From: Pyropia yezoensis
Taxonomy: Eukaryota; Rhodophyta; Bangiophyceae; Bangiales; Bangiaceae
Assembly (NCBI GenBank): GCA_009829735.1
Contig: CM020618.1
Span: 28,558,894-28,622,893, forward strand
DNA: 64,000 nucleotides
Reading direction: 5' to 3'
Part shown: positions 1-64,000 of the stretch, one piece after another
Layout of the letters: the number at the start of each line of letters is the position of its first letter
Numbering within the stretch: position 1 is the first letter of the stretch
The notes under the pieces: generated by a model
Seen by the model: only the letters and a program-made list of their open reading frames with translations
What the model was told of the DNA's origin: nothing
Database searches by the model: none
Program-made: the position numbers and the translations under genes

Positions 1-465
1 CCGCCACCGGCGCGCGGCGGCGCAGTGGACCTGCTCGTCCGCACCAGCGGGGAGCGGCGGCTGTCGGACTTTTTGTGCTGGCAGGGGGGGGGGGCGCGCC
101 TCGCCTTTCGGCCCGTCCTGTGGCCTGACTTTTCTGCGTGGGAGCTCCTGCGGGTGGTCCTTGCCTACCAGGCCGCCGCTCGCGCACGGCGGCGCAACGA
201 GCGACGGGTCGCCGTCGCTGCTGCTGCCGGGGCCGCCGCTGGAACTTCCGGCACCGCTTCAGTCGTTCAGGGGGCGGGCAGGAAGTTGGAGTCGAGCGCG
301 GCAGCGGCGGGGGCAGGGGGGACGCCCGCCGGCGGCGGCGCGCCTGCAGCACCCCTTCACCCCGCCGTTGCCGCGCTCGTCGCGGACGTTTGCCGCCGCC
401 ACTACGCCGCCGTGGATGTGGACGCGACGGCGGCAGCGGCGGCTGAAGAAGGGAGTGGTGGATGA
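1..465 (+). CDS. cis-prenyltransferase (DHDDS/UPPS family), C-terminal part
   Basis: The gene enters from the left edge in frame, so its 5' part is missing. The first residues carry the family's conserved C-terminal signature: RTSGERRLSDFLCWQ followed by VLWPDFS and then LAYQ. Members condense isopentenyl diphosphate onto an allylic diphosphate to make Z-polyprenyl (dolichyl-type) diphosphate. The Arg and Ser of RTSGE belong to the diphosphate-binding site and WPDF is a family hallmark. A short GGG stretch sits between the WQ and LAF segments. The fold should end near residue 60 of the visible part. About 90 further Ala/Gly-rich residues follow up to TGA at 463-465 and are lineage-specific. 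A degraded copy of this tail lies near 5069-5530. The visible part cannot tell a cytosolic/ER dolichol enzyme from a plastid one. Confidence 0.8.
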   Translation, partial: PPPARGGAVDLLVRTSGERRLSDFLCWQGGGARLAFRPVLWPDFSAWELLRVVLAYQAAARARRRNERRVAVAAAAGAAAGTSGTASVVQGAGRKLESSAAAAGAGGTPAGGGAPAAPLHPAVAALVADVCRRHYAAVDVDATAAAAAEEGSGG

Positions 466-913
466 ACGCTATGGGTGGGCTGTGTGGGCTGTGGGGGTGC
501 GGGCGGCGGCGGCGGCGGGGGGGGACCCGTAGGAAGTCTTTTGGTGGGGGGACGGCGGCGAACGGCGCATGTGCCGCTCATCAGTTGCGGGGGGGCGGGC
601 GCGCCCTCGCGCGTTATTCACTTTCGTGCGTTTGTCGCGGTGGCTACCGACACGTCGACCGACGAGTATTAGCTGCTAGTGGGGCGCTTCCCGAGCGGAC
701 GGTTCCCAGGCCCACAAGCGGTTGGCAGGCCCGTAAACGCACGAGCGGTGTGCCCCGGTCTCCCCCTGGACTCTACCTTGACTCGCGATGAGACGCACAG
801 GTGGGGTAGAGGGAAATACGACAGCCGCAGCGCAAGGCAGAAGGAGACTGCTGTACGTACATGCATTCTGTACGTTCATACATATTGCGGTGCTCGTGAC
901 AGAGGAACGGTTT

Positions 914-1005
914 GCGTCAGGCCGCCAGCGTCAGGCGGCTAGCGTCAGGCGGCTAGCGTCAGGTGGCCAGCGTCAGGCGGCCAGCGTCAGGCCGCCAGCG
1001 TCAGG
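914..1005. repeat. 14-bp tandem minisatellite, about 6.6 copies
   Basis: The unit gcgtcaggcggcta is repeated head to tail with one or two substitutions per copy. Units start at 914, 928, 942, 956, 970 and 984, and a partial seventh starts at 998. It is not in a supported gene. Confidence 0.9.
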
Positions 1006-1216
1006 GGTGGCGGAGAAGAAACCTCCGGGTCGGCGCCGCCACCCCCTTTCGCCCTTGGCAGGGCTCACGGACGATGATGCACTCGTAAGATTTATTTTTT
1101 TGAAGCCAGTAGTGTCGCCGTCCCCGCCTTCCCCGCCGTCACTGCCGTCGCTGACGCCCGCCGCCGCCATGGCCTGCGGGCCGCCCCGGCCGCTCCGCCC
1201 AGCACTGCCACGGCGG

Positions 1217-2689
1217 CTATTGGGCCGGCGGATGGCGGCAGTGGTGGGGCGGCGGCGACGGGCGCAGCGCGCCCCCGCGCCGCTGCGCCGCACACCCGTG
1301 CCGCTGCTGCTGCTGGCGTCGAGCGCGACCGCCGCCGCCGCCGTCCCCGCCGCCCCCACCGCACCCATCGTCGTGGCTGCCGTGGCCGTCGTGGCAGCCG
1401 CTGCCGCCACTGCCGCCACTGCCGCCGTCTCGGCCGCCGCGGCCGCCCCCCGCCGCAGCCGCCCGCCGCGGGGTCGACCCCGCCTTCAAGGCGGCGCGTT
1501 CTAGCCGGTTGGCCACGACGAAGCCGTACGCCGCCTCCACCAGCGACACCACACGCGGCGGCGGCGGGGTATCGCCGTCACTGTCCCTGCGGCGGCAACC
1601 GCGGCGGCCATCGCCGCCGCCGCCACCGCTGCCGTCGGCCGGGGCGCCCCAGCGGGCACCGACTGGGAGGGGGGGCCCCTTGGGCGCCACGCCGTCAGCG
1701 TTCACCTCTTGGACCCGCTCGTGCGCGTGGGCCAGCCAGTCAGTGCCGTAGGGGGGGGCCAGCCAAACAAAACGGACCAAGGGGCGCCGGCGGTATCGCT
1801 GGCAGCCGCCGCCGCCGGAGACGGCGTGGCGGCCCCCCGGCCTTGTCCTGTGGGACGGAGGGGGTTGCCAGCGGCACGGGAAGGGGGGGCCGGGTACGCC
1901 CCGCCGACCGCGACCTCCCGGGGCGAGTGAGCGGGGCGAGAGGATACAGGGCGCCTGCCAGGGAGAGGGGCGGGGAGGGGGGGAAAGTGTCGACCAGTGC
2001 GCCTCCAAAAGATGTGGCCATAAGAGCCCGAGGGGGGAAGGCGGCCGAAGCTGCAGACCGCCGCCGTTTGCACGCAGAGGCGGTCTGGGGGGGGCGGGGG
2101 GGGCGGGGAGAGTGGGGCAGCGGTCGTAGCGCGGGCGGGGCGCGTGACACCCGACGTGGGGTTGCCGCGTTCGCTCTTTCACCCTGTTGCACGTCGCCCG
2201 ACGGTAGTGGGCAGACGGGGCATCGCCGCGCTTCGCCACCCCCCCGCCCCCGCCCAGTCTGGTTGGTCCCGCTGGCGGCGGGCTGCCACGGCTCCCAGCC
2301 GCGGCTGCTGGCTGCGGCTGCCGCGCGGGGCGGGCAGCCAAGCCGCAGAGGCAGGGCGGGTGGCCTGCGCACGCTGCCGTCCACGCCACGCGCGGACCGC
2401 CCGCCGGCCGGTGGGACGACGGGGCGAGCCGGGGGGGGGGGTGGGTGGGCCGGGCCGGTGGGCGCGCCCAAGCAAGCTGACTGCTCGGCGGGGGGGGGGG
2501 CGGGGGGGGCGGGCAGGCAGCTTGCCACGAGTATGAGTGGGCGGGCGGGCGGGAGGTACTGTAGTGGGTGGGTGGTTTGCGGTGACGAGGTGGGCGTCCA
2601 ATAGCGGCTGTGAAGAGTCCGCGCGGGCCCGTGTGATCCCACCCGCCCCCTTTGCCCAGAGGGATGTGCTCGATGCGGCGGGAGGCCAA
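1217..2689 (-). CDS. weak candidate ORF, unrecognised
   Basis: A long open frame that is mostly Pro/Gly/Arg low complexity, as expected by chance in this composition. One stretch encoded by about 1490-1800 looks more protein-like. It contains FVWLAPPYGTDWLAHAHER, then PVGARWGAP, then VVSLVEAAYGFVVANRLE, with mixed aliphatic and aromatic residues. I do not recognise a family. If real, the gene may be a small protein with only part of this span coding; splice sites and start are undetermined. Confidence 0.2.
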   Translation of the reverse strand: MASRRIEHIPLGKGGGWDHTGPRGLFTAAIGRPPRHRKPPTHYSTSRPPAHSYSWQAACPPPPPPPPPSSQLAWARPPARPTHPPPRLAPSSHRPAGGPRVAWTAACAGHPPCLCGLAARPARQPQPAAAAGSRGSPPPAGPTRLGGGGGVAKRGDAPSAHYRRATCNRVKERTRQPHVGCHAPRPRYDRCPTLPAPPAPPRPPLRANGGGLQLRPPSPLGLLWPHLLEAHWSTLSPPPRPSPWQAPCILSPRSLAPGGRGRRGVPGPPFPCRWQPPPSHRTRPGGRHAVSGGGGCQRYRRRPLVRFVWLAPPYGTDWLAHAHERVQEVNADGVAPKGPPLPVGARWGAPADGSGGGGGDGRRGCRRRDSDGDTPPPPRVVSLVEAAYGFVVANRLERAALKAGSTPRRAAAAGGGRGGRDGGSGGSGGSGCHDGHGSHDDGCGGGGGDGGGGGRARRQQQQRHGCAAQRRGGALRPSPPPHHCRHPPAQ

Positions 2690-2891
2690 TCGTTCTGGCT
2701 GTCTCTATTATAGGCGGGATCGTCCGGTGCGCGGGACGCGTTTAAAACTTTTTGCGGTTGTTTCCGTGATGTGAATCCGTGCCTGACGGGGCCATCGTCA
2801 TCCGATGCGGCCACGCGGTTCTAGACGATACCAGCAATGCCACGTGGGCTCCATATTGGCAATTTCGTGACGGCGCTTCATCGTTGTGATG

Positions 2892-2938
2892 TGATGGAAT
2901 GTGATGGGCCAATCGCACGGCTCCATCACATTTCATCA
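2892..2938. repeat. inverted repeat, 16-bp arms, 15-nt loop
   Basis: tgatggaatgtgatgg (2892-2907) pairs with ccatcacatttcatca (2923-2938), 15 of 16 positions, and the exception is a G-T pair. It lies about 1 kb upstream of the next gene. It could be a transcript hairpin or a regulatory palindrome. Confidence 0.7.
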
Positions 2939-3915
2939 GCCCCGCTGGCACATGCCGGCCGCGCTGGTGAGTGACCCTGAATCCCCGCGCTGCGTTGTGA
3001 GCTTGTTTTGTGTTGTGTGTCTTGCTGTCCGTGTGGGGTGTGGACTGCCGTGTGCGTGCGTGTGGCGAGCGGCTCCGCGCCTATACATACGCTCCCTCGC
3101 ATCGAGTAGCGAGGAGGGAGTCGGAAGGAGAAGACAAGTGGGACTCTTTGGATACACTCGTGCTTAGGTGCGCTCGGACGACGGCCACCTTCTGTGCGGT
3201 TGCCCGGTCGGTTCGAAGGCCGTGGCTCCCGCTTCATCTTCCTTACATTAGACTCTATACCTCTCGAACCACAGTTGTGACGTTGTTGGAAACACATTAA
3301 TATACTATATCTATTGACACTGAACGTTGCTGTAATTACCGACAGCACGAACAGAGAGCCTTCTCGGTATGATTTTTGGTGACAGGATGTGATTTTATGG
3401 AAGTGCCTCGTGGAGCGACAGCGCGGAGAAGACAGCACCGTTCACGGGGATCTGCCCCCTCCCCCCCCTGCAGCGCACACTCTGAAGCCGAGGCGCCCGC
3501 CGCCTCTACAGCTGTCCAGAAGCTAGGACAGAGCAGCGGCTGCGCCGCCCGTTCTGTCTGAGTGAAGGCACGTGCCCACCTCAAGCTTTAGCCGGCGAGG
3601 GCGCTCCCGCTGACTGTCATGATCGTCGTCATCCCCCCCAATGTGCGCAACGTCAACAGGCACGGTCCTTGGCGCTGAAGTCAGGGCGATTTGGAACGTA
3701 CCGCAGGGCCTCTCCTGTTCCCCTCCCCCACTCCCTTTGCCAGAAGCGTCTCGCAGCCGCCCCCCCTCCGGCACATCCCTGGGCGTGTCACCCCCACTAT
3801 TCCCTTCCCTCGGGCGCTGCGCCCAACTCCCCCGGCGGTTGCCGACCTGGAACCCCTTCTGCCCATGGGTCATTGGCGCAGCCAATCCCCACCTCTCCCC
3901 CCCCTCCCCAACACA

Positions 3916-4815
3916 ATGTGCGACAGGCTACTGCATGAGCTGTCGGTGGGCAAAAAGTCGGCAGACGTTGTTCTTACGGCCGGCGCCACCTGGTCCAACA
4001 TCACGTGCGATAACGTGCCGTTCGTGGTGCTGGACATGACCGCGTTTGTGTCAAAGAACCAGGACGGCCACAGCCAACGGCTGGTGAACAAAGCGCTGTT
4101 TGGCTCTCCCAACGCGGCGGCCCCGTCTGCGGAAGCAGCGGGTGGCGGCCGCACCGCGGGAGTGGCGGGCGGCGCCAAGGCCGCGGCGGGGGTGGGCAGC
4201 AAGGCCACTGGGGCTGCTGGGGCCAAGGCCGCCACCGGCGGCGGCAGCAAGGCCGCCGGCGCTGCCGGCGGTCGCGGCAAGGCCGCCCGCGCCGCCAGCG
4301 CAAAGGCCGTGGCGGCGGTCGGCGGCAACAAGGCTGCCGCCGCCGCCGCCGCAAAGGCCGTGGCGGCGGTGGGCGCCAAGGCTGTCGGCGTGGCGGGCGC
4401 CAAGGCCGCGGCGGCGGGGGTGGGCGCCAAGGCCGCCGGCGTGGCGGTGGGCGCCCAGGTGGCGGCCGCTGGCGCCGCCGGCAGCGCGGCCGTCGCGGCC
4501 GCCCCCGTCGCTGCCGGGGTGGGCGTCGCCGTCACGGTGGCGGGCCTGCTTCTGGTGCCCACCAACGGCTTGCTGTCCCGGCAGCAGGCAAAGCACCTCG
4601 AGCGGGAGCTGGCGACTGTCAAGTCCCACTTTGGCTACGACCCCACCACGGCGGACGGGGGGGGTCCCCCCCCGTCGGCGGCGGAGCCCCAGGTGCTGCT
4701 CTGCCCGCAGTGTGCTGCGCGACGGGCGTCGGGGCGGCCCGCTCACGCGTACGGCTTTCAAAGCAAGGGGCTGGCGCCTCAGATTTTTCGACGGTCCGCG
4801 ACGCCCCGCGCATGA
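3916..4815 (+). CDS. hypothetical protein with Lys/Ala/Gly repeats and a C-terminal hydrophobic segment
   Basis: I chose the start at 3916 (MCDRLLHELSVGKK), where ordinary protein composition begins; the open frame upstream is Pro-rich and untranslated-looking. The 299-residue product has three parts. Residues 1-65 are non-repetitive. Residues about 70-190 are a run of short K-A-A/V-G-type units with Lys roughly every 8-12 residues, resembling histone H1 or LEA-like tails. Then comes a hydrophobic stretch (AAGVGVAVTVAGLLLV) followed by an amphipathic QAKHLERELATVKSHFGY segment. The C-terminus has a CPQCAARR pair of cysteines. I do not recognise the family. The hydrophobic segment could anchor the protein in a membrane with the Lys-rich part exposed; that is inference. 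Confidence 0.55.
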   Translation: MCDRLLHELSVGKKSADVVLTAGATWSNITCDNVPFVVLDMTAFVSKNQDGHSQRLVNKALFGSPNAAAPSAEAAGGGRTAGVAGGAKAAAGVGSKATGAAGAKAATGGGSKAAGAAGGRGKAARAASAKAVAAVGGNKAAAAAAAKAVAAVGAKAVGVAGAKAAAAGVGAKAAGVAVGAQVAAAGAAGSAAVAAAPVAAGVGVAVTVAGLLLVPTNGLLSRQQAKHLERELATVKSHFGYDPTTADGGGPPPSAAEPQVLLCPQCAARRASGRPAHAYGFQSKGLAPQIFRRSATPRA

Positions 4816-5068
4816 GCGTCTCGGCCGGGCGGGGCGGCGGGGGGGAGCGAGCGTCGTGCAGTAGCCGTTGCGTCGCACCTGGTGATGGCGGCTGGGGGGG
4901 CTGTCCCAGCCGCCCCCCATGGGGGTGCCGCGCCGTGACACCGCCCTGGCGCGGCCGCGCTCGTTGCGACGTGGCGGGCCGTCGCCGCCCACGCGCAGCG
5001 AGAGCTCCACGAAGGGGCGGGCCGTCGCCGCCCGGCGGTGCCGCGTCGACGCGTGCGCCCCGCGGGTA
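4816..5068. other. intergenic GC-rich spacer
   Basis: Nothing coding is supported. A 15-bp element, gggccgtcgccgccc, occurs twice about 45 bp apart near 4980 and 5025. Long open frames on the minus strand here are composition artefacts. Confidence 0.5.
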
Positions 5069-5530
5069 GGCCGCCGCGCGCGCATGGCGGCGCCACCACG
5101 AGGGGCGGGCCGCCGCCGCCACTCGCACCGCCGCCACCGCTCCTGCGGGGGGAGGGGGCGGGTAGGGCGTGGACAGCGGCGGCGGCGGCGGCGGCAGTAG
5201 CCGCAGCCGGGGGGGCGCCCGCCGGCGGTGGCGCGCGTGTAGAGCCCCTCCACCCCCGCCGTTGCCGTTGCCGTGCTCGTCGTGGACGACCGCCGCCGCC
5301 ACGATGCCGCCGCCGATGCAGACGCGGCAGCAGCGGTGACTGCTGATGAAGAGGGCAGAGAAGGATTGCCGGTGAGGGTTACCGGCTGTAAGGGTTACCG
5401 GCTGTGAGGGGGGGGAGGGGGGGGGGTGGTGGCGGGGGACCCAGAGGGACTTTATTTGTTGGGGGCGACAGCGAGCCCCCCGCGCACTCATCTTTCCTTT
5501 TCCGTGTGCGTCTGTCGCGGTGGCCGCCGC
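5069..5530 (+). pseudogene. degenerate copy of the cis-prenyltransferase 3' end
   Basis: This stretch aligns by eye with 169-650, the low-complexity tail and 3' flank of the cis-prenyltransferase. Shared blocks in the same order include the start aggccgccg(c/t)(g/t)cgcgca, then cgcccgccggcgg(c/t)ggcgcgc, then accccgccgttgccg, then the gacgcg...gcagcagcgg block, and downstream the gtcgcggtggc block. Relative to the intact gene the copy carries indels that shift the frame after PLHP, and it lacks the catalytic RTSGE and WPDF region. It therefore looks like a truncated duplicate rather than a gene. A 15/16-bp direct repeat containing agggttaccggctgt lies inside it at 5375-5405. Confidence 0.6.
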
Positions 5531-5715
5531 ATCGGCCACCGAGAAAAGCAAGAGGCAGCGCGCCGCCGCCGCCGTCGCCGCCACGGCGCAGACGGGGCAG
5601 ACGGGATAGGGTACCAGCGGCGGGCGGTGGCCGCCCCAGCCCCTCCGCACAGCCTCTTTCGCAGGACCGTCCCCCACCCCCCGCCCGGCCGCGCGCAGCC
5701 GCCAGGCCGCCCGCC

Positions 5716-8700
5716 TCAGGCGCCTAAAAAGGCGGCCGCCGGGTCCTCCCCGCCCGCCGCACCTCCCCCCGACGGTGCACCCAGGTAGTCCCAGTCATTG
5801 GCCGGCCCGTCGGAGCCCGCCGCGGGCGCCCCCGCCGGACCGCCCCCCTCCCCCGACCCCGCCGCCGCCGCCGCCGCCGTTTGTTCGCCGCTACCATTGC
5901 TTGCCGCCCCGTCGTCGGCGGCCGCCACCGCCGCGGCCTCCGCTGCGTCGGCCGCCGCCTTACCCGCCCGCCCACCGCGCCGCTTGGCGCCCGGCCCGCC
6001 CGTCCCACCCGCCGCAGCCGTCGACGACGACGACGAACCCCCGGCGGCAGCCGACGCCGACGACGAGGACGCCGCCCAGTCCTGCTTGGCGGCCGCCGAC
6101 TTGGACGCCACCTTTTTGCGCTCCCACGGGAGCCCATTGCCACCCAGACTGGGCACGGCCGACGCCCGCCGCGAGCGCATCAGGGCGCCCACGTCCACCA
6201 CCGCTCGGCCCGATGAGCGGGGGAGGGCCAGGCCGGCACCGGCAGTAGACCCACCGCCGCGACCACCGCCACCGCTGCTGCTGCCGCCGCCGCCACGGCC
6301 GCCGCCGCCACGGCCGCCGCCGCCACGGCCGCCGCCGCCGGGTGCGGCCGCTGACGACGAAGCGGTGGCGCCCAAGGACGGGAACGCCACCGGTGACACA
6401 CCCGACGACGCAGGACGCCTCGCCGGCGGTGCGGCGGCCGCCGCAGCCGCCGGTGCAGGCGGCGAGCGGCCCAATGCAAATGCAGCGACGGCGGCAGACT
6501 CGGCGGCGGCCGCCTCACGCCGGCGCTGCGCGGCGACCGCCTGCGCGCTCGGCGCCGGTGTGCCGCCCCACACCCGCCCCGCGGGACGCACGTCCGTCAC
6601 AGGGCGGGGGCCCGGCGCGGAGCGAGCGGGAGAGGCAGCAGCGGCAGCCGTGGAGGGGGTGGGCGCGACACCCCGGCCAGACGCGGACCGTGAGCCCGAC
6701 GCCGCTGCAACCGCGGCTCTCCCCACCGCGGAAGGGGTTGGCCCCGCCGGCATGCCGGGTGCAGGGGACCACGACGAGGGGGTGGGCGCCCGCCGCCCGG
6801 CCTGTGCGCCCGCTCTCGCCACGGCGGCGGCGGTCGGACGGGCCGCCGCCGCCGCCGCCGCAGACGGCCGCGCAGCCACCACCGACGATGCGCGCGCGGC
6901 TGCGGCCGCGGCCGACGATGGGGGTGGTCCCACTCCCGACCCGCGGCCGCTGCCGCCCAGCGGCGGGAAGTGGGCGGTGGTGGTCAAGTCGCGCTCCCGG
7001 TTGAGACGGTACGACGCGGTGGGTACCAGCGGCGCCGCAGGGCCAGCCGAGGACAAGGAGGCGCCCGCCGAGCCGCTCCCCCCGCCGCTGGTGCCATCGC
7101 CACGGGCAGCGGCGGCGGCAGCGGCAGCGGCAGCTTCCCGTCGCCGCGTGGCCGCCAGTGATGGGAACTCTGCGCGGGACGCCACCGACGGCGGGGCCGC
7201 GACGGGCGGAAAGGCGTTATCGGCGCCGCCACCCGCGGCGCCCCCAAACGCGTCGGGGTTGAACGGCGGCGGCGCGCCGCCGTCGGCGTCCGACTCGGCG
7301 CCCGAGTGGCCACCGCCGCCGCCGCCACCTCCACCGCGCCCACGCCCTCCAGCTCCACCACCACCACCGCTGCCACCACCGCCGCCGCCACCACCGCCGC
7401 CACCACCCCCACCGCGGCGGCCGGCACGGCGCCCCCCCGCGTCGTCCCCCCCACCGAGGCGCGCCGCCCCGGCCGGCGCCGGCGCAGCCTCCTCACACGC
7501 CACACACAGAGCCTCACGGAGGCCATCGTCTGCGGGTAGTAAAGCAGCCAGCTCTGGAAGGTAGGCGCCCAGGGCGGGCACCCGCCCAAACAGCTCCATC
7601 GTAGACGCCACGTAAGCGCGTGCGCCGAGGGCGCCCGACCGAAAGTCCCCCGACGCGTCGCGGAAGCGGGAGAAGGTGGCAGCATCGACAGCGCCGCGCA
7701 TGGACGCCACCAGCTCCCGGTTGCGGCGGGCCGCTTCGTCCGAGTTAGTGGGCGGGTGCCGCCGCTGGAACCCCCGCGCGAGAGATATGGGCGTCGGTCG
7801 GGGGGCGGGTGCTGCGGAGGAACCGTCCCCAGACGAGGCTGGGTGGGCGGGAGCCGCTGCTCGGTTGCCACCGCTGCCGCCATCGCTGCCGCCGCCACGT
7901 CCGCTCCCGCCGTCGCCGCCGCCGCGTCCTTGCCGCGCTCCGTCACCACGGCCATCTTCCCGCCGGTCGCTATCACGACCGCCGCCATCACGGCCAGCAC
8001 CCCCACCGTCACGGCCGCCACCATCACGGCCGCCGCCTCCCCCCCTCCGTCCCGCCGCGCGCCGCCGCCACCCCCGCCTGCGCCCCCTCTCCCACCCCCA
8101 CTACCACCCCCGCCCCCGCCCCCACCCCCGCCGCCGCCCGCTCCCCCACGGCCATGGGAAAAGACAACGTTGGCGACCGCAAAGTTGCGCCGCCGCCGCT
8201 CCCGCTCTTCATCGCCCGGCCCCCCCCGCCCTCCGTCCCGGCCGCTGCCAGCACCTACAGATCCGCCCTGGAGTTCAGACAGGTCCACCCGCATGCCGCG
8301 GCCGCGGTTCCCGCCCCCGCCGCCGCCACCAGCACCGCCCTGGCCGCCCGCCCCCCCCGCGGCCGCGCCATGCACCTGCATCTGGTGGAGGCGAAGGTCC
8401 ACTGGCGCGGCAAAGACGACGCCCCGACAGCCTTCTGCGGCGCACATGTAGTGCTCCACCCCGTAGTGGGCCTCGAGCGACGCGTAGTCCCGGTAGTACT
8501 CGTGGTAGCGCCCCGCCCGCTCACAAAGAAAGCACGAGTAGTGGTCGCGGGTGAGGTGGGCAAAGAGGGCATCCTCGTCATAAAGCTGCCGCCGACAAAA
8601 CTCGCACGCCGGGTGCGACCTGGCCGCGTGCGAGCGGCATGCCGAAGAGCCAGCGGCGCGCCCACGGCCATTGCTGTCGGCGCCGCCACCACCGCCACCG

Positions 8701-9512
8701 CCACCCCCCCGGTTCCCCCCCCCGTCCAACGGGTAAAGCACCTGCTCACAAATGTACGCCTTGCGGTGCGCCACACACACATCACACAGCACGGACCCGT
8801 GGGCGGCACGGACGTGGGAGCGGAGGCCACTCAGGGACGAAAAGCACCCCCCCGCATTGACCACCCGCGTGTCGGCTGTCCACACGGGCGCGTCCGGCGG
8901 CCGGCGGGCCTTCCCCCCCCCCCCCCCCCCCCCCCTGCACGGCGGGGCGTCCACCGGCTCGGCACCCGGAATGGTGGCCGCCACCGCCGGGTCAGGGATG
9001 GGGTCCCCAAACCCACACGACGGGCACGTGTGGGCGCGGCGGGCGGCCAGCTCCTCCCGCCGCGCGCCATCTACAAACCGCATGTGCACGGCCGGGTCGT
9101 CGGCGGCAGCGGCGGCGAGCGCCGGCGGCGGCGGCACCCCCGAGGCGGGCTCCCACACCCCCGCCGGCACCACCAGCACGTCGGTGGTGGGGGTCTTGCA
9201 CAGCACACACGCGGCGTCGGTGTAGAGGACGCGCAGCCGGTGGGAGCAGTCCCCGCAGATGGCGTGGCCGCACGGCGACGCCACCGCCCAGTCTGCCGCC
9301 TCGGTCGCACACACCAGGCACAGCGCGTCGGCCGGCACATCCGGGGCGGGGGGGAGGGGGGCTGGTTTAGGACGAGGGGGGGGGCGGGGAGGGGGGCGCG
9401 CCGACGGAGCGCCACCACCCCCACCCCCACCCCCACCGCCACCGCCACCACCACCGCCGCCGCCGCCACCACCGCCACCGCTACCATTACGCCCCCCCCG
9501 GCTGCGCACCAT
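5716..9512 (-). CDS. ZNF598/Hel2-type RING and zinc-finger E3 ubiquitin ligase
   Basis: The ATG is at 9512-9510 (MVRSRGGRNG) and the TGA at 5718-5716, about 1265 residues. After a Gly-rich leader comes a RING near residues 62-105 (CLVC...SPCGHAICGDCSHRLR...CVLCK). A run of C2H2/C2HC fingers follows (CPSCGFGD; FSSLSGLRSHVRAAHG; CEFCRRQLYDEDALFAHLTRDH; CAAEGCRG...LRLHQMQVHG), the ZNF598/Hel2 order. The family senses collided ribosomes and ubiquitinates 40S proteins to start ribosome-associated quality control. The far C-terminus keeps a family-like helical region (YVASTMELFG...LPELAALLP) after a disordered RGG/Ala/Pro middle. The frame changes by one nucleotide between about 8036 and 8110, within C/G homopolymers in the RGG region. 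No splice sites are evident, so I suspect an assembly indel. A 23-C run at 8913-8935 encodes poly-Gly without breaking the frame. Confidence 0.88.
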
Positions 9513-11578
9513 GATGGCGGGTGACACCTTCCACGAGCAAACAGAAGAAAAGAAAAGCACAAAAAATACGCACACAGCCGACAAGGGGACACCTGGCGGG
9601 GCAGCAGCTCTGTCACTGCGTAGGCAGAGGTTGGAGGGAGGGCGGGGGAACCGCAACGACGGCGGGTGATGGGCTGATCGGGGAGCCGCCGTCAATGGGG
9701 TGGGACGGTGGCCGCCCGGCGGGCTGTTCGATCGGGAACGGTGGGCGTGTGGCTGGGGCGCGGGGGAGACAGCCGTCAGCCGGGCAGCGTGAGCGACGGG
9801 CGGGGTGACGTGACGGCCGCGGTGGCGGGTCGGGGAGCGTGATGGTGCCGCACGACGCTGTGGGGGCGATGGCAGTGGATGCGGATGGACCACGGGGGGG
9901 GGAGGGGGGGTCGGCGGGTACCGTCTGGATCGTGCTGGCAAAGCGCGCACCGACGACGCCGATTTGGTGCCGTGGCGGTCCCCTCCCCGGGGCAGCTGAC
10001 GACGACACGCTTCAGACACGTGTCATTCATGGCAACAGGGACCCCCATTCGACTATTATTTGACAGCAGTCACGATGGATTGTATTTTACCAAGTACGAC
10101 TTGATCCGACTGTTGGGTAAAGAAAGCATCCCAGTGCGCACGAAAATGATTTTGTATCCCAACAGCAGCTTGTTGGGTCGGGTCCCCGCCCGACCTTGCA
10201 GCTGGTGCTGCTGACAAGGCCTGGTCGCCCTCATCCGCGGGAGGGAGGGAGTAGGTATGGGGGCTGCCTGCGGGGTGTGACCCGCACCACTGCCGCTGCA
10301 GGTCCCTTTCCCCCACCTCCCCTCCCCTTTGTGGCCGGCGCGGCGAGCCGCCGGCCTGCCCGCGGGCAGGCACACATACGCACGTCTGGCCGCCGGCCGG
10401 CCGGCCGCCGCATTGTGGTCACCACCTCGCACCAGCCGCATGGGGCCAGCTCCCCGCGCTCCCGCTGCTCCTCAACACCTGCGGCTTCCTTTTGGCGTTG
10501 CAGGTTGGGCGTGTGTCACTCACTGCTCCTCCCGGTTGGGGGGGGGTAGCAGGTCCTCGCGCACTGTTGATTGGTTGGTCCCGTGTTTTTTTCTTTCTTT
10601 TCGCAGACGGGGAGGGCGAGGAGGGGGGGGGGGGGGGGAAGGGGGGACCCGTGCCGCACCGTCTGGGACCCCCTCGCCTCCCTTTCTGGTAGCTGTAGTC
10701 TTGATGGTTGTAGAGGTGGCCGTGTGTCGTCCTGGCTACCCCGCCCCCCCTCCCCCCTGGTACGGCGGCGCTTCCAGTGGCGGCCCGCCTTGACGGCGGC
10801 GGGGGGTGGCGCAGCTCATTGGCCCCCCCGCGTGAACGGTCGGCTGTCCCCCCCCCCCCCCACCCCCCTCCCCCTGCCCACCGCATCCCCGCGGCCGGGT
10901 GCCTGTGCGGCCACCCGTCGTCCACCGGCGGCGGCACGTGGACGAGCGGCTGGAGCCTGTTTGGTGGTCGTCTCTTTCCCCTCTCGTCCCGCCCCCTTTC
11001 CTCCGCCCTTTTCCTGCCCGCCGCTCCCCCTCTCTCACCCTCCCCCGGTGACGCTCTCTCTATCCTCTGGTGGCTGCCGGCGGCGGGACGGAGCGTGCCG
11101 CTTCCACCCACGCCCGTGCCGGGAGACGGGACGCCAGCCCGTGGCTCGCTTCCGGAGGCTGGCTTGCGTGTATTGCAAACGGCGCGGGTGGGAGGGGTCC
11201 TACCCGGCTGTTGGTGGACTCCTCTGTGGGAAGGGCGGGGGGGAGGGGGTAAGCGTCGCACCGCCGCCGGCAACGCCCCGCCTCTACCTCGGGTCGGTCC
11301 GGAGGGGAGGGTACCGCCCGTTGATGGGGTGTCGGGTCGACCCGTGCCCTGCACGTCTCCCCGTCTGCGGCGCCGGTGCGCACCACCCGCTATCCGCCGT
11401 TGCGTTTGTCACTGCCGACGCTGCGGCGTCGTGGTCCCCCGGGGAGGGGTGAGGGGTGAGGGACACCTCTTGGCCGCAACGCTGCCGCGACGCCGTTGAC
11501 GGGCGGCGGTGGCGGGGGCGGCGGCGACTTTGGTGGGGCTTCCGTGCCGGACGCGTCGGTGCCGGCGGCCAGCGTGCA
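9513..11578. other. divergent intergenic region between the ZNF598-like and lipase genes
   Basis: It carries the 5' leader of the minus-strand ligase gene, a distinctly lower-GC island at about 10030-10190, then GC-rich low-complexity DNA up to the lipase start. The island encodes in one plus frame a short, non-repetitive peptide (see findings). A perfect hairpin sits in it. Long open frames at 10419-11354 on the minus strand are Pro/Arg/Gly composition artefacts. Confidence 0.5.
10158..10177. repeat. perfect 7-bp stem hairpin
   Basis: cccaaca (10158-10164) and tgttggg (10171-10177) are exact reverse complements with a 6-nt loop. It lies in the lower-GC island of this intergenic region; gttgggt also occurs nearby around 10112. 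Confidence 0.6.
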
Positions 11579-14182
11579 ATGGCGCACGTTGACGACATCC
11601 AGGCGGTAATTGGGGACGAGGGGGCCTACGGCCTGGGCAGCCCCGACGATAGCGTCGTTGACGAGCACACGGCGAGCGTCGGCGGCTCGGCGGCGTTGCG
11701 GGCACCCAGAGAGGAGCGCCTGCCTGGCTTTGAGGGCGAGAAGGGCCTCAAGGCGGGGGCCGGCGGGGGCGACATCCATGACGATGACGAGCGCTTTTCC
11801 GTGCACAGCGGCTCGGACGGCGGGAGCGAGTCGGACAATGGGGAGGAGACGCTCAGCCTCAACCTGCCGCAGCGGCAGTACACCAAGCTGGAGGCGGTGC
11901 AGGCGCGCCAAATTGACCAGCTCCTCCGGTGGCACCACTTTGTGTGCGCCATTGGCGTTGGGTACACGCTCGTCTTTATCATCCTGGCCAACACGGTGTG
12001 GCTGGATGTGAGGCCCCCAGACCCAGAGGAGGGCTTTGTCAATGGTCTCCGCTGGTTCCTCGTGCCCCGCGGGGTGCTGTGGTACTTTCAGGTGTCGGTG
12101 CTGGTGCTCTTCTCCCTCTCCACGCTCCTCTTCATCGTCTTTACGCAGCGGATTATGCGGCTGAGCCCGCGGGACCGGACGCCCGAGCAGCGGTGGGTGA
12201 TATTCCTGCTGCTGTCGCTGGCCATGTACCTCAACCCCTTCCAGGCGTCTTACAAAATCCACGACCAGCTGCTGAACCGGTTTTCGCTCTCCTCCTCCCG
12301 GTGGGCATCGCAAGACTGGTTTGACAGCGTCTCTCGCATCTTTACGGTCGTCCGCTCCGTTGGCTTCACTAGCGCCACCGTCTTTTACGTGTGGGCGTCG
12401 GCGCATTCGTACCGCAAGCTGGACGGGAAGCTGGGCTTTTGGTTTTACGCCCCCAAGGTGTTGGTCATTGCCCTGTACATTGCGCTCAAGATTGTCATCA
12501 TCTACGCGTTTGACTGCATCCCCGCAGAGCTGCTGCTGGGCTCCTTTGTGGGGATGCTCAGCCTGTACGCGGCGGCGGGCTGGTGGCCTCTGCGCGGCAT
12601 GATTGGCGCGGCGTTGCTCTCTCTGTTTGAGCTGGGCCTCCTCGTGTGGGTCGCGCTGCAGATCCTGCAGACCAAGGCGGTGCTGAAGAAGAGCGACTAC
12701 ATGAAGTACCGGCTGCAGCAGGTCGGATTCCGTTTCTTCCTCTACCACAACCTCACGTTTTACCTCATCTTTTGGGTACTGTACGTGATGCAAGTGACGG
12801 CGCTGCCGCAAGCCGCCAACGTGTGGGTTTACGTTCTGTTCCTCATCTCCAACTGGGAGGCGCCCGACGTGGGCTTTGGTTTCAACCTGCTGCTGCTGGC
12901 GTACGTGGTGGCCGAGGCGTACGTGAACCTGCCAGTCGATGCGCTCGGCTTCAAGGGCTGGTTCACTCCGCAACAGCCCCGGTCTGCGGCCCAGACGGAC
13001 ATCCGGCCGATTACGTACCGCAAGCGGGAGCCGCCCAGCTTCCACGGTGCCATCCATGACCTGTCGGGCAGCTGCTTTGTCATGCAGACGCACGTGGTCA
13101 TGTTCAACTTTTCGTGGTTGGTCTACTACTGGGGGACGCCCAAGATGGAGAACCTCGGCGCCGCCGCCAGCGTCAACGTGGTGGACTACATCACAGACAA
13201 GGAGACGGACACCCACGCGCTGATCATTGACGGCTCGGACCGGCTGATTGTGGCGTTCAAGGGTACGACAAGCGCGCAGAACCTCAAGACGGACCTGCGG
13301 ATTTCGCACATGCGCGCGTCTGGCCTGCTGCCGACGCGCCTGGGTGGCGAGTTTGCCGAGGACGATGAGCGCACCCGCGCGGCGGCGCTCTTTCAAACCC
13401 GCCAGTGGAGCAAGGCGCAGATCCACAAGGGCTTTGCCAGCGCCTATGCGTCAATTGCGCCGCGGCTGATTACCAAGCTGCAGCTCCTGCTGAAGGAGCG
13501 CCGCCGCCCAGTCTTCCTCACCGGCCACTCGCTGGGCGGCGCGCTGGCCATGATCTGCAGCTTTGACGTGCACACCCGCTTGGGGCTCCCCGCCTCGGAA
13601 ATCCTCGTCTCTACTTTTGGCGCGCCCCGGGCGGCCAATGAGGCGTTCCGGTCGGTGTATGACAGTGAGGTGCCCACCTGCTGGCGGGTGGTGGTTGGCC
13701 CTGACGTGGTGGCCAAGCTCCCCAAGGTTGGTTACAAGCACGTGGGGAAAAAGGTGCTCCTGACGCGCGACGGGGAGCTCTTCCTGGACCCCAACTCCCT
13801 CGAGCTCAACCTGTGGTCGGGAGACGCCGCGTCCTTCCTTTACCACCGCAAGGCCAGCTACCTCCTTGCCATGCGCGCGTGGTGCACTCGCCACCACGGG
13901 ACGGGGTACAAGCCCGAGTTCATGCCCTTCCCCGTCTCGGCCGACGACTCGCGGCGGTTTGACCACGCGCTGACGCGCAAGAAGGGGGAGGTTGCGCCCG
14001 CCGAGGTGGCCAAGCGCACCCGCCTGCTCGCTGAGAATGCGATGATTGAGCAGCTGACGCAGGCCCGCCCCGTGTCGGCACAGGTGCTGCTCAACTGGGC
14101 GCTGCTCACACAACGGCTGCGGGAGCGGGAGGAGCGGGGGGAGCACCAGGAGATCGTGGCCGACGACATTGTTGTCGAGTAG
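11579..14182 (+). CDS. multi-pass membrane class 3 lipase
   Basis: I chose MAHVDDIQAV at 11579 over an open but Arg-rich upstream extension, giving 867 residues. An acidic cytosolic-looking N-terminus (about 100 residues, with DDDE and SDGGSESDNGEE) precedes eight or nine hydrophobic segments, e.g. CAIGVGYTLVFIILANTVWL, VSVLVLFSLSTLLFIVF and VLVIALYIALKIVIIYAF. The C-terminal half is a lipase_3 alpha/beta hydrolase. It has the oxyanion strand IVAFKGTTS, nucleophile elbow GHSLGG (Ser651), a GPDVVAKLP block with acid Asp709, and probable catalytic His756 (YHRKASY). This predicts hydrolysis of acyl-glycerol lipids at a membrane, as in DAG lipases. The motif LLLSLAMYLNPFQ within the membrane part followed by FYVWASAHSYRK recalls the Wntless/TMEM181 seven-helix family. 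Localisation (ER, Golgi, plastid or plasma membrane) cannot be read from sequence. Confidence 0.88.
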   Translation: MAHVDDIQAVIGDEGAYGLGSPDDSVVDEHTASVGGSAALRAPREERLPGFEGEKGLKAGAGGGDIHDDDERFSVHSGSDGGSESDNGEETLSLNLPQRQYTKLEAVQARQIDQLLRWHHFVCAIGVGYTLVFIILANTVWLDVRPPDPEEGFVNGLRWFLVPRGVLWYFQVSVLVLFSLSTLLFIVFTQRIMRLSPRDRTPEQRWVIFLLLSLAMYLNPFQASYKIHDQLLNRFSLSSSRWASQDWFDSVSRIFTVVRSVGFTSATVFYVWASAHSYRKLDGKLGFWFYAPKVLVIALYIALKIVIIYAFDCIPAELLLGSFVGMLSLYAAAGWWPLRGMIGAALLSLFELGLLVWVALQILQTKAVLKKSDYMKYRLQQVGFRFFLYHNLTFYLIFWVLYVMQVTALPQAANVWVYVLFLISNWEAPDVGFGFNLLLLAYVVAEAYVNLPVDALGFKGWFTPQQPRSAAQTDIRPITYRKREPPSFHGAIHDLSGSCFVMQTHVVMFNFSWLVYYWGTPKMENLGAAASVNVVDYITDKETDTHALIIDGSDRLIVAFKGTTSAQNLKTDLRISHMRASGLLPTRLGGEFAEDDERTRAAALFQTRQWSKAQIHKGFASAYASIAPRLITKLQLLLKERRRPVFLTGHSLGGALAMICSFDVHTRLGLPASEILVSTFGAPRAANEAFRSVYDSEVPTCWRVVVGPDVVAKLPKVGYKHVGKKVLLTRDGELFLDPNSLELNLWSGDAASFLYHRKASYLLAMRAWCTRHHGTGYKPEFMPFPVSADDSRRFDHALTRKKGEVAPAEVAKRTRLLAENAMIEQLTQARPVSAQVLLNWALLTQRLREREERGEHQEIVADDIVVE

Positions 14183-16319
14183 AACCGGGGGGTGCGCGTC
14201 TGCAATAGGCGCCGGGCGGGGTTCTCAGTGGGAGTCCTCTGCATACTCATTATTCATTTTCTACCTGTGGCCCGACACGCCTCGTCGGAATCGCGACGCG
14301 GCGTCGCCCTGTGCGTCACGTAGGTATCTGTTTCTGCCCCCCGCCCCCCACCGCCTGACTACCGAGTCAACCATGCTCAATGGCGCGACCGCCTAGTTCT
14401 ACCTGTGAGCGGCCTGCCGTAGCGGCTGTGGCCGTCTCCGTGACACACCTCAGGCGTGGAGAGACAGTCGCTGCCTGCCTTCTTGGTCTGAAGATGTGAG
14501 GCCTCGCGCCTAAACGTATGTATCAAAAACATAGGGCTTCGAAGGTCCTGACATGCGGACGGCTTGACCTGGCTGTTTAGTCGCTGTTGCTGTATGTACA
14601 TACCATTCTGAACCGCCTGACCGTTCATTCAGCCAGGTCCTGGGGGTCCATGCGCCCGTGCAAGGGCCATCCGATTGAAGGCACAAGTAGCCAGGCGGCT
14701 TGTCCTCCTCTTCCGCTGGAGCTGTACCTCTCTACATACCGCCTGACGTAGCGTTCAAACAGGTCCTGAGTGTGTGCGTGCAAGGGCCATGCATGCCCAG
14801 GTTTGTAGTCCCATGCCAGCTCTTTCCGCCTTTTGGTCCCCCCCTCCGCCTGCAAAGCGAGGCGCTCCACCCGCAACGGCACCGAGCTCAGCCCAACCGC
14901 CTTGACGGCTTCGGATGGCAGCCACAGGCGCGGCGTGTGCAGCCAATAGGCACCATAGACCACGCGGCGGGTGACGATGCTGACAAGGACAAGTTCCCGC
15001 CCGAGACCCCTTCCGGTCAGACACGGCGATAGCCCTGTGCGGCAGTGGCCAACGGCACGGCTGGGGTGTGCGGCTGACTTGTCCCAAACCCCGACACAAG
15101 CCGTCGCCCAAGCACGGGTGGACCCTCGCCCACCGCGACTCTGCGCCGGTACGTGCGCTCGCCTGGGCGAGCCGGGGAGGCCCAGTTGCCGAGGGACGAC
15201 GACGGAGAAGCCTTGGGCCACGACGGTCACTTGTCCCAATTGGTGGCCCTCAGTGGGCGTTCACGCTACGTGGACGACCTGCGGGGGCGAGTGGGCTCGC
15301 GGCCACCGCGACTGTCACCTTGTCAGTCGATGATTGGCAGTGCACTGGTGGGTGGAGCTTGTGCTCGCAACGTGGCAGGATGTATCTCGCAGCGCCACCC
15401 ATTAAAATTACTTTGAAAAGTGGAAGAAGGGGATCGCCTACAAAAAGGGGTGTGTCTCGCTGGCCCATCCGACAGGGCCGACGGCGCCTCTCCACCCCCC
15501 ACCACGCCCCCGCAGGCCGCTCCTCCGCCAGTCAATTTCTGTGCCGTCCGTGCCGGCCGCCCCCCACGGCCACGCGCGTGGTGGCCAGGGAGAGAGAGAG
15601 GGGTGGCCGCCGCAACGCCAGGCACCCCCCCCCTCCTCCCCTCCCCCGCCGACCGGGGTGGCCCGGCCCCCGCCGCTTCTCTGCTTCCCCGCACGTTTCC
15701 CCCCACCACCCCCCCTTCCTCACCCTCCCTCCCACCGCCGTTGTGCGGCGCGCCGTGCGCGGCCGCGTCGGGCCATCGACGCGCGCGTGCGCTCCGCGAC
15801 CGCGAGAGCCGCGGCGGCCCGCACCCCCAACGGCCTACTCACCCCCCCCGGCCGTCCCTCTCATCCCATCCCCGCCCTCTCGCTCTCGTCCGCTGGCCAG
15901 ACGGCTTTGCCGGCCTCGCTCCGCTCCGACGTCGGCAAGCGGGGTATCGTATTCCCGGTCGTTTTGTCGTTGTTTTGTTTCTCTGTGTTTGCTGCTGCTG
16001 TACCTGCCGCTGCTCTTTGGCAGCGTCTTCACTTTTGTTTTTTGCTCTTGTTGTGCTTGTTGTTTGTGCGGAGCGCTTGTATCGGCATCCTCTTTGCCGT
16101 CGTTTTGCGCTGTGTTGGTGCCTCCCGTGGTTGGGTGCGTCCTACCACGCCGCGCCCCTTTGGCGTCCCGTCGTTGTTTGTGCCGGGCCGACGACTTGCC
16201 GCCGTCTGGGCACCCAACTCATCCGGCGGCGTGCGTGGGCGCCCAAGGAGCATAACCGACAACCCATCCTCTCCCCCTCTCCCCCGTTCCCAGCAAGGGG
16301 CGTCGGGGTGCGCCGTCCC
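14183..16319. other. intergenic region without a confident gene
   Basis: It contains the lipase 3' flank, a diverged tandem duplication (14582-14820), the AT-rich string attaaaattactttgaaaag near 15401, then C-rich DNA leading to the next start. A minus-strand open frame at 14625-15239 has more normal composition than most (e.g. LFERYVRRYVERY) but no family I recognise. It overlaps the duplication, so I do not call it. Confidence 0.5.
14582..14820. repeat. diverged tandem duplication, about 120-bp unit
   Basis: Two copies start near 14582 and 14709. Shared blocks in order are the tacat-acc...accgcctgac block, cgttca, caggtcctg, and gtgcaagggccat. Identity looks like about three quarters with small gaps. 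Confidence 0.55.
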
Positions 16320-19300
16320 ATGCCGCCCGCGTCGCCGCGACCGCGCGTACCACCAGGCGCCGACGATGGGGGCCACCATCTTCGGTCGGGGAACGGGCTG
16401 AGCCCACGGCCGCATTGCGGTGGTGTCGTCGGCGGCGGCGGGGCGGGTGGGGGGGTGGGCGCCGGCGGGGGCGCGGTTGGCGGCGGGGGAGTGGCGCACC
16501 CACTCTCCTCAACGGGTGGGGCGCACCCACTCTCCTCAACGGGAGGGGCGCACCCGCTCTCCTCAACGGGAGGGGCGCACCCACTCCCTTCATCGGGGGG
16601 GGGTGGCGGCGGCTGCGGCGGCGGGGATGGCGGTGCCGGCGGGGACAGCGTCGGAGTGACGCCCTCGTCCCCAGGTGCCCCCGGCACGGGGGTGGGCCTC
16701 GGAGGTCTCGACGCGGTGGCGGTGCCGAGTCCGCGGTCCGCCGTCGAGGCGGCTTTGCGCGCAGCCGCGGCCGCGGCGGCAGCGGCCGCTGCCGCTGCCG
16801 CGGCTGCGGCGGAGCGGTCTCCCCGGTTGCGGTCGTCGTTGCCGGCCTGTGCGCGGCGGCCGTTGTTGCATGGCGTGACTCCGCCCGCAGCCGGGCCGGG
16901 CGGCGCTGCATCAGGTGGCGGCGGCAGCGGCGGTGCGGCGGCGGCGGCCGCGACGACGGCGGCGACGGCGGCCGTGGCGGCAGGGGATGGACCTACCGAG
17001 GCGGCGGCGGCCGCCGCCACGGCGGCTGTCCTGGCCGAGGCTGGTGGCCTGCTTTCGCGACTAAGCGTCCCCGCCAGCGAGCACCGCCTGTCGGGCGGAA
17101 AGCAGGGCGGCGGGGAGGAGGACGCGGCGTCGGTGGCCTCGCCGGCGTCGTCCGTCGCGGCGGCGGCGCAGGTGGCTACAACGGCGGCTGCCGCGGCCGT
17201 GACGGGGGTGGCGGCAGCTCTGGCGCGCCCCGATGAGACAGATGCGGCGGGTGCGGCCGCAGCGGCGGACTCGTCGCTCGGGGGAAGAGCGGGCGTGGCA
17301 GGGGCGCCCGCGGCCGCATCGACGTTGTCGCCGGCGGGGGATAGGCCGCCGCCGGCCGCCGCACCGGCGGTGAGTGCGGTGGCTCCGCCGCCGGGGAGCG
17401 GTGCTGCCGTCTCCTCGGTGGGTTCCCCGTCTGCCTCTGGGATAGGTGGCGACGGTGATGCGGTCGGCGCAGATGAGGCGGGGGCGGAGGAGGACGCGGA
17501 AGAGGAAGAAGTGCCTGTTGGAGTGGGGGGCTGGGCCAAGGACGGCACGTGGACAACGCGGGAGGTCACCAACGGCGCCCTGGTGCTGAGTGGTCTTAAG
17601 CTTGTGGCGGTAGAGTTGGGTGGTGTGCCCGAGCCGAAGGCGCTGCGTGAGCTGTCCCTCGCCTCCAACGCCCTCACCGAGATTGACCTGACGCCGCTGG
17701 CCCTGTGCCCGTCGCTCGAGGTACGCGCTCTGGCTCGGTGTCAGAGACACAGCTGAGATGGGGTGGGGAGTCCTGCGGACGAGCTGCATTGTTTTCTACG
17801 CTATTGATGCGGGCGCGTTTCATCTGGTGGACAGGCGTCCCGTGATGTCAGTGCGTCACGTGAGGCACGTCAGCAGTCGTGCATCTGTCGTTGTTCTTAC
17901 GCTGACCCTTCTTTGCTCGTGCCACGCTTATGTTTCTCACTGTCATTTCCTGTGTGTCTGCTCCACTCGTTCATTTGTGTGCTTTGTGTTCCTGTGCTCT
18001 GGGTGCTTGTATCGGTTGTCAGGCGCTCGTGCTCAACGCGAATGAGCTTACCACGATTGACCTGACGCCGCTCGCGGCTTGCCCCAAACTGGAGCGCCTG
18101 TGGATGCATAACAACAAGCTGCGGACCGTGGACCTGACAGCGCTAGCGAACTGTCGTGGCCTGCGCTCTCTCTACCTTGACGGCAACGCGTTGCACGAAA
18201 AGTCTGTGGTACTGGCCCCGCTGGCCGCCTGCCGCCTGCTGCGCTCCCTTCGGTTGGGCCGCAATCGCTTGGGAGGGGAGCTGGACATTTCGTGCATGCT
18301 GTCGGCCGCCGCGCTGTCCACCCTAGATGTGTCCCCAACTGTGACGCTTGTGGCCCGTATTACTGCCGAAACGTCCAACGCGTCATCGGCGGCGGCTGCA
18401 CTGCCGCCTGCGCTGCGCCGCAAGGCCGCGTCGGTGGTGTGGCGGCAGGATGACTCCCCGCCGCGCACTCCCGACCCCGAGTCCCCGAACGAGGCGGAGG
18501 CGAGTGATGTGTCAGGGACATTGTCAGTGGACTCTCAACCCTTCGGTGCATCCGTCACAGCAGCTACCTCCCGTGTCGTGACTGCTGAGAAGTCTGTGGC
18601 CAATGGTCATCTGTCTCTGGCATTGCCATCCGTGGGCGGTGCTGACTCACCGCCGTCCCCACCATCGCGTTCCTGCTCCTCACTCGATAATCACATCATG
18701 GACAGTCCAGAGGTGTCTTCGGCCGATGGCGCCGCTCTTACCGCCCATGTCAAGGCCACGAGCCCACCGGCGGTCACTGCTGGTCGTGGCCGCTCCCCGC
18801 ACTCCCCGCGGGCCGTGTGGCCCGGTGGCGCCGGTGGGAGCTCTACGCACAGCGTGTCGAGCGTCAGCAGCTCTGGTTCGGCCAGTGCCGGGGGGGGCGC
18901 CGCGCCGCCGCGCAAAGTTCGCTTTTGCGTGCTGCTGGCGGGCTTTCGCGGCACCGGCCATTATGGGGTGGAAGCGCTGCTCGAGGAGAACGCCGACGTT
19001 GGCACCTCTTGCCTACCAACTGCAGTGCTTGAGTCGCAGGAGGCCTTGTCCCTTGTGCCCGCCCATGTGCACGTGGTGGTGGTGGGAGTGGAGCCTTGCA
19101 CCGAGGCCCTGATCATGGCCCTCCGCGCCGTGGATGCGACGGTACCCATTGTCATTGTGGGGCGCACTGATGCGTCTGCGGACGCTGCGTCGCGGTGCCT
19201 ACGACGCGGGGCGTCGTGCTTTTTGACGCAGCCGCTCAGCGGCCGTGACGCCATCACTGTGCGGTCATTGGCGCAGAAGCGTGCGCGGTCGGTGCCATCG

Positions 19301-22059
19301 ATTCGGCCCGACTTGCTCGTTTGGGAGAAGCTGCGCGCCCGCTTCTCCCCGTCGGCACAGGCCAGCTCGCCACCGTCGCCGCGCCCGTCTGGTCTGGTGG
19401 ATATCGCGCGTGATATTGTGTCGGCTTCGTCGCCCGCCGTGGTCACCGGTTCAGCGCCACCACCTGTATCGTCGTCGTTGGCATCTCCACCATCTGTCAC
19501 CGCGACGCCTCCGTTGGCGGCCCTGGCGTCGTCGTCGACGCCGCCCGCCGTGGCTTCATCGCCCGGTTCCTCTCCCCCCCCATCGTTTGGCGGCGTCAGG
19601 AGGCGTGCGCCGCCTATGAACGGCTCGGCCAGCTCAGCCGCAGGACACACACGTCGGGTCGTAGCCAATGGCCGCACCGTCCCCGGTGTGGGCGGCGCGC
19701 ATCGGCAACGGGCTACCGCCCCGCCGGCCGTCATTGTGCAGGCGGCGGCTCCAGTGATCGACTTTGACGCTCTCCGCACCCGAGCCTTGCGGCTAGCGCA
19801 TGGTGGTGGCAACAGCCCGAGTGGCACAAACCTTGCCGCCCGTGCGCGGGTGGAAGAGTCTGCCCTGCGTATGATGTTTTCGCGCTGTGGTGGGGCAGCG
19901 GGCAAGTCGGCGTTTCCCTCCATCGCCACCCTCTGTGGACTCCCTGTGTGTGCGGCGGATGCGTTTTTCCACGCTGCTCGCCGTCACGCAGCCGCTGCTG
20001 CGGCAGGCGGCGGGCGCCTCAACGGGTATGCCAATGGGGGCGGCGCTCTACCAGGGGGGTTGGTGAGGCCCATGGCGTCTCCGTTTGGGGCCTGCGTCGC
20101 GTCTCGAGCACCCTCCTCCGGGTCCGTTATGCCAGTGGCTTCCCCCGACCGCCCGGGCAAGGAGCGTGTCACTTATGCCGCGTTTGGGGCGTTTTGGCAG
20201 GACCAGCTGCGCGAGCGCGACGCAGAGACACGCCTTTTCAACGTCCTCCGTGACTCGCCTACTGCGCCCGCCGTTGCGGCGCCTGCGGTCGTGACTGTGG
20301 TGCGGGCGCTGGTGGCTGCCAGGCAGTCGCGTTCGGGCTTGACTGGCGGTGGCTGGCGCAGCCTACCCACCAGCCGCAGCGCGTCGCCCGTCGGCGGCGT
20401 GTCTTTGTCATCCTCTTCCTCCAACTTACTGGCGGACGCCGGTCGCGGCCTCGGCAGTGGGGGAGAGGGCGCCGGGCGGTCTGCCGAGAAGGCACTGTCC
20501 GCAACAGAGGAGGCGGACGTGGCCGCCGCGCTCGTCCTCTACGCCATGCGCGGCTCCCGTTGGAGTGCGTTGCGGCTTCGCGACTTTCGTCGCGCCGCCC
20601 TGTGTGCGGGACTGCTGTCGGCGGAGAGCGGTGTGTACGCGGGTGCGACGGCGGGCCTCAGGTCTGACCGCATTGTCGAGGCACGCCGCGCTTTTGCGGA
20701 CGCACTCGCGTTGGCTGACGATGGCTGCCACGGCGGTGGTGGCGGCGGCGACGGTGGTCACCCGACGCCGGGACGGCTGCTTTACCACCCGCAGATGGTG
20801 GCGTACAATGCGCAGCGGGGGCTGCTGACGTCTGCGGCCGTGGATGCCGTCTTCGCGCGGCGTGGCGCGCCGTCGCGGACGGCCAAGCGGAGGCAGCGTC
20901 GGGTCAAGGCCGCCCGTTCTGCCACCCGCGCGGGGCTGTCTGTTAGCGTCACGGCCACGCCGTTGAAGATGCCGCGGTGCCCCAACGGGGTGCTGGAAAA
21001 GGCGTTTTCCGCTCCCGCGGCGCCGTACGAGGGCGCAACTCCTGACCTCCATTGCCCTGCCATTACGTCCTTTCCGGGCTCGGTGTGCGGCTTGGACGAC
21101 CAGGCGCATCTGAGCAGCTCAGAGATTCTCAGCAGCTCGGACGAGTCGGACCCGCCGGCGGCAAACGAGGTGGCCAAAGGCGTCGGCCTGGACATTGCGG
21201 AGTTTGCCGTGTTTTGGACGGCCACCCAGGACGCGGCGACGCGCTCCGCGGCCGAGTACTTTTTTGACCTACTTGACGCGGACCTCGACGGCGCCCTAAC
21301 GGCGGCCGACGCGGCCCACTTTTACGCTGACAAGCGGCGGCTGATGCGCGCCGAGGGGCTCGAGCCTGCCGCGTTCGGTGACGTGTGGCACTACGCCACC
21401 GACATGATGCTGGCTGCAGTCGGGGGTGGGGGGCGTCCCCCACCGGGCCGCCCCGACGCGCCCTCGCTGCGGCCGCCAGGTGGTGGCGTCGGCGGCGACA
21501 GCAGAATACGCACCGAGGGGACGCCCGGCTGTTGGGCGGGCTGGCCGCCGCGGGCGCCCCCCTCGCCACCCCCCCCGACCGCGGCAGCGTCGGCGGCGGC
21601 TGTGTCGTCGGTTGCGGGCGGGTGGCCCCCCCCCCGGCGGCCCGGCGGGCGGCGCGACGGGCTCTTCCCGCCCGAGGCCCCCCCCCCCCCCCTCTGGCTA
21701 TCTCGCTCCCCCACTTTCGGGCGGTCGCGGAAAAGGATCGCAGCGACATCCTCCAGGCGCTGCTCTGTCGCGAAGACAATGGCGCGCTGGTGGACCTCCG
21801 CAAGACGAGCGAGCGCGCCGGCACCGTCGCCGCGGTGGGCCCGGCCGAAGCGGGCGACGCGACAGAAGTGGCGGCCGCCGTCGACGGCGCCGCCGCCGCG
21901 GTGCCTACGCCGGCGCCGGCGCCGGCAGTGGCCGTGGGGCCTGGCGCTGCGGCGTCGGCGGCGATCGACGCCGACGCGGTTGGCGGTCGTGGCTGGGGCG
22001 TTGCGGGAGGGGTGTCACCGGACGCGGCGCTCGCTAATGTGCCACTCGAGGGCGCGTAG
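16320..22059 (+). CDS. LRR / pseudo-receiver / PP2A B''-like EF-hand protein
   Basis: Exon 1 is 16320-17720 and exon 2 starts at 18023. The intron (17721-18022, GT-AG, phase 0) joins PSLE to ALVLNANELTTIDLTPL and restores a leucine-rich repeat. Order: Ala/Gly/Ser-rich N-terminus with four HPLSSTGGA-type repeats; about five LRRs (residues 430-570); Ser/Pro linker; receiver-like domain (765-885, RFCVLLAGF to LTQPLSG); then a C-terminal region resembling PP2A B'' (PR72/TON2) subunits. The B'' features are VTYAAFGAFWQDQL, an EF-hand loop DADLDGALTAAD (from residue 1552), HFYADKRRLMRAEGLEP and ISLPHFRA. The receiver lacks the phospho-Asp and has Gln for the KP lysine, so it is probably not phosphorylated. 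The last part (ISLPHFRA to the stop at 22059) is in another frame. The change occurs at or near a 15-C run (21678-21692), from an indel or an unrecognised intron starting near 21426. Inferred role: a calcium-linked PP2A targeting subunit. Confidence 0.75.
16493..16600 (+). repeat. 27-bp tandem repeat, four copies, coding
   Basis: The unit ggcgcacccactctcctcaa plus cggg(t/a)gg is repeated from 16493, 16520, 16547 and 16574. The last copy is more diverged. It encodes GAHPLSSTG-type repeats in the LRR protein N-terminus. Confidence 0.9.
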
Positions 22060-22636
22060 CGGGCGCGCGGGAGCGGGTGGCCAGCGGGGGGGGCACCCCA
22101 CCGGGTCAGCAGCCGTCTGCTCCCGTAGGGGCCCACGCACACTCTTTTGCTCTTGATCGTTTCTTCTCTCTGTGTCGATTGGTGGGTGGGTTGGCGGGCT
22201 GGTCAGTGGTGCCCTGTTGCGGTGTCCCCCCGCCGCGCGCGTCACGCGTGTGGCGGCTGCGTTTTGTTTTTCCTCGCCCGTTTTTTTTTTTCTGTTTTGT
22301 GGGCCCCGCGAGCGCTCGTGGTGGGGTGGGACTGTGGGGGGGCGGTTGGGGGTTGCCGGCCACGGCCCTCCTACCCCGTCACCCTCCCACCGTCGGCGCT
22401 CCCGGGAGCTCCCGTGGCGCCGCCCAAATGCTCGCGGCAGTCTGCACTGCCGGGGGCGTGGTGCCGCCGTCATGGCGGGGTGAGGGGTGTGAGCGGCGGT
22501 CTCTCTCCCGCCTCTCCTGCCTTCCCTCCTACCGCAGTCCACGGCGCCCAAGCCCCTTCTTCCATATCTGTCCGCCACCCCATCTCCCAACCCTTTCCCC
22601 GCTTCCGCCCTCCGCTGCCCCCCCCCGCTGCCACTC
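22060..22636. other. convergent intergenic region
   Basis: 3' flanks of the LRR gene (plus) and the Hint gene (minus). T-rich patches (e.g. ccgtttttttttttctgttt near 22280) may serve 3'-end formation. No gene seen. Confidence 0.6.
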
Positions 22637-24327
22637 TCACATCCCCCCTGCCACAAGCCACCGCGCGGCGGCCATCACGCGGCGCGCCCCCCCCAGCACC
22701 ACGTGCACCGGCAGCGGCGGCACGCCCGCCGCCCACGCCGCCCGCAGCGGCGCGGTGACCGCGTCGCCCACCACTGGCGGCAGCGCATAGGCGCTGACGC
22801 GCAGGCGGGCGGGGCCGACGCCCAGCTCGCCGCCCATTGTCATCGGCGCGTACAGGCCGCGGCGGTGGGTGAGGCGCGTGGCGGTGACCACCCAGGTGGT
22901 GGTGGTGGTGGTGGAGGAAGGGGGGGGGGGGGGGGGGGGGCGGCGCACAAGCCCACCGACGCCAGCGCCGCTGTCCACGGCGACCCGCCCGCTGACGCAG
23001 ACGCGGACGCTGCCGCCATGCCGACGGCAGCGGCGGCGGCGGGTGGGGGGTGACCACGTGGGGGGGGACCACCCGACACCAGCTGCGGCGGCGCCATCCC
23101 TGTTAGCGTGTCGCCCACCACCACTGCGTCGGCGCGGCGCCAGCCGCCGCCGACGGCGAGGTAGTGGCCGCCAGTCAGGACCAGCTGCTGTGCCCCCCAC
23201 GCGGCCGCCGCCCCCGCCGCCGACGCGTTGCCCCCCGCCGCCGGGACGGCGGTGAGCGCCACAAACGGGTACACCCCGGCGGGGGTGGCGTGGCCAAACG
23301 CGTAGACGGGGGACCAGCCGCCCGCGCAGGCGGCGCAGGGCAGCTCGTCGCCCGGCCGCAGCTCCTCCATCCGCGCCACCCCCCCCCGGCGGCCACGGAC
23401 GGCAACGGCAGCGTCGGCGGGGAAGCACTCGTAGCCCCACCGGGGGTTGGGCGTCGGCGGCGCCCGCGGCGCGGGCGGCAGCGTCTCGACGGGGGGTCGC
23501 CCCGCGGCGGCGGCCACGGCCGCCGGCGGCGGCCGCCCGTCTGACCCCTCCGGCCGCACGTACACACAGGTGAGGCCCGACGGGTGGACCACCCACACCG
23601 CCGCTTCGCCGCGGGTGAGGGTGAGGCCCAGGCCCGGCGCGTCGACGGTGTCATTGCCCAGCCGGAGGAGCACCGCCACCGCCCCGCGGGGGAGGAGCGG
23701 CGCCACCGCCGTCGGCGGGCACCACACCGAACCGTCGCGCGCGACGGCCACGTGCATATCGAGAAAGTCAATGCCCTGCAGCACCCGGTACGCGCCGGAG
23801 CTCGCCACCGCAATGGCGTAGAGGTCTGACACGCCCGCCGCCGCCGCCGCGGCGGGCGACAGCACCGCCGCGCGGGGGGCAATGTGGAGCCCCACGGCGG
23901 TGCCCGCCGTCACGGGGCCGCCGCCGGTGCCGGGCCCTGGGGAGGGGGCGGCCGGCGCCACCCCGCACGCACCCCCATCGGTGGACAGCGCGTGGGAGGG
24001 GAGGAACGAGACGCCCGGCCGGCCCGCCGCGTCGGTGGTGCCCTGCAGCGTGACCGAGGTGGCTTGGCAGGCGAGCGGGAAATTCGCCGTCGCCGCCCAG
24101 TAGGTGGTTGCCGCGGCCGCTAACGGGTAGGGCTCCTTTGTTGGCTCCGCGTCCAACGCTGTGGCCTGCCGGCTGGTGGGGGGGGGGACGCCGCCGCTGC
24201 CACTGCCGCGCCCACCGCCGTGGCCAACGACACTGCCGCCACGCCCGTCGCCGTTGCCCACCGCAGCTGCCGCGGCCACGGCAATTGCGACCGATCCCGC
24301 CACCACCACCACCACCACCGCCGCCAT
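22637..24327 (-). CDS. Hint (hedgehog/intein) autoprocessing-domain protein with signal peptide or anchor
   Basis: The start at 24327 (MAAVVVVVVAGSVAIAV) gives an immediate signal peptide or anchor; the frame stays open upstream to 24693, so a longer type II form is possible. Residues about 30-300 are an unrecognised, presumably lumenal or extracellular domain with several cysteines. At residue 301 a hedgehog-type Hint begins: ECFPADAAVAV with catalytic Cys, MEELRPGDELPC, LVLTGGHYLAV (T-x-x-H), and at the end GLYAPMTMGGEL, a hedgehog C-terminal strand motif. Such domains cleave at their own Cys by N-S acyl shift and thioester chemistry. The upstream frame runs into a 21-base homopolymer (22920-22940) and the C-terminal part continues in another frame to a stop at 22637. 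With low complexity on both sides, an indel in the run is the simplest explanation. No lipid-acceptor domain is recognisable. Confidence 0.78.
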
Positions 24328-26097
24328 GCGTCGCGTCGCAGCTGCCGGCCCTCGTCCGCCCACGACCGCTGGTGCGCCACTGGGATGACCGCGGCCTCCA
24401 GTGTCGCCAACGGTACTGCTGCCGCCGCTGCTGCCACCGCCGCCGCCACCACTGCCGCCACGGTCATCGGTAGTGGCGAAAGCCGAATCCACGGGGCAAG
24501 CAGCCACCGTAGCAGCTGCGTCTGCCCCTCTCAGCCGTTCCGCCCTGACGCTCCCCCCCCCGTCTCGCATGCCGAGCCCTTCTATTCCCATCACGCCCTG
24601 ATGGCGGCGGCGAAAGAGAGGGAACTGGAAAGGCCGGGGAAGCGGGGAGAAGGACAGAAGGAAGAGAGTGAATGGGAAGACAAGAAAGAACAATGCAGGA
24701 GCGCCTGGCCACGCCGCGTGGCGTTGGGAAAAGTAAAGTCAGCAAGAGCGCAGCAGAGGCAAGCGAACGCCACAGGGTTGAGATCGATTCCCTGTGCGCG
24801 GGCCGTGGACGTCTCGACGGTAGGGAGGCAATGGCGGTGGCCGGTGCCCTAGACGGTGGAGGTGGCGATAGCGGCAGCGCAGGTGGAAGACCACCAACCC
24901 CCTCCAGGCGAGCTCCCTCGAGGCGAGCTCCGCCCAGGGTCGCAGCCTCCAACGCCTGGGACGACGGGTGCCGGGCCCGTGCGGACCCCCAATCCCACAG
25001 CCGCCACCAGAACAAACACCCCCCCCCCCCTCACTACACTTCCATGTTACGTGCCGCACACCGTTTTCTCGCCGCTTGCGCTCTGTCTGCCTCCCTCGTG
25101 TCCCCCCTTGCAACCGCACTCGTTCTCTCCCGCCGCGCCCCTGGCGTCGAACGTGCGCGCGTGCAACAACAATTCATGAGCCGCCGCCGCTGAGGTTGCT
25201 TCTCTCGGCGGCCCGGCGCTCCCTTAGCAGGTCCTCATGGCCATCCTGGCGGCCATCATCGTAACGGATTGCATGCGCCCGACGAAGATTCAGGAGGGGA
25301 GGGAATGTGGGTGGGGAAAGGCCGGGTGGGGGGAACTGCGGGGGGAGGATGAGTGAGCTGAGAACGGCATCATGAAGAGGAGGTGGAGCAGAGAGGGGGA
25401 AGTGGCCGCACCGTCTTGATGAAGAAGGGCGCGGCCGGGGGGAGCGGCCGCACGCTGGCGGGGTTCCACCGAGAGAGAGGGGATGTGTCATGAACTGCTC
25501 CACACGTGGTCGCCGTGTCAGGGGGGCAGATGCACTGCCCGCGGTCCTGCATCCTCCCCCGCTGCACCACCGCGGGACTACAGGTCTACGGCGGTGCACA
25601 GTGCGTGGCGAAACGGATCAGTGGTCGTCTCGCGCCGGGCCGACGCCCCCTGTGCATCTCGTCAAATCTTGATCGTGACGCTTCACCTGCCTCTGACAGA
25701 TCTTCATGAAATTACATTAAAGGACGCTCGATTGGAGTTGGGTACTGTACCTTCAGCCGCAGTGCCCTTCCTATATTTGGTCTCCCGAGGACCGACCCGT
25801 TTTTTGCACCGTTTCGTCTCGCCTTGGCTTGTCCGCGGTCCGACCGCCTCCCACCACGATCCGCGTACGATCGGTTCCCTGCCGGCGCGTCCCCCTCCTG
25901 CCCCCCCCCCCCCCCCCCTCCCCGCTCCCGCCCCCACCTCAGCCCCCGCCTCCCCGCCACAACCTTTCGCGGTGCGCCGCCCCCCTCCCCACCCCCTTTT
26001 GTGTCTCATCGGTCGTCACCGCCATCCCTGTCGCGCTCCCCGTGTGCGGCCGTCTCTGCGCACGGTCCCGCTTCCTACCTCCACTCCCCCTCCCCCC
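24328..26097. other. divergent intergenic region between the Hint and TUTase genes
   Basis: It includes a purine-rich stretch (24600-24740), a duplicated ggcgagctcc element near 24907/24922, a lower-GC island around 25680-25780 that may be a TUTase promoter, and C-rich DNA before the start. A plus frame ending at 25193 contains a signal-like peptide (MLRAAHRFLAACALSASLVS) but no further domain, so it is not called. Confidence 0.5.
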
Positions 26098-26494
26098 ATG
26101 GCGGACGGTCCAACGCCGGTGGGAGCGGCGGTGGCGCCAGGCGCACCGGTGGCGCCGGGGGCACCGGTGGCGGCACGGCGCCGCCCGCGCCGCCGTAGCG
26201 GCGCCGCCCCATCGCCGCCACCGTCATCGTCGCCGCCGCCGCCGCCCCCACCGCCGCCGACGCCGCCGCACCCCATTTTGGGGGGGGAGCCACCGCTGCT
26301 GCGGGGGGCCCCACCTACCACCTCGGGGGGGGGGATGGGGAGCGGGGGCGGGGGTGGGACGGGTGGGGGGGCGGTCGCCGGCGGGCGGGGCGGCCCCTCC
26401 ACCGCAGCGTCTCGTGGTGGGGGTAGAGGTGGAAGCGGTGGTGGTGGGGGTGCACCTGGTTGGCAGGGCGGCCGGCCGCGGGGTCGCACCCCTA

Positions 26495-26562
<68 letters not shown>

Positions 26563-29500
26563 CCACCGCGGCCGCCACCGCGGCACGCGGGCGGGCAGGG
26601 GGGTCGTCCCCCCCCCCCCCCGACCTCTGTGCGGGGGGGCGTCGCGGGGGTGCCGCCCGCGGCTGACGCCGGCGTCCTGTCGGCGGAGCGGGCGGCGGCG
26701 CTGGAGGCGGCGGTGGCGGCCGCGCGCGGGGCGGTGGCGGATCGCGCCGCCGCCACCGCTGCGGGCAGGGGGGGGTGGCGGGCCGGTATGGCCGACGGCG
26801 CCGACTCGGGTGGTGGTGGCGGTGGCGGAGGCGGCAGCGGCAGAGGCGGCGGAGGCGGCGTCGGCGGCGGCGACGGCGGCGACGGCGGCGGCGGCGGTGG
26901 CCGTGGCGGCGGCGGCGGAGGTGGTGGTGGTGGCGGCGGTGGCCGCGGCCGGGGCGGTGGTCCACGGTGGGACGCTGGGCTGGCGCCCCCGCCCGCTGCG
27001 CGGCAGTCGCCGCCCACCGCGTGGGCCACCCCCCCCGCCGCGGGTGGAGCGTCCGGCCCACGCGGCGGCTCTCCGGCGCTTATCCCCGCCGTACAGCAGC
27101 TGTTTGCGGCGGTGGGGGATGCGGGCGGCGGCGGTGGCGGCGGCGGCAGCGGTGGCGGTGGCGGCGGCAACGGGCCACCCGGTGGCCGCTATACCCCCCC
27201 ACCGCTGTCAGTGCCCACCGGCGGCGGCAGCGGCGGCGGCAGCGGTGGTAGCGGCGGTGGTGGCAGCGGCGGCGGCGGCGGCGGCGGCGGCCGTGCGTGG
27301 TCGCGCCCTCCCACCGGCGGGGGTGGGGGCAGCGGGGACGATGCGGGCGGCCCGTCCGGGGGAGGCGACGGGGCTGCCGGGCCTCCACCGTGGGAGGGCG
27401 GCGTTGGTGGTGACGCCGCCCGTGGCGGCCACGGTGGGTGGCCGCGCCCGCCGGCCGAGCCCCGCGGTGATGACGGCAGCGGCCGCGGGCATGACAGCGG
27501 CGCTAGTGCTGGTGGTGGTGATGGCGGTGCCGGTACCGGCGGTGCCGGTGCCGGTGGTGCCGGCGGCGGCAGAAGCGGCTGCGGCGGCGGCGACAGTGGT
27601 GACGATGACAGCAGTGGCCGTGGCGGCGGCGGTGGCGGCGGCGATGCGCATCGCGGCGGGGGCGGCTGCGGGGGTGGCGGTGGCAACGTACCGCCCTCGC
27701 CGTTGGGGCCGCACGACGGGGGTCCCGGTGGCGCACGGCCGCCGGCCGGGGCGTACCCCCCACCAGGGGCCTACCCGCCTCCCCATCTGTGGGGAGGCGG
27801 CCGGGGCGGCCGGGGCGTGGATGCGGGTGGCGGTGTCCGGGGCGTCTACCCGCACCCGCACCCGCACCCGCACTCGCATCCCCACAGTCACCCGGTGCAG
27901 CATCCGGCGCAGCACCCGCATGCGCACCCGCAGCAACATCCGCACCTGCACCCCCACGGTGGGGCACACCCCCTCGGCGGGCCGCACACCCTCGGCGGGC
28001 CGCGGCCTCACCCGGGCGCCCCCCACCCGCACGCGCACCCCCACCTGCCCCTGCACCCGCACGCGGGGCCGCCCGCCCCGGCAGGCCCGCCTGGTGTGGG
28101 GGCCCCGCCAGGGGCGGCGGGGGCGCATCCACCCCACGGGCGGGGGCCGCCGCCACCCCCCTACCGGAATGGCTCGCCAGGTCCACCCGGCGGTGGCGGC
28201 GGGGTGAGGGGGTATGGGGAGCACGGCCACCCCCCCCTGCCATCAGCCCCCCCGGGGATGGTCCCCGCGGGGGGCCCTCCTGGGATGCCCCCCCCGGGGG
28301 TTCCCCCGGGGATGGGCCACCCTGGCGCGCCGGGGATGGGCCTATCAGGTGCCCCCCCGCCTGGCTCCCCCGCGTATGCCGCCTTCCACGCGTCTTTTGT
28401 GGCCGCCCGGCAGCAGCACATTCAGCACCTGATGATGATGCAGCAGTGGAGGGCGGCCGAGGCGGCCCGCTGGGCGGCCGCCGAGGGCCATGCGGCCGCC
28501 GCCGCCGCCGGGGCACCCGGCGGGCGGTTGCCACCACCGCCGCCGGGCGGTGCTGCTAGTGTAGGGGGGGGGGAGCCCTTGGCCGCGCCTTCGTTGCCTC
28601 AGTCGCTGCCGTCGAGTGATGCCGGCGGGGGCGTACCTGCGGCTGGCGGGGGCGTACCAGCCGCTGGTTTTGTAGCGGCCGAGTCGCCGCTGCCAGTGGG
28701 GGCTTCGGCGTCGACGCCGGACGGCTTCGACAGTGTTCATGATGGGGATGGCCACGGCGGGGGTGGCGGCGGCGGTGGTGAGGGCAGCGGCGGCGGTGGC
28801 GGCGTCGGCGGCGTCCGTGGCGGCAGGGACAAAGATGCCCAACCAGTGCCCACCGTCGGTGGCAGTCTGCCCAGGCCTCCCCCGATCCAAGGTGTAGCGG
28901 CCTTGTCGCTCGCGGCCACGCCGGTCGCGCCCCCACAGCCCCCGCCGCCAGTCGTGCCGACCGTAGCTGCTCCGCCGGCAGGGCCGCCCGCTGAGGGTGC
29001 CCTGCGGGCGGGCGCGCCTGCCACGGCCGTTGGCAATGGGCCAGCGTCGGTGCGCGTGGCCAATGGCGACGGCCGTGGCGCAGCAGCGGCGCCGCCGCCG
29101 CTCGTTGCCGCTGGTCGTCAGGTGACAGCGGCTGCCCCGCCTGGGGGCGGCGGGGGCGGCGCTCTCCCCGCCCGCCGCGAGTGGCGTGAAACGGTCCGCG
29201 CGGGCGCTGCCACGCCCGTGACGGCTGGGGGTGGTGGTGGCGCCGGTGGGGGCGGTGGGCGACTCAAGCGGGTGACCCCCCGCACCACCGAGCCGCTGCC
29301 AACGGCGGCGGTGACCACCACCGTCTCGGTGGCGCTGTTGCGGCTGCTGGACGAGGCGCTCGCTGCGATGGACGCGGCAGTGCGGCCCGCGGCGGCCGAT
29401 GGGGAGGCCAAGACGGCGCTCCTCGCCTCCATTGGCCGCATCTGTCGGGCCGACTTCGGTGCCGCCACCGTGTGGATGTTTGGGTCGTCGGGCTCGGGGC

Positions 29501-31404
29501 TGGGCCTGCGGGGCTCCGACATGGACCTGTGCATCAGCGTGCCCGCCTCGGCGGCACGTCACCCTCAATCAGGCTCCCTCCTCAGCCGCGCTGGCATCAT
29601 CCGGCGGCTTGCCTACACCCTCCGCCGTGGACAGATGGGGGCTGTGGAGGAACGCCTCCACGCCCGCGTGCCCATCGTCACGTTTTTGCACCCTCGGTCG
29701 CGGGTGTCGGTGGACCTGTGTGTCAATAGCTCCCCGCTGGTGCGGTACAACACGGAGCTCCTGGCCACCTACGCGGGGCTCGACAAGCGGGTGCCCCCGC
29801 TGGCGCGGCTGGTTAAGGCTTGGGCCCGGGGGCGGGTGATCAACCAGCCCTACCGGGGGACGCTCAGCTCGTATGCCTACGTGCTGCTGCTGCTCTTCTT
29901 CCTTCAGACCCGTCCCGTGCCAGTGGTCCCCTGCCTCCAAGCGCGTGCACGGGAGGTGGTGTTGCCGGATCCGCTGGAGAGTGGCGGGGGCGGCGCCCGC
30001 GCCGCCCCCGCCCCGTCTGCCGACCCTGGCGCGGCCGGCACCGCTGACGTGCCCGTCGAGGTGCACGCAGACGGCAGCCGCTCGCGGATGGTCGACGGGT
30101 GGAACACCTACTTTGACGCCGACCCCACAGACCTACCCGGTGGCGCCGCCGCCGCCGCTGGTGCCCGCAACACGGACAGCGTTGGCCAGCTCTTCCTGGG
30201 CTTCCTCCACTACTACGCGTTTGAGTGGGACTATGACGGTGCCGTCGTGTCGGTGCGGGCGGGTCGGCCGTTGGCGAAGACGACTAAGGCGTGGGATGAC
30301 GCGTCGGTGGCGCGCCTCCTCGAGGCGCAGGCCGCCCAGGCAGTGGCGGACAAGGAGGCCCACGAGGCGCGGGCAGCTGCCAACAAGGCCCGCGAGGCCG
30401 CAGAGGCGGCGGCGGAAGCGGCGGCGGCGGTCGATGACCAGACGGAAGGGGGCAACGCAGACGGGGACGTGCCCGCTGCGGGTGCCACGGGTCGGGGCAG
30501 GGAGGATGGCGGCGACGACGGCGGCGGTGGCCACTTCACCCCTCGGGGCGGTGCCGCCTCGGCACCAGCGGTGGCGTCGGCGGCCGACGGCAGCGGGCCG
30601 GGTGCGACGGCGGCGCCGGCGTCGGCGTCGCCGTCACCGTCGCCGCCTCGGCCAGCCGGCACCTCCCCCCCCACTGCGGCTGATGCGGGCGGCCAGGGGG
30701 ACGCCAGCCCCCCCGGCGCCGCGGGGGCACCCGCACCCGCGCGCCCCCGCGTGCGGGGCCGGGTGGACCGCCACTCGTTCAGTATTGAGGACCCCTTTGA
30801 GCTGTCTCACGACCTCGGCCGCGTCGCCGACGACGCGACGGTTGGGGTGATCCGGCAGGAGTTTGTGCGTGCCTTTGAGCTCCTCGCGGGGCGGGCAGAC
30901 GTGGACGCTGCTTTTGCCGCGTACGAGGAGCCGGCGCCGGCGCCGGCGGCCGCTGCCACCCCCGCCCCCGCCGCTGCCGGCGGGGGGGGTGGGGGTGGGG
31001 GAGGGGGCGGCGGAGGGAAGCCAGGCAAGGTGGGGTCCGCCGGGGGGGGACCGCCCGCGCCTGGTGCGGTGGGGAGGGGTCCTGTCCTCGCCACGGGGGG
31101 GGCGGCCGGCGCGCCTGGTGGCGGCGGTGGCGCCGGCGCCGGCGGGAGGGGATGGGGTGGCGGCGGGAGGGGTGGGGAGGGAGGAGGCGGGTGGGGCGGA
31201 GGCGGTGGCCGGCCTGGCCGCGGCGGTGGCATCGCCGGGGGCGGCCGTGCCGGTGGCGGGGGCGGTGGTGGGGGCGCCGCTGGTGGGGGTGGTAGTGGGG
31301 ATGGGAGTGGCGGCGCCGGCGCCGGGGTGGGCGGGGGCCGCCGGGCCCCCCCGCGGGGCGCCGCGCGCGCGCCTCGCCCGGGGGGGCGCGAGTGGCGGGC
31401 GTGA
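26098..31404 (+). CDS. Cid1/TUT-type terminal nucleotidyltransferase (non-canonical poly(A)/poly(U) polymerase), giant form
   Basis: 1768 residues from MADGPTPVG in one open frame. Residues 1-1070 are disordered Gly/Pro/Ala-rich sequence with a 22-glycine tract and a His-Pro-rich block (about 585-660). The catalytic core begins near 1080. It has WMFGSSGSGLGLRGSDMDLCI with the GS motif and metal-binding Asp1141 and Asp1143, and the third Asp1206 in SVDLCVN. The central and PAP-associated parts follow (LVKAWARGRVINQPYRGTLS, SSYAYVLLLLFFLQTRP, VGQLFLGFLHYYAFEWDYD, SIEDPFELSHDLGR). All three carboxylates are present, so it should be active. Family members add U or A tails to mRNA or small RNA 3' ends; the motifs resemble Cid1/TUT enzymes, but U versus A specificity cannot be settled. 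A Glu/Ala linker is inserted between PAP-associated segments, and the C-terminus is an RGG-like tail. The long N-terminus may drive RNA-granule association (inference). Confidence 0.88.
26497..26562 (+). repeat. (GGC)22 trinucleotide microsatellite, coding
   Basis: Twenty-two uninterrupted ggc codons encode a Gly22 tract in the disordered N-terminus of the TUTase. Length polymorphism between strains is likely. Confidence 0.95.
27850..28080 (+). repeat. imperfect His-Pro codon repeat, coding
   Basis: Repeats of cacccg/cacccc-type hexamers encode alternating His-Pro and related units (e.g. HPHPHPHPHSHPHSHP). The segment may bind metal or phase-separate; neither is shown by sequence. Confidence 0.85.
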
Positions 31405-34400
31405 CGGACAGAGTCTGCCGGCACTGCCCACGGGTCACCGGCTGCCGCCGGGCGTGGCCCTGCCGCTCCCCCTCTACCGACGTAGGACTAGGATGGTGGG
31501 CGCCCCGCTTTTGTGTGTTTTGTAGTAGGGCAGCGGGTGAGGGTGGCGAGGCGGTGCTCTTGTCTTTGCGTCGTGGGCCACACGGCCTGCCGCCGCTGCC
31601 TGTTGACGTCCCGTGTGTGTGGCGGGGCGTCTCGGTGCTTCGCTTGGCTCTTTCTTTTTTTTTTTTTTATCATTCCCTTTTCTATGCTGCTGCCGGCCAC
31701 TCGCGCGTCGGCAGGGCGCGGTCTTGGTACCGCGTCTGGCGCGCGTTTGCGGCGGCACCGGTCGGTGTGGTGCGGGGAGGGGACGAGATGGCACTGCCTC
31801 CTTCCCCCTCAATGTTCTCAGCAGGGCACGTAGAGACAGGATGATATACTTTAACTTTCATGAATAGAAATGGATTGGACCTGCATAGATAGATGGGGGG
31901 GGTGCCAGGCGAGGGCGTCAACACGGTCGGCAGCGGCAGCGTGGCTTGGCAAAAGCAGGCAAGGCGAGCAAGAACCCTGGGAGGGGCACCCCAAGAGTAA
32001 GCCCCATTGTGTTGACGGGGGCGACGGCGCGGCTGTGCAGGGTTGACAACGTCCGCAGAGCAGAGGAGGCAGAGAGGGTCGGGAGGGCAGCAGGCGGGTC
32101 GAGTGGAAAGTGCAGCGCAGGTCACACCAACGGCCAGCACGCAAAGCATCAACCAGTCCCATGCCCAACACCAATGGTTAGTGCCTGTCGTCGTGCAAAA
32201 GACACAAAGGAGACCCGTAACGGCAACCCAGTGGCATCGAGAGGGCGAGGGTGGGGTGGATGTGGGGAACGGCGCGGAATGGGATCAGCCTGACGTGCGA
32301 ATTCTCAACATAGAGCGCGATGCGCTCGTAGATCAGCCTGGAGCGGCACATGTATATGTGTTGATGCGTGGTTGCTCATCATCTCCCATCCATCTCTCCC
32401 CATCGCCCCCCTCACCAGTCCCGGTTGCAAGGCGCATCAAACGACAAAACCACGAGCACACGGAGAAACAGCAAGACGGGCAAGACGTACCTGGCGCGCC
32501 GCCGCAACCCGCTCATCCCATATCTCACAACCATCGATAACCACCTGCCCGGCCACCCAATGTCCGCTCCGCGAGGGGCACCCACCCCGCCCCAAAACCC
32601 TCCTGGGGAGGGAGAAAGAGCGAGGAGGGCACCACCCCGCATCGCTGCGGGTCAAGGACGGGGAGGTCGCCCCCACCGCCCCCGACAAGGCACGCCATGA
32701 TGACAGGAGTTGTCCGCTGCCCGGGTGGCACTTTCTGCCGATTGATCCGGGGACTTTCGCCCAGAGCACAGGGGGGCAGAAGGGGGCGGGAAGAAGAGGG
32801 GAGAGGGAGGCCGCAAGACCGTCCCTCAGCCCGTCCCCCCCCGCACCCCATCGGCCGGGTGACGATGCGTCACCTCATGGCCGGTCGCCAATGGCGCCAG
32901 CCCGTGTGTTGCTGCTCCGTAGAGATGCTTCGACGTGCCCCCATCCACAGGGTCTTCATGCCGCTAACGCTGCCGCTGCTAGCCGCCGCCGCGACCGCCG
33001 TCCATGTTGGCGCCCGCCGCCTGGCACCCCCGCCCACATTGCGCGAGGCCGGTGCGGTAGACGGCGGCGGCGGGCAATAGAAGTACCGCCGTTCAATGGT
33101 CACGCACCAGATGGATCACGGTTGCCTCGGGAGCGAAAAAAAGCGCTATTCTTTGAAGTAGCCCCCAATCCAAAGCTCGCTCCCACCTCAGCACAGAGCG
33201 ACAGCCATGCCACGCAATGGTTCATCAAGTACAGTACATACATACGTCTGGGCTTCCGCCATTCCAAACGGGTTGCGCCGGCACGAAATTCGAACGAGCG
33301 CGCCCCCTCTGACTCCTCGCTCCATCATGAGAGCATGATGCTCCACGCCCTTGCGATACAATGCACCCGCGCCTGTCTCCAGGCATCGATGGGTATATGT
33401 AGGGGCAGCCACGTCGGCCCACCCCCCCCGCCCCCGCCCAGCAGTCTAGCGGTCGTCAATGACCGTTCCGCTTGCGGCGCCGACGGTGCGTGCGAGGCCA
33501 CACTGCCGGATGCTGACGGTCGTCACGCCCCCCACGTTGAGGGAGTGGGGGAAAATAGGAGGACAGAGGGGAGCGGCCGATGGAGGTGGCCGGCCACCGC
33601 CGCTGCCTCGGCGGACACACCGCCCGTGCCCGCCCCCCCCACCCCACCTTCGTCCCGCCCCCTGAGACCCCCGTGGCACCGCGGACTACGATGAACACCG
33701 GGGCGGCCGCGGTGCCCTGTCGGCGGCGCGTTGCAGAAGAGAGGGGGCCGGCGGGGGTGAGCCAGGTGGGGGGGGGGGGGTGAGCCCCTGCCCGAGGGGC
33801 CAACAGGGACAGAGGAGGATGCCGAGCTCCCCCTTCCCCACACGCCTCGACCACTTGCCCCTATCCTCCCTGTCCATGAATGGCCCGATGGGGACGAGCT
33901 GGGGGGGCGCCGCCGCCGTCACGGCCGCCGCCGCGGCCGCCGTCGCTGCGGCTGCCGTGACGTTGCTGCCGGCGCGGCCACCGCCAGATCCCGCGGCGAT
34001 CGCGGCCAGCGAGGGAGGGCGGCGGTCGCCGCCGCGGCAGCGGTCCCTACGCCGCGGCCGCCCCCGAGCCGACCGGGGCCACCCTTCCAAGGGGGTGGGG
34101 TGGTCGCGCAGTGCCGCGCGGCGCCTCTGGGTTGTGCTGCCTATCGGAGTGGAGGCGTCAGTCGGGGCACGACGGCCGCACGGACGTGTCCCTTCCCCCG
34201 ACGCCCCTCCCCCAAACACCCTCACTGCACATACCCATCCCCAACGCTCCCCGTCACGTACACCCCCCCCCGCCCCTCCCTGACCGCCCCAACCTCCCCG
34301 TTGTGCGTCCCCCCACCCCCTCTGTTCTACACGCGACCGCCGTAAGGGAAAGGGCGGTGGAGCGGGGAGGAGGGGGCGGCCGGGGCGTCGGGTGTGGCCG

Positions 34401-34448
34401 CACCCTCTTATCGCGCCCGCCGGCGGGCGGGTCCCCCCGCCGGCGGGG
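31405..34448. other. 3-kb region without a confident gene
   Basis: It starts with the TUTase 3' flank, including a T-rich run near 31650-31670. Moderate-GC DNA follows at 31840-33310 with scattered AT-rich patches, then GC-rich DNA to the next gene. Plus-strand frames such as 32372-33694 lack conserved motifs and have shuffled-looking composition. The moderate composition of 32000-33300 contrasts with the flanks and could mark an old insertion, but I recognise no transposase or reverse transcriptase. Confidence 0.5.
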
Positions 34449-36510
34449 ATGGCCCGCCAGGCCTCGGCTACCGGCGTTGCTGCCGCCGGCTCTGCTGCCG
34501 CAGCCGCAACGGCTGCCACTGCCGCTGCTGCGGCGGCTGCAGCGGTCGCGGCGGCGGCGGCGACGGCGGCAGCGTCTGCATGGAGGAGGGGACGCAGGGC
34601 CCCGCCGTTACGCTCCCCGTGTCGGCAACGGCGGCGGCGGGGCCGCCCGCCCAGCACCCCACGGGCGGCGGCAGCGCTGCTGACCGCGACGGCGGCGGCC
34701 GCCGCCGCTGCTGGCCGATGTCCCACGCCGGCATGGCACGCCGCCATGGTGCTAGCCGCCGCCGGCGCTGCCGCCAGCGGCAGCGCCGCGGCGGCGGCGC
34801 CGCCCGCGGTGGGGGCCTACCGCCCATGGACGGCCGCCGAAGGCCTGGCCGACGGCGGCGCCTCGGCGGCCGCCGTCGCCGTTGGTGTCACCGCCCTGGC
34901 CGTTGGCGCCGACGGTAGCGTGTACGTGACGGGCGAGACGGCGGCGGGGGCGGCGGCGGGGGGCGTCGGCGGCGGCGTGTACGTTGCGCGGGTGCTGCCC
35001 GGCGAGGCGGTCGTCGGGTGGGTGACCCGCCTGGGCGCCACCGCCGACGGCATTGTGGCTGCGGCCATTGCCGTTGACGCGTCGGCGGCGACCGTCTATG
35101 TCGGCGGCGCCGTCCGCGGGGGCGGCGCGCTGGGCCCCCCCGCCCGCGACGCCGGCGCCCCCCCCCCCGGAGCGGCGGCGGCGGCTGCGGCGCAGGCGGC
35201 AGCAGACGGCTACTGGGACTGGTACGTTGCAGCGGTGGGGGTGGTCTCGGGGGCGGTCGCGTGGGCGGCGCGCGACGGGTCGGCGGGGCGGGACGGGGTG
35301 GCGGCGCTGGCCGCCGCCCCGGGCGGGGGGGTCTACGCCGCGGGCACGGTGGGCGGGGGGTGGGCGCCCGCGGGGGGGCGCCCGCCGGCGGGGCTGAGCG
35401 ACGGGCTGGTGGTGCGCCTGGGGCCCGGGGGCCGCCTCGCCTGGGCCGCCGCCCTCCCCGCGGGGGACTACGCGTCGGCCGACGCGGTGGTGGTGGCGGC
35501 GGCCGCGCCGGCCGCCGGCGGCGGCGCGGCGCAGCAGCCGGCCGCGCCGGCGGCAGCGGTGGGCGTGTGGGTGGCCCTCACCGCGTACCGGCGGGTGGCG
35601 GGCGCCGACGGGGCGACGAGTGACCTGGCGCTGGTGGGCCTCGCCGCCCCGTCGGGGGCGGTCGTCGCCCGCACCCACCCCCGCGGCTGGTCCCAGGTGT
35701 ACGTGCGGGCCGCCGCGGCGGCGGGGGGGGGGGGGGTGGTGGTCGCCACCACCGAGTGGCGCCACGTGTACGAGCGCCACAACATTGTCGCCGCGCGGTA
35801 CGACCCGCCGGCGGCGGCGGCCGCCGCGGGGGGGGGGGGGAGCCCCCCGAGCCGACCCGCCTGTGGCGCACCGACGTGACGTCCGTGGGGGGGGCGTCGG
35901 ACGTGCCGTCGGCGGTGGTGGCGGCCGCCGACGGGCGCTCCTATTACGTTGCCGGCTACACCGAGGGGCGCCTCAACGTCAGCGCCCTGGCCGGCGGCGG
36001 CGGCGGCGGCGGCAGTGGGGAGGGCGCCGCCACCGACGCGGACGCAGACGCGACCGGCGGCACCTACGCGGGGGTGCTGCTGCGGCTGGACGCGGCCGAC
36101 GGGCGGCCGACGGGGGCGTACCAGAGCCCGCCGGGCGCCGCCGACGGCTACACAACCTACCGGGCGGTGGGGGTGACGGCGCCGGCGGGGGTGGTGGTCC
36201 TTGGGGGGTCCGCCCTGAGTGAAGGGGGCGGGGGGGTTCGGCCGCTGCTGGGCGCCTACCGCTTCCCCCCGCCGCCCGCCGCCGCCGTGACCGACGGGGA
36301 GGTGGCTGCGTCGGCCACTGGGGACGGCGGCACCGACGGCGGCGCCGGCGCCGGCGCCGACGGTGGCGGCGGCGGCAGCGGCGGCGCCCCCCCTGCCAGC
36401 ACGCCCCTGTGGGTGGTGGCCGCCGGCGGCGTGGCCGCCATCGTCGTGGCGGTGGCCGCCCTCGTGGCCGTCGCCGCCGCCCTCCGCCACCGCACCCGCC
36501 GCCGCGCCAC

Positions 36511-36543
<33 letters not shown>

Positions 36544-36967
36544 CGCCGCCGCCGCGCGGCGGCGGCAGGTGCCGTCGGGGGCGCGGCTGCCGCCACCACC
36601 GCCGCTGCCGCCGCCGCCGCCGCCGTCGCCATCATCGGTGGGGGGGGGGGGCACGTCCCGGGGTGTCCTGTTTTGGGGGGGACCCCGCTCCGCACGGTGG
36701 GGCACTGGCGGCACCACCACCACCCCCCGTGGAGGGGGCGGTGGCAGCAATGGCGCCCCGACGGCGGCAGAGGCGGCGGCGGCGGCGGCGGAGGCGGCGG
36801 GGCAAGGGCCCCAGTCCCCATCGCGGGGGCCCGCCGCGCCCGTGACGGCGGCGGCGGTGGCAGCGGCGGCGGCGGTGGCCGCAGCGGCGACCGCCGGGGG
36901 GGTGTCCCCGCGGGCGGCCCGCACCGGCGTCCGCACCGGCGGTGGCAGTGCGGCCGTGTCGCCCCGC

Positions 36968-36999
<32 letters not shown>

Positions 37000-37159
37000 A
37001 GCGGCAGCGGCGTCGGGCAGGGGGGGGGTGACGACGTGGCCGCCGTCGCCGTCGTCGCCACGGTCACCCACCGGGGGGGCACCGGGAGGGGGGCCGTGGG
37101 GGGTGCCCCCGCCAGGGGGCCGAGGGCGACCAGCAGGGGGAGGGGTGGGAGCGGGCTGA
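34449..37159 (+). CDS. beta-propeller-like single-pass membrane protein
   Basis: The first in-frame Met after the GC-rich leader is at 34449 (MARQASATG); one at 34746 (MVLAAAGAAASG) is an alternative that would start with a signal peptide. The body contains repeated propeller-type blades: ALAVGADGSVYVTGET, AIAVDASAATVYVGGAV, LAAAPGGGVYAAGTV, VVAAADGRSYYVAGYT. This G(x)VY(V/A)(T/A)G pattern is typical of SBBP-type beta-propellers. A transmembrane helix (PLWVVAAGGVAAIVVAVAAL) followed by RHRTRRR implies an outside propeller and a cytosolic tail rich in Pro, Gly and Ala. The frame before about 35828 and after 35840 differs. The switch is at a 13-G run, and propeller sequence continues across it, so an assembly indel is likely. 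Function is unknown; it may bind ligands or wall polymers at the cell surface. Confidence 0.65.
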
Positions 37160-37450
37160 ACAGCCGCGTCTTCCCCCCCCCCCCCCCCTCAGACTGAATG
37201 CACGGGCGTGGGACGGGGGAAAAGAAAAACAAAGGGAGGTGAGTCAAGGGCGGTCGTTGTCTGAGCCGCTGCCGTCCCGCCCACCCCCACGCCACCACTG
37301 TCGAGGCAGCCACGCCGTACGGCCGTGGGGGGCACGCCGTGCGGCGCGCTGGTCCACTCCACTCGCTACGGGCCAGCCGCACAGCGCCTGCCGTCCCTCC
37401 CTCCCCCCCCCCCCCCCCCCCCCCCCCTGCTCCCTTCCTTCCGCCCCCCC

Positions 37451-38593
37451 TCACGCGGCGGTGTACCCCCCGTCCACGCCCAGGACCTGTCCCGAAATGA
37501 GGTCACTCCCCCCCCCCGCGAGGAACACCACCAGGTCCGCCACCTCCCACGCCTGCCCAAACCGGCCGGCGGGGATGCGGGCCAGCATCGCCACCGTCCG
37601 CGGGTCCCCCGGCGGCCACGCCGCGTCGCCCATATCACTCGCAATGACCGTTGGCGCGACCGCGTTGGCCTGGATGCCGTACGGCCCCCACTCGGCGGCC
37701 ATGGTGCGGGTGAGGTGGTCCAGCGCCGCCTTGGACGCCCCGTACGCGCCGTGGAGGGGCAGCGCGGCGGTGCCCGCCTGGGAGCTGACGTTGATGACCT
37801 TGCCCCGGCGGGCGGCCATCATCGCGGGCGCCACGGCGGTGGCCAGGAGCATCGGCGCCCGCACGTTGACGGCAAACTGGGCGTCCCAGTCGGCAGCGGT
37901 GACGGGAGGGCGGGGGTGGGCGGGCGTGCGCACCAGCGGCTGCAGCTCGGTGATGCCACTGGGGGAGCGGGGGGGGGGGGGGGGGGGGGGGGGAAGGCGG
38001 CATGCGTGGCACAGCAACCAGCAAAGGGGATAGCCAAAACGGGGGAGGCGCGGGGGTGGGCTGTTGCGGCGGCAAAGAACCTGCGGTTAGAGATGTCCAC
38101 CCCGCCGCACGCCCCTCTTCCTCCCTTCACGGTGGCGTCCCACGCAACCCATCCCCGCCACAACCACAGCCCGTCTCCACACACACACACGCCCCTTCCA
38201 CCCTTCCCCCCCCCCCTCCCTGCCACCCCCCCCCCCCGCCCCCCCCCCCCCCAAAACGCACGCATTGTTCACCAGGATGTCAATGGCACCAAACTCGGTC
38301 TGCACCCGCCCCACCGCCGCGAGCGCAGCGTCCCCGTCGGCCAGGTCGGCGGCGGTGGCGTAGTACTCCACCCCGTACCCGCGCACCCGCGACGGGACGT
38401 CTGACGCCCGCGACCCGCCGCGGTCAATGACGGCCACGTGGGCGCCCGCGGCGGCCAGGCCCAGCGCCACCGCCCGCCCAATGCCCCGGTGGCCGCCCGT
38501 GACGAGCGCCCGGCGGCCGCGGAGGGCGAGGCGGCTCGCCGCCGACGGGTCCACGTCGGCCGGCACGGGGGGGGGGGGGGGGGGGGACGCCAT
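37451..38593 (-). CDS. short-chain dehydrogenase/reductase (SDR), two exons
   Basis: Exon 1 is 38593-38262 and exon 2 is 37958-37451. The intron 38261-37959 (303 bp, GTGCGT...CAG) splits the NNAG motif: AATGC joins TGGCATC to give NNAGI. The 279-residue product is a full-length classical SDR. It has the NAD(P) motif TGGHRGIGRA, NNAG, catalytic Ser in INVSSQAG and the YGASK active site, and a C-terminal SGQVLGVDGGYTAA typical of gluconate 5-dehydrogenase/3-oxoacyl reductase-like members. The residue after the second beta strand is Asp (AVIDRGG), which usually favours NAD, but this is only suggestive. Substrate unknown. The intron contains long poly-C and poly-G runs. The N-terminus (MASPPPPPPVPAD) is not an obvious targeting peptide. 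Confidence 0.92.
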
Positions 38594-39073
38594 CCCAGAG
38601 AGCAGTTGTGGCGGGCGGGAGGACCGAGAGAGATGAGGGCTGGGGGTGGGGGATGGCGGGGGCGGGGGGGGGGGGGGGGGGGGGGGGGGCGGGGGGCACC
38701 AGCGGCGGCGATAGGGATGAAGGGGAGCGCTCCCCACCTGCTGTCGTTGGTTGGCCCGGCTTAAGAGACGTGTGGGAGCTCTCGTTTTTTTCCCACTCCG
38801 TTTCACGAGTGCCCTCTAGGTATATGTGGGGAGGTCACCCGGCCAACGCCGTTAGTGCCTGCGGCATCGGTGCGCGCTGCGGGCTCGTGCGACCAGGCCT
38901 CTCCCGTTGCCCCTGCAGCGGCAGCTGCCGTGCGCGCGCGCCCGCACCCCCCCCCCCCCCCCCCCCCCCCCGCGCCACCCCGCCGCGCCCCCCGCCCGCC
39001 CCCCCCCCTCCCCCGCCCCCACCGTGCTCGTCGGCGGTCGACCGCCGGGCCACCGCAGCGCCCTCGTGCTGGG
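38594..39073. promoter_or_regulatory. divergent promoter region between the SDR and F-box genes
   Basis: 480 bp separate the two divergent start codons. The segment has a 30-nt-class G tract (around 38663-38690), a short lower-GC patch (ctcgtttttttcccactccg near 38780 and taggtatatg near 38817) and a long C tract just after 38946. No other gene is seen. Confidence 0.5.
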
Positions 39074-39131
39074 ATGAAGCGGGGGCGTGCCGTTGCGGCG
39101 GCCGCCGCGGCCATCCGTGCCGGCCACGCAG

Positions 39132-39163
<32 letters not shown>

Positions 39164-39240
39164 GGGGCGGCGGCTGCCCCCGCTGCCGCCGCCGCCACTG
39201 GCGGCAAGCGGCACCGTCGGTCTGCTGCTGGCGGCGGTGC

Positions 39241-39274
<34 letters not shown>

Positions 39275-40105
39275 TCGGCTGCGCCTGCGCCGCCCGGCCG
39301 CCGCTGGCGCCGCACCCCCGCTGCGCGGCTGACCGACCTATCCGACGACCTCCTCACCAGCGTCCTCGACTACCTGAGCGTCGCCGACGCGGCGCGCCTG
39401 TCGGCCACGTGCAGCCGCTTCCGCGCCCTCATCCCCCCGTCCCTGCTGTTTGCGCTCGCCTTTGTGGCGGCCGTCAACCCCGCCACCGCCCCCGCGGGGG
39501 GGGCGGCGGCCGCCGCCGCGGCGGGCGCGCCGCCCACCACGTACATTGTCCGCGGGGCGGAGGTGCCCATTGGGGACCTCCCCGCCGAGGGCGCCGCCCT
39601 CATTGACCTGGTCATGGACACCGCCTACCGCCACGCGGGCGCCAACGAGGCGTCCGTGCCGGTGCGGGCGGCGCTTGGCGGCCCGCACGGGCCGCCGCCG
39701 CTGGACCTGGCCGCCGAGTGGGCGGCGCTGATGGGCGCGCCCCCGCCGGCCGAGCACCCGCCGGCCGCGCCGGCCGGCACGGGCGCCGGCCTGGATGACC
39801 CCCACGGCCCGTGCGGCGCGCCGCTGCCGGGCACCCTGGCGGTGGGGTACTTTCGGCTGCCCAAGACCAACGCCCGCGCCCTGTGGGCGGGCGTGCCGCG
39901 GGTGCCGGTGGCGGGCACCCACGGGACGCACCACTACAGCCTGCGGGGGGTGCTGCGGGTGGCGGTGGGCACCCACGGGGGGGCGCGCGCGGCGGCGGCG
40001 GCGGTGGCGGCGGCGACCGCCCGGTGGGGGCACCCGGCGGATAAGCTGGCCGAGACGGCAGAGAAGATGGGCGCGTCACTGGCGTCGGGCGCGTTTTTCC
40101 ATTAG
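39074..40105 (+). CDS. F-box protein
   Basis: 343 residues from MKRGRAVAAAAAAIR. An Ala/Gly-rich leader with basic patches (GGKRHRRS, PGRRWRR) precedes an F-box at residues about 86-125: LTDLSDDLLTSVLDYLSVAD followed by ATCSRFRALI. F-box proteins bind SKP1 and recruit substrates to SCF ubiquitin ligases. The rest contains ordinary globular-looking segments (FRLPKTNARALWAGVPRVPV; THGTHHYSLRGVLRVAVGTH) that match no substrate-binding repeat I know, so the target is unknown. It is divergent from the SDR gene with a 480-bp spacer. Confidence 0.72.
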
Positions 40106-40926
40106 TGACCCCCCGCTGGGGGGGCGGGAACCTGGGGAGAGGGAAGGGGGTGGTGGCGGGGGGGAGAGAGGGCGGGGAGGGAGCCCCGTGAGCGAGTCCT
40201 TGGTCGCATGCTACACACGGGCACGGCCGCGGCGGGCTGGCGTCGCAGCGGTAGGGACGCGGCTTGCCGGGGGCAAGGCGGCACGGCAACGGGGAGCGAG
40301 GGCAGCCGGGGAGGGGGGGGGGGGGCGGGGAGGGGGGAATGGGGGGCGGGGCGTGCTTGGAAAGTTGGGCCACTGCCCGGGCGGGCGCCCGCCAGTCGCC
40401 GGGCGCGGCGCCCGCCGCGGTCCGCCCGCCCGTCGAGCCTGTGTGGGTGCCGGCACCCAGGGGACGGGACGCACACGCCGCCCGCGTCGGGGCGGGGGGG
40501 GGGGGGTCCTCGTCCCCCCGGCCCCCCCTTGTACGAAGCGGCGCCCGCCGCCTTGTGCGCGCCGCCGCGGCACGCGCGCGCCGCCGCCGCCGGCGCTCCT
40601 CCTCCCCGTGCGCACCAGTGCCCATTCGCGCGCGGCGGCGGCAGCGGTGGTCCTCGTCCCGGTACGCAGTGACGGCCCCTATGTTTAGTGTACAATACAA
40701 GGCGGGGCGGCGGCCCGGCTCCTCCCCCGCGGCGTGTGCGCACGGGCGGCCCACCAGGTCGTCCTCCCCTTGGGGCCCTACCCCACAGGTCGTAGCCCAC
40801 AGGCATATCTCCACGACCCCTCGACTCCCTCCCCCCCCTTCCCCCTCTGCTTCACCAGGCCACCCCTCTGTTTCACCAGGCCACCCCTATGTGTCACCAG
40901 GCCACCCCTCTTAGCCCGGCACCCCC
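40106..40926. other. convergent intergenic region
   Basis: 3' flanks of the F-box gene (plus) and the ESS2-like gene (minus). It contains G- and C-rich runs and a 21-bp tandem repeat (40851-40913). No gene supported. Confidence 0.5.
40851..40913. repeat. 21-bp tandem repeat, three copies
   Basis: The unit ttcaccaggccacccct plus ctgt/atgt occurs at 40851, 40872 and 40893 with few mismatches. It ends just before the 3' end of the minus-strand ESS2-like gene. Confidence 0.9.
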
Positions 40927-41263
40927 TCACCAGCCACCCCACCCCCCCGCGATGACCCCCCCCACCCCGTCCACGTCCTCCACGCCCAGGCGTCCACCCC
41001 CATAGCTCCGCCGCAGTTCAGGGTCCCCCCCCCCACCGCCGCCGCCGCCGCCACCACCGCGGGGCAGCGGCGGCCGGCGGGCCGTCACAGCACCGGCGGC
41101 ACGCCCCAGCCGCGGCGGCGCCGCCGCCGCCCACAGCACCCTGTCCCGACCGGGGGGGGGAAGGCGGAAGCCGCCGCCGCCGCCACCCCCACCGCCGCGC
41201 ACGGGCCGTGGAGGGCGAGCGGGGGCGCCCCCCCACTCCCCCCGCCCCCCCCACCCGTCATCC

Positions 41264-41295
<32 letters not shown>

Positions 41296-42138
41296 GCCCA
41301 CAGACACCGCCTCGTCATCGTCAGAGGCGCCCCCACCGCCGCCGGCCCCCCCGTCGCCCGCCACCGACGACGCGGCCGATGCAACAACAGACGGGGTGCC
41401 AAAGCCGCCCGCCAGGGGGGAATCGCTGCCATACAGCGGCGGTGAAGGCGCCGCCGACGAGGTCGGCGTGCACAGGCCCGACGGGGGGCGCCAGCCGCCG
41501 GCTGGCGGCGGCGGGGGAGCGGGGGTGGGCGCTGGGAAGCGCGTCGCGGCCGCCACGGGCCGCGGCGGCCCGGACGGGGGCATCCCTCCGCCGCCGCTAG
41601 CACCCAGCCGGTAGCCCACTCCGCATGGGCGCCCGTCTGGGCGGGGCGGCCGGCCGGGGGGCAGGGCGGGGGAGCCTCCCCAACCCGACCCCCCCCCTCC
41701 CATCCCCCCCACCATCATGGCCGCCGCCGCGACCGCCCCCTCCGACACGTACCGCCGGTGAAAAGCCGACAGGCTGGCACACGAGTCGAGGGCGGCCGCG
41801 ACGGCAGGTGCCACCCCTCCCTCCTCCCAGGAACCAGCCGGCGACCCCCCCTCCGCCGCCGCCGTCGCCGCCGCCGCGGCGGCCGCCACCCCCAGAGGGA
41901 ACAAGGCGGCGGGCGGTGGTGTCGGCAATGGGCGATCCGCCCCACCCCCCATCCCCCCCCAGACGCCGCCCTCCCCAGGGGGACCGGGGAAGTAGTCGCG
42001 CCGGATGAGCGCAGCCAGCGCGGACGCGTAGAGGTCGTTGGGAAGCACCACTGGCGCAGCGCCAGGCGCTCGCCGCCGCTTCGTGGGGGGGGGGGAAGGG
42101 AGGGACGGGCGCGCGTGCAGGAAGGGGGGGGTCGCCAT
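40927..42138 (-). CDS. ESS2/DGCR14-like protein (spliceosome-associated)
   Basis: 403 residues from MATPPFLHARPSLPS. The conserved part is N-terminal: VVLPNDLYASALAALIRRDYFP matches the ES2 signature (V-L-x-E/N-x-x-Y-x-x-x-L-x-x-I-I-x-R-D-Y-F-P), and SLSAFHRRYVSEGA matches the later 'L-x-x-F-x-x-x-x-T/V-S-E' block. ES2 proteins associate with spliceosomal C complexes in animals, yeast and plants. Most of the remainder is Gly/Pro/Ala low complexity with a SDDDEAVSV acidic patch. The usual C-terminal ES2 blocks (TPxxTWGxIxGTP-type, and the Arg-rich end) are not visible. Either they lie in an exon I cannot place, or this is a shortened lineage form. The family call is moderate because it rests on two short blocks. 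Confidence 0.55.
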
Positions 42139-42140
42139 CC

Positions 42141-42262
42141 CTACCTACCCGCCCACCCGCCCACCCACCCACCCACCCACCCGCCCACCCGCCACCCGCC
42201 CACCCGTCCACCCACCCACCCGCCCGCTCGCCCGCACGCCCGACTGCCCACCCGCCCACCAG
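42141..42262. repeat. CCCA/CCCG tetranucleotide simple repeat
   Basis: A run of ccca and cccg units, starting just upstream of the ESS2-like start codon, i.e. in its probable 5' leader or promoter. Confidence 0.9.
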
Positions 42263-43158
42263 CCCACCGGCCGCCCCCCCCCGCCGCCGTCCGACTTGGT
42301 GTTCGCCGCCAATCACCGCTTGGGGACGATACCGCGACGCGCACGGTGAAGGGAAGCACCGGCAACGGCCGCGCCGGGGGGTCTCTAGAGAAGAGAGGGC
42401 CCCGCGTCAACATTCACGAAGCAACGACGGAGCGAGGCAACAGCACGCACCTGAAACACGGTACCACCGGCCGGGGTTGGCTGACGTTGCCGGTGGGGGG
42501 GCCAAGGCAGGCCGCGGGAGGGGGCGGGCAGATGGACGGGCCGGCACGACGGGGGGGGGGGGGGGGGGGGGGGGCGGGCGGGGGGGAGGGGAGGGGGGAA
42601 GGCGGCGGCGAGGTGGGCGGGCGGAGAGCACGCAGCGCGGCAGCCGGTGGACCACGCACGTCGCGCTGGCCGGCGGCAGCGACGGCGTGTCGCGGCGCGC
42701 CCAAGACGGAACCGCGCGCTGTCGCGCTGGAGCGCGACCCGGCTGGCGCCCACCCCCCCGCGCAGCGACGGCGCCGCCGCACGAGCAGCGGCGAGCGCGC
42801 GCGTGCGGGGCCCGCCGTCCGCCGGGCCAGATCATATCCCCCCGCGGCCTCTCACTGTGATGGACCCGTCGGCGGGCGTCGCCGCGGCTGTGGCAGGTAG
42901 TCACCTGGCGGCACCTGGCCGAGGCGCGGCCCGGTTGCCTCAAGGGACGGCTGGGCCCGGAGTGTACGTATACATATTTGTATGGCACCGTTATCCCAGT
43001 TGAAGCATGACAGTATGAGCCAATCATATGCTGTTATTTCAAATACTAGCCAATGGCGTGTCGTGGTTACTTCTAATCGGTTGTGTTCCCATTTTACCTC
43101 ATTTCAATTTTGGGTATGTTGTGAGTGGACACTCGATAGATACCGCTCGAGGCGACGG

Positions 43159-43184
43159 GCCAGGCCCGGTTAACCGGGCCTGGC
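43159..43184. promoter_or_regulatory. perfect 26-bp palindrome
   Basis: gccaggcccggtt (43159-43171) is followed directly by its exact reverse complement aaccgggcctggc (43172-43184), with no spacer. It lies at the edge of the lower-GC island upstream of the methyltransferase gene, and could be a dimeric transcription-factor site or a cruciform. Confidence 0.7.
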
Positions 43185-43343
43185 GGTTCTACAGCGGACG
43201 CCCAGTATCACATACGCAGATTCTGCTGCGTGGGCAACCCCAGCGCCATCGTCAATCCCTCCGCCGCCTCATCCCCCCCTCTCCCTTCTCCCCTCCGCCT
43301 CCCCCTCGCCCCCCCGCTTGATTGCCTTTGCGGGCGCAGTGCC

Positions 43344-43873
43344 ATGTGCGGCGCCGCCGCGTGGGCGCCGCCCCCCCCGTCCAACGCCACGGCCGCCGCG
43401 CTCGGCCTGCGGGGAGCCGCCGCCGCCGCCTTTGCTGCGGCGGCGGCGCGGCCAGCCGCCCACCGCCTGCCGCCCCTGCGCCGCGCCGTCGCCGCCGCCA
43501 CCGACGCGCAGCCGCGGAGTGGCGTGCCGGGGGGAGGGGGGGGGGGGCGCTGGCACGTGACGGCGCCCCTGGCTGCGGGGGCGGCGGCTGGTGGGGCGGG
43601 CGGCGACGGCGGAGGTGGCGGCGGCGGTGGTGGTTGGGGCGGCGGCGGCGGCAGCGGGCGACGGACCGCGTCGTCGTCGTCAGCGGCGGCGGCCGCCGCA
43701 GCGGCGGCGGCCGCAGACGGGGAGACGGTGGTAACGTCGACCCAAAACGGGCGTGTCAAGTCCATCCGCCACCTCCTCCGCCGCCGCGTCAGGGAGCGGG
43801 AGGGGCTGCTGCTGCTCGAGGGCCACCGCCTGGTCGCCGACGCGCTGGCCAGTGCCGCTGCCAGGGACAATGA

Positions 43874-43904
<31 letters not shown>

Positions 43905-44636
43905 AGCGGCCCCATCCACACCATCCTTGCCACCCGCGAGGCGGCGGCGCGGCTGGCGCCCGCGCTGACCGCCGCCGCCGCTGGCGTCCCCCCCGGGGCG
44001 CTGCTGGTGGCCACCCCCGAGGTGGTTGCCTCTGTGTGCGACACGGTCACGCCCCAGGGGGTGGTGGCGGTGGTCGGCCGCCCCACCGGGGGCCTCCCCC
44101 CGCCCCCCGCCGCCGGGGACGACACCGGCGCCGACGGCGCCAGCCTCCTCCTCGCCCTCGATGGGGTGGGCGACCCGGGGAATGTAGGCACCCTGGTGCG
44201 GTCTGCTGCCGCGGCGGGCGCGGCGGGGGTGGTGCTGACCCGCGGCTGCGCCGACGTGTGGTCGCCAAAGGCGCTGCGGGCGGGCATGGGCGCGCAGCTG
44301 CGGCTGCCCGTCCAGGCGGGCCTCGACGCCCCCGCGGTGGTGGCGCTGGCGCGGGAGCGGCGGCTGGCGCTCCGCGTCGCCGATGGGGGGGGCGGGGTGC
44401 CGTACGATGGGGTTGACTGGCGGGCGCCCGCGCTGCTGGTGGTAGGGGGGGAGGCAGCGGGGCCGTCGGCGGAGCTGCTCGCCGCCGCGGATGAGGTGGT
44501 GGCCATCCCGCTGTTGGGGGGGGTGGAGAGCCTCAATGCTGCCGTTGCGGGGAGTGTCGTGCTGTACGAGGCACGGCGGCAGCGGTCGGCAGCGGGAGTG
44601 TCGGGGGGGGGGGCAAGCGGCGCACCCGTTTCGTGA
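43344..44636 (+). CDS. SpoU (TrmH/RlmB) 2'-O-ribose RNA methyltransferase
   Basis: The first ATG is at 43344 (MCGAAAWAP), giving 430 residues. An Ala/Arg-rich N-terminus without acidic residues looks like an organelle transit peptide, followed by a Gly-rich spacer. A SpoU substrate-binding domain begins near residue 130 (VTSTQNGRVKSIRHLL, EGHRLVADAL). The SPOUT catalytic domain follows with all three motifs: DGVGDPGNVGTLVRSA (motif 1, near residue 273), LLVVGGEAAG (motif 2) and IPLLGGVESLNAAVAGSVVL (motif 3, near 388). It should methylate a ribose 2'-OH in rRNA or tRNA using SAM; similarity is to bacterial TsnR/RlmB-like and organellar MRM enzymes. The exact nucleotide cannot be stated. It is convergent with SEC23. 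Confidence 0.9.
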
Positions 44637-44969
44637 CCCCCACTGGGCAACAGCGCACTGCGGGTGCTAGCTACAACAGGTAGGCGCGGCGGTGCCCCAC
44701 CGCTCAGGCCCGCTGCCACGGGGAATGGCCAGTCACTGCTACGTGGGTGTGGCGGCGGCGCCTGCGCTGGTGTCTTGTGCTAGCTGATGAACGGACGTAC
44801 ACACCATCAGTGTGGGGGTTCGCAGCCTTTTTGCTTGCGCAGGTGGAAACGCCAACTCCATTCGCTGCCCGTTCTCCCACCCGCCACGCACGCACCACGT
44901 CGACGGTCGTTGTACTCAGCTCTTGTTCAATTTCTGTTCGCTAAGTTTTGCCCGCGGCCCCACATGGCG
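44637..44969. other. convergent intergenic spacer
   Basis: 333 bp between the stop codons of the methyltransferase and SEC23, with moderate GC content towards SEC23 (ctcttgttcaatttctgttc near 44920). Probably the two 3' ends. Confidence 0.6.
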
Positions 44970-47324
44970 CTATTGTGGGGCAACAGCCAGCTTCTTCAGA
45001 TGGTCCATAAACACCTGCAAAGACACGTCGTCGGTGAAGATGAACGCGTCTGACTCGCTGCTCGCTCCGGTCTCTGCAGCGTGGTGATTGACACTGGGGT
45101 TGAGCTTGGCCAGCAGGAAGCGCGCCTGCGACGCCTGCGAACCGTACTGGTCGCACTCAATGTACCGCGCAAAAGGGAAGCGCTCCTCCAGGATGGCCGC
45201 CGCGTCCTCCTTGGGTGCCTGCAGCAGCAGGCGCAAGTGCTCGTTCTCTGGCTGGTCCGCGTAGCCGGCCTTGCGCCACTGCGCAATGCTGTCCCCGTGG
45301 AAGACAATGACATAGAAGAACGAGTCCAGCAGCAAGAGCCGGTTGGGCGACACCGACGCCACGTCCAACAGCACCGGCTCAGGGGGCGCCTCAAGGGTGT
45401 ACGCCATCAGCGTCGGCTGGATCATCAGCAGCCCATTGGTCGTGTTCTCCCGGTTCAAGTAGGACCGGTAAAAGGCCGTCTCGTCGGGGGAGGAGTTGAA
45501 GACCTGCAGGAACTGAGACCGCCGCAGGTTGAACATGAACTGGGGGTACAGGGACATGTTGGGTGACAATGCAAAAGTGTCGGGAGCGTCCTTCTCATAG
45601 GACGCAAACCGCGCGCACAGGCGGATGAGCATCCGGTCCACCCACCGCAGAATGTCAAACGCCTCCTCGTTCTCCGTCTTGTACACGGCCATCCGGGCAA
45701 GCAGCACTGCTGCTGCCTCCTGGTCAAAGCCCGACGCCAGGTCCGCAACGTTGTTGCCATCCGTCCAGTGTCCTGCAATTGTGGACACACGCATCCGGTA
45801 CTGGCCGCTGCCGTGCTGGTAGCGCGTCGTATACTGCACGTACCGATATTGGCCCTCAGGGATGGGCGTCGAGTGCTGGTTGACCACCTCAAAGTAGATC
45901 GCAAGGGAGGTGTTGGGGTCCAGTGAACACAGGCGCCATGCGCTAGTGCCCCCAATACCCACTTCCATATCCTGTGACACGGACGGGGAGGCCTTGCCCA
46001 GCGATGCCACACCGCCAATAACACCGGCGACCTTGAATTCCCGCGACGTGAGCACCTCAAAGGTGGCCTGGAAGCCCATGTCCAGCGCCGGCGCACCTCC
46101 CTCTACGGATGATGCCTGGAAGAACTTCTCAAACGAGCGCTTGAACATCGGGTGGCGAAAGGATTCGGACTGGATGAACACGCCACCCGTGCGATCCACA
46201 CAGCTCTTCATCTCGTACGAGCCAACCTGATCGAGCGCACAAGCCCACACATCCACGGTATGGCCCGCGTTGACCGCCCGCGCGGCAATGGCGTCGTAGG
46301 TCTTGAGGGCCGACTTGTGAAACGGCGCATTGTCCTTGTCAATATCCGAGTGGGAGCGCACGGCGTCCCCCTGCTCCAGCGCCACCACCGCCCCAGGCTC
46401 CACCGTCGCGGGCCCGCCAAGCAGCAGCTCTACCCGCGCGCCAATGCTCGCCGCGCCCGACTCTAGTACCGCTACCGCCACCGACAGAGCGCCCGCAGTA
46501 GCTCGCTGCGGTCGTTGGTTCTCCGGCACGGGCCACGCATCCGGTGCCAACTCCTCCAGCACGCTCGTCAGCCCAAACTCACACTCCGCCACAGGCTGCA
46601 GGAAGCGGGCGGCCGCGATCAGGCCCGGGTGACGGCCAGCAGGGCCCGCCGCTGGCGCCACGGGCGCCGCTCCCGCCCCCGACGCAGACTTGGCGCCCCC
46701 GGCACCCGCCCCAGGCACGGGCGTGACACCCAGGAGCCGCTGGATGGCATCCGCGGCGTACGGCTTGTCTCCCCGCAGCACGTACGCCTTGCCAATTTCG
46801 GCCTCGGCCAGCACGTGCACGTGGACGTTGCGGCCAAAGGTGATGAGGCCGACAATCACATCGGGCGGGAGCAGGGAGAGCGCCTTGACGATGTAGCCCT
46901 TGGCGGCATCCAGCTCTGCCACCGACACGCACACGTCGAGCACAAAATACAGCACGGGCGGGGGCGCCGCGTGCCGCGGCAGCGCGTACTCGACGGTGGT
47001 AAAGTCGGGGATGAGCTCCGCCGGCAAGTTGGTCTCCGTGATCCCCGCATAATGCGGCGGCAGCGCGTTGCGGGAGTAGCAAAACGGGCAGGCCCACTGC
47101 TGGGAGCGCACGTCCACCCGAGCGTACGGGTTGAGGATGCAGCTGCACGTCTTGCACGCGACGGGCTCGTACGGGAGCAGCGCGGGTAGGCGCGCCAGCT
47201 TCTTCAGCGGCGTGTACATGCACCCGAACGGCACGACGCAGCGGGTCGCGTCGAGGCGAGACGACGGCCACGTCATCCACGACCATCGGGCGCCATCGTG
47301 CTCCTCCACCTGGGAAAAGTCCAT
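44970..47324 (-). CDS. SEC23: SEC23, COPII inner-coat GTPase-activating subunit
   Basis: 785 residues from [11 protein letters not shown] in one uninterrupted frame, the usual SEC23 length. The zinc finger is intact (Cys57, Cys60, Cys79, Cys82: [11 protein letters not shown]...[10 protein letters not shown]). The vWA-type trunk ([20 protein letters not shown]), helical domain and gelsolin-like end ([20 protein letters not shown], then [12 protein letters not shown] with the arginine-containing loop) are in order. SEC23 binds SEC24, stimulates Sar1 GTP hydrolysis and forms the inner coat of ER-to-Golgi vesicles. An extra SQA triplet precedes the conserved ARFLL: a 9-bp tandem duplication (45123-45140) makes GSQASQARF where the family has GSQARF. 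The upstream region is shared with the divergent BAR-protein gene, another membrane-curvature factor. Confidence 0.97.
45123..45140. repeat. 9-bp in-frame tandem duplication in SEC23
   Basis: cgcctgcga occurs twice back to back (45123-45131, 45132-45140) and duplicates three codons (SQA) in the gelsolin-like domain. Confidence 0.85.
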
Positions 47325-48545
47325 GGCGATGGGGCGGCAGCCGCGGCGCGCGCCGGCGCCACGTGCGTAGACGAGCCCCGCAGCTGGCAAGAGACGGGAA
47401 GAGGGGGATCGGTGGTGCAACGCGGGTGTGCGCGTCCCGCTGTCCGCAGAGGTGCGCCTGCCAGGGCGGGCAACCGCACCGAGTGCCCCGAGCCTGTCAC
47501 ACCAACGTCGGTGTGCGCACCGACCGACAGTCCCGCCCGCGAAGACGCGCCTGGTAGGCACAACACGGACCCGCTCGCTGTCCTTGTCGTAAATGTTCCA
47601 ACGCTGTCAGCAGAGCGAAAAGAGTGGCCCGAGGAAGTACAGTATTGTACGTGGCCAACTATATTGGTCCGCCAACTCAAAACAATTATACAGTGGACAC
47701 AAGAAACATTGTCCTCAACTTAGCCGATGGTTTCATCGTCATCACCATCGCATGGCGCGAAGCGCTGGGCAGCCGTTTCAACTCGGGCGAGCCCCTCCGC
47801 CCCATCCGCTCCGGCTGTGTGTGTACACTTCCCGCCACTTTTGACGACCGCCCGGCACCCAGACGATCTACCCGCCCGCCCGTCACAACGGGCCGCTTGG
47901 CGGGATGTGGAAGCCGCGGCGGGCTTTCCCCCCCACCCCGCCGCGGCGACGCCGCCGGCCGGCGGGCACACCCCCTACCAGCAAGCTTGCCAGGGCGGCG
48001 GGTGGGTGTCGGTCGGTACTCTCCCTGCGGGCCGCCCGCGCGCCTGTGCCGGGGCGTGTGCAGGGAGCGTGCGCAGGCTTCGGCCGCGAGCGCGGCTGGG
48101 GGGGGGGGTGGTGACAGCGCTTGGGCACGTCCCAAGCCATGCGTGGCCCCCTCGCTTTTTGCCGGTCCGTCTGTCTACCTGCGAGCTCGGTGTCGCCCTG
48201 GTTGTGTTCACGGCAGACCTCCCCCCCTCGGCTGCCGCCGCTACCCCGCGTGACGACGTCGCTGTGCGCTTGACGACATCCCCTCGACCCCCACCCGTGC
48301 GGCTAGTCATTCAATCCCCCTGTCCCCCCGTGCTCTCCACCACGCTCCTCGTGCGTGCCCCCCTCTCGTAGCTCGCCGCTGTTTGACTGGTTCATCTCCC
48401 CACCCCCTCAGCACCCCTCTTCCACCCACGCCCTCGTCCTGTGCTCCACTCCCCCTTCATTTCTTGGTTGGACCGCACGTCTCGCTGGCCCGCCATCCCA
48501 CACCCTCGGCCCTTCCCCCCCCCCCTCCCTCCCATCTCTGCCACG
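47325..48545. promoter_or_regulatory. divergent region between SEC23 and the BAR-protein gene
   Basis: It contains an AT-rich island at about 47630-47760 (e.g. acaattatacagtggacaca), about 300 bp upstream of SEC23, followed by GC-rich DNA towards the BAR gene. No conserved coding sequence; a plus-strand open frame through the island is not supported. Confidence 0.45.
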
Positions 48546-49358
48546 ATGCTGCATTCTACAAAGCGGGCGCTGCTGCGCCCCCTCCACCTGTCTGCCCCCC
48601 TCGACGAGGACGTGGCGGCATGGCAGCAGAAGCTGTCCAACGTGTCGGCCGCCCTGTCAGCCGCGTCTGCGTCGCTGGTGGCGCAGCGCCGGGACTGGGC
48701 GCGCCTCTTCACCACCGCCGACACCTTCGCGTCGGACCTCCACACCCTCTACCCCAATGACGATGACGTGCGGGCGCTGGGCAAGCGCAGCCGCACCGCC
48801 ACGGCGGGGCTCCTCGCGGGCCTTGCCGCCGTCGACGGCCCCGCCGTTGACGGCGCCGGCGGCGGGGGCGGCGGAGGCCCCGGCGCCACCGGCCCCGCCC
48901 CCCCGCCGCCGACCGTCGCGCCCGCCGCGCCGTCGGCGGCGGGCATGCGGGCGGCGTCGGCGGCCGAGGCGGCGGCCGCCGCCCACCGGACGGTCAAGGC
49001 GTACCTGCAGGAGATTGACACGCTGACGCGGGAGTACCCCAAGGTGGCCGCCGCGCGGCGGGACGTGGAGGCGTACGAGCGCAAGGTGGAGGCGCTGCTG
49101 GGCAAGCGGCGGGTGGACGATGCCAAGGTTGCCCGCAACGAGGACAAGAAGGACGTGTGTGAGCAGACGTACGTGACGCTCAAGGAGGCGCTGCTGGAGC
49201 GCATGCAGGGGACGTACGCCAAACACCCGGCGGTGTTCAAGGCCGCTTTTGCGGGCTTCTTTTGCAGCTGGGAGGAGTGCAAGGAGCGGTCCGAGGCGGC
49301 GCTGGGCGACCTGGGCGTCGTCGCCCGCTCGTTGGCCCGCCGGGGTGGGGGGGCGTGA
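48546..49358 (+). CDS. BAR-domain (amphiphysin/Rvs/BIN-like) membrane-curvature protein
   Basis: 270 residues, starting at MLHSTKRALLRPLHLS, where helical composition begins. Helix-rich segments flank a Gly/Pro/Ala linker. The first (DVAAWQQKLSNVSAALSAAS to DDVRALGKRSRTA) and the later charged helices (AYLQEIDTLTREYPKVAAAR, RDVEAYERKVEALLGKRRVD, KVARNEDKKDVCEQTYVTLK) have the BAR pattern. AFAGFFCSWEECKERS ends the last helix. BAR dimers bind and bend membranes in endocytosis and trafficking. There is no SH3 domain at the C-terminus, so it resembles Rvs161-type or BIN-short forms. The linker replaces the usual tight turn between helices 1 and 2. Confidence 0.75.
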   Translation: MLHSTKRALLRPLHLSAPLDEDVAAWQQKLSNVSAALSAASASLVAQRRDWARLFTTADTFASDLHTLYPNDDDVRALGKRSRTATAGLLAGLAAVDGPAVDGAGGGGGGGPGATGPAPPPPTVAPAAPSAAGMRAASAAEAAAAAHRTVKAYLQEIDTLTREYPKVAAARRDVEAYERKVEALLGKRRVDDAKVARNEDKKDVCEQTYVTLKEALLERMQGTYAKHPAVFKAAFAGFFCSWEECKERSEAALGDLGVVARSLARRGGGA

Positions 49359-50191
49359 TAGGAGGGGGGGGGGTGGCGCGTGGGGGTGGCGGACCGGGAG
49401 GGGGGGGGCGTCCCGGGATGGGCGCGCTCAAGCGGCGCGAGCAGGGTGTCAAGGGCGGGGGTGGGGCCTTCAGGGGGGGGGAGGGGGGGGCAGGGGGGAG
49501 CGCGCGGGGGGGGGGAAGCAGCCCCGCGGTGGGTTCACTTTAGAGGCTTGTATAGGTATGGGATTGAGGCGGGTGTTTTTACTCTTCTGAGACAGCTCTT
49601 GTCTTTGACGCTGTGTGTGGAGGACGCGCGGGTGCAGGACGCGCGGGCGGGGGGGAAGGGCTGAAAAGGGGCGTCGCTGCTCGTAAGCTATCGCCCGCGG
49701 CCTACGTCCTCCGTCGCTGCTACGGCGGCCGTGGCGGCACGGCCGGCGCCTGGCCAACCACCCCGCCGCGTCTCTGGTTGGGCGGCCCCGGCAGTGGGGC
49801 GGGGGGTGGCGGCAGGCCGGCCGGCCGGTCGGCCGCCACCCGCATGGCGGGGAAATGCGCCAGCGGGCTGGGTGTGGAGCCGCAGCAGCCGTCGGCGCAA
49901 CGGCCCGCCGACATACTAGCGTGATAGTGCAGGGGAGCCCACAGTCTTCTTGGGGCATCGAGGGAGTCTGCCGCAGTTGGGGATGATCCGCCCTTGATTC
50001 GGAACACTGGAAAGGGAATCGCCAGTCACCCCGCGTCCTCGTCCCCACCTCCCGTCACCGCGCCCCCGGCCTACCCATCCTCCCCCCGCCACCCCCCCCC
50101 AGCAGCACCCACCCCCGCTCCCACAACGACACTAACTACTCCCCACATCCACCCCCCCCCCCCCCCCCCTCAGCGGCGCCTCTGCCCTCTC
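49359..50191. other. intergenic region
   Basis: 3' flank of the BAR gene with G-rich tracts, a moderate-GC patch at 49540-49620, and C-rich DNA (including a long C tract at 50152-50169) immediately before the LYR gene. A tcag acceptor-like site at 50169-50172 could end an upstream non-coding exon. No other gene. Confidence 0.5.
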
Positions 50192-50694
50192 ATGGCCCCC
50201 CCCACGCCGCCATCCCCCATCACGCGGGGGGACCTGCGGCAGCTCTACCGCGCGCTGCTGCGCGCGCACGCGGCGGTGGGGTCGGCGGCGGCGGTGGCGG
50301 CGCCACTGCCGCCACCACCGTCGGCGGCCGCCACCCTTGCCGCCTACCGCACTGCACTGTACGTACGCTGGCGGGGGGGGGGGGGAGGGGGGGGGGGGGT
50401 GGGTGGGGCAGCCGCGCTCCTTTGGGTGGTGGGTCCATTGACGTGAGTCTTGCGGGGGGGGAGGCGGCAGGGGGGGGCTCTTTTGCGTCTGTTGCTCTGT
50501 CGCCCTGGTGGCTGACGTGTCTTTTCTTTTGGCGCTGGCCCTTGGTGTGCCGTCAGGCTGCCTCCATCGCCCTGATCACCGCCTGCGCCCTTGCCCGTCG
50601 CCATTCCTTTTCTTCCCCTCTTGCCGCTGTTTTCATGGCGCTGGGTGGACTCTCTGGGTCAATGACGGCGCGCGCCTCGTCGTCCTGCCCCCTT

Positions 50695-50727
<33 letters not shown>

Positions 50728-50926
50728 CCCGCTCCCCCTTTGCAGGCGCGAGCGGGACCCTGCCGCCGCTCGCCGCCGCTACTACGACGGCCTCCACCAG
50801 CTGGGCGCCGCCAAGCGGGCGGCCGCGCTGGCCAAGCTGCTGGACGGCGCCCCCGCCGTGGCGGCGCCACCGGCATCGCGCCCAGACGCGGGCGCGGCGG
50901 GGGGGGCTCCGCCCAACGCACTGTGA
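50192..50926 (+). CDS. LYR-motif protein (mitochondrial assembly-factor family), two exons
   Basis: Exon 1 is 50192-50358 and exon 2 is 50746-50926. The 387-bp GT-AG intron (donor gtacgt, acceptor tttgcag) restores the frame across AYRTAL/RERDPAA. The 115-residue product has the LYR signature near the N-terminus (RGDLRQLYRALLRAHA) followed by short helices (AARRRYYDGLHQLGAAKRAA). LYRM proteins are small mitochondrial factors that bind acyl-ACP and help assemble Fe-S enzymes or respiratory complexes. The subfamily (ISD11, SDHAF1/3, LYRM7 and others) cannot be chosen. The C-terminus is an Ala/Pro-rich tail. The intron carries long G and C runs. Its length and splice sites match the other introns in the window. 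Confidence 0.6.
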
Positions 50927-53900
50927 CGTCAGGGGGGGGCCGGGAGGGGGGTGGGCGGCAGTTGGGGCTGCGGGTGGGGTTGGCGGCAGCTGCGGCCGTC
51001 GACTGTCGGGGTGTCTGCGTGGCGGACACGTTGTTTGGCGGAAGAGCAGGGTGGGCGGCGAGGCGGTATTTTTAGGAGGTGAGGTGGGGGGGGGGGGGGA
51101 AGGCTGGAGGCGTTGTCTGTTTGGCCCTGTGATGGGACAAGACGGCCCCGCCGTGAAGCGAAAAAGCTCTTGTCGGGCGTGCTGGCGGCACAAGGCGCCC
51201 TGGCGCTCAGGCGTTGGCCGGTGGCCTGACTGCGGCCGCCCCACGGGGACGTGAGGTGTGGTCTCCCGCCGGGGTCACAGCTGCCACGGTCGGCCTGCCC
51301 CGGTAGATGACGCGCTGCTGGTCGGCGGCCGCCCCGCGGCGGCGGCGGCACCGCCAGGGGGGGGGGGGCGCAGCGTGGCCGGCGCGACGGGGGCCGCCGC
51401 CGGGCTGCGGGCGGCCGTCTGTCGGCATCGGCCGCAGTCGCCTGCGCGCGCGGCCGCCGTGCCGTGGCGGCCATGTACTGTGTACATACGCACGCGGGCG
51501 GTTCCCACCGGATGCCGCGTGCCGCACCCCGGCGAGAAGGGGGGGATGATTGGGGGGGGGGAGGGGCGCCCGCGTTACATACCCCTCTCGCGCGGTCGCC
51601 AGCCGGCGGCCGTCAACTGTTTGGGGCGGGGAGAGAGACGTGTCGGGGATTGCTCCTCCTCGGGGCGGTGCCCTCCTCTCCCTGTCGCGTAGGGGGCGGC
51701 GTGCCCCGCCGGCGCGGGGCGAGACGGTTGCCGCGAGAGCGGCGGTGGCGTGTCGAGGAGGGCCCCACCTGTGTTCTCGTCCTCCTTTTTTTCTCGGCCC
51801 GGTTTGCAGGTGACGGAAGGTCTGGACGATTCCTGGAGGAAAGAGATCAGAACAGCAAAACAAAGTCGAATGCGCTTGACAGCTATGGGGCTTGTTATGG
51901 CTACCGTCGGCTGCATAGGAGGAGGAAGGCCCCTCCAGCCGTCATGCCGTCTTTTGAGGGGGGAGGGGGGAGGCATACATTACGCATGTCCTATGAAAGG
52001 AGGGAGAAGGACCGGGGGGGCAGGGGCGGCGACAACCGTGGCGGCGGCGTCGCCGTGGCGTCCAGCACCCGTAGCTGCGGCCGCAGCCACCATAGTCGAA
52101 TCCGCTGCCGTCGCCATCACTGTTGCAGCGGCTGCGGCCACCGGCAAGGCTGCCGTCCGTGCGTGGTGCACCACCACTGCCGATTCCGTCGCTTTCATCG
52201 TCTTTGCCGCCGTTTTTGTGGTTGCAGGCGCCGGGACCAGCGTTACCGGTGCACCACCACCGCAGCCTCTGGCTGCTGCTGCGGCCTCCGTCGATGCAGT
52301 GACTGCGCCCTCTGTCGCTTCATGCGTCCACAACGGGGAAACATAGGCTTGGTCGGCCGTCGAGAACGACGTCTACCATGGCAACAGTTTTAGGACCAGC
52401 TTTTGCCGGACGCGGCACTGCAGTGGCCACTGCTCTGCCGGCGGTTTGTAAAAAAATCCCGACGTTTCCATCCATGACTGGGAATTGGCGCCACAGGGGA
52501 GGGAGGCGGAGGGGGGGGCGGGAACACCCCCTGTTGGTCGCCTGGCCATACCCGCGGGTGGAGGCGCGTTCTCCACCACTCGACCCGTCCGCCCGCTGCA
52601 GGCACCGGCCAGAGGCGGCTCTGCGGCAGCCTTTGGTGCATGTATAAAGGCGGCCTGCCTGCGCAGGGGCGGCGCGCTCACGCGGCGGCAGCAAAAGTGG
52701 CGGCAGCGGCAGCAGCGGCAGCCGCAGCAGCGTGTGCGGTGGGCGGTGGAAAGGCGCCGAGCCCAGCGCCCCTCACCGCAGCCGGAAAAAGGGCGCCGTG
52801 CACGGTGCACGACGCCACGGCGGGGGTAGCCCACGGCGGAAGGGGCCACAGCTGGGTGCGCCGCCATGAGCCCCCAACGCGGGGCGATCTGGCGTGGCTG
52901 CCCCCGCAAACGAGACGGGCAGTACGGCACGCACGCAAAAACCCTCCGCCGCTGACGGGCCCCCAATCCCCCCACCTGCAGCGCGCGCGGCGACGGCGCC
53001 GGGAGCCCATCCCGGCCTGCAAGACGACCCGGTGCAAGGGCGCGCGGGCGGCACGCGGTGCAACACGGGGTAGGGATGGACAGAATTAGGAGGGAGGGGG
53101 GGGGGGGGGGGGAGGGGGGGGGGGGGGAGAGCAGGGGCGGAGCGGCCGTGCCCCCTCCCCCAACCCTCTACCCTCCCGACGAGGCCACCCGCACCGCCGC
53201 CGCGACGGCCCTTGTCGGCGGCAGTGCCGTCACGGGCGGGCCGCGCCACCGCCAGTACCCGCGGCGTCGGCGGCGTCAGGAGCAACAGCGGCAGCAGGCA
53301 TCATGCCATGATGGCCGTCGATGGCGATAAGCCACGCCGCCCCACCACCCCCCGTGCCAGCGCAGCGAGTCTTGTGCATGCATCCCCTGCTGCAGCAGCA
53401 GCAGCAGCACGGTAGTTTGCCAGGAGGGGGTACATAGTGGGGCAAGCAGGCAATGGGCAACTTGGTCGGCCTGCCGCTACGAGCGACAGTGGACCACCCG
53501 CCACGGCCGTCTCCCATCAGGCGGTAGCTGGCCGCCGCATCTCCTACGCAGCACGCAGCACGCGGCACGCGGCCTCGGGGGAAGGGCAAGGGGGGGGAGG
53601 GACGCAACCATACGACGCGGTACAGCGCCGCGGATGGCGTGGACAGCCGGCGGCCATACCCAGCCGCTTGGCGGTGGTGGCCCCGCACGGGGCATCGAGC
53701 TGCGGCGGGCGGGACGGGTGCTGGCGGTAAGAAAATGGGGGGGGGGTGGGATGCAACCGCCGCCATGTGGTATGGGCGGGAGGGGAGGTGGGCGGGAGGG
53801 TGGTCGGCAGCGGCAACAAATGCGGTGGCAGGCGCACTGGCGACGGGGATGGCGGTGGCTTCGGAGTGGCGTTGCCGCGGGGGGGGGGGGGGGGGCGCCG

Positions 53901-55295
53901 AAGGCAGCTGGGGAGGCCCCGACGGTGGCGCCGCCGTCATGGCGGGGATGGCAGCCAAGGGGATGGGGGGGCGGCCAAGGGGGTGGGGGGGGGGGCGGGC
54001 GGAGGCAGCTGGGGAGGCCACAACGGTGGCGCCGCCGTCATGGGGGGGATGGCGGAAAATGGGGTCGGGGGGGGCAGCGGAGGCAACAGGGGAGGCCCTG
54101 ACGGTGGCGCCGCCGTCATTGCGGGGATGGCGGCCAAGGCGGTGGAGGGGGGGGGGGAAGAGGGAGCGATGGGCGTCTGGATGGTGGATGGTTGGGGCGT
54201 TGGACCCTATGCTGTACAGCAAGTGCGACGCACGTCTCGGTAAATCCGCGAGGCCCAATGGGCTGCCAGCGTCGTGTGCCCGCGTCCACCCCCAAGGTGG
54301 ACCATGACGCGGCCCCCCTCGCGCGGGACGACCGCGCGCACCCCACTGGCCGTGTTCGGGGCTGACAGGGCGGGGAGGGGGTGGGGGATGGCGCTTCTCA
54401 ACGCAGCCGGCAACGCGCCCCCGGTCTTGACACCACAGCGTGGGTTCTCTGTGCGAGGGGGCGCGCTCTCCTCTTCCAGTGGTTTTCTTTTTTTACAGCC
54501 GGGGTGCTCCCTGATGTCAGGTGCGTCGTGAGCAGGAGGCAGCGTCCAGTGGACGCGGTCTGGTCGCGCCCGCGGCGTGCCCCGCCGGCGCGCCCCCTCC
54601 GCCCGCCTCGAAGGAGCTCCCTGCCTGCCGTCCCGCGACGCTGCCATCCGTCGCGGTGCGACCGACGCTCGTGCGGGCGTGGGGCGTCAGGCAACGCGAA
54701 ACACCCCCGCTTGAGCCGCGCCGGCCATGGATGGACACGTGGGGGGACCACCCAGCCGAGATTGTCGGGGGGCACCACCCTCTCATGACAGAGGGGCGCG
54801 GGTGTGAGCTGGATTTGTCGCCAGCACGAGGCCGGCGTTGGTGGCCGGCGTTGGCGGCGGCAGAAGACAACTCATCGCCGTCGACGGCCGAGCCGGCGGA
54901 GCGGGGAGGGGTGTGTGGAGGGATGGCCGTCCGGGGAGGGTGCGCGCCACCGTCCCAAGAGGATAAGGGCTGCGGTACCCTTGCGGTGGGGGCGGGCGCG
55001 GCTTTTTTTGTCCCCAGAGCCGCACCCCTGTTGCAATCCGCCGTCGCCCGCGCCGGCGAGCGCGCGGCCTTGCCCGTCGCCCCCGCCCGCTGGGTCGCAC
55101 CGGGGGCAGTAGCCGCTCGCAACCACGCCCCCCCCCACCCCCCCTCCCCACCCGCCCTTGTCTTCCCTCTTCTCTCTCTCCACACGAGTCACCGTCGTTG
55201 ACGTCGACCGCGTTTCAAGGGCGGCATCGTGGTGTTCTCCTCTGTCGCGCCGACCGCGGAACCAACAATCTTCGCCCTCTCGGCCCCTCATCACC
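50927..55295. other. 4.4-kb region without a confident gene
   Basis: Mixed GC-rich DNA with a moderate-GC patch at 51780-51990, Ala/Arg-codon-rich stretches (52030-52330, 52640-52760), several very long G tracts (53090-53128) and a minisatellite (53901-54150). Open frames on both strands are long but lack conserved motifs. The last few hundred bases (54980-55295) are presumably the ferroxidase promoter and leader. Confidence 0.5.
53901..54150. repeat. GC-rich minisatellite, three imperfect units of 78-100 bp
   Basis: Units begin near 53901, 54001 and 54079. Each contains the element ggcgccgccgtcat preceded by a cagctggggaggcc-like block (lacking part of it in unit 3) and followed by ggggatggc. 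Confidence 0.8.
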
Positions 55296-58200
55296 ATGGG
55301 CGGCCGCAGCGCGGCCCGCGGCGTCCAGCCGTCGGCGACTCCACCGACGCGGCTGTGGCGCTCCCTGCTCGCGGCGGTGGCGGGGGTGGCTGTGGGGGTA
55401 GCAGTCCGGGGCGTGCCTTCCGTCGCCGCCGCCACTCCCGCCACCGCCGTCACCGCTGCGGCGGGTGCCCCCGCCATGCGCCGGTACTACCTGTCGGCCG
55501 AGAAGTACACCTGGAATTACAACCCGTCTGGTATTAACCGGTGCAGCGGCCGGCCGTTTGCGGGCGCCCTCGAGACGACCAGCGCCGTTGCGGGCCCCGG
55601 CGGGCAGCTCGGCTCGTCCTACGTCAAGGCCCACTTTGTGGCCTACACCGACGACACCTTCACCACCCCCGCAGAGGTGGATCCGCACCTGGGGGCGGTC
55701 GGCCCGCCCCTCTACGCCGCCGCCGGCGACAACGTCCGCGTGACGCTGCGCAACACGCTGGCCTACCCCATTGATCTGCACGTTGGGGGGCTGGCTGCCA
55801 CCGCCGGCAGCGGCGCGACCGTGGCGCCGGGCAACACCCGTGACTATGGCTTCTGCGTCGGCGCCGCTGCCGCGCCGCCGCCGGCGGGGCGGCGGGGCGG
55901 CTACGTGCCATCCATGATGCACGTGTACGGGAGTGAGGTGAACGGCTCGCACGTCAATGCCGGCTTGTACGGGCCGCTAGTCGTGACGCGCCGGGAGGAC
56001 GCAGACGCGGACGGCAAGCCTGCAGGTACCGTTTGGAGAGGAACGGGGAGGGGGTGGGGGGGGGGGGGGGGGTGGGATCGCCCGGGCTTGCTGCAGCAGC
56101 GCGACGAGCTCTTTCGTACGCGCACCCGCAGCTGTTGGGAATCTCTGGGGGTGGTCGGACAAGGACGGTTGGTGTGGATCTCTTGAGGCGGGGTGCATTG
56201 CTGTTGTCTATTTGCTGGCAGGCCCATCTGACGTGATATGTGCCTCCCGCGCGCTTCCTCTTTTCTCTTTTTTGTCGTGTCTGTGGCGTAGGCTACGCCA
56301 ACGTCTTTACGTTCCTCCACACCTACCGCGAGAATGAGAGCCCTCACTTTGACGCCAGCGTCGAGGCGGCGCCGCCCATCAGTCGGACGCCGCTGCCGCC
56401 GGGCGCCAGCCGCGTCCCGTCGGGGCAGCACAACATGCACAGTGGTACGTGGGGGGGGGGGGTGGGTGAACGGTGGGCTGGCTTTCCCCGCGCGCCGTGG
56501 ATGGAGGCAGACTGCGCGCCATTCCTGCTACCGCAGCATCTGACCGTCCTCCCCATTTGCTGTAGGTGAGGTACACCCCTTCCTCTCTCCCCCCCCCTCC
56601 CCTCTCCCCCCCTCCCCTCTCCCCCCCCTCCCCTCTCCCCCCCCTCCCCTCTCTCCCCCCTCTTTGCTCCCTGTTGAACATAGTGAACGGCTACATGTTT
56701 TGTCACCTGCCAATGTCCATGCCCGCTGGCGGCAAGGTACTGTGGCACTCGTCTGCCCTGGGCGACGCCTCTGCCGTGCACCCGCTCCATTTTCATGGCG
56801 TTGTGGGGGTCACCGCCGGAGGAGCTCACGTGGACGTCCTTCAACTTCTTCCTCGAGTGACGACCACGCTGGATATGGTGCTCGATAACCCTGGCACTTG
56901 GCTCGCACACTGTCATACAGCATTTCACCTAGCGACCGGCATGGACTTCACGTTTGACGTGACGGGGCACGCGCCGCGGCCCCGCACGCCCGGCCGGGTG
57001 CGCGAGTACTTTGTCGCCGCGGAGGAGGGCGTGTGGGACTACTTCCGCGCCAATGGGTCGTGCTCGCCTGGTACGCCTGAGGCACGCGCCTTCACCGAAG
57101 CCAACCTGCCCATTGGCGAGGCTGGGGGTGTGACTCTCGGCTCCGCGTACGTCAAGACCCGCTACGTCGAGTACACGGACGCCTCCTTCACGCGGCGGAC
57201 GCAGCGGCCTCCCGAGTGGGAGCACCTGGGCCTGACCGGCCCGGTGCTCCGTGCCGAGGTTGGCGACACCCTCCGCGTTACGTTTCTGAACCGGGCGGGT
57301 GTGGCCCCGCTGTCGATGCACCCCCACGGGGTGTGGTACGGAAAAGGCCACGAGGGCGCCCCGTACGTGGACGGCAGTGCGCCTGCCGATACGGGCGACG
57401 ACGCGGTACTGCCGGGTGCCACGCACGTTTACGAGTGGCTGGTGCCCCCCCGGGCCGGCCCCGGTCCCGGCGAGGGCGGCGACGGGGGCGGCAGCAGCAA
57501 GTTTTGGATGTATCACTCGCACACGGACGAAATCAAAGACACCAATGCCGGGCTGATGGGGGCGCTCGTGGTCGTTGCCCCCTCCAAGGGCGGCCGCCAG
57601 TACGACCCAGACACGCTGCTGCCGACTGATGTGGACCGGGAGCTGGTGTTCTTCTTTTCGCTGATTGAGGAGAGCGGCGTGGTAGGCAGCCTGCACGCCA
57701 ACACAAACCTACTGCGCAACCGTCGGATGGCTGCTTTGCCGCCCGCTCGCCAGGCGGCCGTGGCGGCCGACTCGGATTGGGTCTTCACGAACCGCATGCA
57801 CTCCATCAACGGCTACGTGTTTTGCTCGATGCCGCGGCCAACAGTCAAGAGGGGCGACCGCGTACGCGTCTATGTGTTCAGCCTGGGGTCTACCTTTGAC
57901 ATCCACACGTCCACCATTGGTGCTGCACCGCAGCGGCACGACGACAAGGCGGCCGATGTGGTTGGCGTGGGGCGCCTCATGCCGGGCTCGTTTTACTCGG
58001 CCGTGTTCAACGTCGCCACCCGGGCCCCCTCCTTCCTCATAATGTGCTCTTTGGTGGACCATTTGGCGGCGGGCATGATGGCGGTTGTGAACGTTGCGCC
58101 TGCCAGCGGTCCGCCGGCGCCGCCGGTCGACACGGGCCTGTGCACTGTCAAGCCCAACAAGCGGCAGGACGAGCGAGCGCGCATCTACACCCACTACCTT

Positions 58201-59265
58201 GCCGCTGAGAAGGTCGATTGGGACTACTCCCCCCGGCGACGCAACGAGTGCGGCGGCGCGCGCCTGACACCGGCGCAGCAGGGCATCATCACCCCGACGG
58301 TCAACTCGCCCGGCGCCCAGTTTGTTAAGGCTCGCTACCAAGAGTACACCGACGGCGCGTTCTCCAAACCTTTGCGCGTGCGTCAGCCGCCCAGCCATGG
58401 GCTCCTCGGGCCACTCATCCATGCGCAGGTAGGGGACACAGTGCGGGTAGTGCTTCGCAACAAGGGGCTCCCCTTCAACGTCACGTGGGCGCTCGCCGGG
58501 CCCCAGTTGCTTTGCTCTGGTGTAGATGGCGTTGGCCAATCGTACTTGAGCAGCGTGGCGGACGGTCAGACCGTCACTCTCGTCTACCGAGTCACCCCCG
58601 AGTCAGCGCCCGCCCCCGCACGGGCGCCGCCGGCCATCGGGGACAAGCCCGGGACGACCGCCTCTACCGCCGCCTACCCCGCCTTCTCCACCGTGCCTGG
58701 CGCTGCCGACGCGGGGCTCCTCTCTGTCGTTGCCGTCACCCGCCGCGGGGACCTCTCTCGTGACCGGTCGCGCCCCACCGACGTCGCCGCCGCTACGGCC
58801 GTGTCCCTGCAGCTGGTCAATGAGGCGCGGAGCCCGCTGCTGAACGCCAGTCTCGACCGGTTCGCCAACCCGGCGGTGCCAGCGTCCCCGGCGAGCGGCC
58901 TCTTCCGCTCCACCGTCGGCGGCTACCTGTGGTGTGGCGGTCCGCCGCTACGGCTCGCGGCGCGCACCCGCACGCGGGTGTACGTGATCTCGTGGGGGGG
59001 GCAGTTTTCCTCACACACCCTCCGCTGGGGCCCCGGCGTGCTCCCCGTCGGTCGCCCTGTTGCGTCTGCCGCGGACGCTGGGGGGGGGACGGGCGACGTA
59101 GCCCCCCTACTGCCGGCGGAGGTGGCGTCGATGGACGTGTGGGCCCCCGCCGCGGGGGTCAAGACGAGTGTAGCGTGCGGGGTGGAGAACCACGCGGTCA
59201 ATGGGATGGTCGCGTCGGTCATAACGGGACGTCGCGGTGGCCGCGACGGGGGGGGCGACGATTGA
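55296..59265 (+). CDS. six-cupredoxin multicopper oxidase, ceruloplasmin/FOX1-like ferroxidase
   Basis: Three exons: 55296-56025, 56292-56444, 56684-59265, with GT-AG introns of 266 and 239 bp (phase 1). Joining gives AGYANVFTF and HNMHSVNGYMFCHLP and a 1154-residue protein. The N-terminus has a signal peptide or anchor (LLAAVAGVAVGVAV). Six cupredoxin domains of hephaestin/ceruloplasmin type follow. Domain 2 has HPLHFHG (from His327) and HCHTAFHLATGM (His370-Met381); domain 3 has HPHG (His507, His509) and YHSH (His572, His574). Together these supply one type 1 site and all eight trinuclear-cluster histidines. Domains 4 and 6 keep only type 1-like sites (Cys749-His754-Met759; Cys1126-His1131-Met1136). 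Such enzymes oxidise Fe(II) with O2 at the cell surface, usually partnered with an iron permease; no permease gene is in the window. Substrate is inferred from family. Confidence 0.92.
56572..56668. repeat. pyrimidine repeat in ferroxidase intron 2
   Basis: ctcccctctccccccc-type units repeat through the 3' half of the intron, forming an unusually long polypyrimidine tract before the acceptor at 56682-56683. Confidence 0.8.
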
Positions 59266-61382
59266 TCGACCAACCGGATCGATCTGCGGGGACGGCGGTC
59301 TGGGTGCCTACCCGTTTGGGGTCTTCTTTGGACCGCGGCAGTAGAGGGGGGGGGGGCGGAAGGCGAACGGGTGTCGCTCGCAGGCAAGGGCTGTGGACGT
59401 TGGGAAAGCGGGCTGTGAGGGGCTGTGTCGGCTGCTGAGGCTTCTTTTTTTGTTCCTTGTTTTTTTGTAGTAGGCTCTGGTTTATCACACCCACCCCCCC
59501 GTCTCCCGTCCGGTCCCTCTCGCCCCGCCGTCACCGTCGGGCGTGGTTGGTCCGCGACCTCGCCCCGCCGCAGGCGCCGCCCTGTCTCCCGTCGGGTCCC
59601 TCTCGCCCCCCCGTCGCCGTCGGGCGTGGCCGGTCCGCGACCTTCCCTCGGCGCAGACGCCGCCCCCCGAGGAGATTGCCACACCGGGCTGCTGCCGCCG
59701 CCGCCGCCGCCGCTGCAGCCGAGTCGGCAACGGCGGTGGAGGATAAGCGTACGTACATGCACGCAACGTAGCGACATGGCCGCCCAGGGGGCGAGTGCCT
59801 CCAGCGCCGCAAAAGCAGCAACAGAAAGGGGCCGCTTCAGGGAAGGGGGGGGGAACCTCCTCAGCGTGTCGGCCTCGGATGCGACGCGCCCGCCTTCTCG
59901 GGCGGCGGCGGCGGCGGCGGCCAGCGCCCCCGCGGGCAGGGACTGGGCAATCAGCGTTGTCAAAATGGGACCCCGTGGCCACGCCGCCAGCATTCATCCA
60001 CTGCCGGCGTCGCACCGCAGAGAAGCTTCGGCGCCTCCAGCAGCGGCGGCACCGCCGGTTCCCTCGAGGAGAGTCTCGGCGGCGCCGCCTCCCGTCGCTC
60101 CCACTACGGCCACCCTATCTTTTGCTGCCGCCGCCGCTGCCGCCGCCGCCGCCACCGCCGCCACCGCCGCCACCGCCGTCGCCGCAGCCGCCGCAGCCGA
60201 CGGTGAAACGTCCAGCTGCGTCCCCCCACACCTGGGTGCGGTTGGCAGACGGCAACAGCAGCAGCCGCTGCAGCCGCGCGCGCATGTCACCACCAGCACC
60301 ACCGCAGCGGCCGTGCCCAGCAGGCGCACCCCCTCCCAAGGCGGACCCAAACGCCGCCGCCGCGACGGCCTTTCAAATGCCGCGTGCGCCACATGCAGCG
60401 ACAGGCCCTGGGCGGGTCAACGGATGCGCCGCCGCCGCCGCGATGGCAACACCGTTGGCGCGCGCCGTCGCCATTAAGGCAGCGGCAGCGCACGCGGCCG
60501 TCCCGCAGCCGCCGCCGCCGCCACCGCCGGAAGGCTGCAGCAACGACATCGACAGAGGCAACGGTGGTGGCAGTGACGGTAGCGTCAGCAGGGGCTGTGG
60601 CAGCGGCATTGGCAGGTGCCCTCCCGACCGCCACGGGGAAGGCACCGCTGGTGGTCCACAGAAGTGAGCACCACACCACGTACGGCGCACACGAAGAGGG
60701 CGTGAACGCGCCCCCCCCGCACCACGCGCGTGCTCGTGCGCCGGTGAGCGCTCACGCGCCAGCGCAGTGCACCTGGCCGACCCTTCTCCCTTGTCCCACA
60801 GGTCTTTCCCAGCCGCAGACAAAGCTCCTGAGTCCCGTCCCTCCATCTCGGCTCCCACCGGACCGGTGCGTACCGCCACGACGCCCCGCTTCATCGCACT
60901 TGTCCCGCCACTGGAGCGGTGGCGTCGGCCTGCACGTCGTCGACTACGGTGCCCTGCTCAAGTCCGCCGCCCCCCAGCTGCACTGCCCCAGCCGACAGCC
61001 TCCGCCGTCACTCCTGCCGGCACACGGGAAAGGGCTCGGCTCCCGCTGCTGTGGTGGCGGCAGCCGTCGTCACCTCCACCGTCGCCGCTCTTCCTTCGCC
61101 ACCGCCGCCGCTGCTGCTGCCGACAACGGCACCGCGGCTCCTCGGCGGGCATCGACCCAGTGCTCAACGCGCTGGGTGTAGCAGGATCACCATGCGTTGG
61201 GCCGCGTCGTGGCGGTGTACTTCTGCTACCAGCGCCCCTGCTAGGCGCTGTGTGTGGAGTGAGAGAACGTGGCCTGCGTGACGCTGCTGCGGGCCAACTG
61301 GATTGAATGGTCCCTCATGCCATGCCGGAAGGCCGACGTGCGGCTCTGCAGAGGCTCGACCCGACCACGCCTCCTCCCCCCG
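59266..61382. other. intergenic region without a confident gene
   Basis: It contains the ferroxidase 3' flank, with T-rich stretches at 59438-59470, then an 83-bp tandem duplication. Ala/Pro-codon-rich DNA follows, with a (gccgccacc)-type microsatellite near 60125-60190. A plus-strand frame at 59776-60477 (MAAQGASASSAAKAATERG) is open but almost entirely Ala/Arg/Pro low complexity and is not called. Confidence 0.5.
59501..59666. repeat. 83-bp direct tandem duplication
   Basis: 59501-59583 and 59584-59666 match closely, each beginning gtctcccgtc and containing cgtcgggcgtgg and ggtccgcgacc. It lies in the ferroxidase 3' flank. Confidence 0.88.
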
Positions 61383-62231
61383 CTACCCCTCGCCCCCCAC
61401 CGCAATGCTTCCCCCCCCCTCCCCCCCATCGTCCACACAATCCGCGGGCGGAGCCGCCACCACGTGCACCGGCAGCTGCTGCCGCGCCTCGGCCACGAGC
61501 GTCTGCCACCGCCCCCCCCAACCCTCCCCTTCATCCTCGTACGCGCTCGCCGCCGCCCGTGACGCGGCACACACGGGTGCCAACGGCCGCAGCGCGTCGG
61601 CGGCGGCGACCGCCCATGCCACCCGCGGGGCAGGGAAAACGTAGCCGGGGAGTAGGGTGCACTCGCGACCGCCCATCCGCACATCCACGGCCGCAAAATA
61701 GGCAGACGGGATGACGCAGCCGCAGGGGAAGAGCGCCATCCGAAGTGCGTCCACAGCGGTCGCAGAAGCACCGCCACCACTGCCGTCGGCGGAGGAGGGG
61801 GGAAGGGCAGGGCCGGGCGCAGCGGCGGCAGCGGCAGCAGCGGCAGTGTCCGCGCTGCTGGTGGGTGCAACTCCAGGTGGGGCGGCCATGGCGGCGAGGG
61901 CCGCGGCCATCCAAGCGCCCCCCCCGCCCGTGTCGGCCGCCATCACATCATGCACGGGGGCGTAGAGGAGGGCAACGACGCCAACGCTGCCGGACGCGGC
62001 CTTGGCCCACTCCTCCGCTGACAGCCGGCCAAGCACCTTGTCATCACTCCCAATCGTCGTCGTGTAGACAGAGGTGTTGGCAAAGCTAAAGACGGACCGC
62101 TCAAACGCAGACAGCTGCTCAAAGGAGAGCGATACCTCCCTTGACGTGATGGCGAAATAGTAGAGTGTGGTGATGCCCAACAGCGTCAGGAGGTATAGGA
62201 AGGGGGCCCGCGGGGGGGGTACGGAGGGCAT
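61383..62231 (-). CDS. unrecognised single-pass (type II-like) membrane protein
   Basis: 282 residues from MPSVPPPRAPF at 62231. One N-terminal hydrophobic helix (FLYLLTLLGITTLYYFAI) is followed by ordinary globular-looking sequence (SREVSLSFEQLSAFERSVFS; FANTSVYTTTIGSDDKVLG; GSVGVVALLYAPVHDVM). After an Ala-rich insert come MALFPCGCVIPSAYFAAVDV, MGGRECTLLPGYVFPAP and a Gly-rich end. Cysteines in the distal part suggest a lumenal domain. The composition is protein-like, so I believe the gene, but I recognise no family. The C-terminus may continue in another exon. It is divergent from the nucleoporin gene, 444 bp away. Confidence 0.6.
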   Translation of the reverse strand: MPSVPPPRAPFLYLLTLLGITTLYYFAITSREVSLSFEQLSAFERSVFSFANTSVYTTTIGSDDKVLGRLSAEEWAKAASGSVGVVALLYAPVHDVMAADTGGGGAWMAAALAAMAAPPGVAPTSSADTAAAAAAAAAPGPALPPSSADGSGGGASATAVDALRMALFPCGCVIPSAYFAAVDVRMGGRECTLLPGYVFPAPRVAWAVAAADALRPLAPVCAASRAAASAYEDEGEGWGGRWQTLVAEARQQLPVHVVAAPPADCVDDGGEGGGSIAVGGEG

Positions 62232-62675
62232 GGCCGGCCCCAAAGGTAGGTAGGGCGGGAAACGGAAGCACACCGCCTGCGGCTAACCAGCGCAAGGCCG
62301 CCGTGGTTGCCACCATCAGCGGGGGCGTAGGGATTGCGAGGGGATTGCGACCGACACCGTGCGGTGAAACCGTGCACCGGTGCTTTTTTTTTTTTTTGGG
62401 AGCACTCAAGCTGCGATTAAAACTCCATACTGTACATAGTACGCAGCTAATTACATTACTGTTCAGACGTACATACACTACACGTGTCAGAGCATTAGAA
62501 TTCATAGCTCCAGTGGTGGTGGAGTTGAAGCCGACGGCGAAGCTGGCTGGCCGCGTCGTCTTCCCGCGCGCCACACCTTCACGGAAACTGTTTGTTTCTG
62601 CCGACCCCACCTCCGGACGTTTCTGACGCCTGGATCGCACCTTGACTGCCACTCTCCTTTTCCCCCTTTGGCGTC
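62232..62675. promoter_or_regulatory. bidirectional promoter region with AT-rich island
   Basis: Between two divergent start codons. It holds a T-tract (tgctttttttttttttttgg near 62380) and an AT-rich island to about 62520 (e.g. gctaattacattactgttc, cgtacatacactac), in strong contrast to the flanking GC-rich genes. Confidence 0.55.
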
Positions 62676-64000
62676 ATGAGCTTGTTTGGGGGCACCGCAG
62701 CCGCGACCCCCTCCCTCTTCTCCCTCCCCCCTACCACTCCCGCACCGTCTGGGGGTGGCGGCCTGTTCGGCACCCCCGCCCCTGCCGCCTCCGCCGCTGG
62801 CACCGCACAGCCGTCCCTCTTTGGCGGCTCCACCGCAACGCCGTCGCTTTTTGGCGGCGGCGGCGGCAGTGCTGCTGCCGCACCGGCCACCAGCGGCGGC
62901 TTTGGCTTGTTTGGAGCACCACCGGCGGCGGGCACTGCCACCGCGGCTCCCCCCGGCGGCTCAGCCGGTGCGGGCCTTTTTGGAGGGCCCGCCCCATCGG
63001 CGACGGGGGGGAGCAGCCTTTTTGGCGGCGCCCCCGTGGCGGCCGCACCCGTGGGTGGCGGTGGCGGTCTGTTTGGCGTCCCCGCCGCCACGGGCGGGGG
63101 TGGCCAGTTTGGCACCCCCGCCTCTACCGGCGGCGGGGGCCTTTTTGGCGCCCCCGCCGCGTCGCCACCCTCAGGGGTGGGCCTGTGGGGTGCCCCCGCC
63201 GCGGCTGGTGGCGTCACCACCACCGCCGCCGCCGCGGCGCCAGCGTATGGTGTTGCTGGGGTGGGGACGAACGCGCTCCCACCTGGGGCGGCGGCGGGCG
63301 CCGCCGTTTCCCCCGCGCCCGTGTACTCCCCCCACACGCGCTTTGCGGCACTCCCCGCGGCGACACAGACCGAGCTCCTCACCGTCGAGCGGCACCTCCG
63401 TGACCAGCGGGCCAAAGCGTCCCGCCTGGCCGCCACCGCCTCCGACCACGACGCTGCCCTGGATGCAGTGGCGGTCACCACCCGCGCCGTCCGACGGTCG
63501 GCCACCGCCGCATCGGCAGCGGTTGCAGACGCCCGTGCTGTCGCGCGGTCGCTGGCCGACGCGGCGGCGGGGGAGCGCACCGCCGCCGGTCGCCTTATCC
63601 CCGCATTGACCCCGCCAGGCGGCAAGACCGCCCGCGCGGCCGACGCGGCGGCCGACCGTGGCCTAGACTCCTTCTGGGCGACGGCATGCGAGGCGCTTGC
63701 CGCCCGCACCGCCGCGTACACGGCGGCGGTGGCAGGGGTTCGTGACGCGGTGCGGGCGGCGCAGGCTTTTGTCTCGGGCGGGGGCGCGGGCGGTGGGGGT
63801 CCGTCCGCGGGGGGACGGCCCACCGATGCTGCAGCGCAGGTAGAGGCTGCGCTCCGAGCCCAGGTGGAGCGGCTTATGGGTGCTGCCGCCGCGACCGCGG
63901 CGGCGCGGGAAGAGGTGGACGGCCTGCGCAGCGCATGGCTTGCGTGCCTCCGCCGCCGTGCCGAGCGAGGGGGATGGGGCGGGGGGGCGGCGGGTAGCGC
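62676..64000 (+). CDS. FG nucleoporin, NUP58/NUP45-like, N-terminal part
   Basis: The gene starts at MSLFGGTAAATPSLF and runs off the right edge in frame; 441 residues are visible. The first 190 or so contain about 12 LFG/QFG-type FG motifs in Gly/Ala/Pro spacers, the selective-barrier part that binds transport receptors. A helical region follows (HTRFAALPAATQTELLTVER; HLRDQRAKASRLAAT; then Ala/Arg-rich helices and RGLDSFWATACEALAARTAA). The FSELP-like block plus 'I-E-x-x-I-x-x-Q' pattern matches NUP58/45, a partner of NUP54 and NUP62 in the central channel. NUP62/Nsp1 is a less likely alternative. The Ala-rich helices are a lineage bias. Confidence 0.78.
   Translation, partial: MSLFGGTAAATPSLFSLPPTTPAPSGGGGLFGTPAPAASAAGTAQPSLFGGSTATPSLFGGGGGSAAAAPATSGGFGLFGAPPAAGTATAAPPGGSAGAGLFGGPAPSATGGSSLFGGAPVAAAPVGGGGGLFGVPAATGGGGQFGTPASTGGGGLFGAPAASPPSGVGLWGAPAAAGGVTTTAAAAAPAYGVAGVGTNALPPGAAAGAAVSPAPVYSPHTRFAALPAATQTELLTVERHLRDQRAKASRLAATASDHDAALDAVAVTTRAVRRSATAASAAVADARAVARSLADAAAGERTAAGRLIPALTPPGGKTARAADAAADRGLDSFWATACEALAARTAAYTAAVAGVRDAVRAAQAFVSGGGAGGGGPSAGGRPTDAAAQVEAALRAQVERLMGAAAATAAAREEVDGLRSAWLACLRRRAERGGWGGGAAGS

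Follow-up and report, generated by a model that had tools for sequence, protein, structure and literature searches.

A Pyropia yezoensis gene predicted to combine leucine-rich repeats, a putative pseudo-receiver and a diverged PP2A B''-like core

The window analysed in the present work is a stretch of 64,000 nucleotides from the red alga Pyropia yezoensis (G000:C1:28558894-28622893), and the genome searched for relatives is the 107.5-Mb assembly, whose three large contigs have lengths of 43.6, 34.3 and 29.4 Mb. The gene under study lies on the forward strand, and its features are collected in Table 1. Several other genes can be recognized in the window. Upstream, at 11453-14179 (+), there is a predicted membrane protein in one frame, in which a Wntless-like transmembrane part (a weak match at 0.0042, below the cut-off) precedes a class 3 lipase (2.2e-24), and at 6987-10022 (-) a RING and C2H2 zinc-finger protein, with a match to the ZNF598 RING model that falls under the cut-off. 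A large frame adjoins the gene on the other side, at 22843-24738 (-). It gives nothing in Pfam at E<=0.01, and its stretch CFPADAAVAVRGRRGGVARMEELRPGDE resembles by eye a Hedgehog-type Hint domain. Further downstream are a SpoU/MRM3-type rRNA methylase (43140-44633, +), Sec23 (44973-47606, -) and a frame that matches multicopper oxidase twice (56566-59262, +), the order of the two matches seeming to be swapped relative to the usual one.

Table 1. Predicted features of the gene, in positions of the window.
Feature	Position	Strand	Remarks
Exon 1	16320..17720	+	First ATG of the open frame; GT at the end
Intron 1	17721..18022	+	GT..AG, 302 nt
Exon 2	18023..21479 (end approximate)	+	LRRs, linker, putative pseudo-receiver, linker, B''-like core with EF7
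Probable intron 2	21480..21676	+	CAG/GTGGTG..CCCGAG/GCC, phase 1; candidate GT-AG sites, predicted from sequence
Exon 3	21677..22059 (start approximate)	+	End conserved within the B''-like family (LAISLPHFRAVAEKDRSDILQALLCRE..), low-complexity tail, stop 22059
LRRs	17571..18358	+	Five of about 24 residues and one degenerate flanking repeat; split by intron 1; limits by eye
Putative CheY-like pseudo-receiver	18914..19294	+	Residues ~765-891; phospho-acceptor Asp replaced by Gly, KP Lys by Gln
PP2A B''-like core	19835..21427	+	Homology to PP2A B''; enlarged by low-complexity insertions
Predicted EF7-type calcium loop	21275..21310	+	DADLDGALTAAD; no second 12-residue loop in the protein matches the search pattern

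The first exon encodes an Ala/Gly-rich low-complexity N-terminus, an acidic stretch, a degenerate repeat and the first full leucine-rich repeat (LRR). The G+C content of intron 1 is 55%, compared to about 68% in exon 2 and about 77% in exon 1. The two exons flanking it match adjoining LRR parts of a paralogue elsewhere in the genome, called L012 here (query residues 14-86 and 78-217), and for the exon 1 part, which corresponds to residues 14-86, the identity is 43% with an E-value of 0.008. After splicing, the LRR region of the window can be aligned with L012 over 157 codons at 57% identity, and no gap is visible by eye where the exons meet. The coordinates given in the original prediction, 16320-22059, are right, with the ATG at 16320, the GT-AG intron at 17721-18022 and the stop at 22059.

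The long frame that begins at 18023 stays open to 22156, and the stop at 22059 and the conserved tail ISLPHFRAVAEKDRSDILQALLCREDNGALVDLRKT are in a different frame from the B'' EF-hand. A join over 21480-21676 is compatible in phase by frame arithmetic, and the joined sequence reads through. The frames would also be joined by a shorter variant starting near 21426, or by an indel error in the run of C near 21678. Another option considered was that the change of frame ahead of exon 3 reflects a true lesion in a decaying, non-functional copy of the gene, as the different frames of the EF-hand and the conserved tail could suggest. We consider this very improbable. Phase-matching GT-AG sites exist, and the tail is conserved: the exon 3 piece matches the C-terminus of L012 with a blastp E-value of 2e-5, a score that none of 1000 shuffles reaches. 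Moreover, codon positions 1 and 2 differ less often than position 3 between the window gene and L012 in all five regions compared, although the difference is small for the N-terminal B'' piece (0.49 and 0.51 vs 0.55).

The G+C content of P. yezoensis has been given as 65% overall and 71% in coding sequence (PMC7423979), and the values of 63-82% that we find per 2-kb step of the window fit these figures. Because long open frames are cheap at such a G+C content, the length of a frame is no proof of a gene. We accept the gene as one unit because it is conserved. L012, which is located on contig C2, another of the large contigs, has the LRRs, the pseudo-receiver and the B''-like part in the same order in a single 2041-codon frame, and it is chiefly this copy that supports the single fused protein proposed originally. 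That two adjoining genes have been misread as one would be in line with the low-complexity linkers separating the parts, but it is hardly credible given the order in L012 and given that, in the window itself, a single open frame of 1416 codons holds most of the LRRs, the pseudo-receiver and the B'' part as far as EF7.

The LRRs are the part that is best kept between the two copies, with 58% identity over 115 residues, and here 29% of the second and 52% of the third codon positions differ. About five repeats had been proposed, and five can indeed be seen by eye. The HMM search confirms their nature, since the exon 2 part matches LRR_8 (1.2e-8, 35 bits) and LRR_4 (1.2e-6, 29 bits), both above the Pfam cut-off of 27.

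We now consider the middle domain. Comparison of the two copies indicates that this receiver-like stretch is a real conserved domain: the region 18899-19312 has 33% identity to its counterpart in L012, with a blastp E-value of 5e-5 and a score reached by 0 of 1000 shuffles. Its assignment to the receiver family by sequence is weak, and is the least certain of the three domain assignments. For the window copy, the Pfam matches OKR_DC_1_N (0.036) and Response_reg (0.1) are both under the cut-off, and NCBIfam gives two response-regulator models at 0.07 each. In a phmmer search of PDB sequences (E<=10), with the best E-value being 0.026, 8 of the 11 matches are chains that we take to be receivers or receiver-like. 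In Pfam, the L012 copy gives OKR_DC_1_N at 0.12, with an unrelated viral model ranking better (0.098); it gives neither Response_reg in Pfam at E<=1 nor any match in NCBIfam. A profile made from the two middle domains finds no receiver at E<=1. Over the whole genome, the sole Response_reg match at E<=1 is another locus, L020 (G000:C6:7606-7863), which may be organellar or bacterial.

An AlphaFold model of the middle domain, made without an alignment, has an alternating order of strands and helices at low confidence (pLDDT 48, pTM 0.43). With this pLDDT-48 model, Foldseek places the receiver-like domain of CpaE at the top (8.5e-4), followed by many receivers, and AmiR is also in the list. The structure aligner VIA-align 2, on the other hand, puts receivers level with GTPases, reductases and decarboxylases, and does not separate them from other Rossmann-like folds. 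The structure prediction that had been suggested for these residues points to a receiver in one comparison, while the low pLDDT and the second aligner keep it from being specific.

The phospho-acceptor Asp and the conserved Lys are absent from the alignment of both copies: the window gene has Gly and Gln instead, and L012 has Gln and Asp. Here the two positions are our own placement relative to those of CheY. The degenerate receiver of the original prediction therefore stands as far as the two replaced residues of the window copy and a plausible fold are concerned, but the Response_reg model itself is not matched above its cut-off. It is possible that the domain has another Rossmann-like fold and no receiver relative, as could be argued from the weak Pfam and NCBIfam matches, from the lack of Response_reg in L012, from the receiver-free two-sequence profile and from the level ranking by the structure aligner. 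We find this unlikely in view of the Foldseek result, with CpaE and true receivers at the top, and of the chains, taken to be receivers or receiver-like, that dominate the phmmer matches. With moderate confidence, then, the middle domain can be regarded as a pseudo-receiver. Since neither copy has the phospho-acceptor or the Lys, phosphotransfer is not expected, and a CheY-like fold lacking the residues for phosphorylation would be read as a protein-interaction module.

The C-terminal part is related to the B'' subunits of PP2A. The motifs AFWQDQL, DADLDGALTAAD and HFYADKRRLMRAEGLEP, cited originally in favor of this, are all present. Against solved structures, the piece 21179-21430 matches PR72 (4i5j) with an E-value of 1.4e-7 and then the PR70 chains, above all other EF-hand proteins. 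A profile of five paralogues places the three B'' sequences between 5e-12 and 2.8e-11, while the best EF-hand chain that is not B'' is at 3.8e-5 and most calmodulins are near 0.02 among the matches listed (60 of the 171 at E<=1). On 4mew, the segments of this profile are collinear with the chain: the first is at residues 22-94 (i-Evalue 0.76), the second, without significance, at 141-174, and the third, that of EF7, at 239-309 (2.7e-7). In the same way, hhalign of the family profile with the canonical B'' of this genome, L015, gives an E-value of 9e-9 and a probability of 95.7 over 90 columns around EF7.

When the window gene is compared singly with the canonical B'', the EF7 lobe gives a score that 0 of 1000 shuffles reach. 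In the same kind of comparison, no resemblance is found for the N-terminal B'' piece (527 of 1000 shuffles reach the score) or between the exon 3 tail and the canonical end (791 of 1000). These two pieces are linked to B'' because of the weak profile match and their place in the protein. A structure comparison with a single-sequence model of the EF7 lobe found no EF-hand match. In the HMM check, none of the Pfam B'' models matches the window gene, and the same is true of three shorter relatives (L013, L014 and L016); L012 gives P2R3B_EF-hand at 0.046, which is under the cut-off but agrees with the N-terminal portion of the core. Taken together, the sequence comparisons establish that the EF7 lobe descends from B'', with weaker support for the same origin of the rest of the core, and to this extent the proposed B''-like region is borne out.

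The family was sought by a six-frame search in which the best candidates were scored, and the counts are therefore lower bounds. The B''-like set comprises the canonical L015 and at least five divergent copies, which are the window gene, L012, L013, L014 and L016. In a genome search with PF17958 (EF-hand_13) at E<=10, the single match is L015 (6.6e-23). A search with the canonical core finds itself, then the window gene as the best other relative (2.5e-5), L014 (2.9e-4) and, weakly, L013 (0.088); L012 and L016 were not found in this search. Among the five divergent copies, LRRs and the middle domain could be detected in the window gene and L012 only. In L013 (G000:C1:9113578-9115596), L014 (C1:32620313-32622613) and L016 (C2:32232840-32234699), which are shorter, no LRR or receiver was detected, and they have one EF7-type loop each and a common conserved tail, [KR]EREFxLCALLVRRVD.

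By the loop pattern, each of the five divergent copies has exactly one 12-residue calcium loop, located at EF7, which with L015 makes this loop intact in 6 of 6; in the window gene its position 12 is Asp, as in L015. The EF5 loop, judged by the loop pattern, is lost in all five, while L015 keeps both EF5 and EF7. The calcium sensing proposed originally is thus supported only in part, by the EF7 loop and not by EF5. Likewise, the IPxFY motif before the core is found by pattern in L015 only, and is absent in 5/5 divergent copies. We take this motif to be the hydrophobic scaffold-binding motif of human B'' (PR70 residues 125-129).

For human B'', tight binding to the scaffold has been reported, with none seen after EGTA, the authors adding the caveat that the calcium-free protein aggregated (PMC4090178). 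In the same report on human PR70, EF5 and EF7 bind calcium, and the stretch 105-129, which holds the hydrophobic motif, adds to the affinity for the scaffold (PMC4090178). The P. yezoensis genome has scaffold-type HEAT matches (2.7e-17 and 5.3e-14), and a PP2A partner therefore probably exists.

On this basis, the most likely function of the window gene, to which we give a probability of about one half, is that of a PP2A regulatory or targeting adaptor, in which a diverged B'' core with a single EF-hand loop is combined with LRRs and a pseudo-receiver. The B''-like core would dock on the A/C phosphatase core, calcium would alter its shape or its binding through the one remaining EF7 loop, and the partner or the place would be chosen by the LRRs and the pseudo-receiver.

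The loss of the IPxFY motif and of EF5 makes a different scenario a serious rival, namely that the protein derives from B'' but lost its role in PP2A after duplication, and now acts as a scaffold that responds to calcium and binds other partners through its LRRs and pseudo-receiver. We regard this as possible, at clearly less than even odds. Both elements are gone from every divergent copy and kept in the canonical one, the B''-like core carries large insertions, and PF17958 does not detect it. However, the EF7 lobe is recognizably that of a B'' and not of a generic EF-hand, and the loss of the motif is judged by pattern alone, so that another segment could bind the scaffold. A broader proposal, which we make tentatively, covers both the PP2A adaptor and the PP2A-free scaffold: in the Bangialean red algae, a class of regulators of their own may have arisen from B'', and its LRRs and its pseudo-receiver, similar to modules of bacterial signalling, would steer PP2A or a calcium scaffold free of it. 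The two LRR-bearing and the three shorter copies would then form one lineage-specific family.

The specificity of PP2A comes from its B subunits. If the present protein directs PP2A, a B''-type core with recognition domains of its own would represent another way of targeting, unlike the known ones to our knowledge. That no such combination of LRRs, pseudo-receiver and B'' is known, as had been stated at the outset, agrees with our full-text literature search, in which none was found. The sequence searches covered PDB chains and the P. yezoensis genome itself, and other algae may therefore carry the combination as well. In any case, one canonical B'' and five divergent relatives, of which two have LRRs and pseudo-receiver, constitute a small and testable family in an economically important seaweed.

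Finally, we compare the protein with known systems. With PR72/PR130 and PR70 (PPP2R3A, PPP2R3B) it has in common the homologous core, the EF7 calcium loop and the helix region that follows, whereas it adds the LRRs, the pseudo-receiver and long insertions, and is without EF5 and IPxFY. FASS/TON2 and PPP2R3C (B''-gamma) are likewise B'' subunits, and may resemble the window gene in this respect. FASS complexes are described as being targeted to microtubules (PMC10112911, PMC4090178). BAS (BASELESS) of the brown alga Ectocarpus is another B'' protein, and it is said to be disordered in one region and to have two EF-hand domains (PMC10112911). For the putative pseudo-receiver, the systems to compare with are CpaE, which is the top Foldseek match, AmiR, which is in the same list, and the plant PRRs, with which the CheY-like fold would be shared. 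Plant PRRs are pseudo-receivers, and all three of these are degenerate. What sets the window protein apart from them is that its pseudo-receiver is joined to LRRs and to a eukaryotic EF-hand core.
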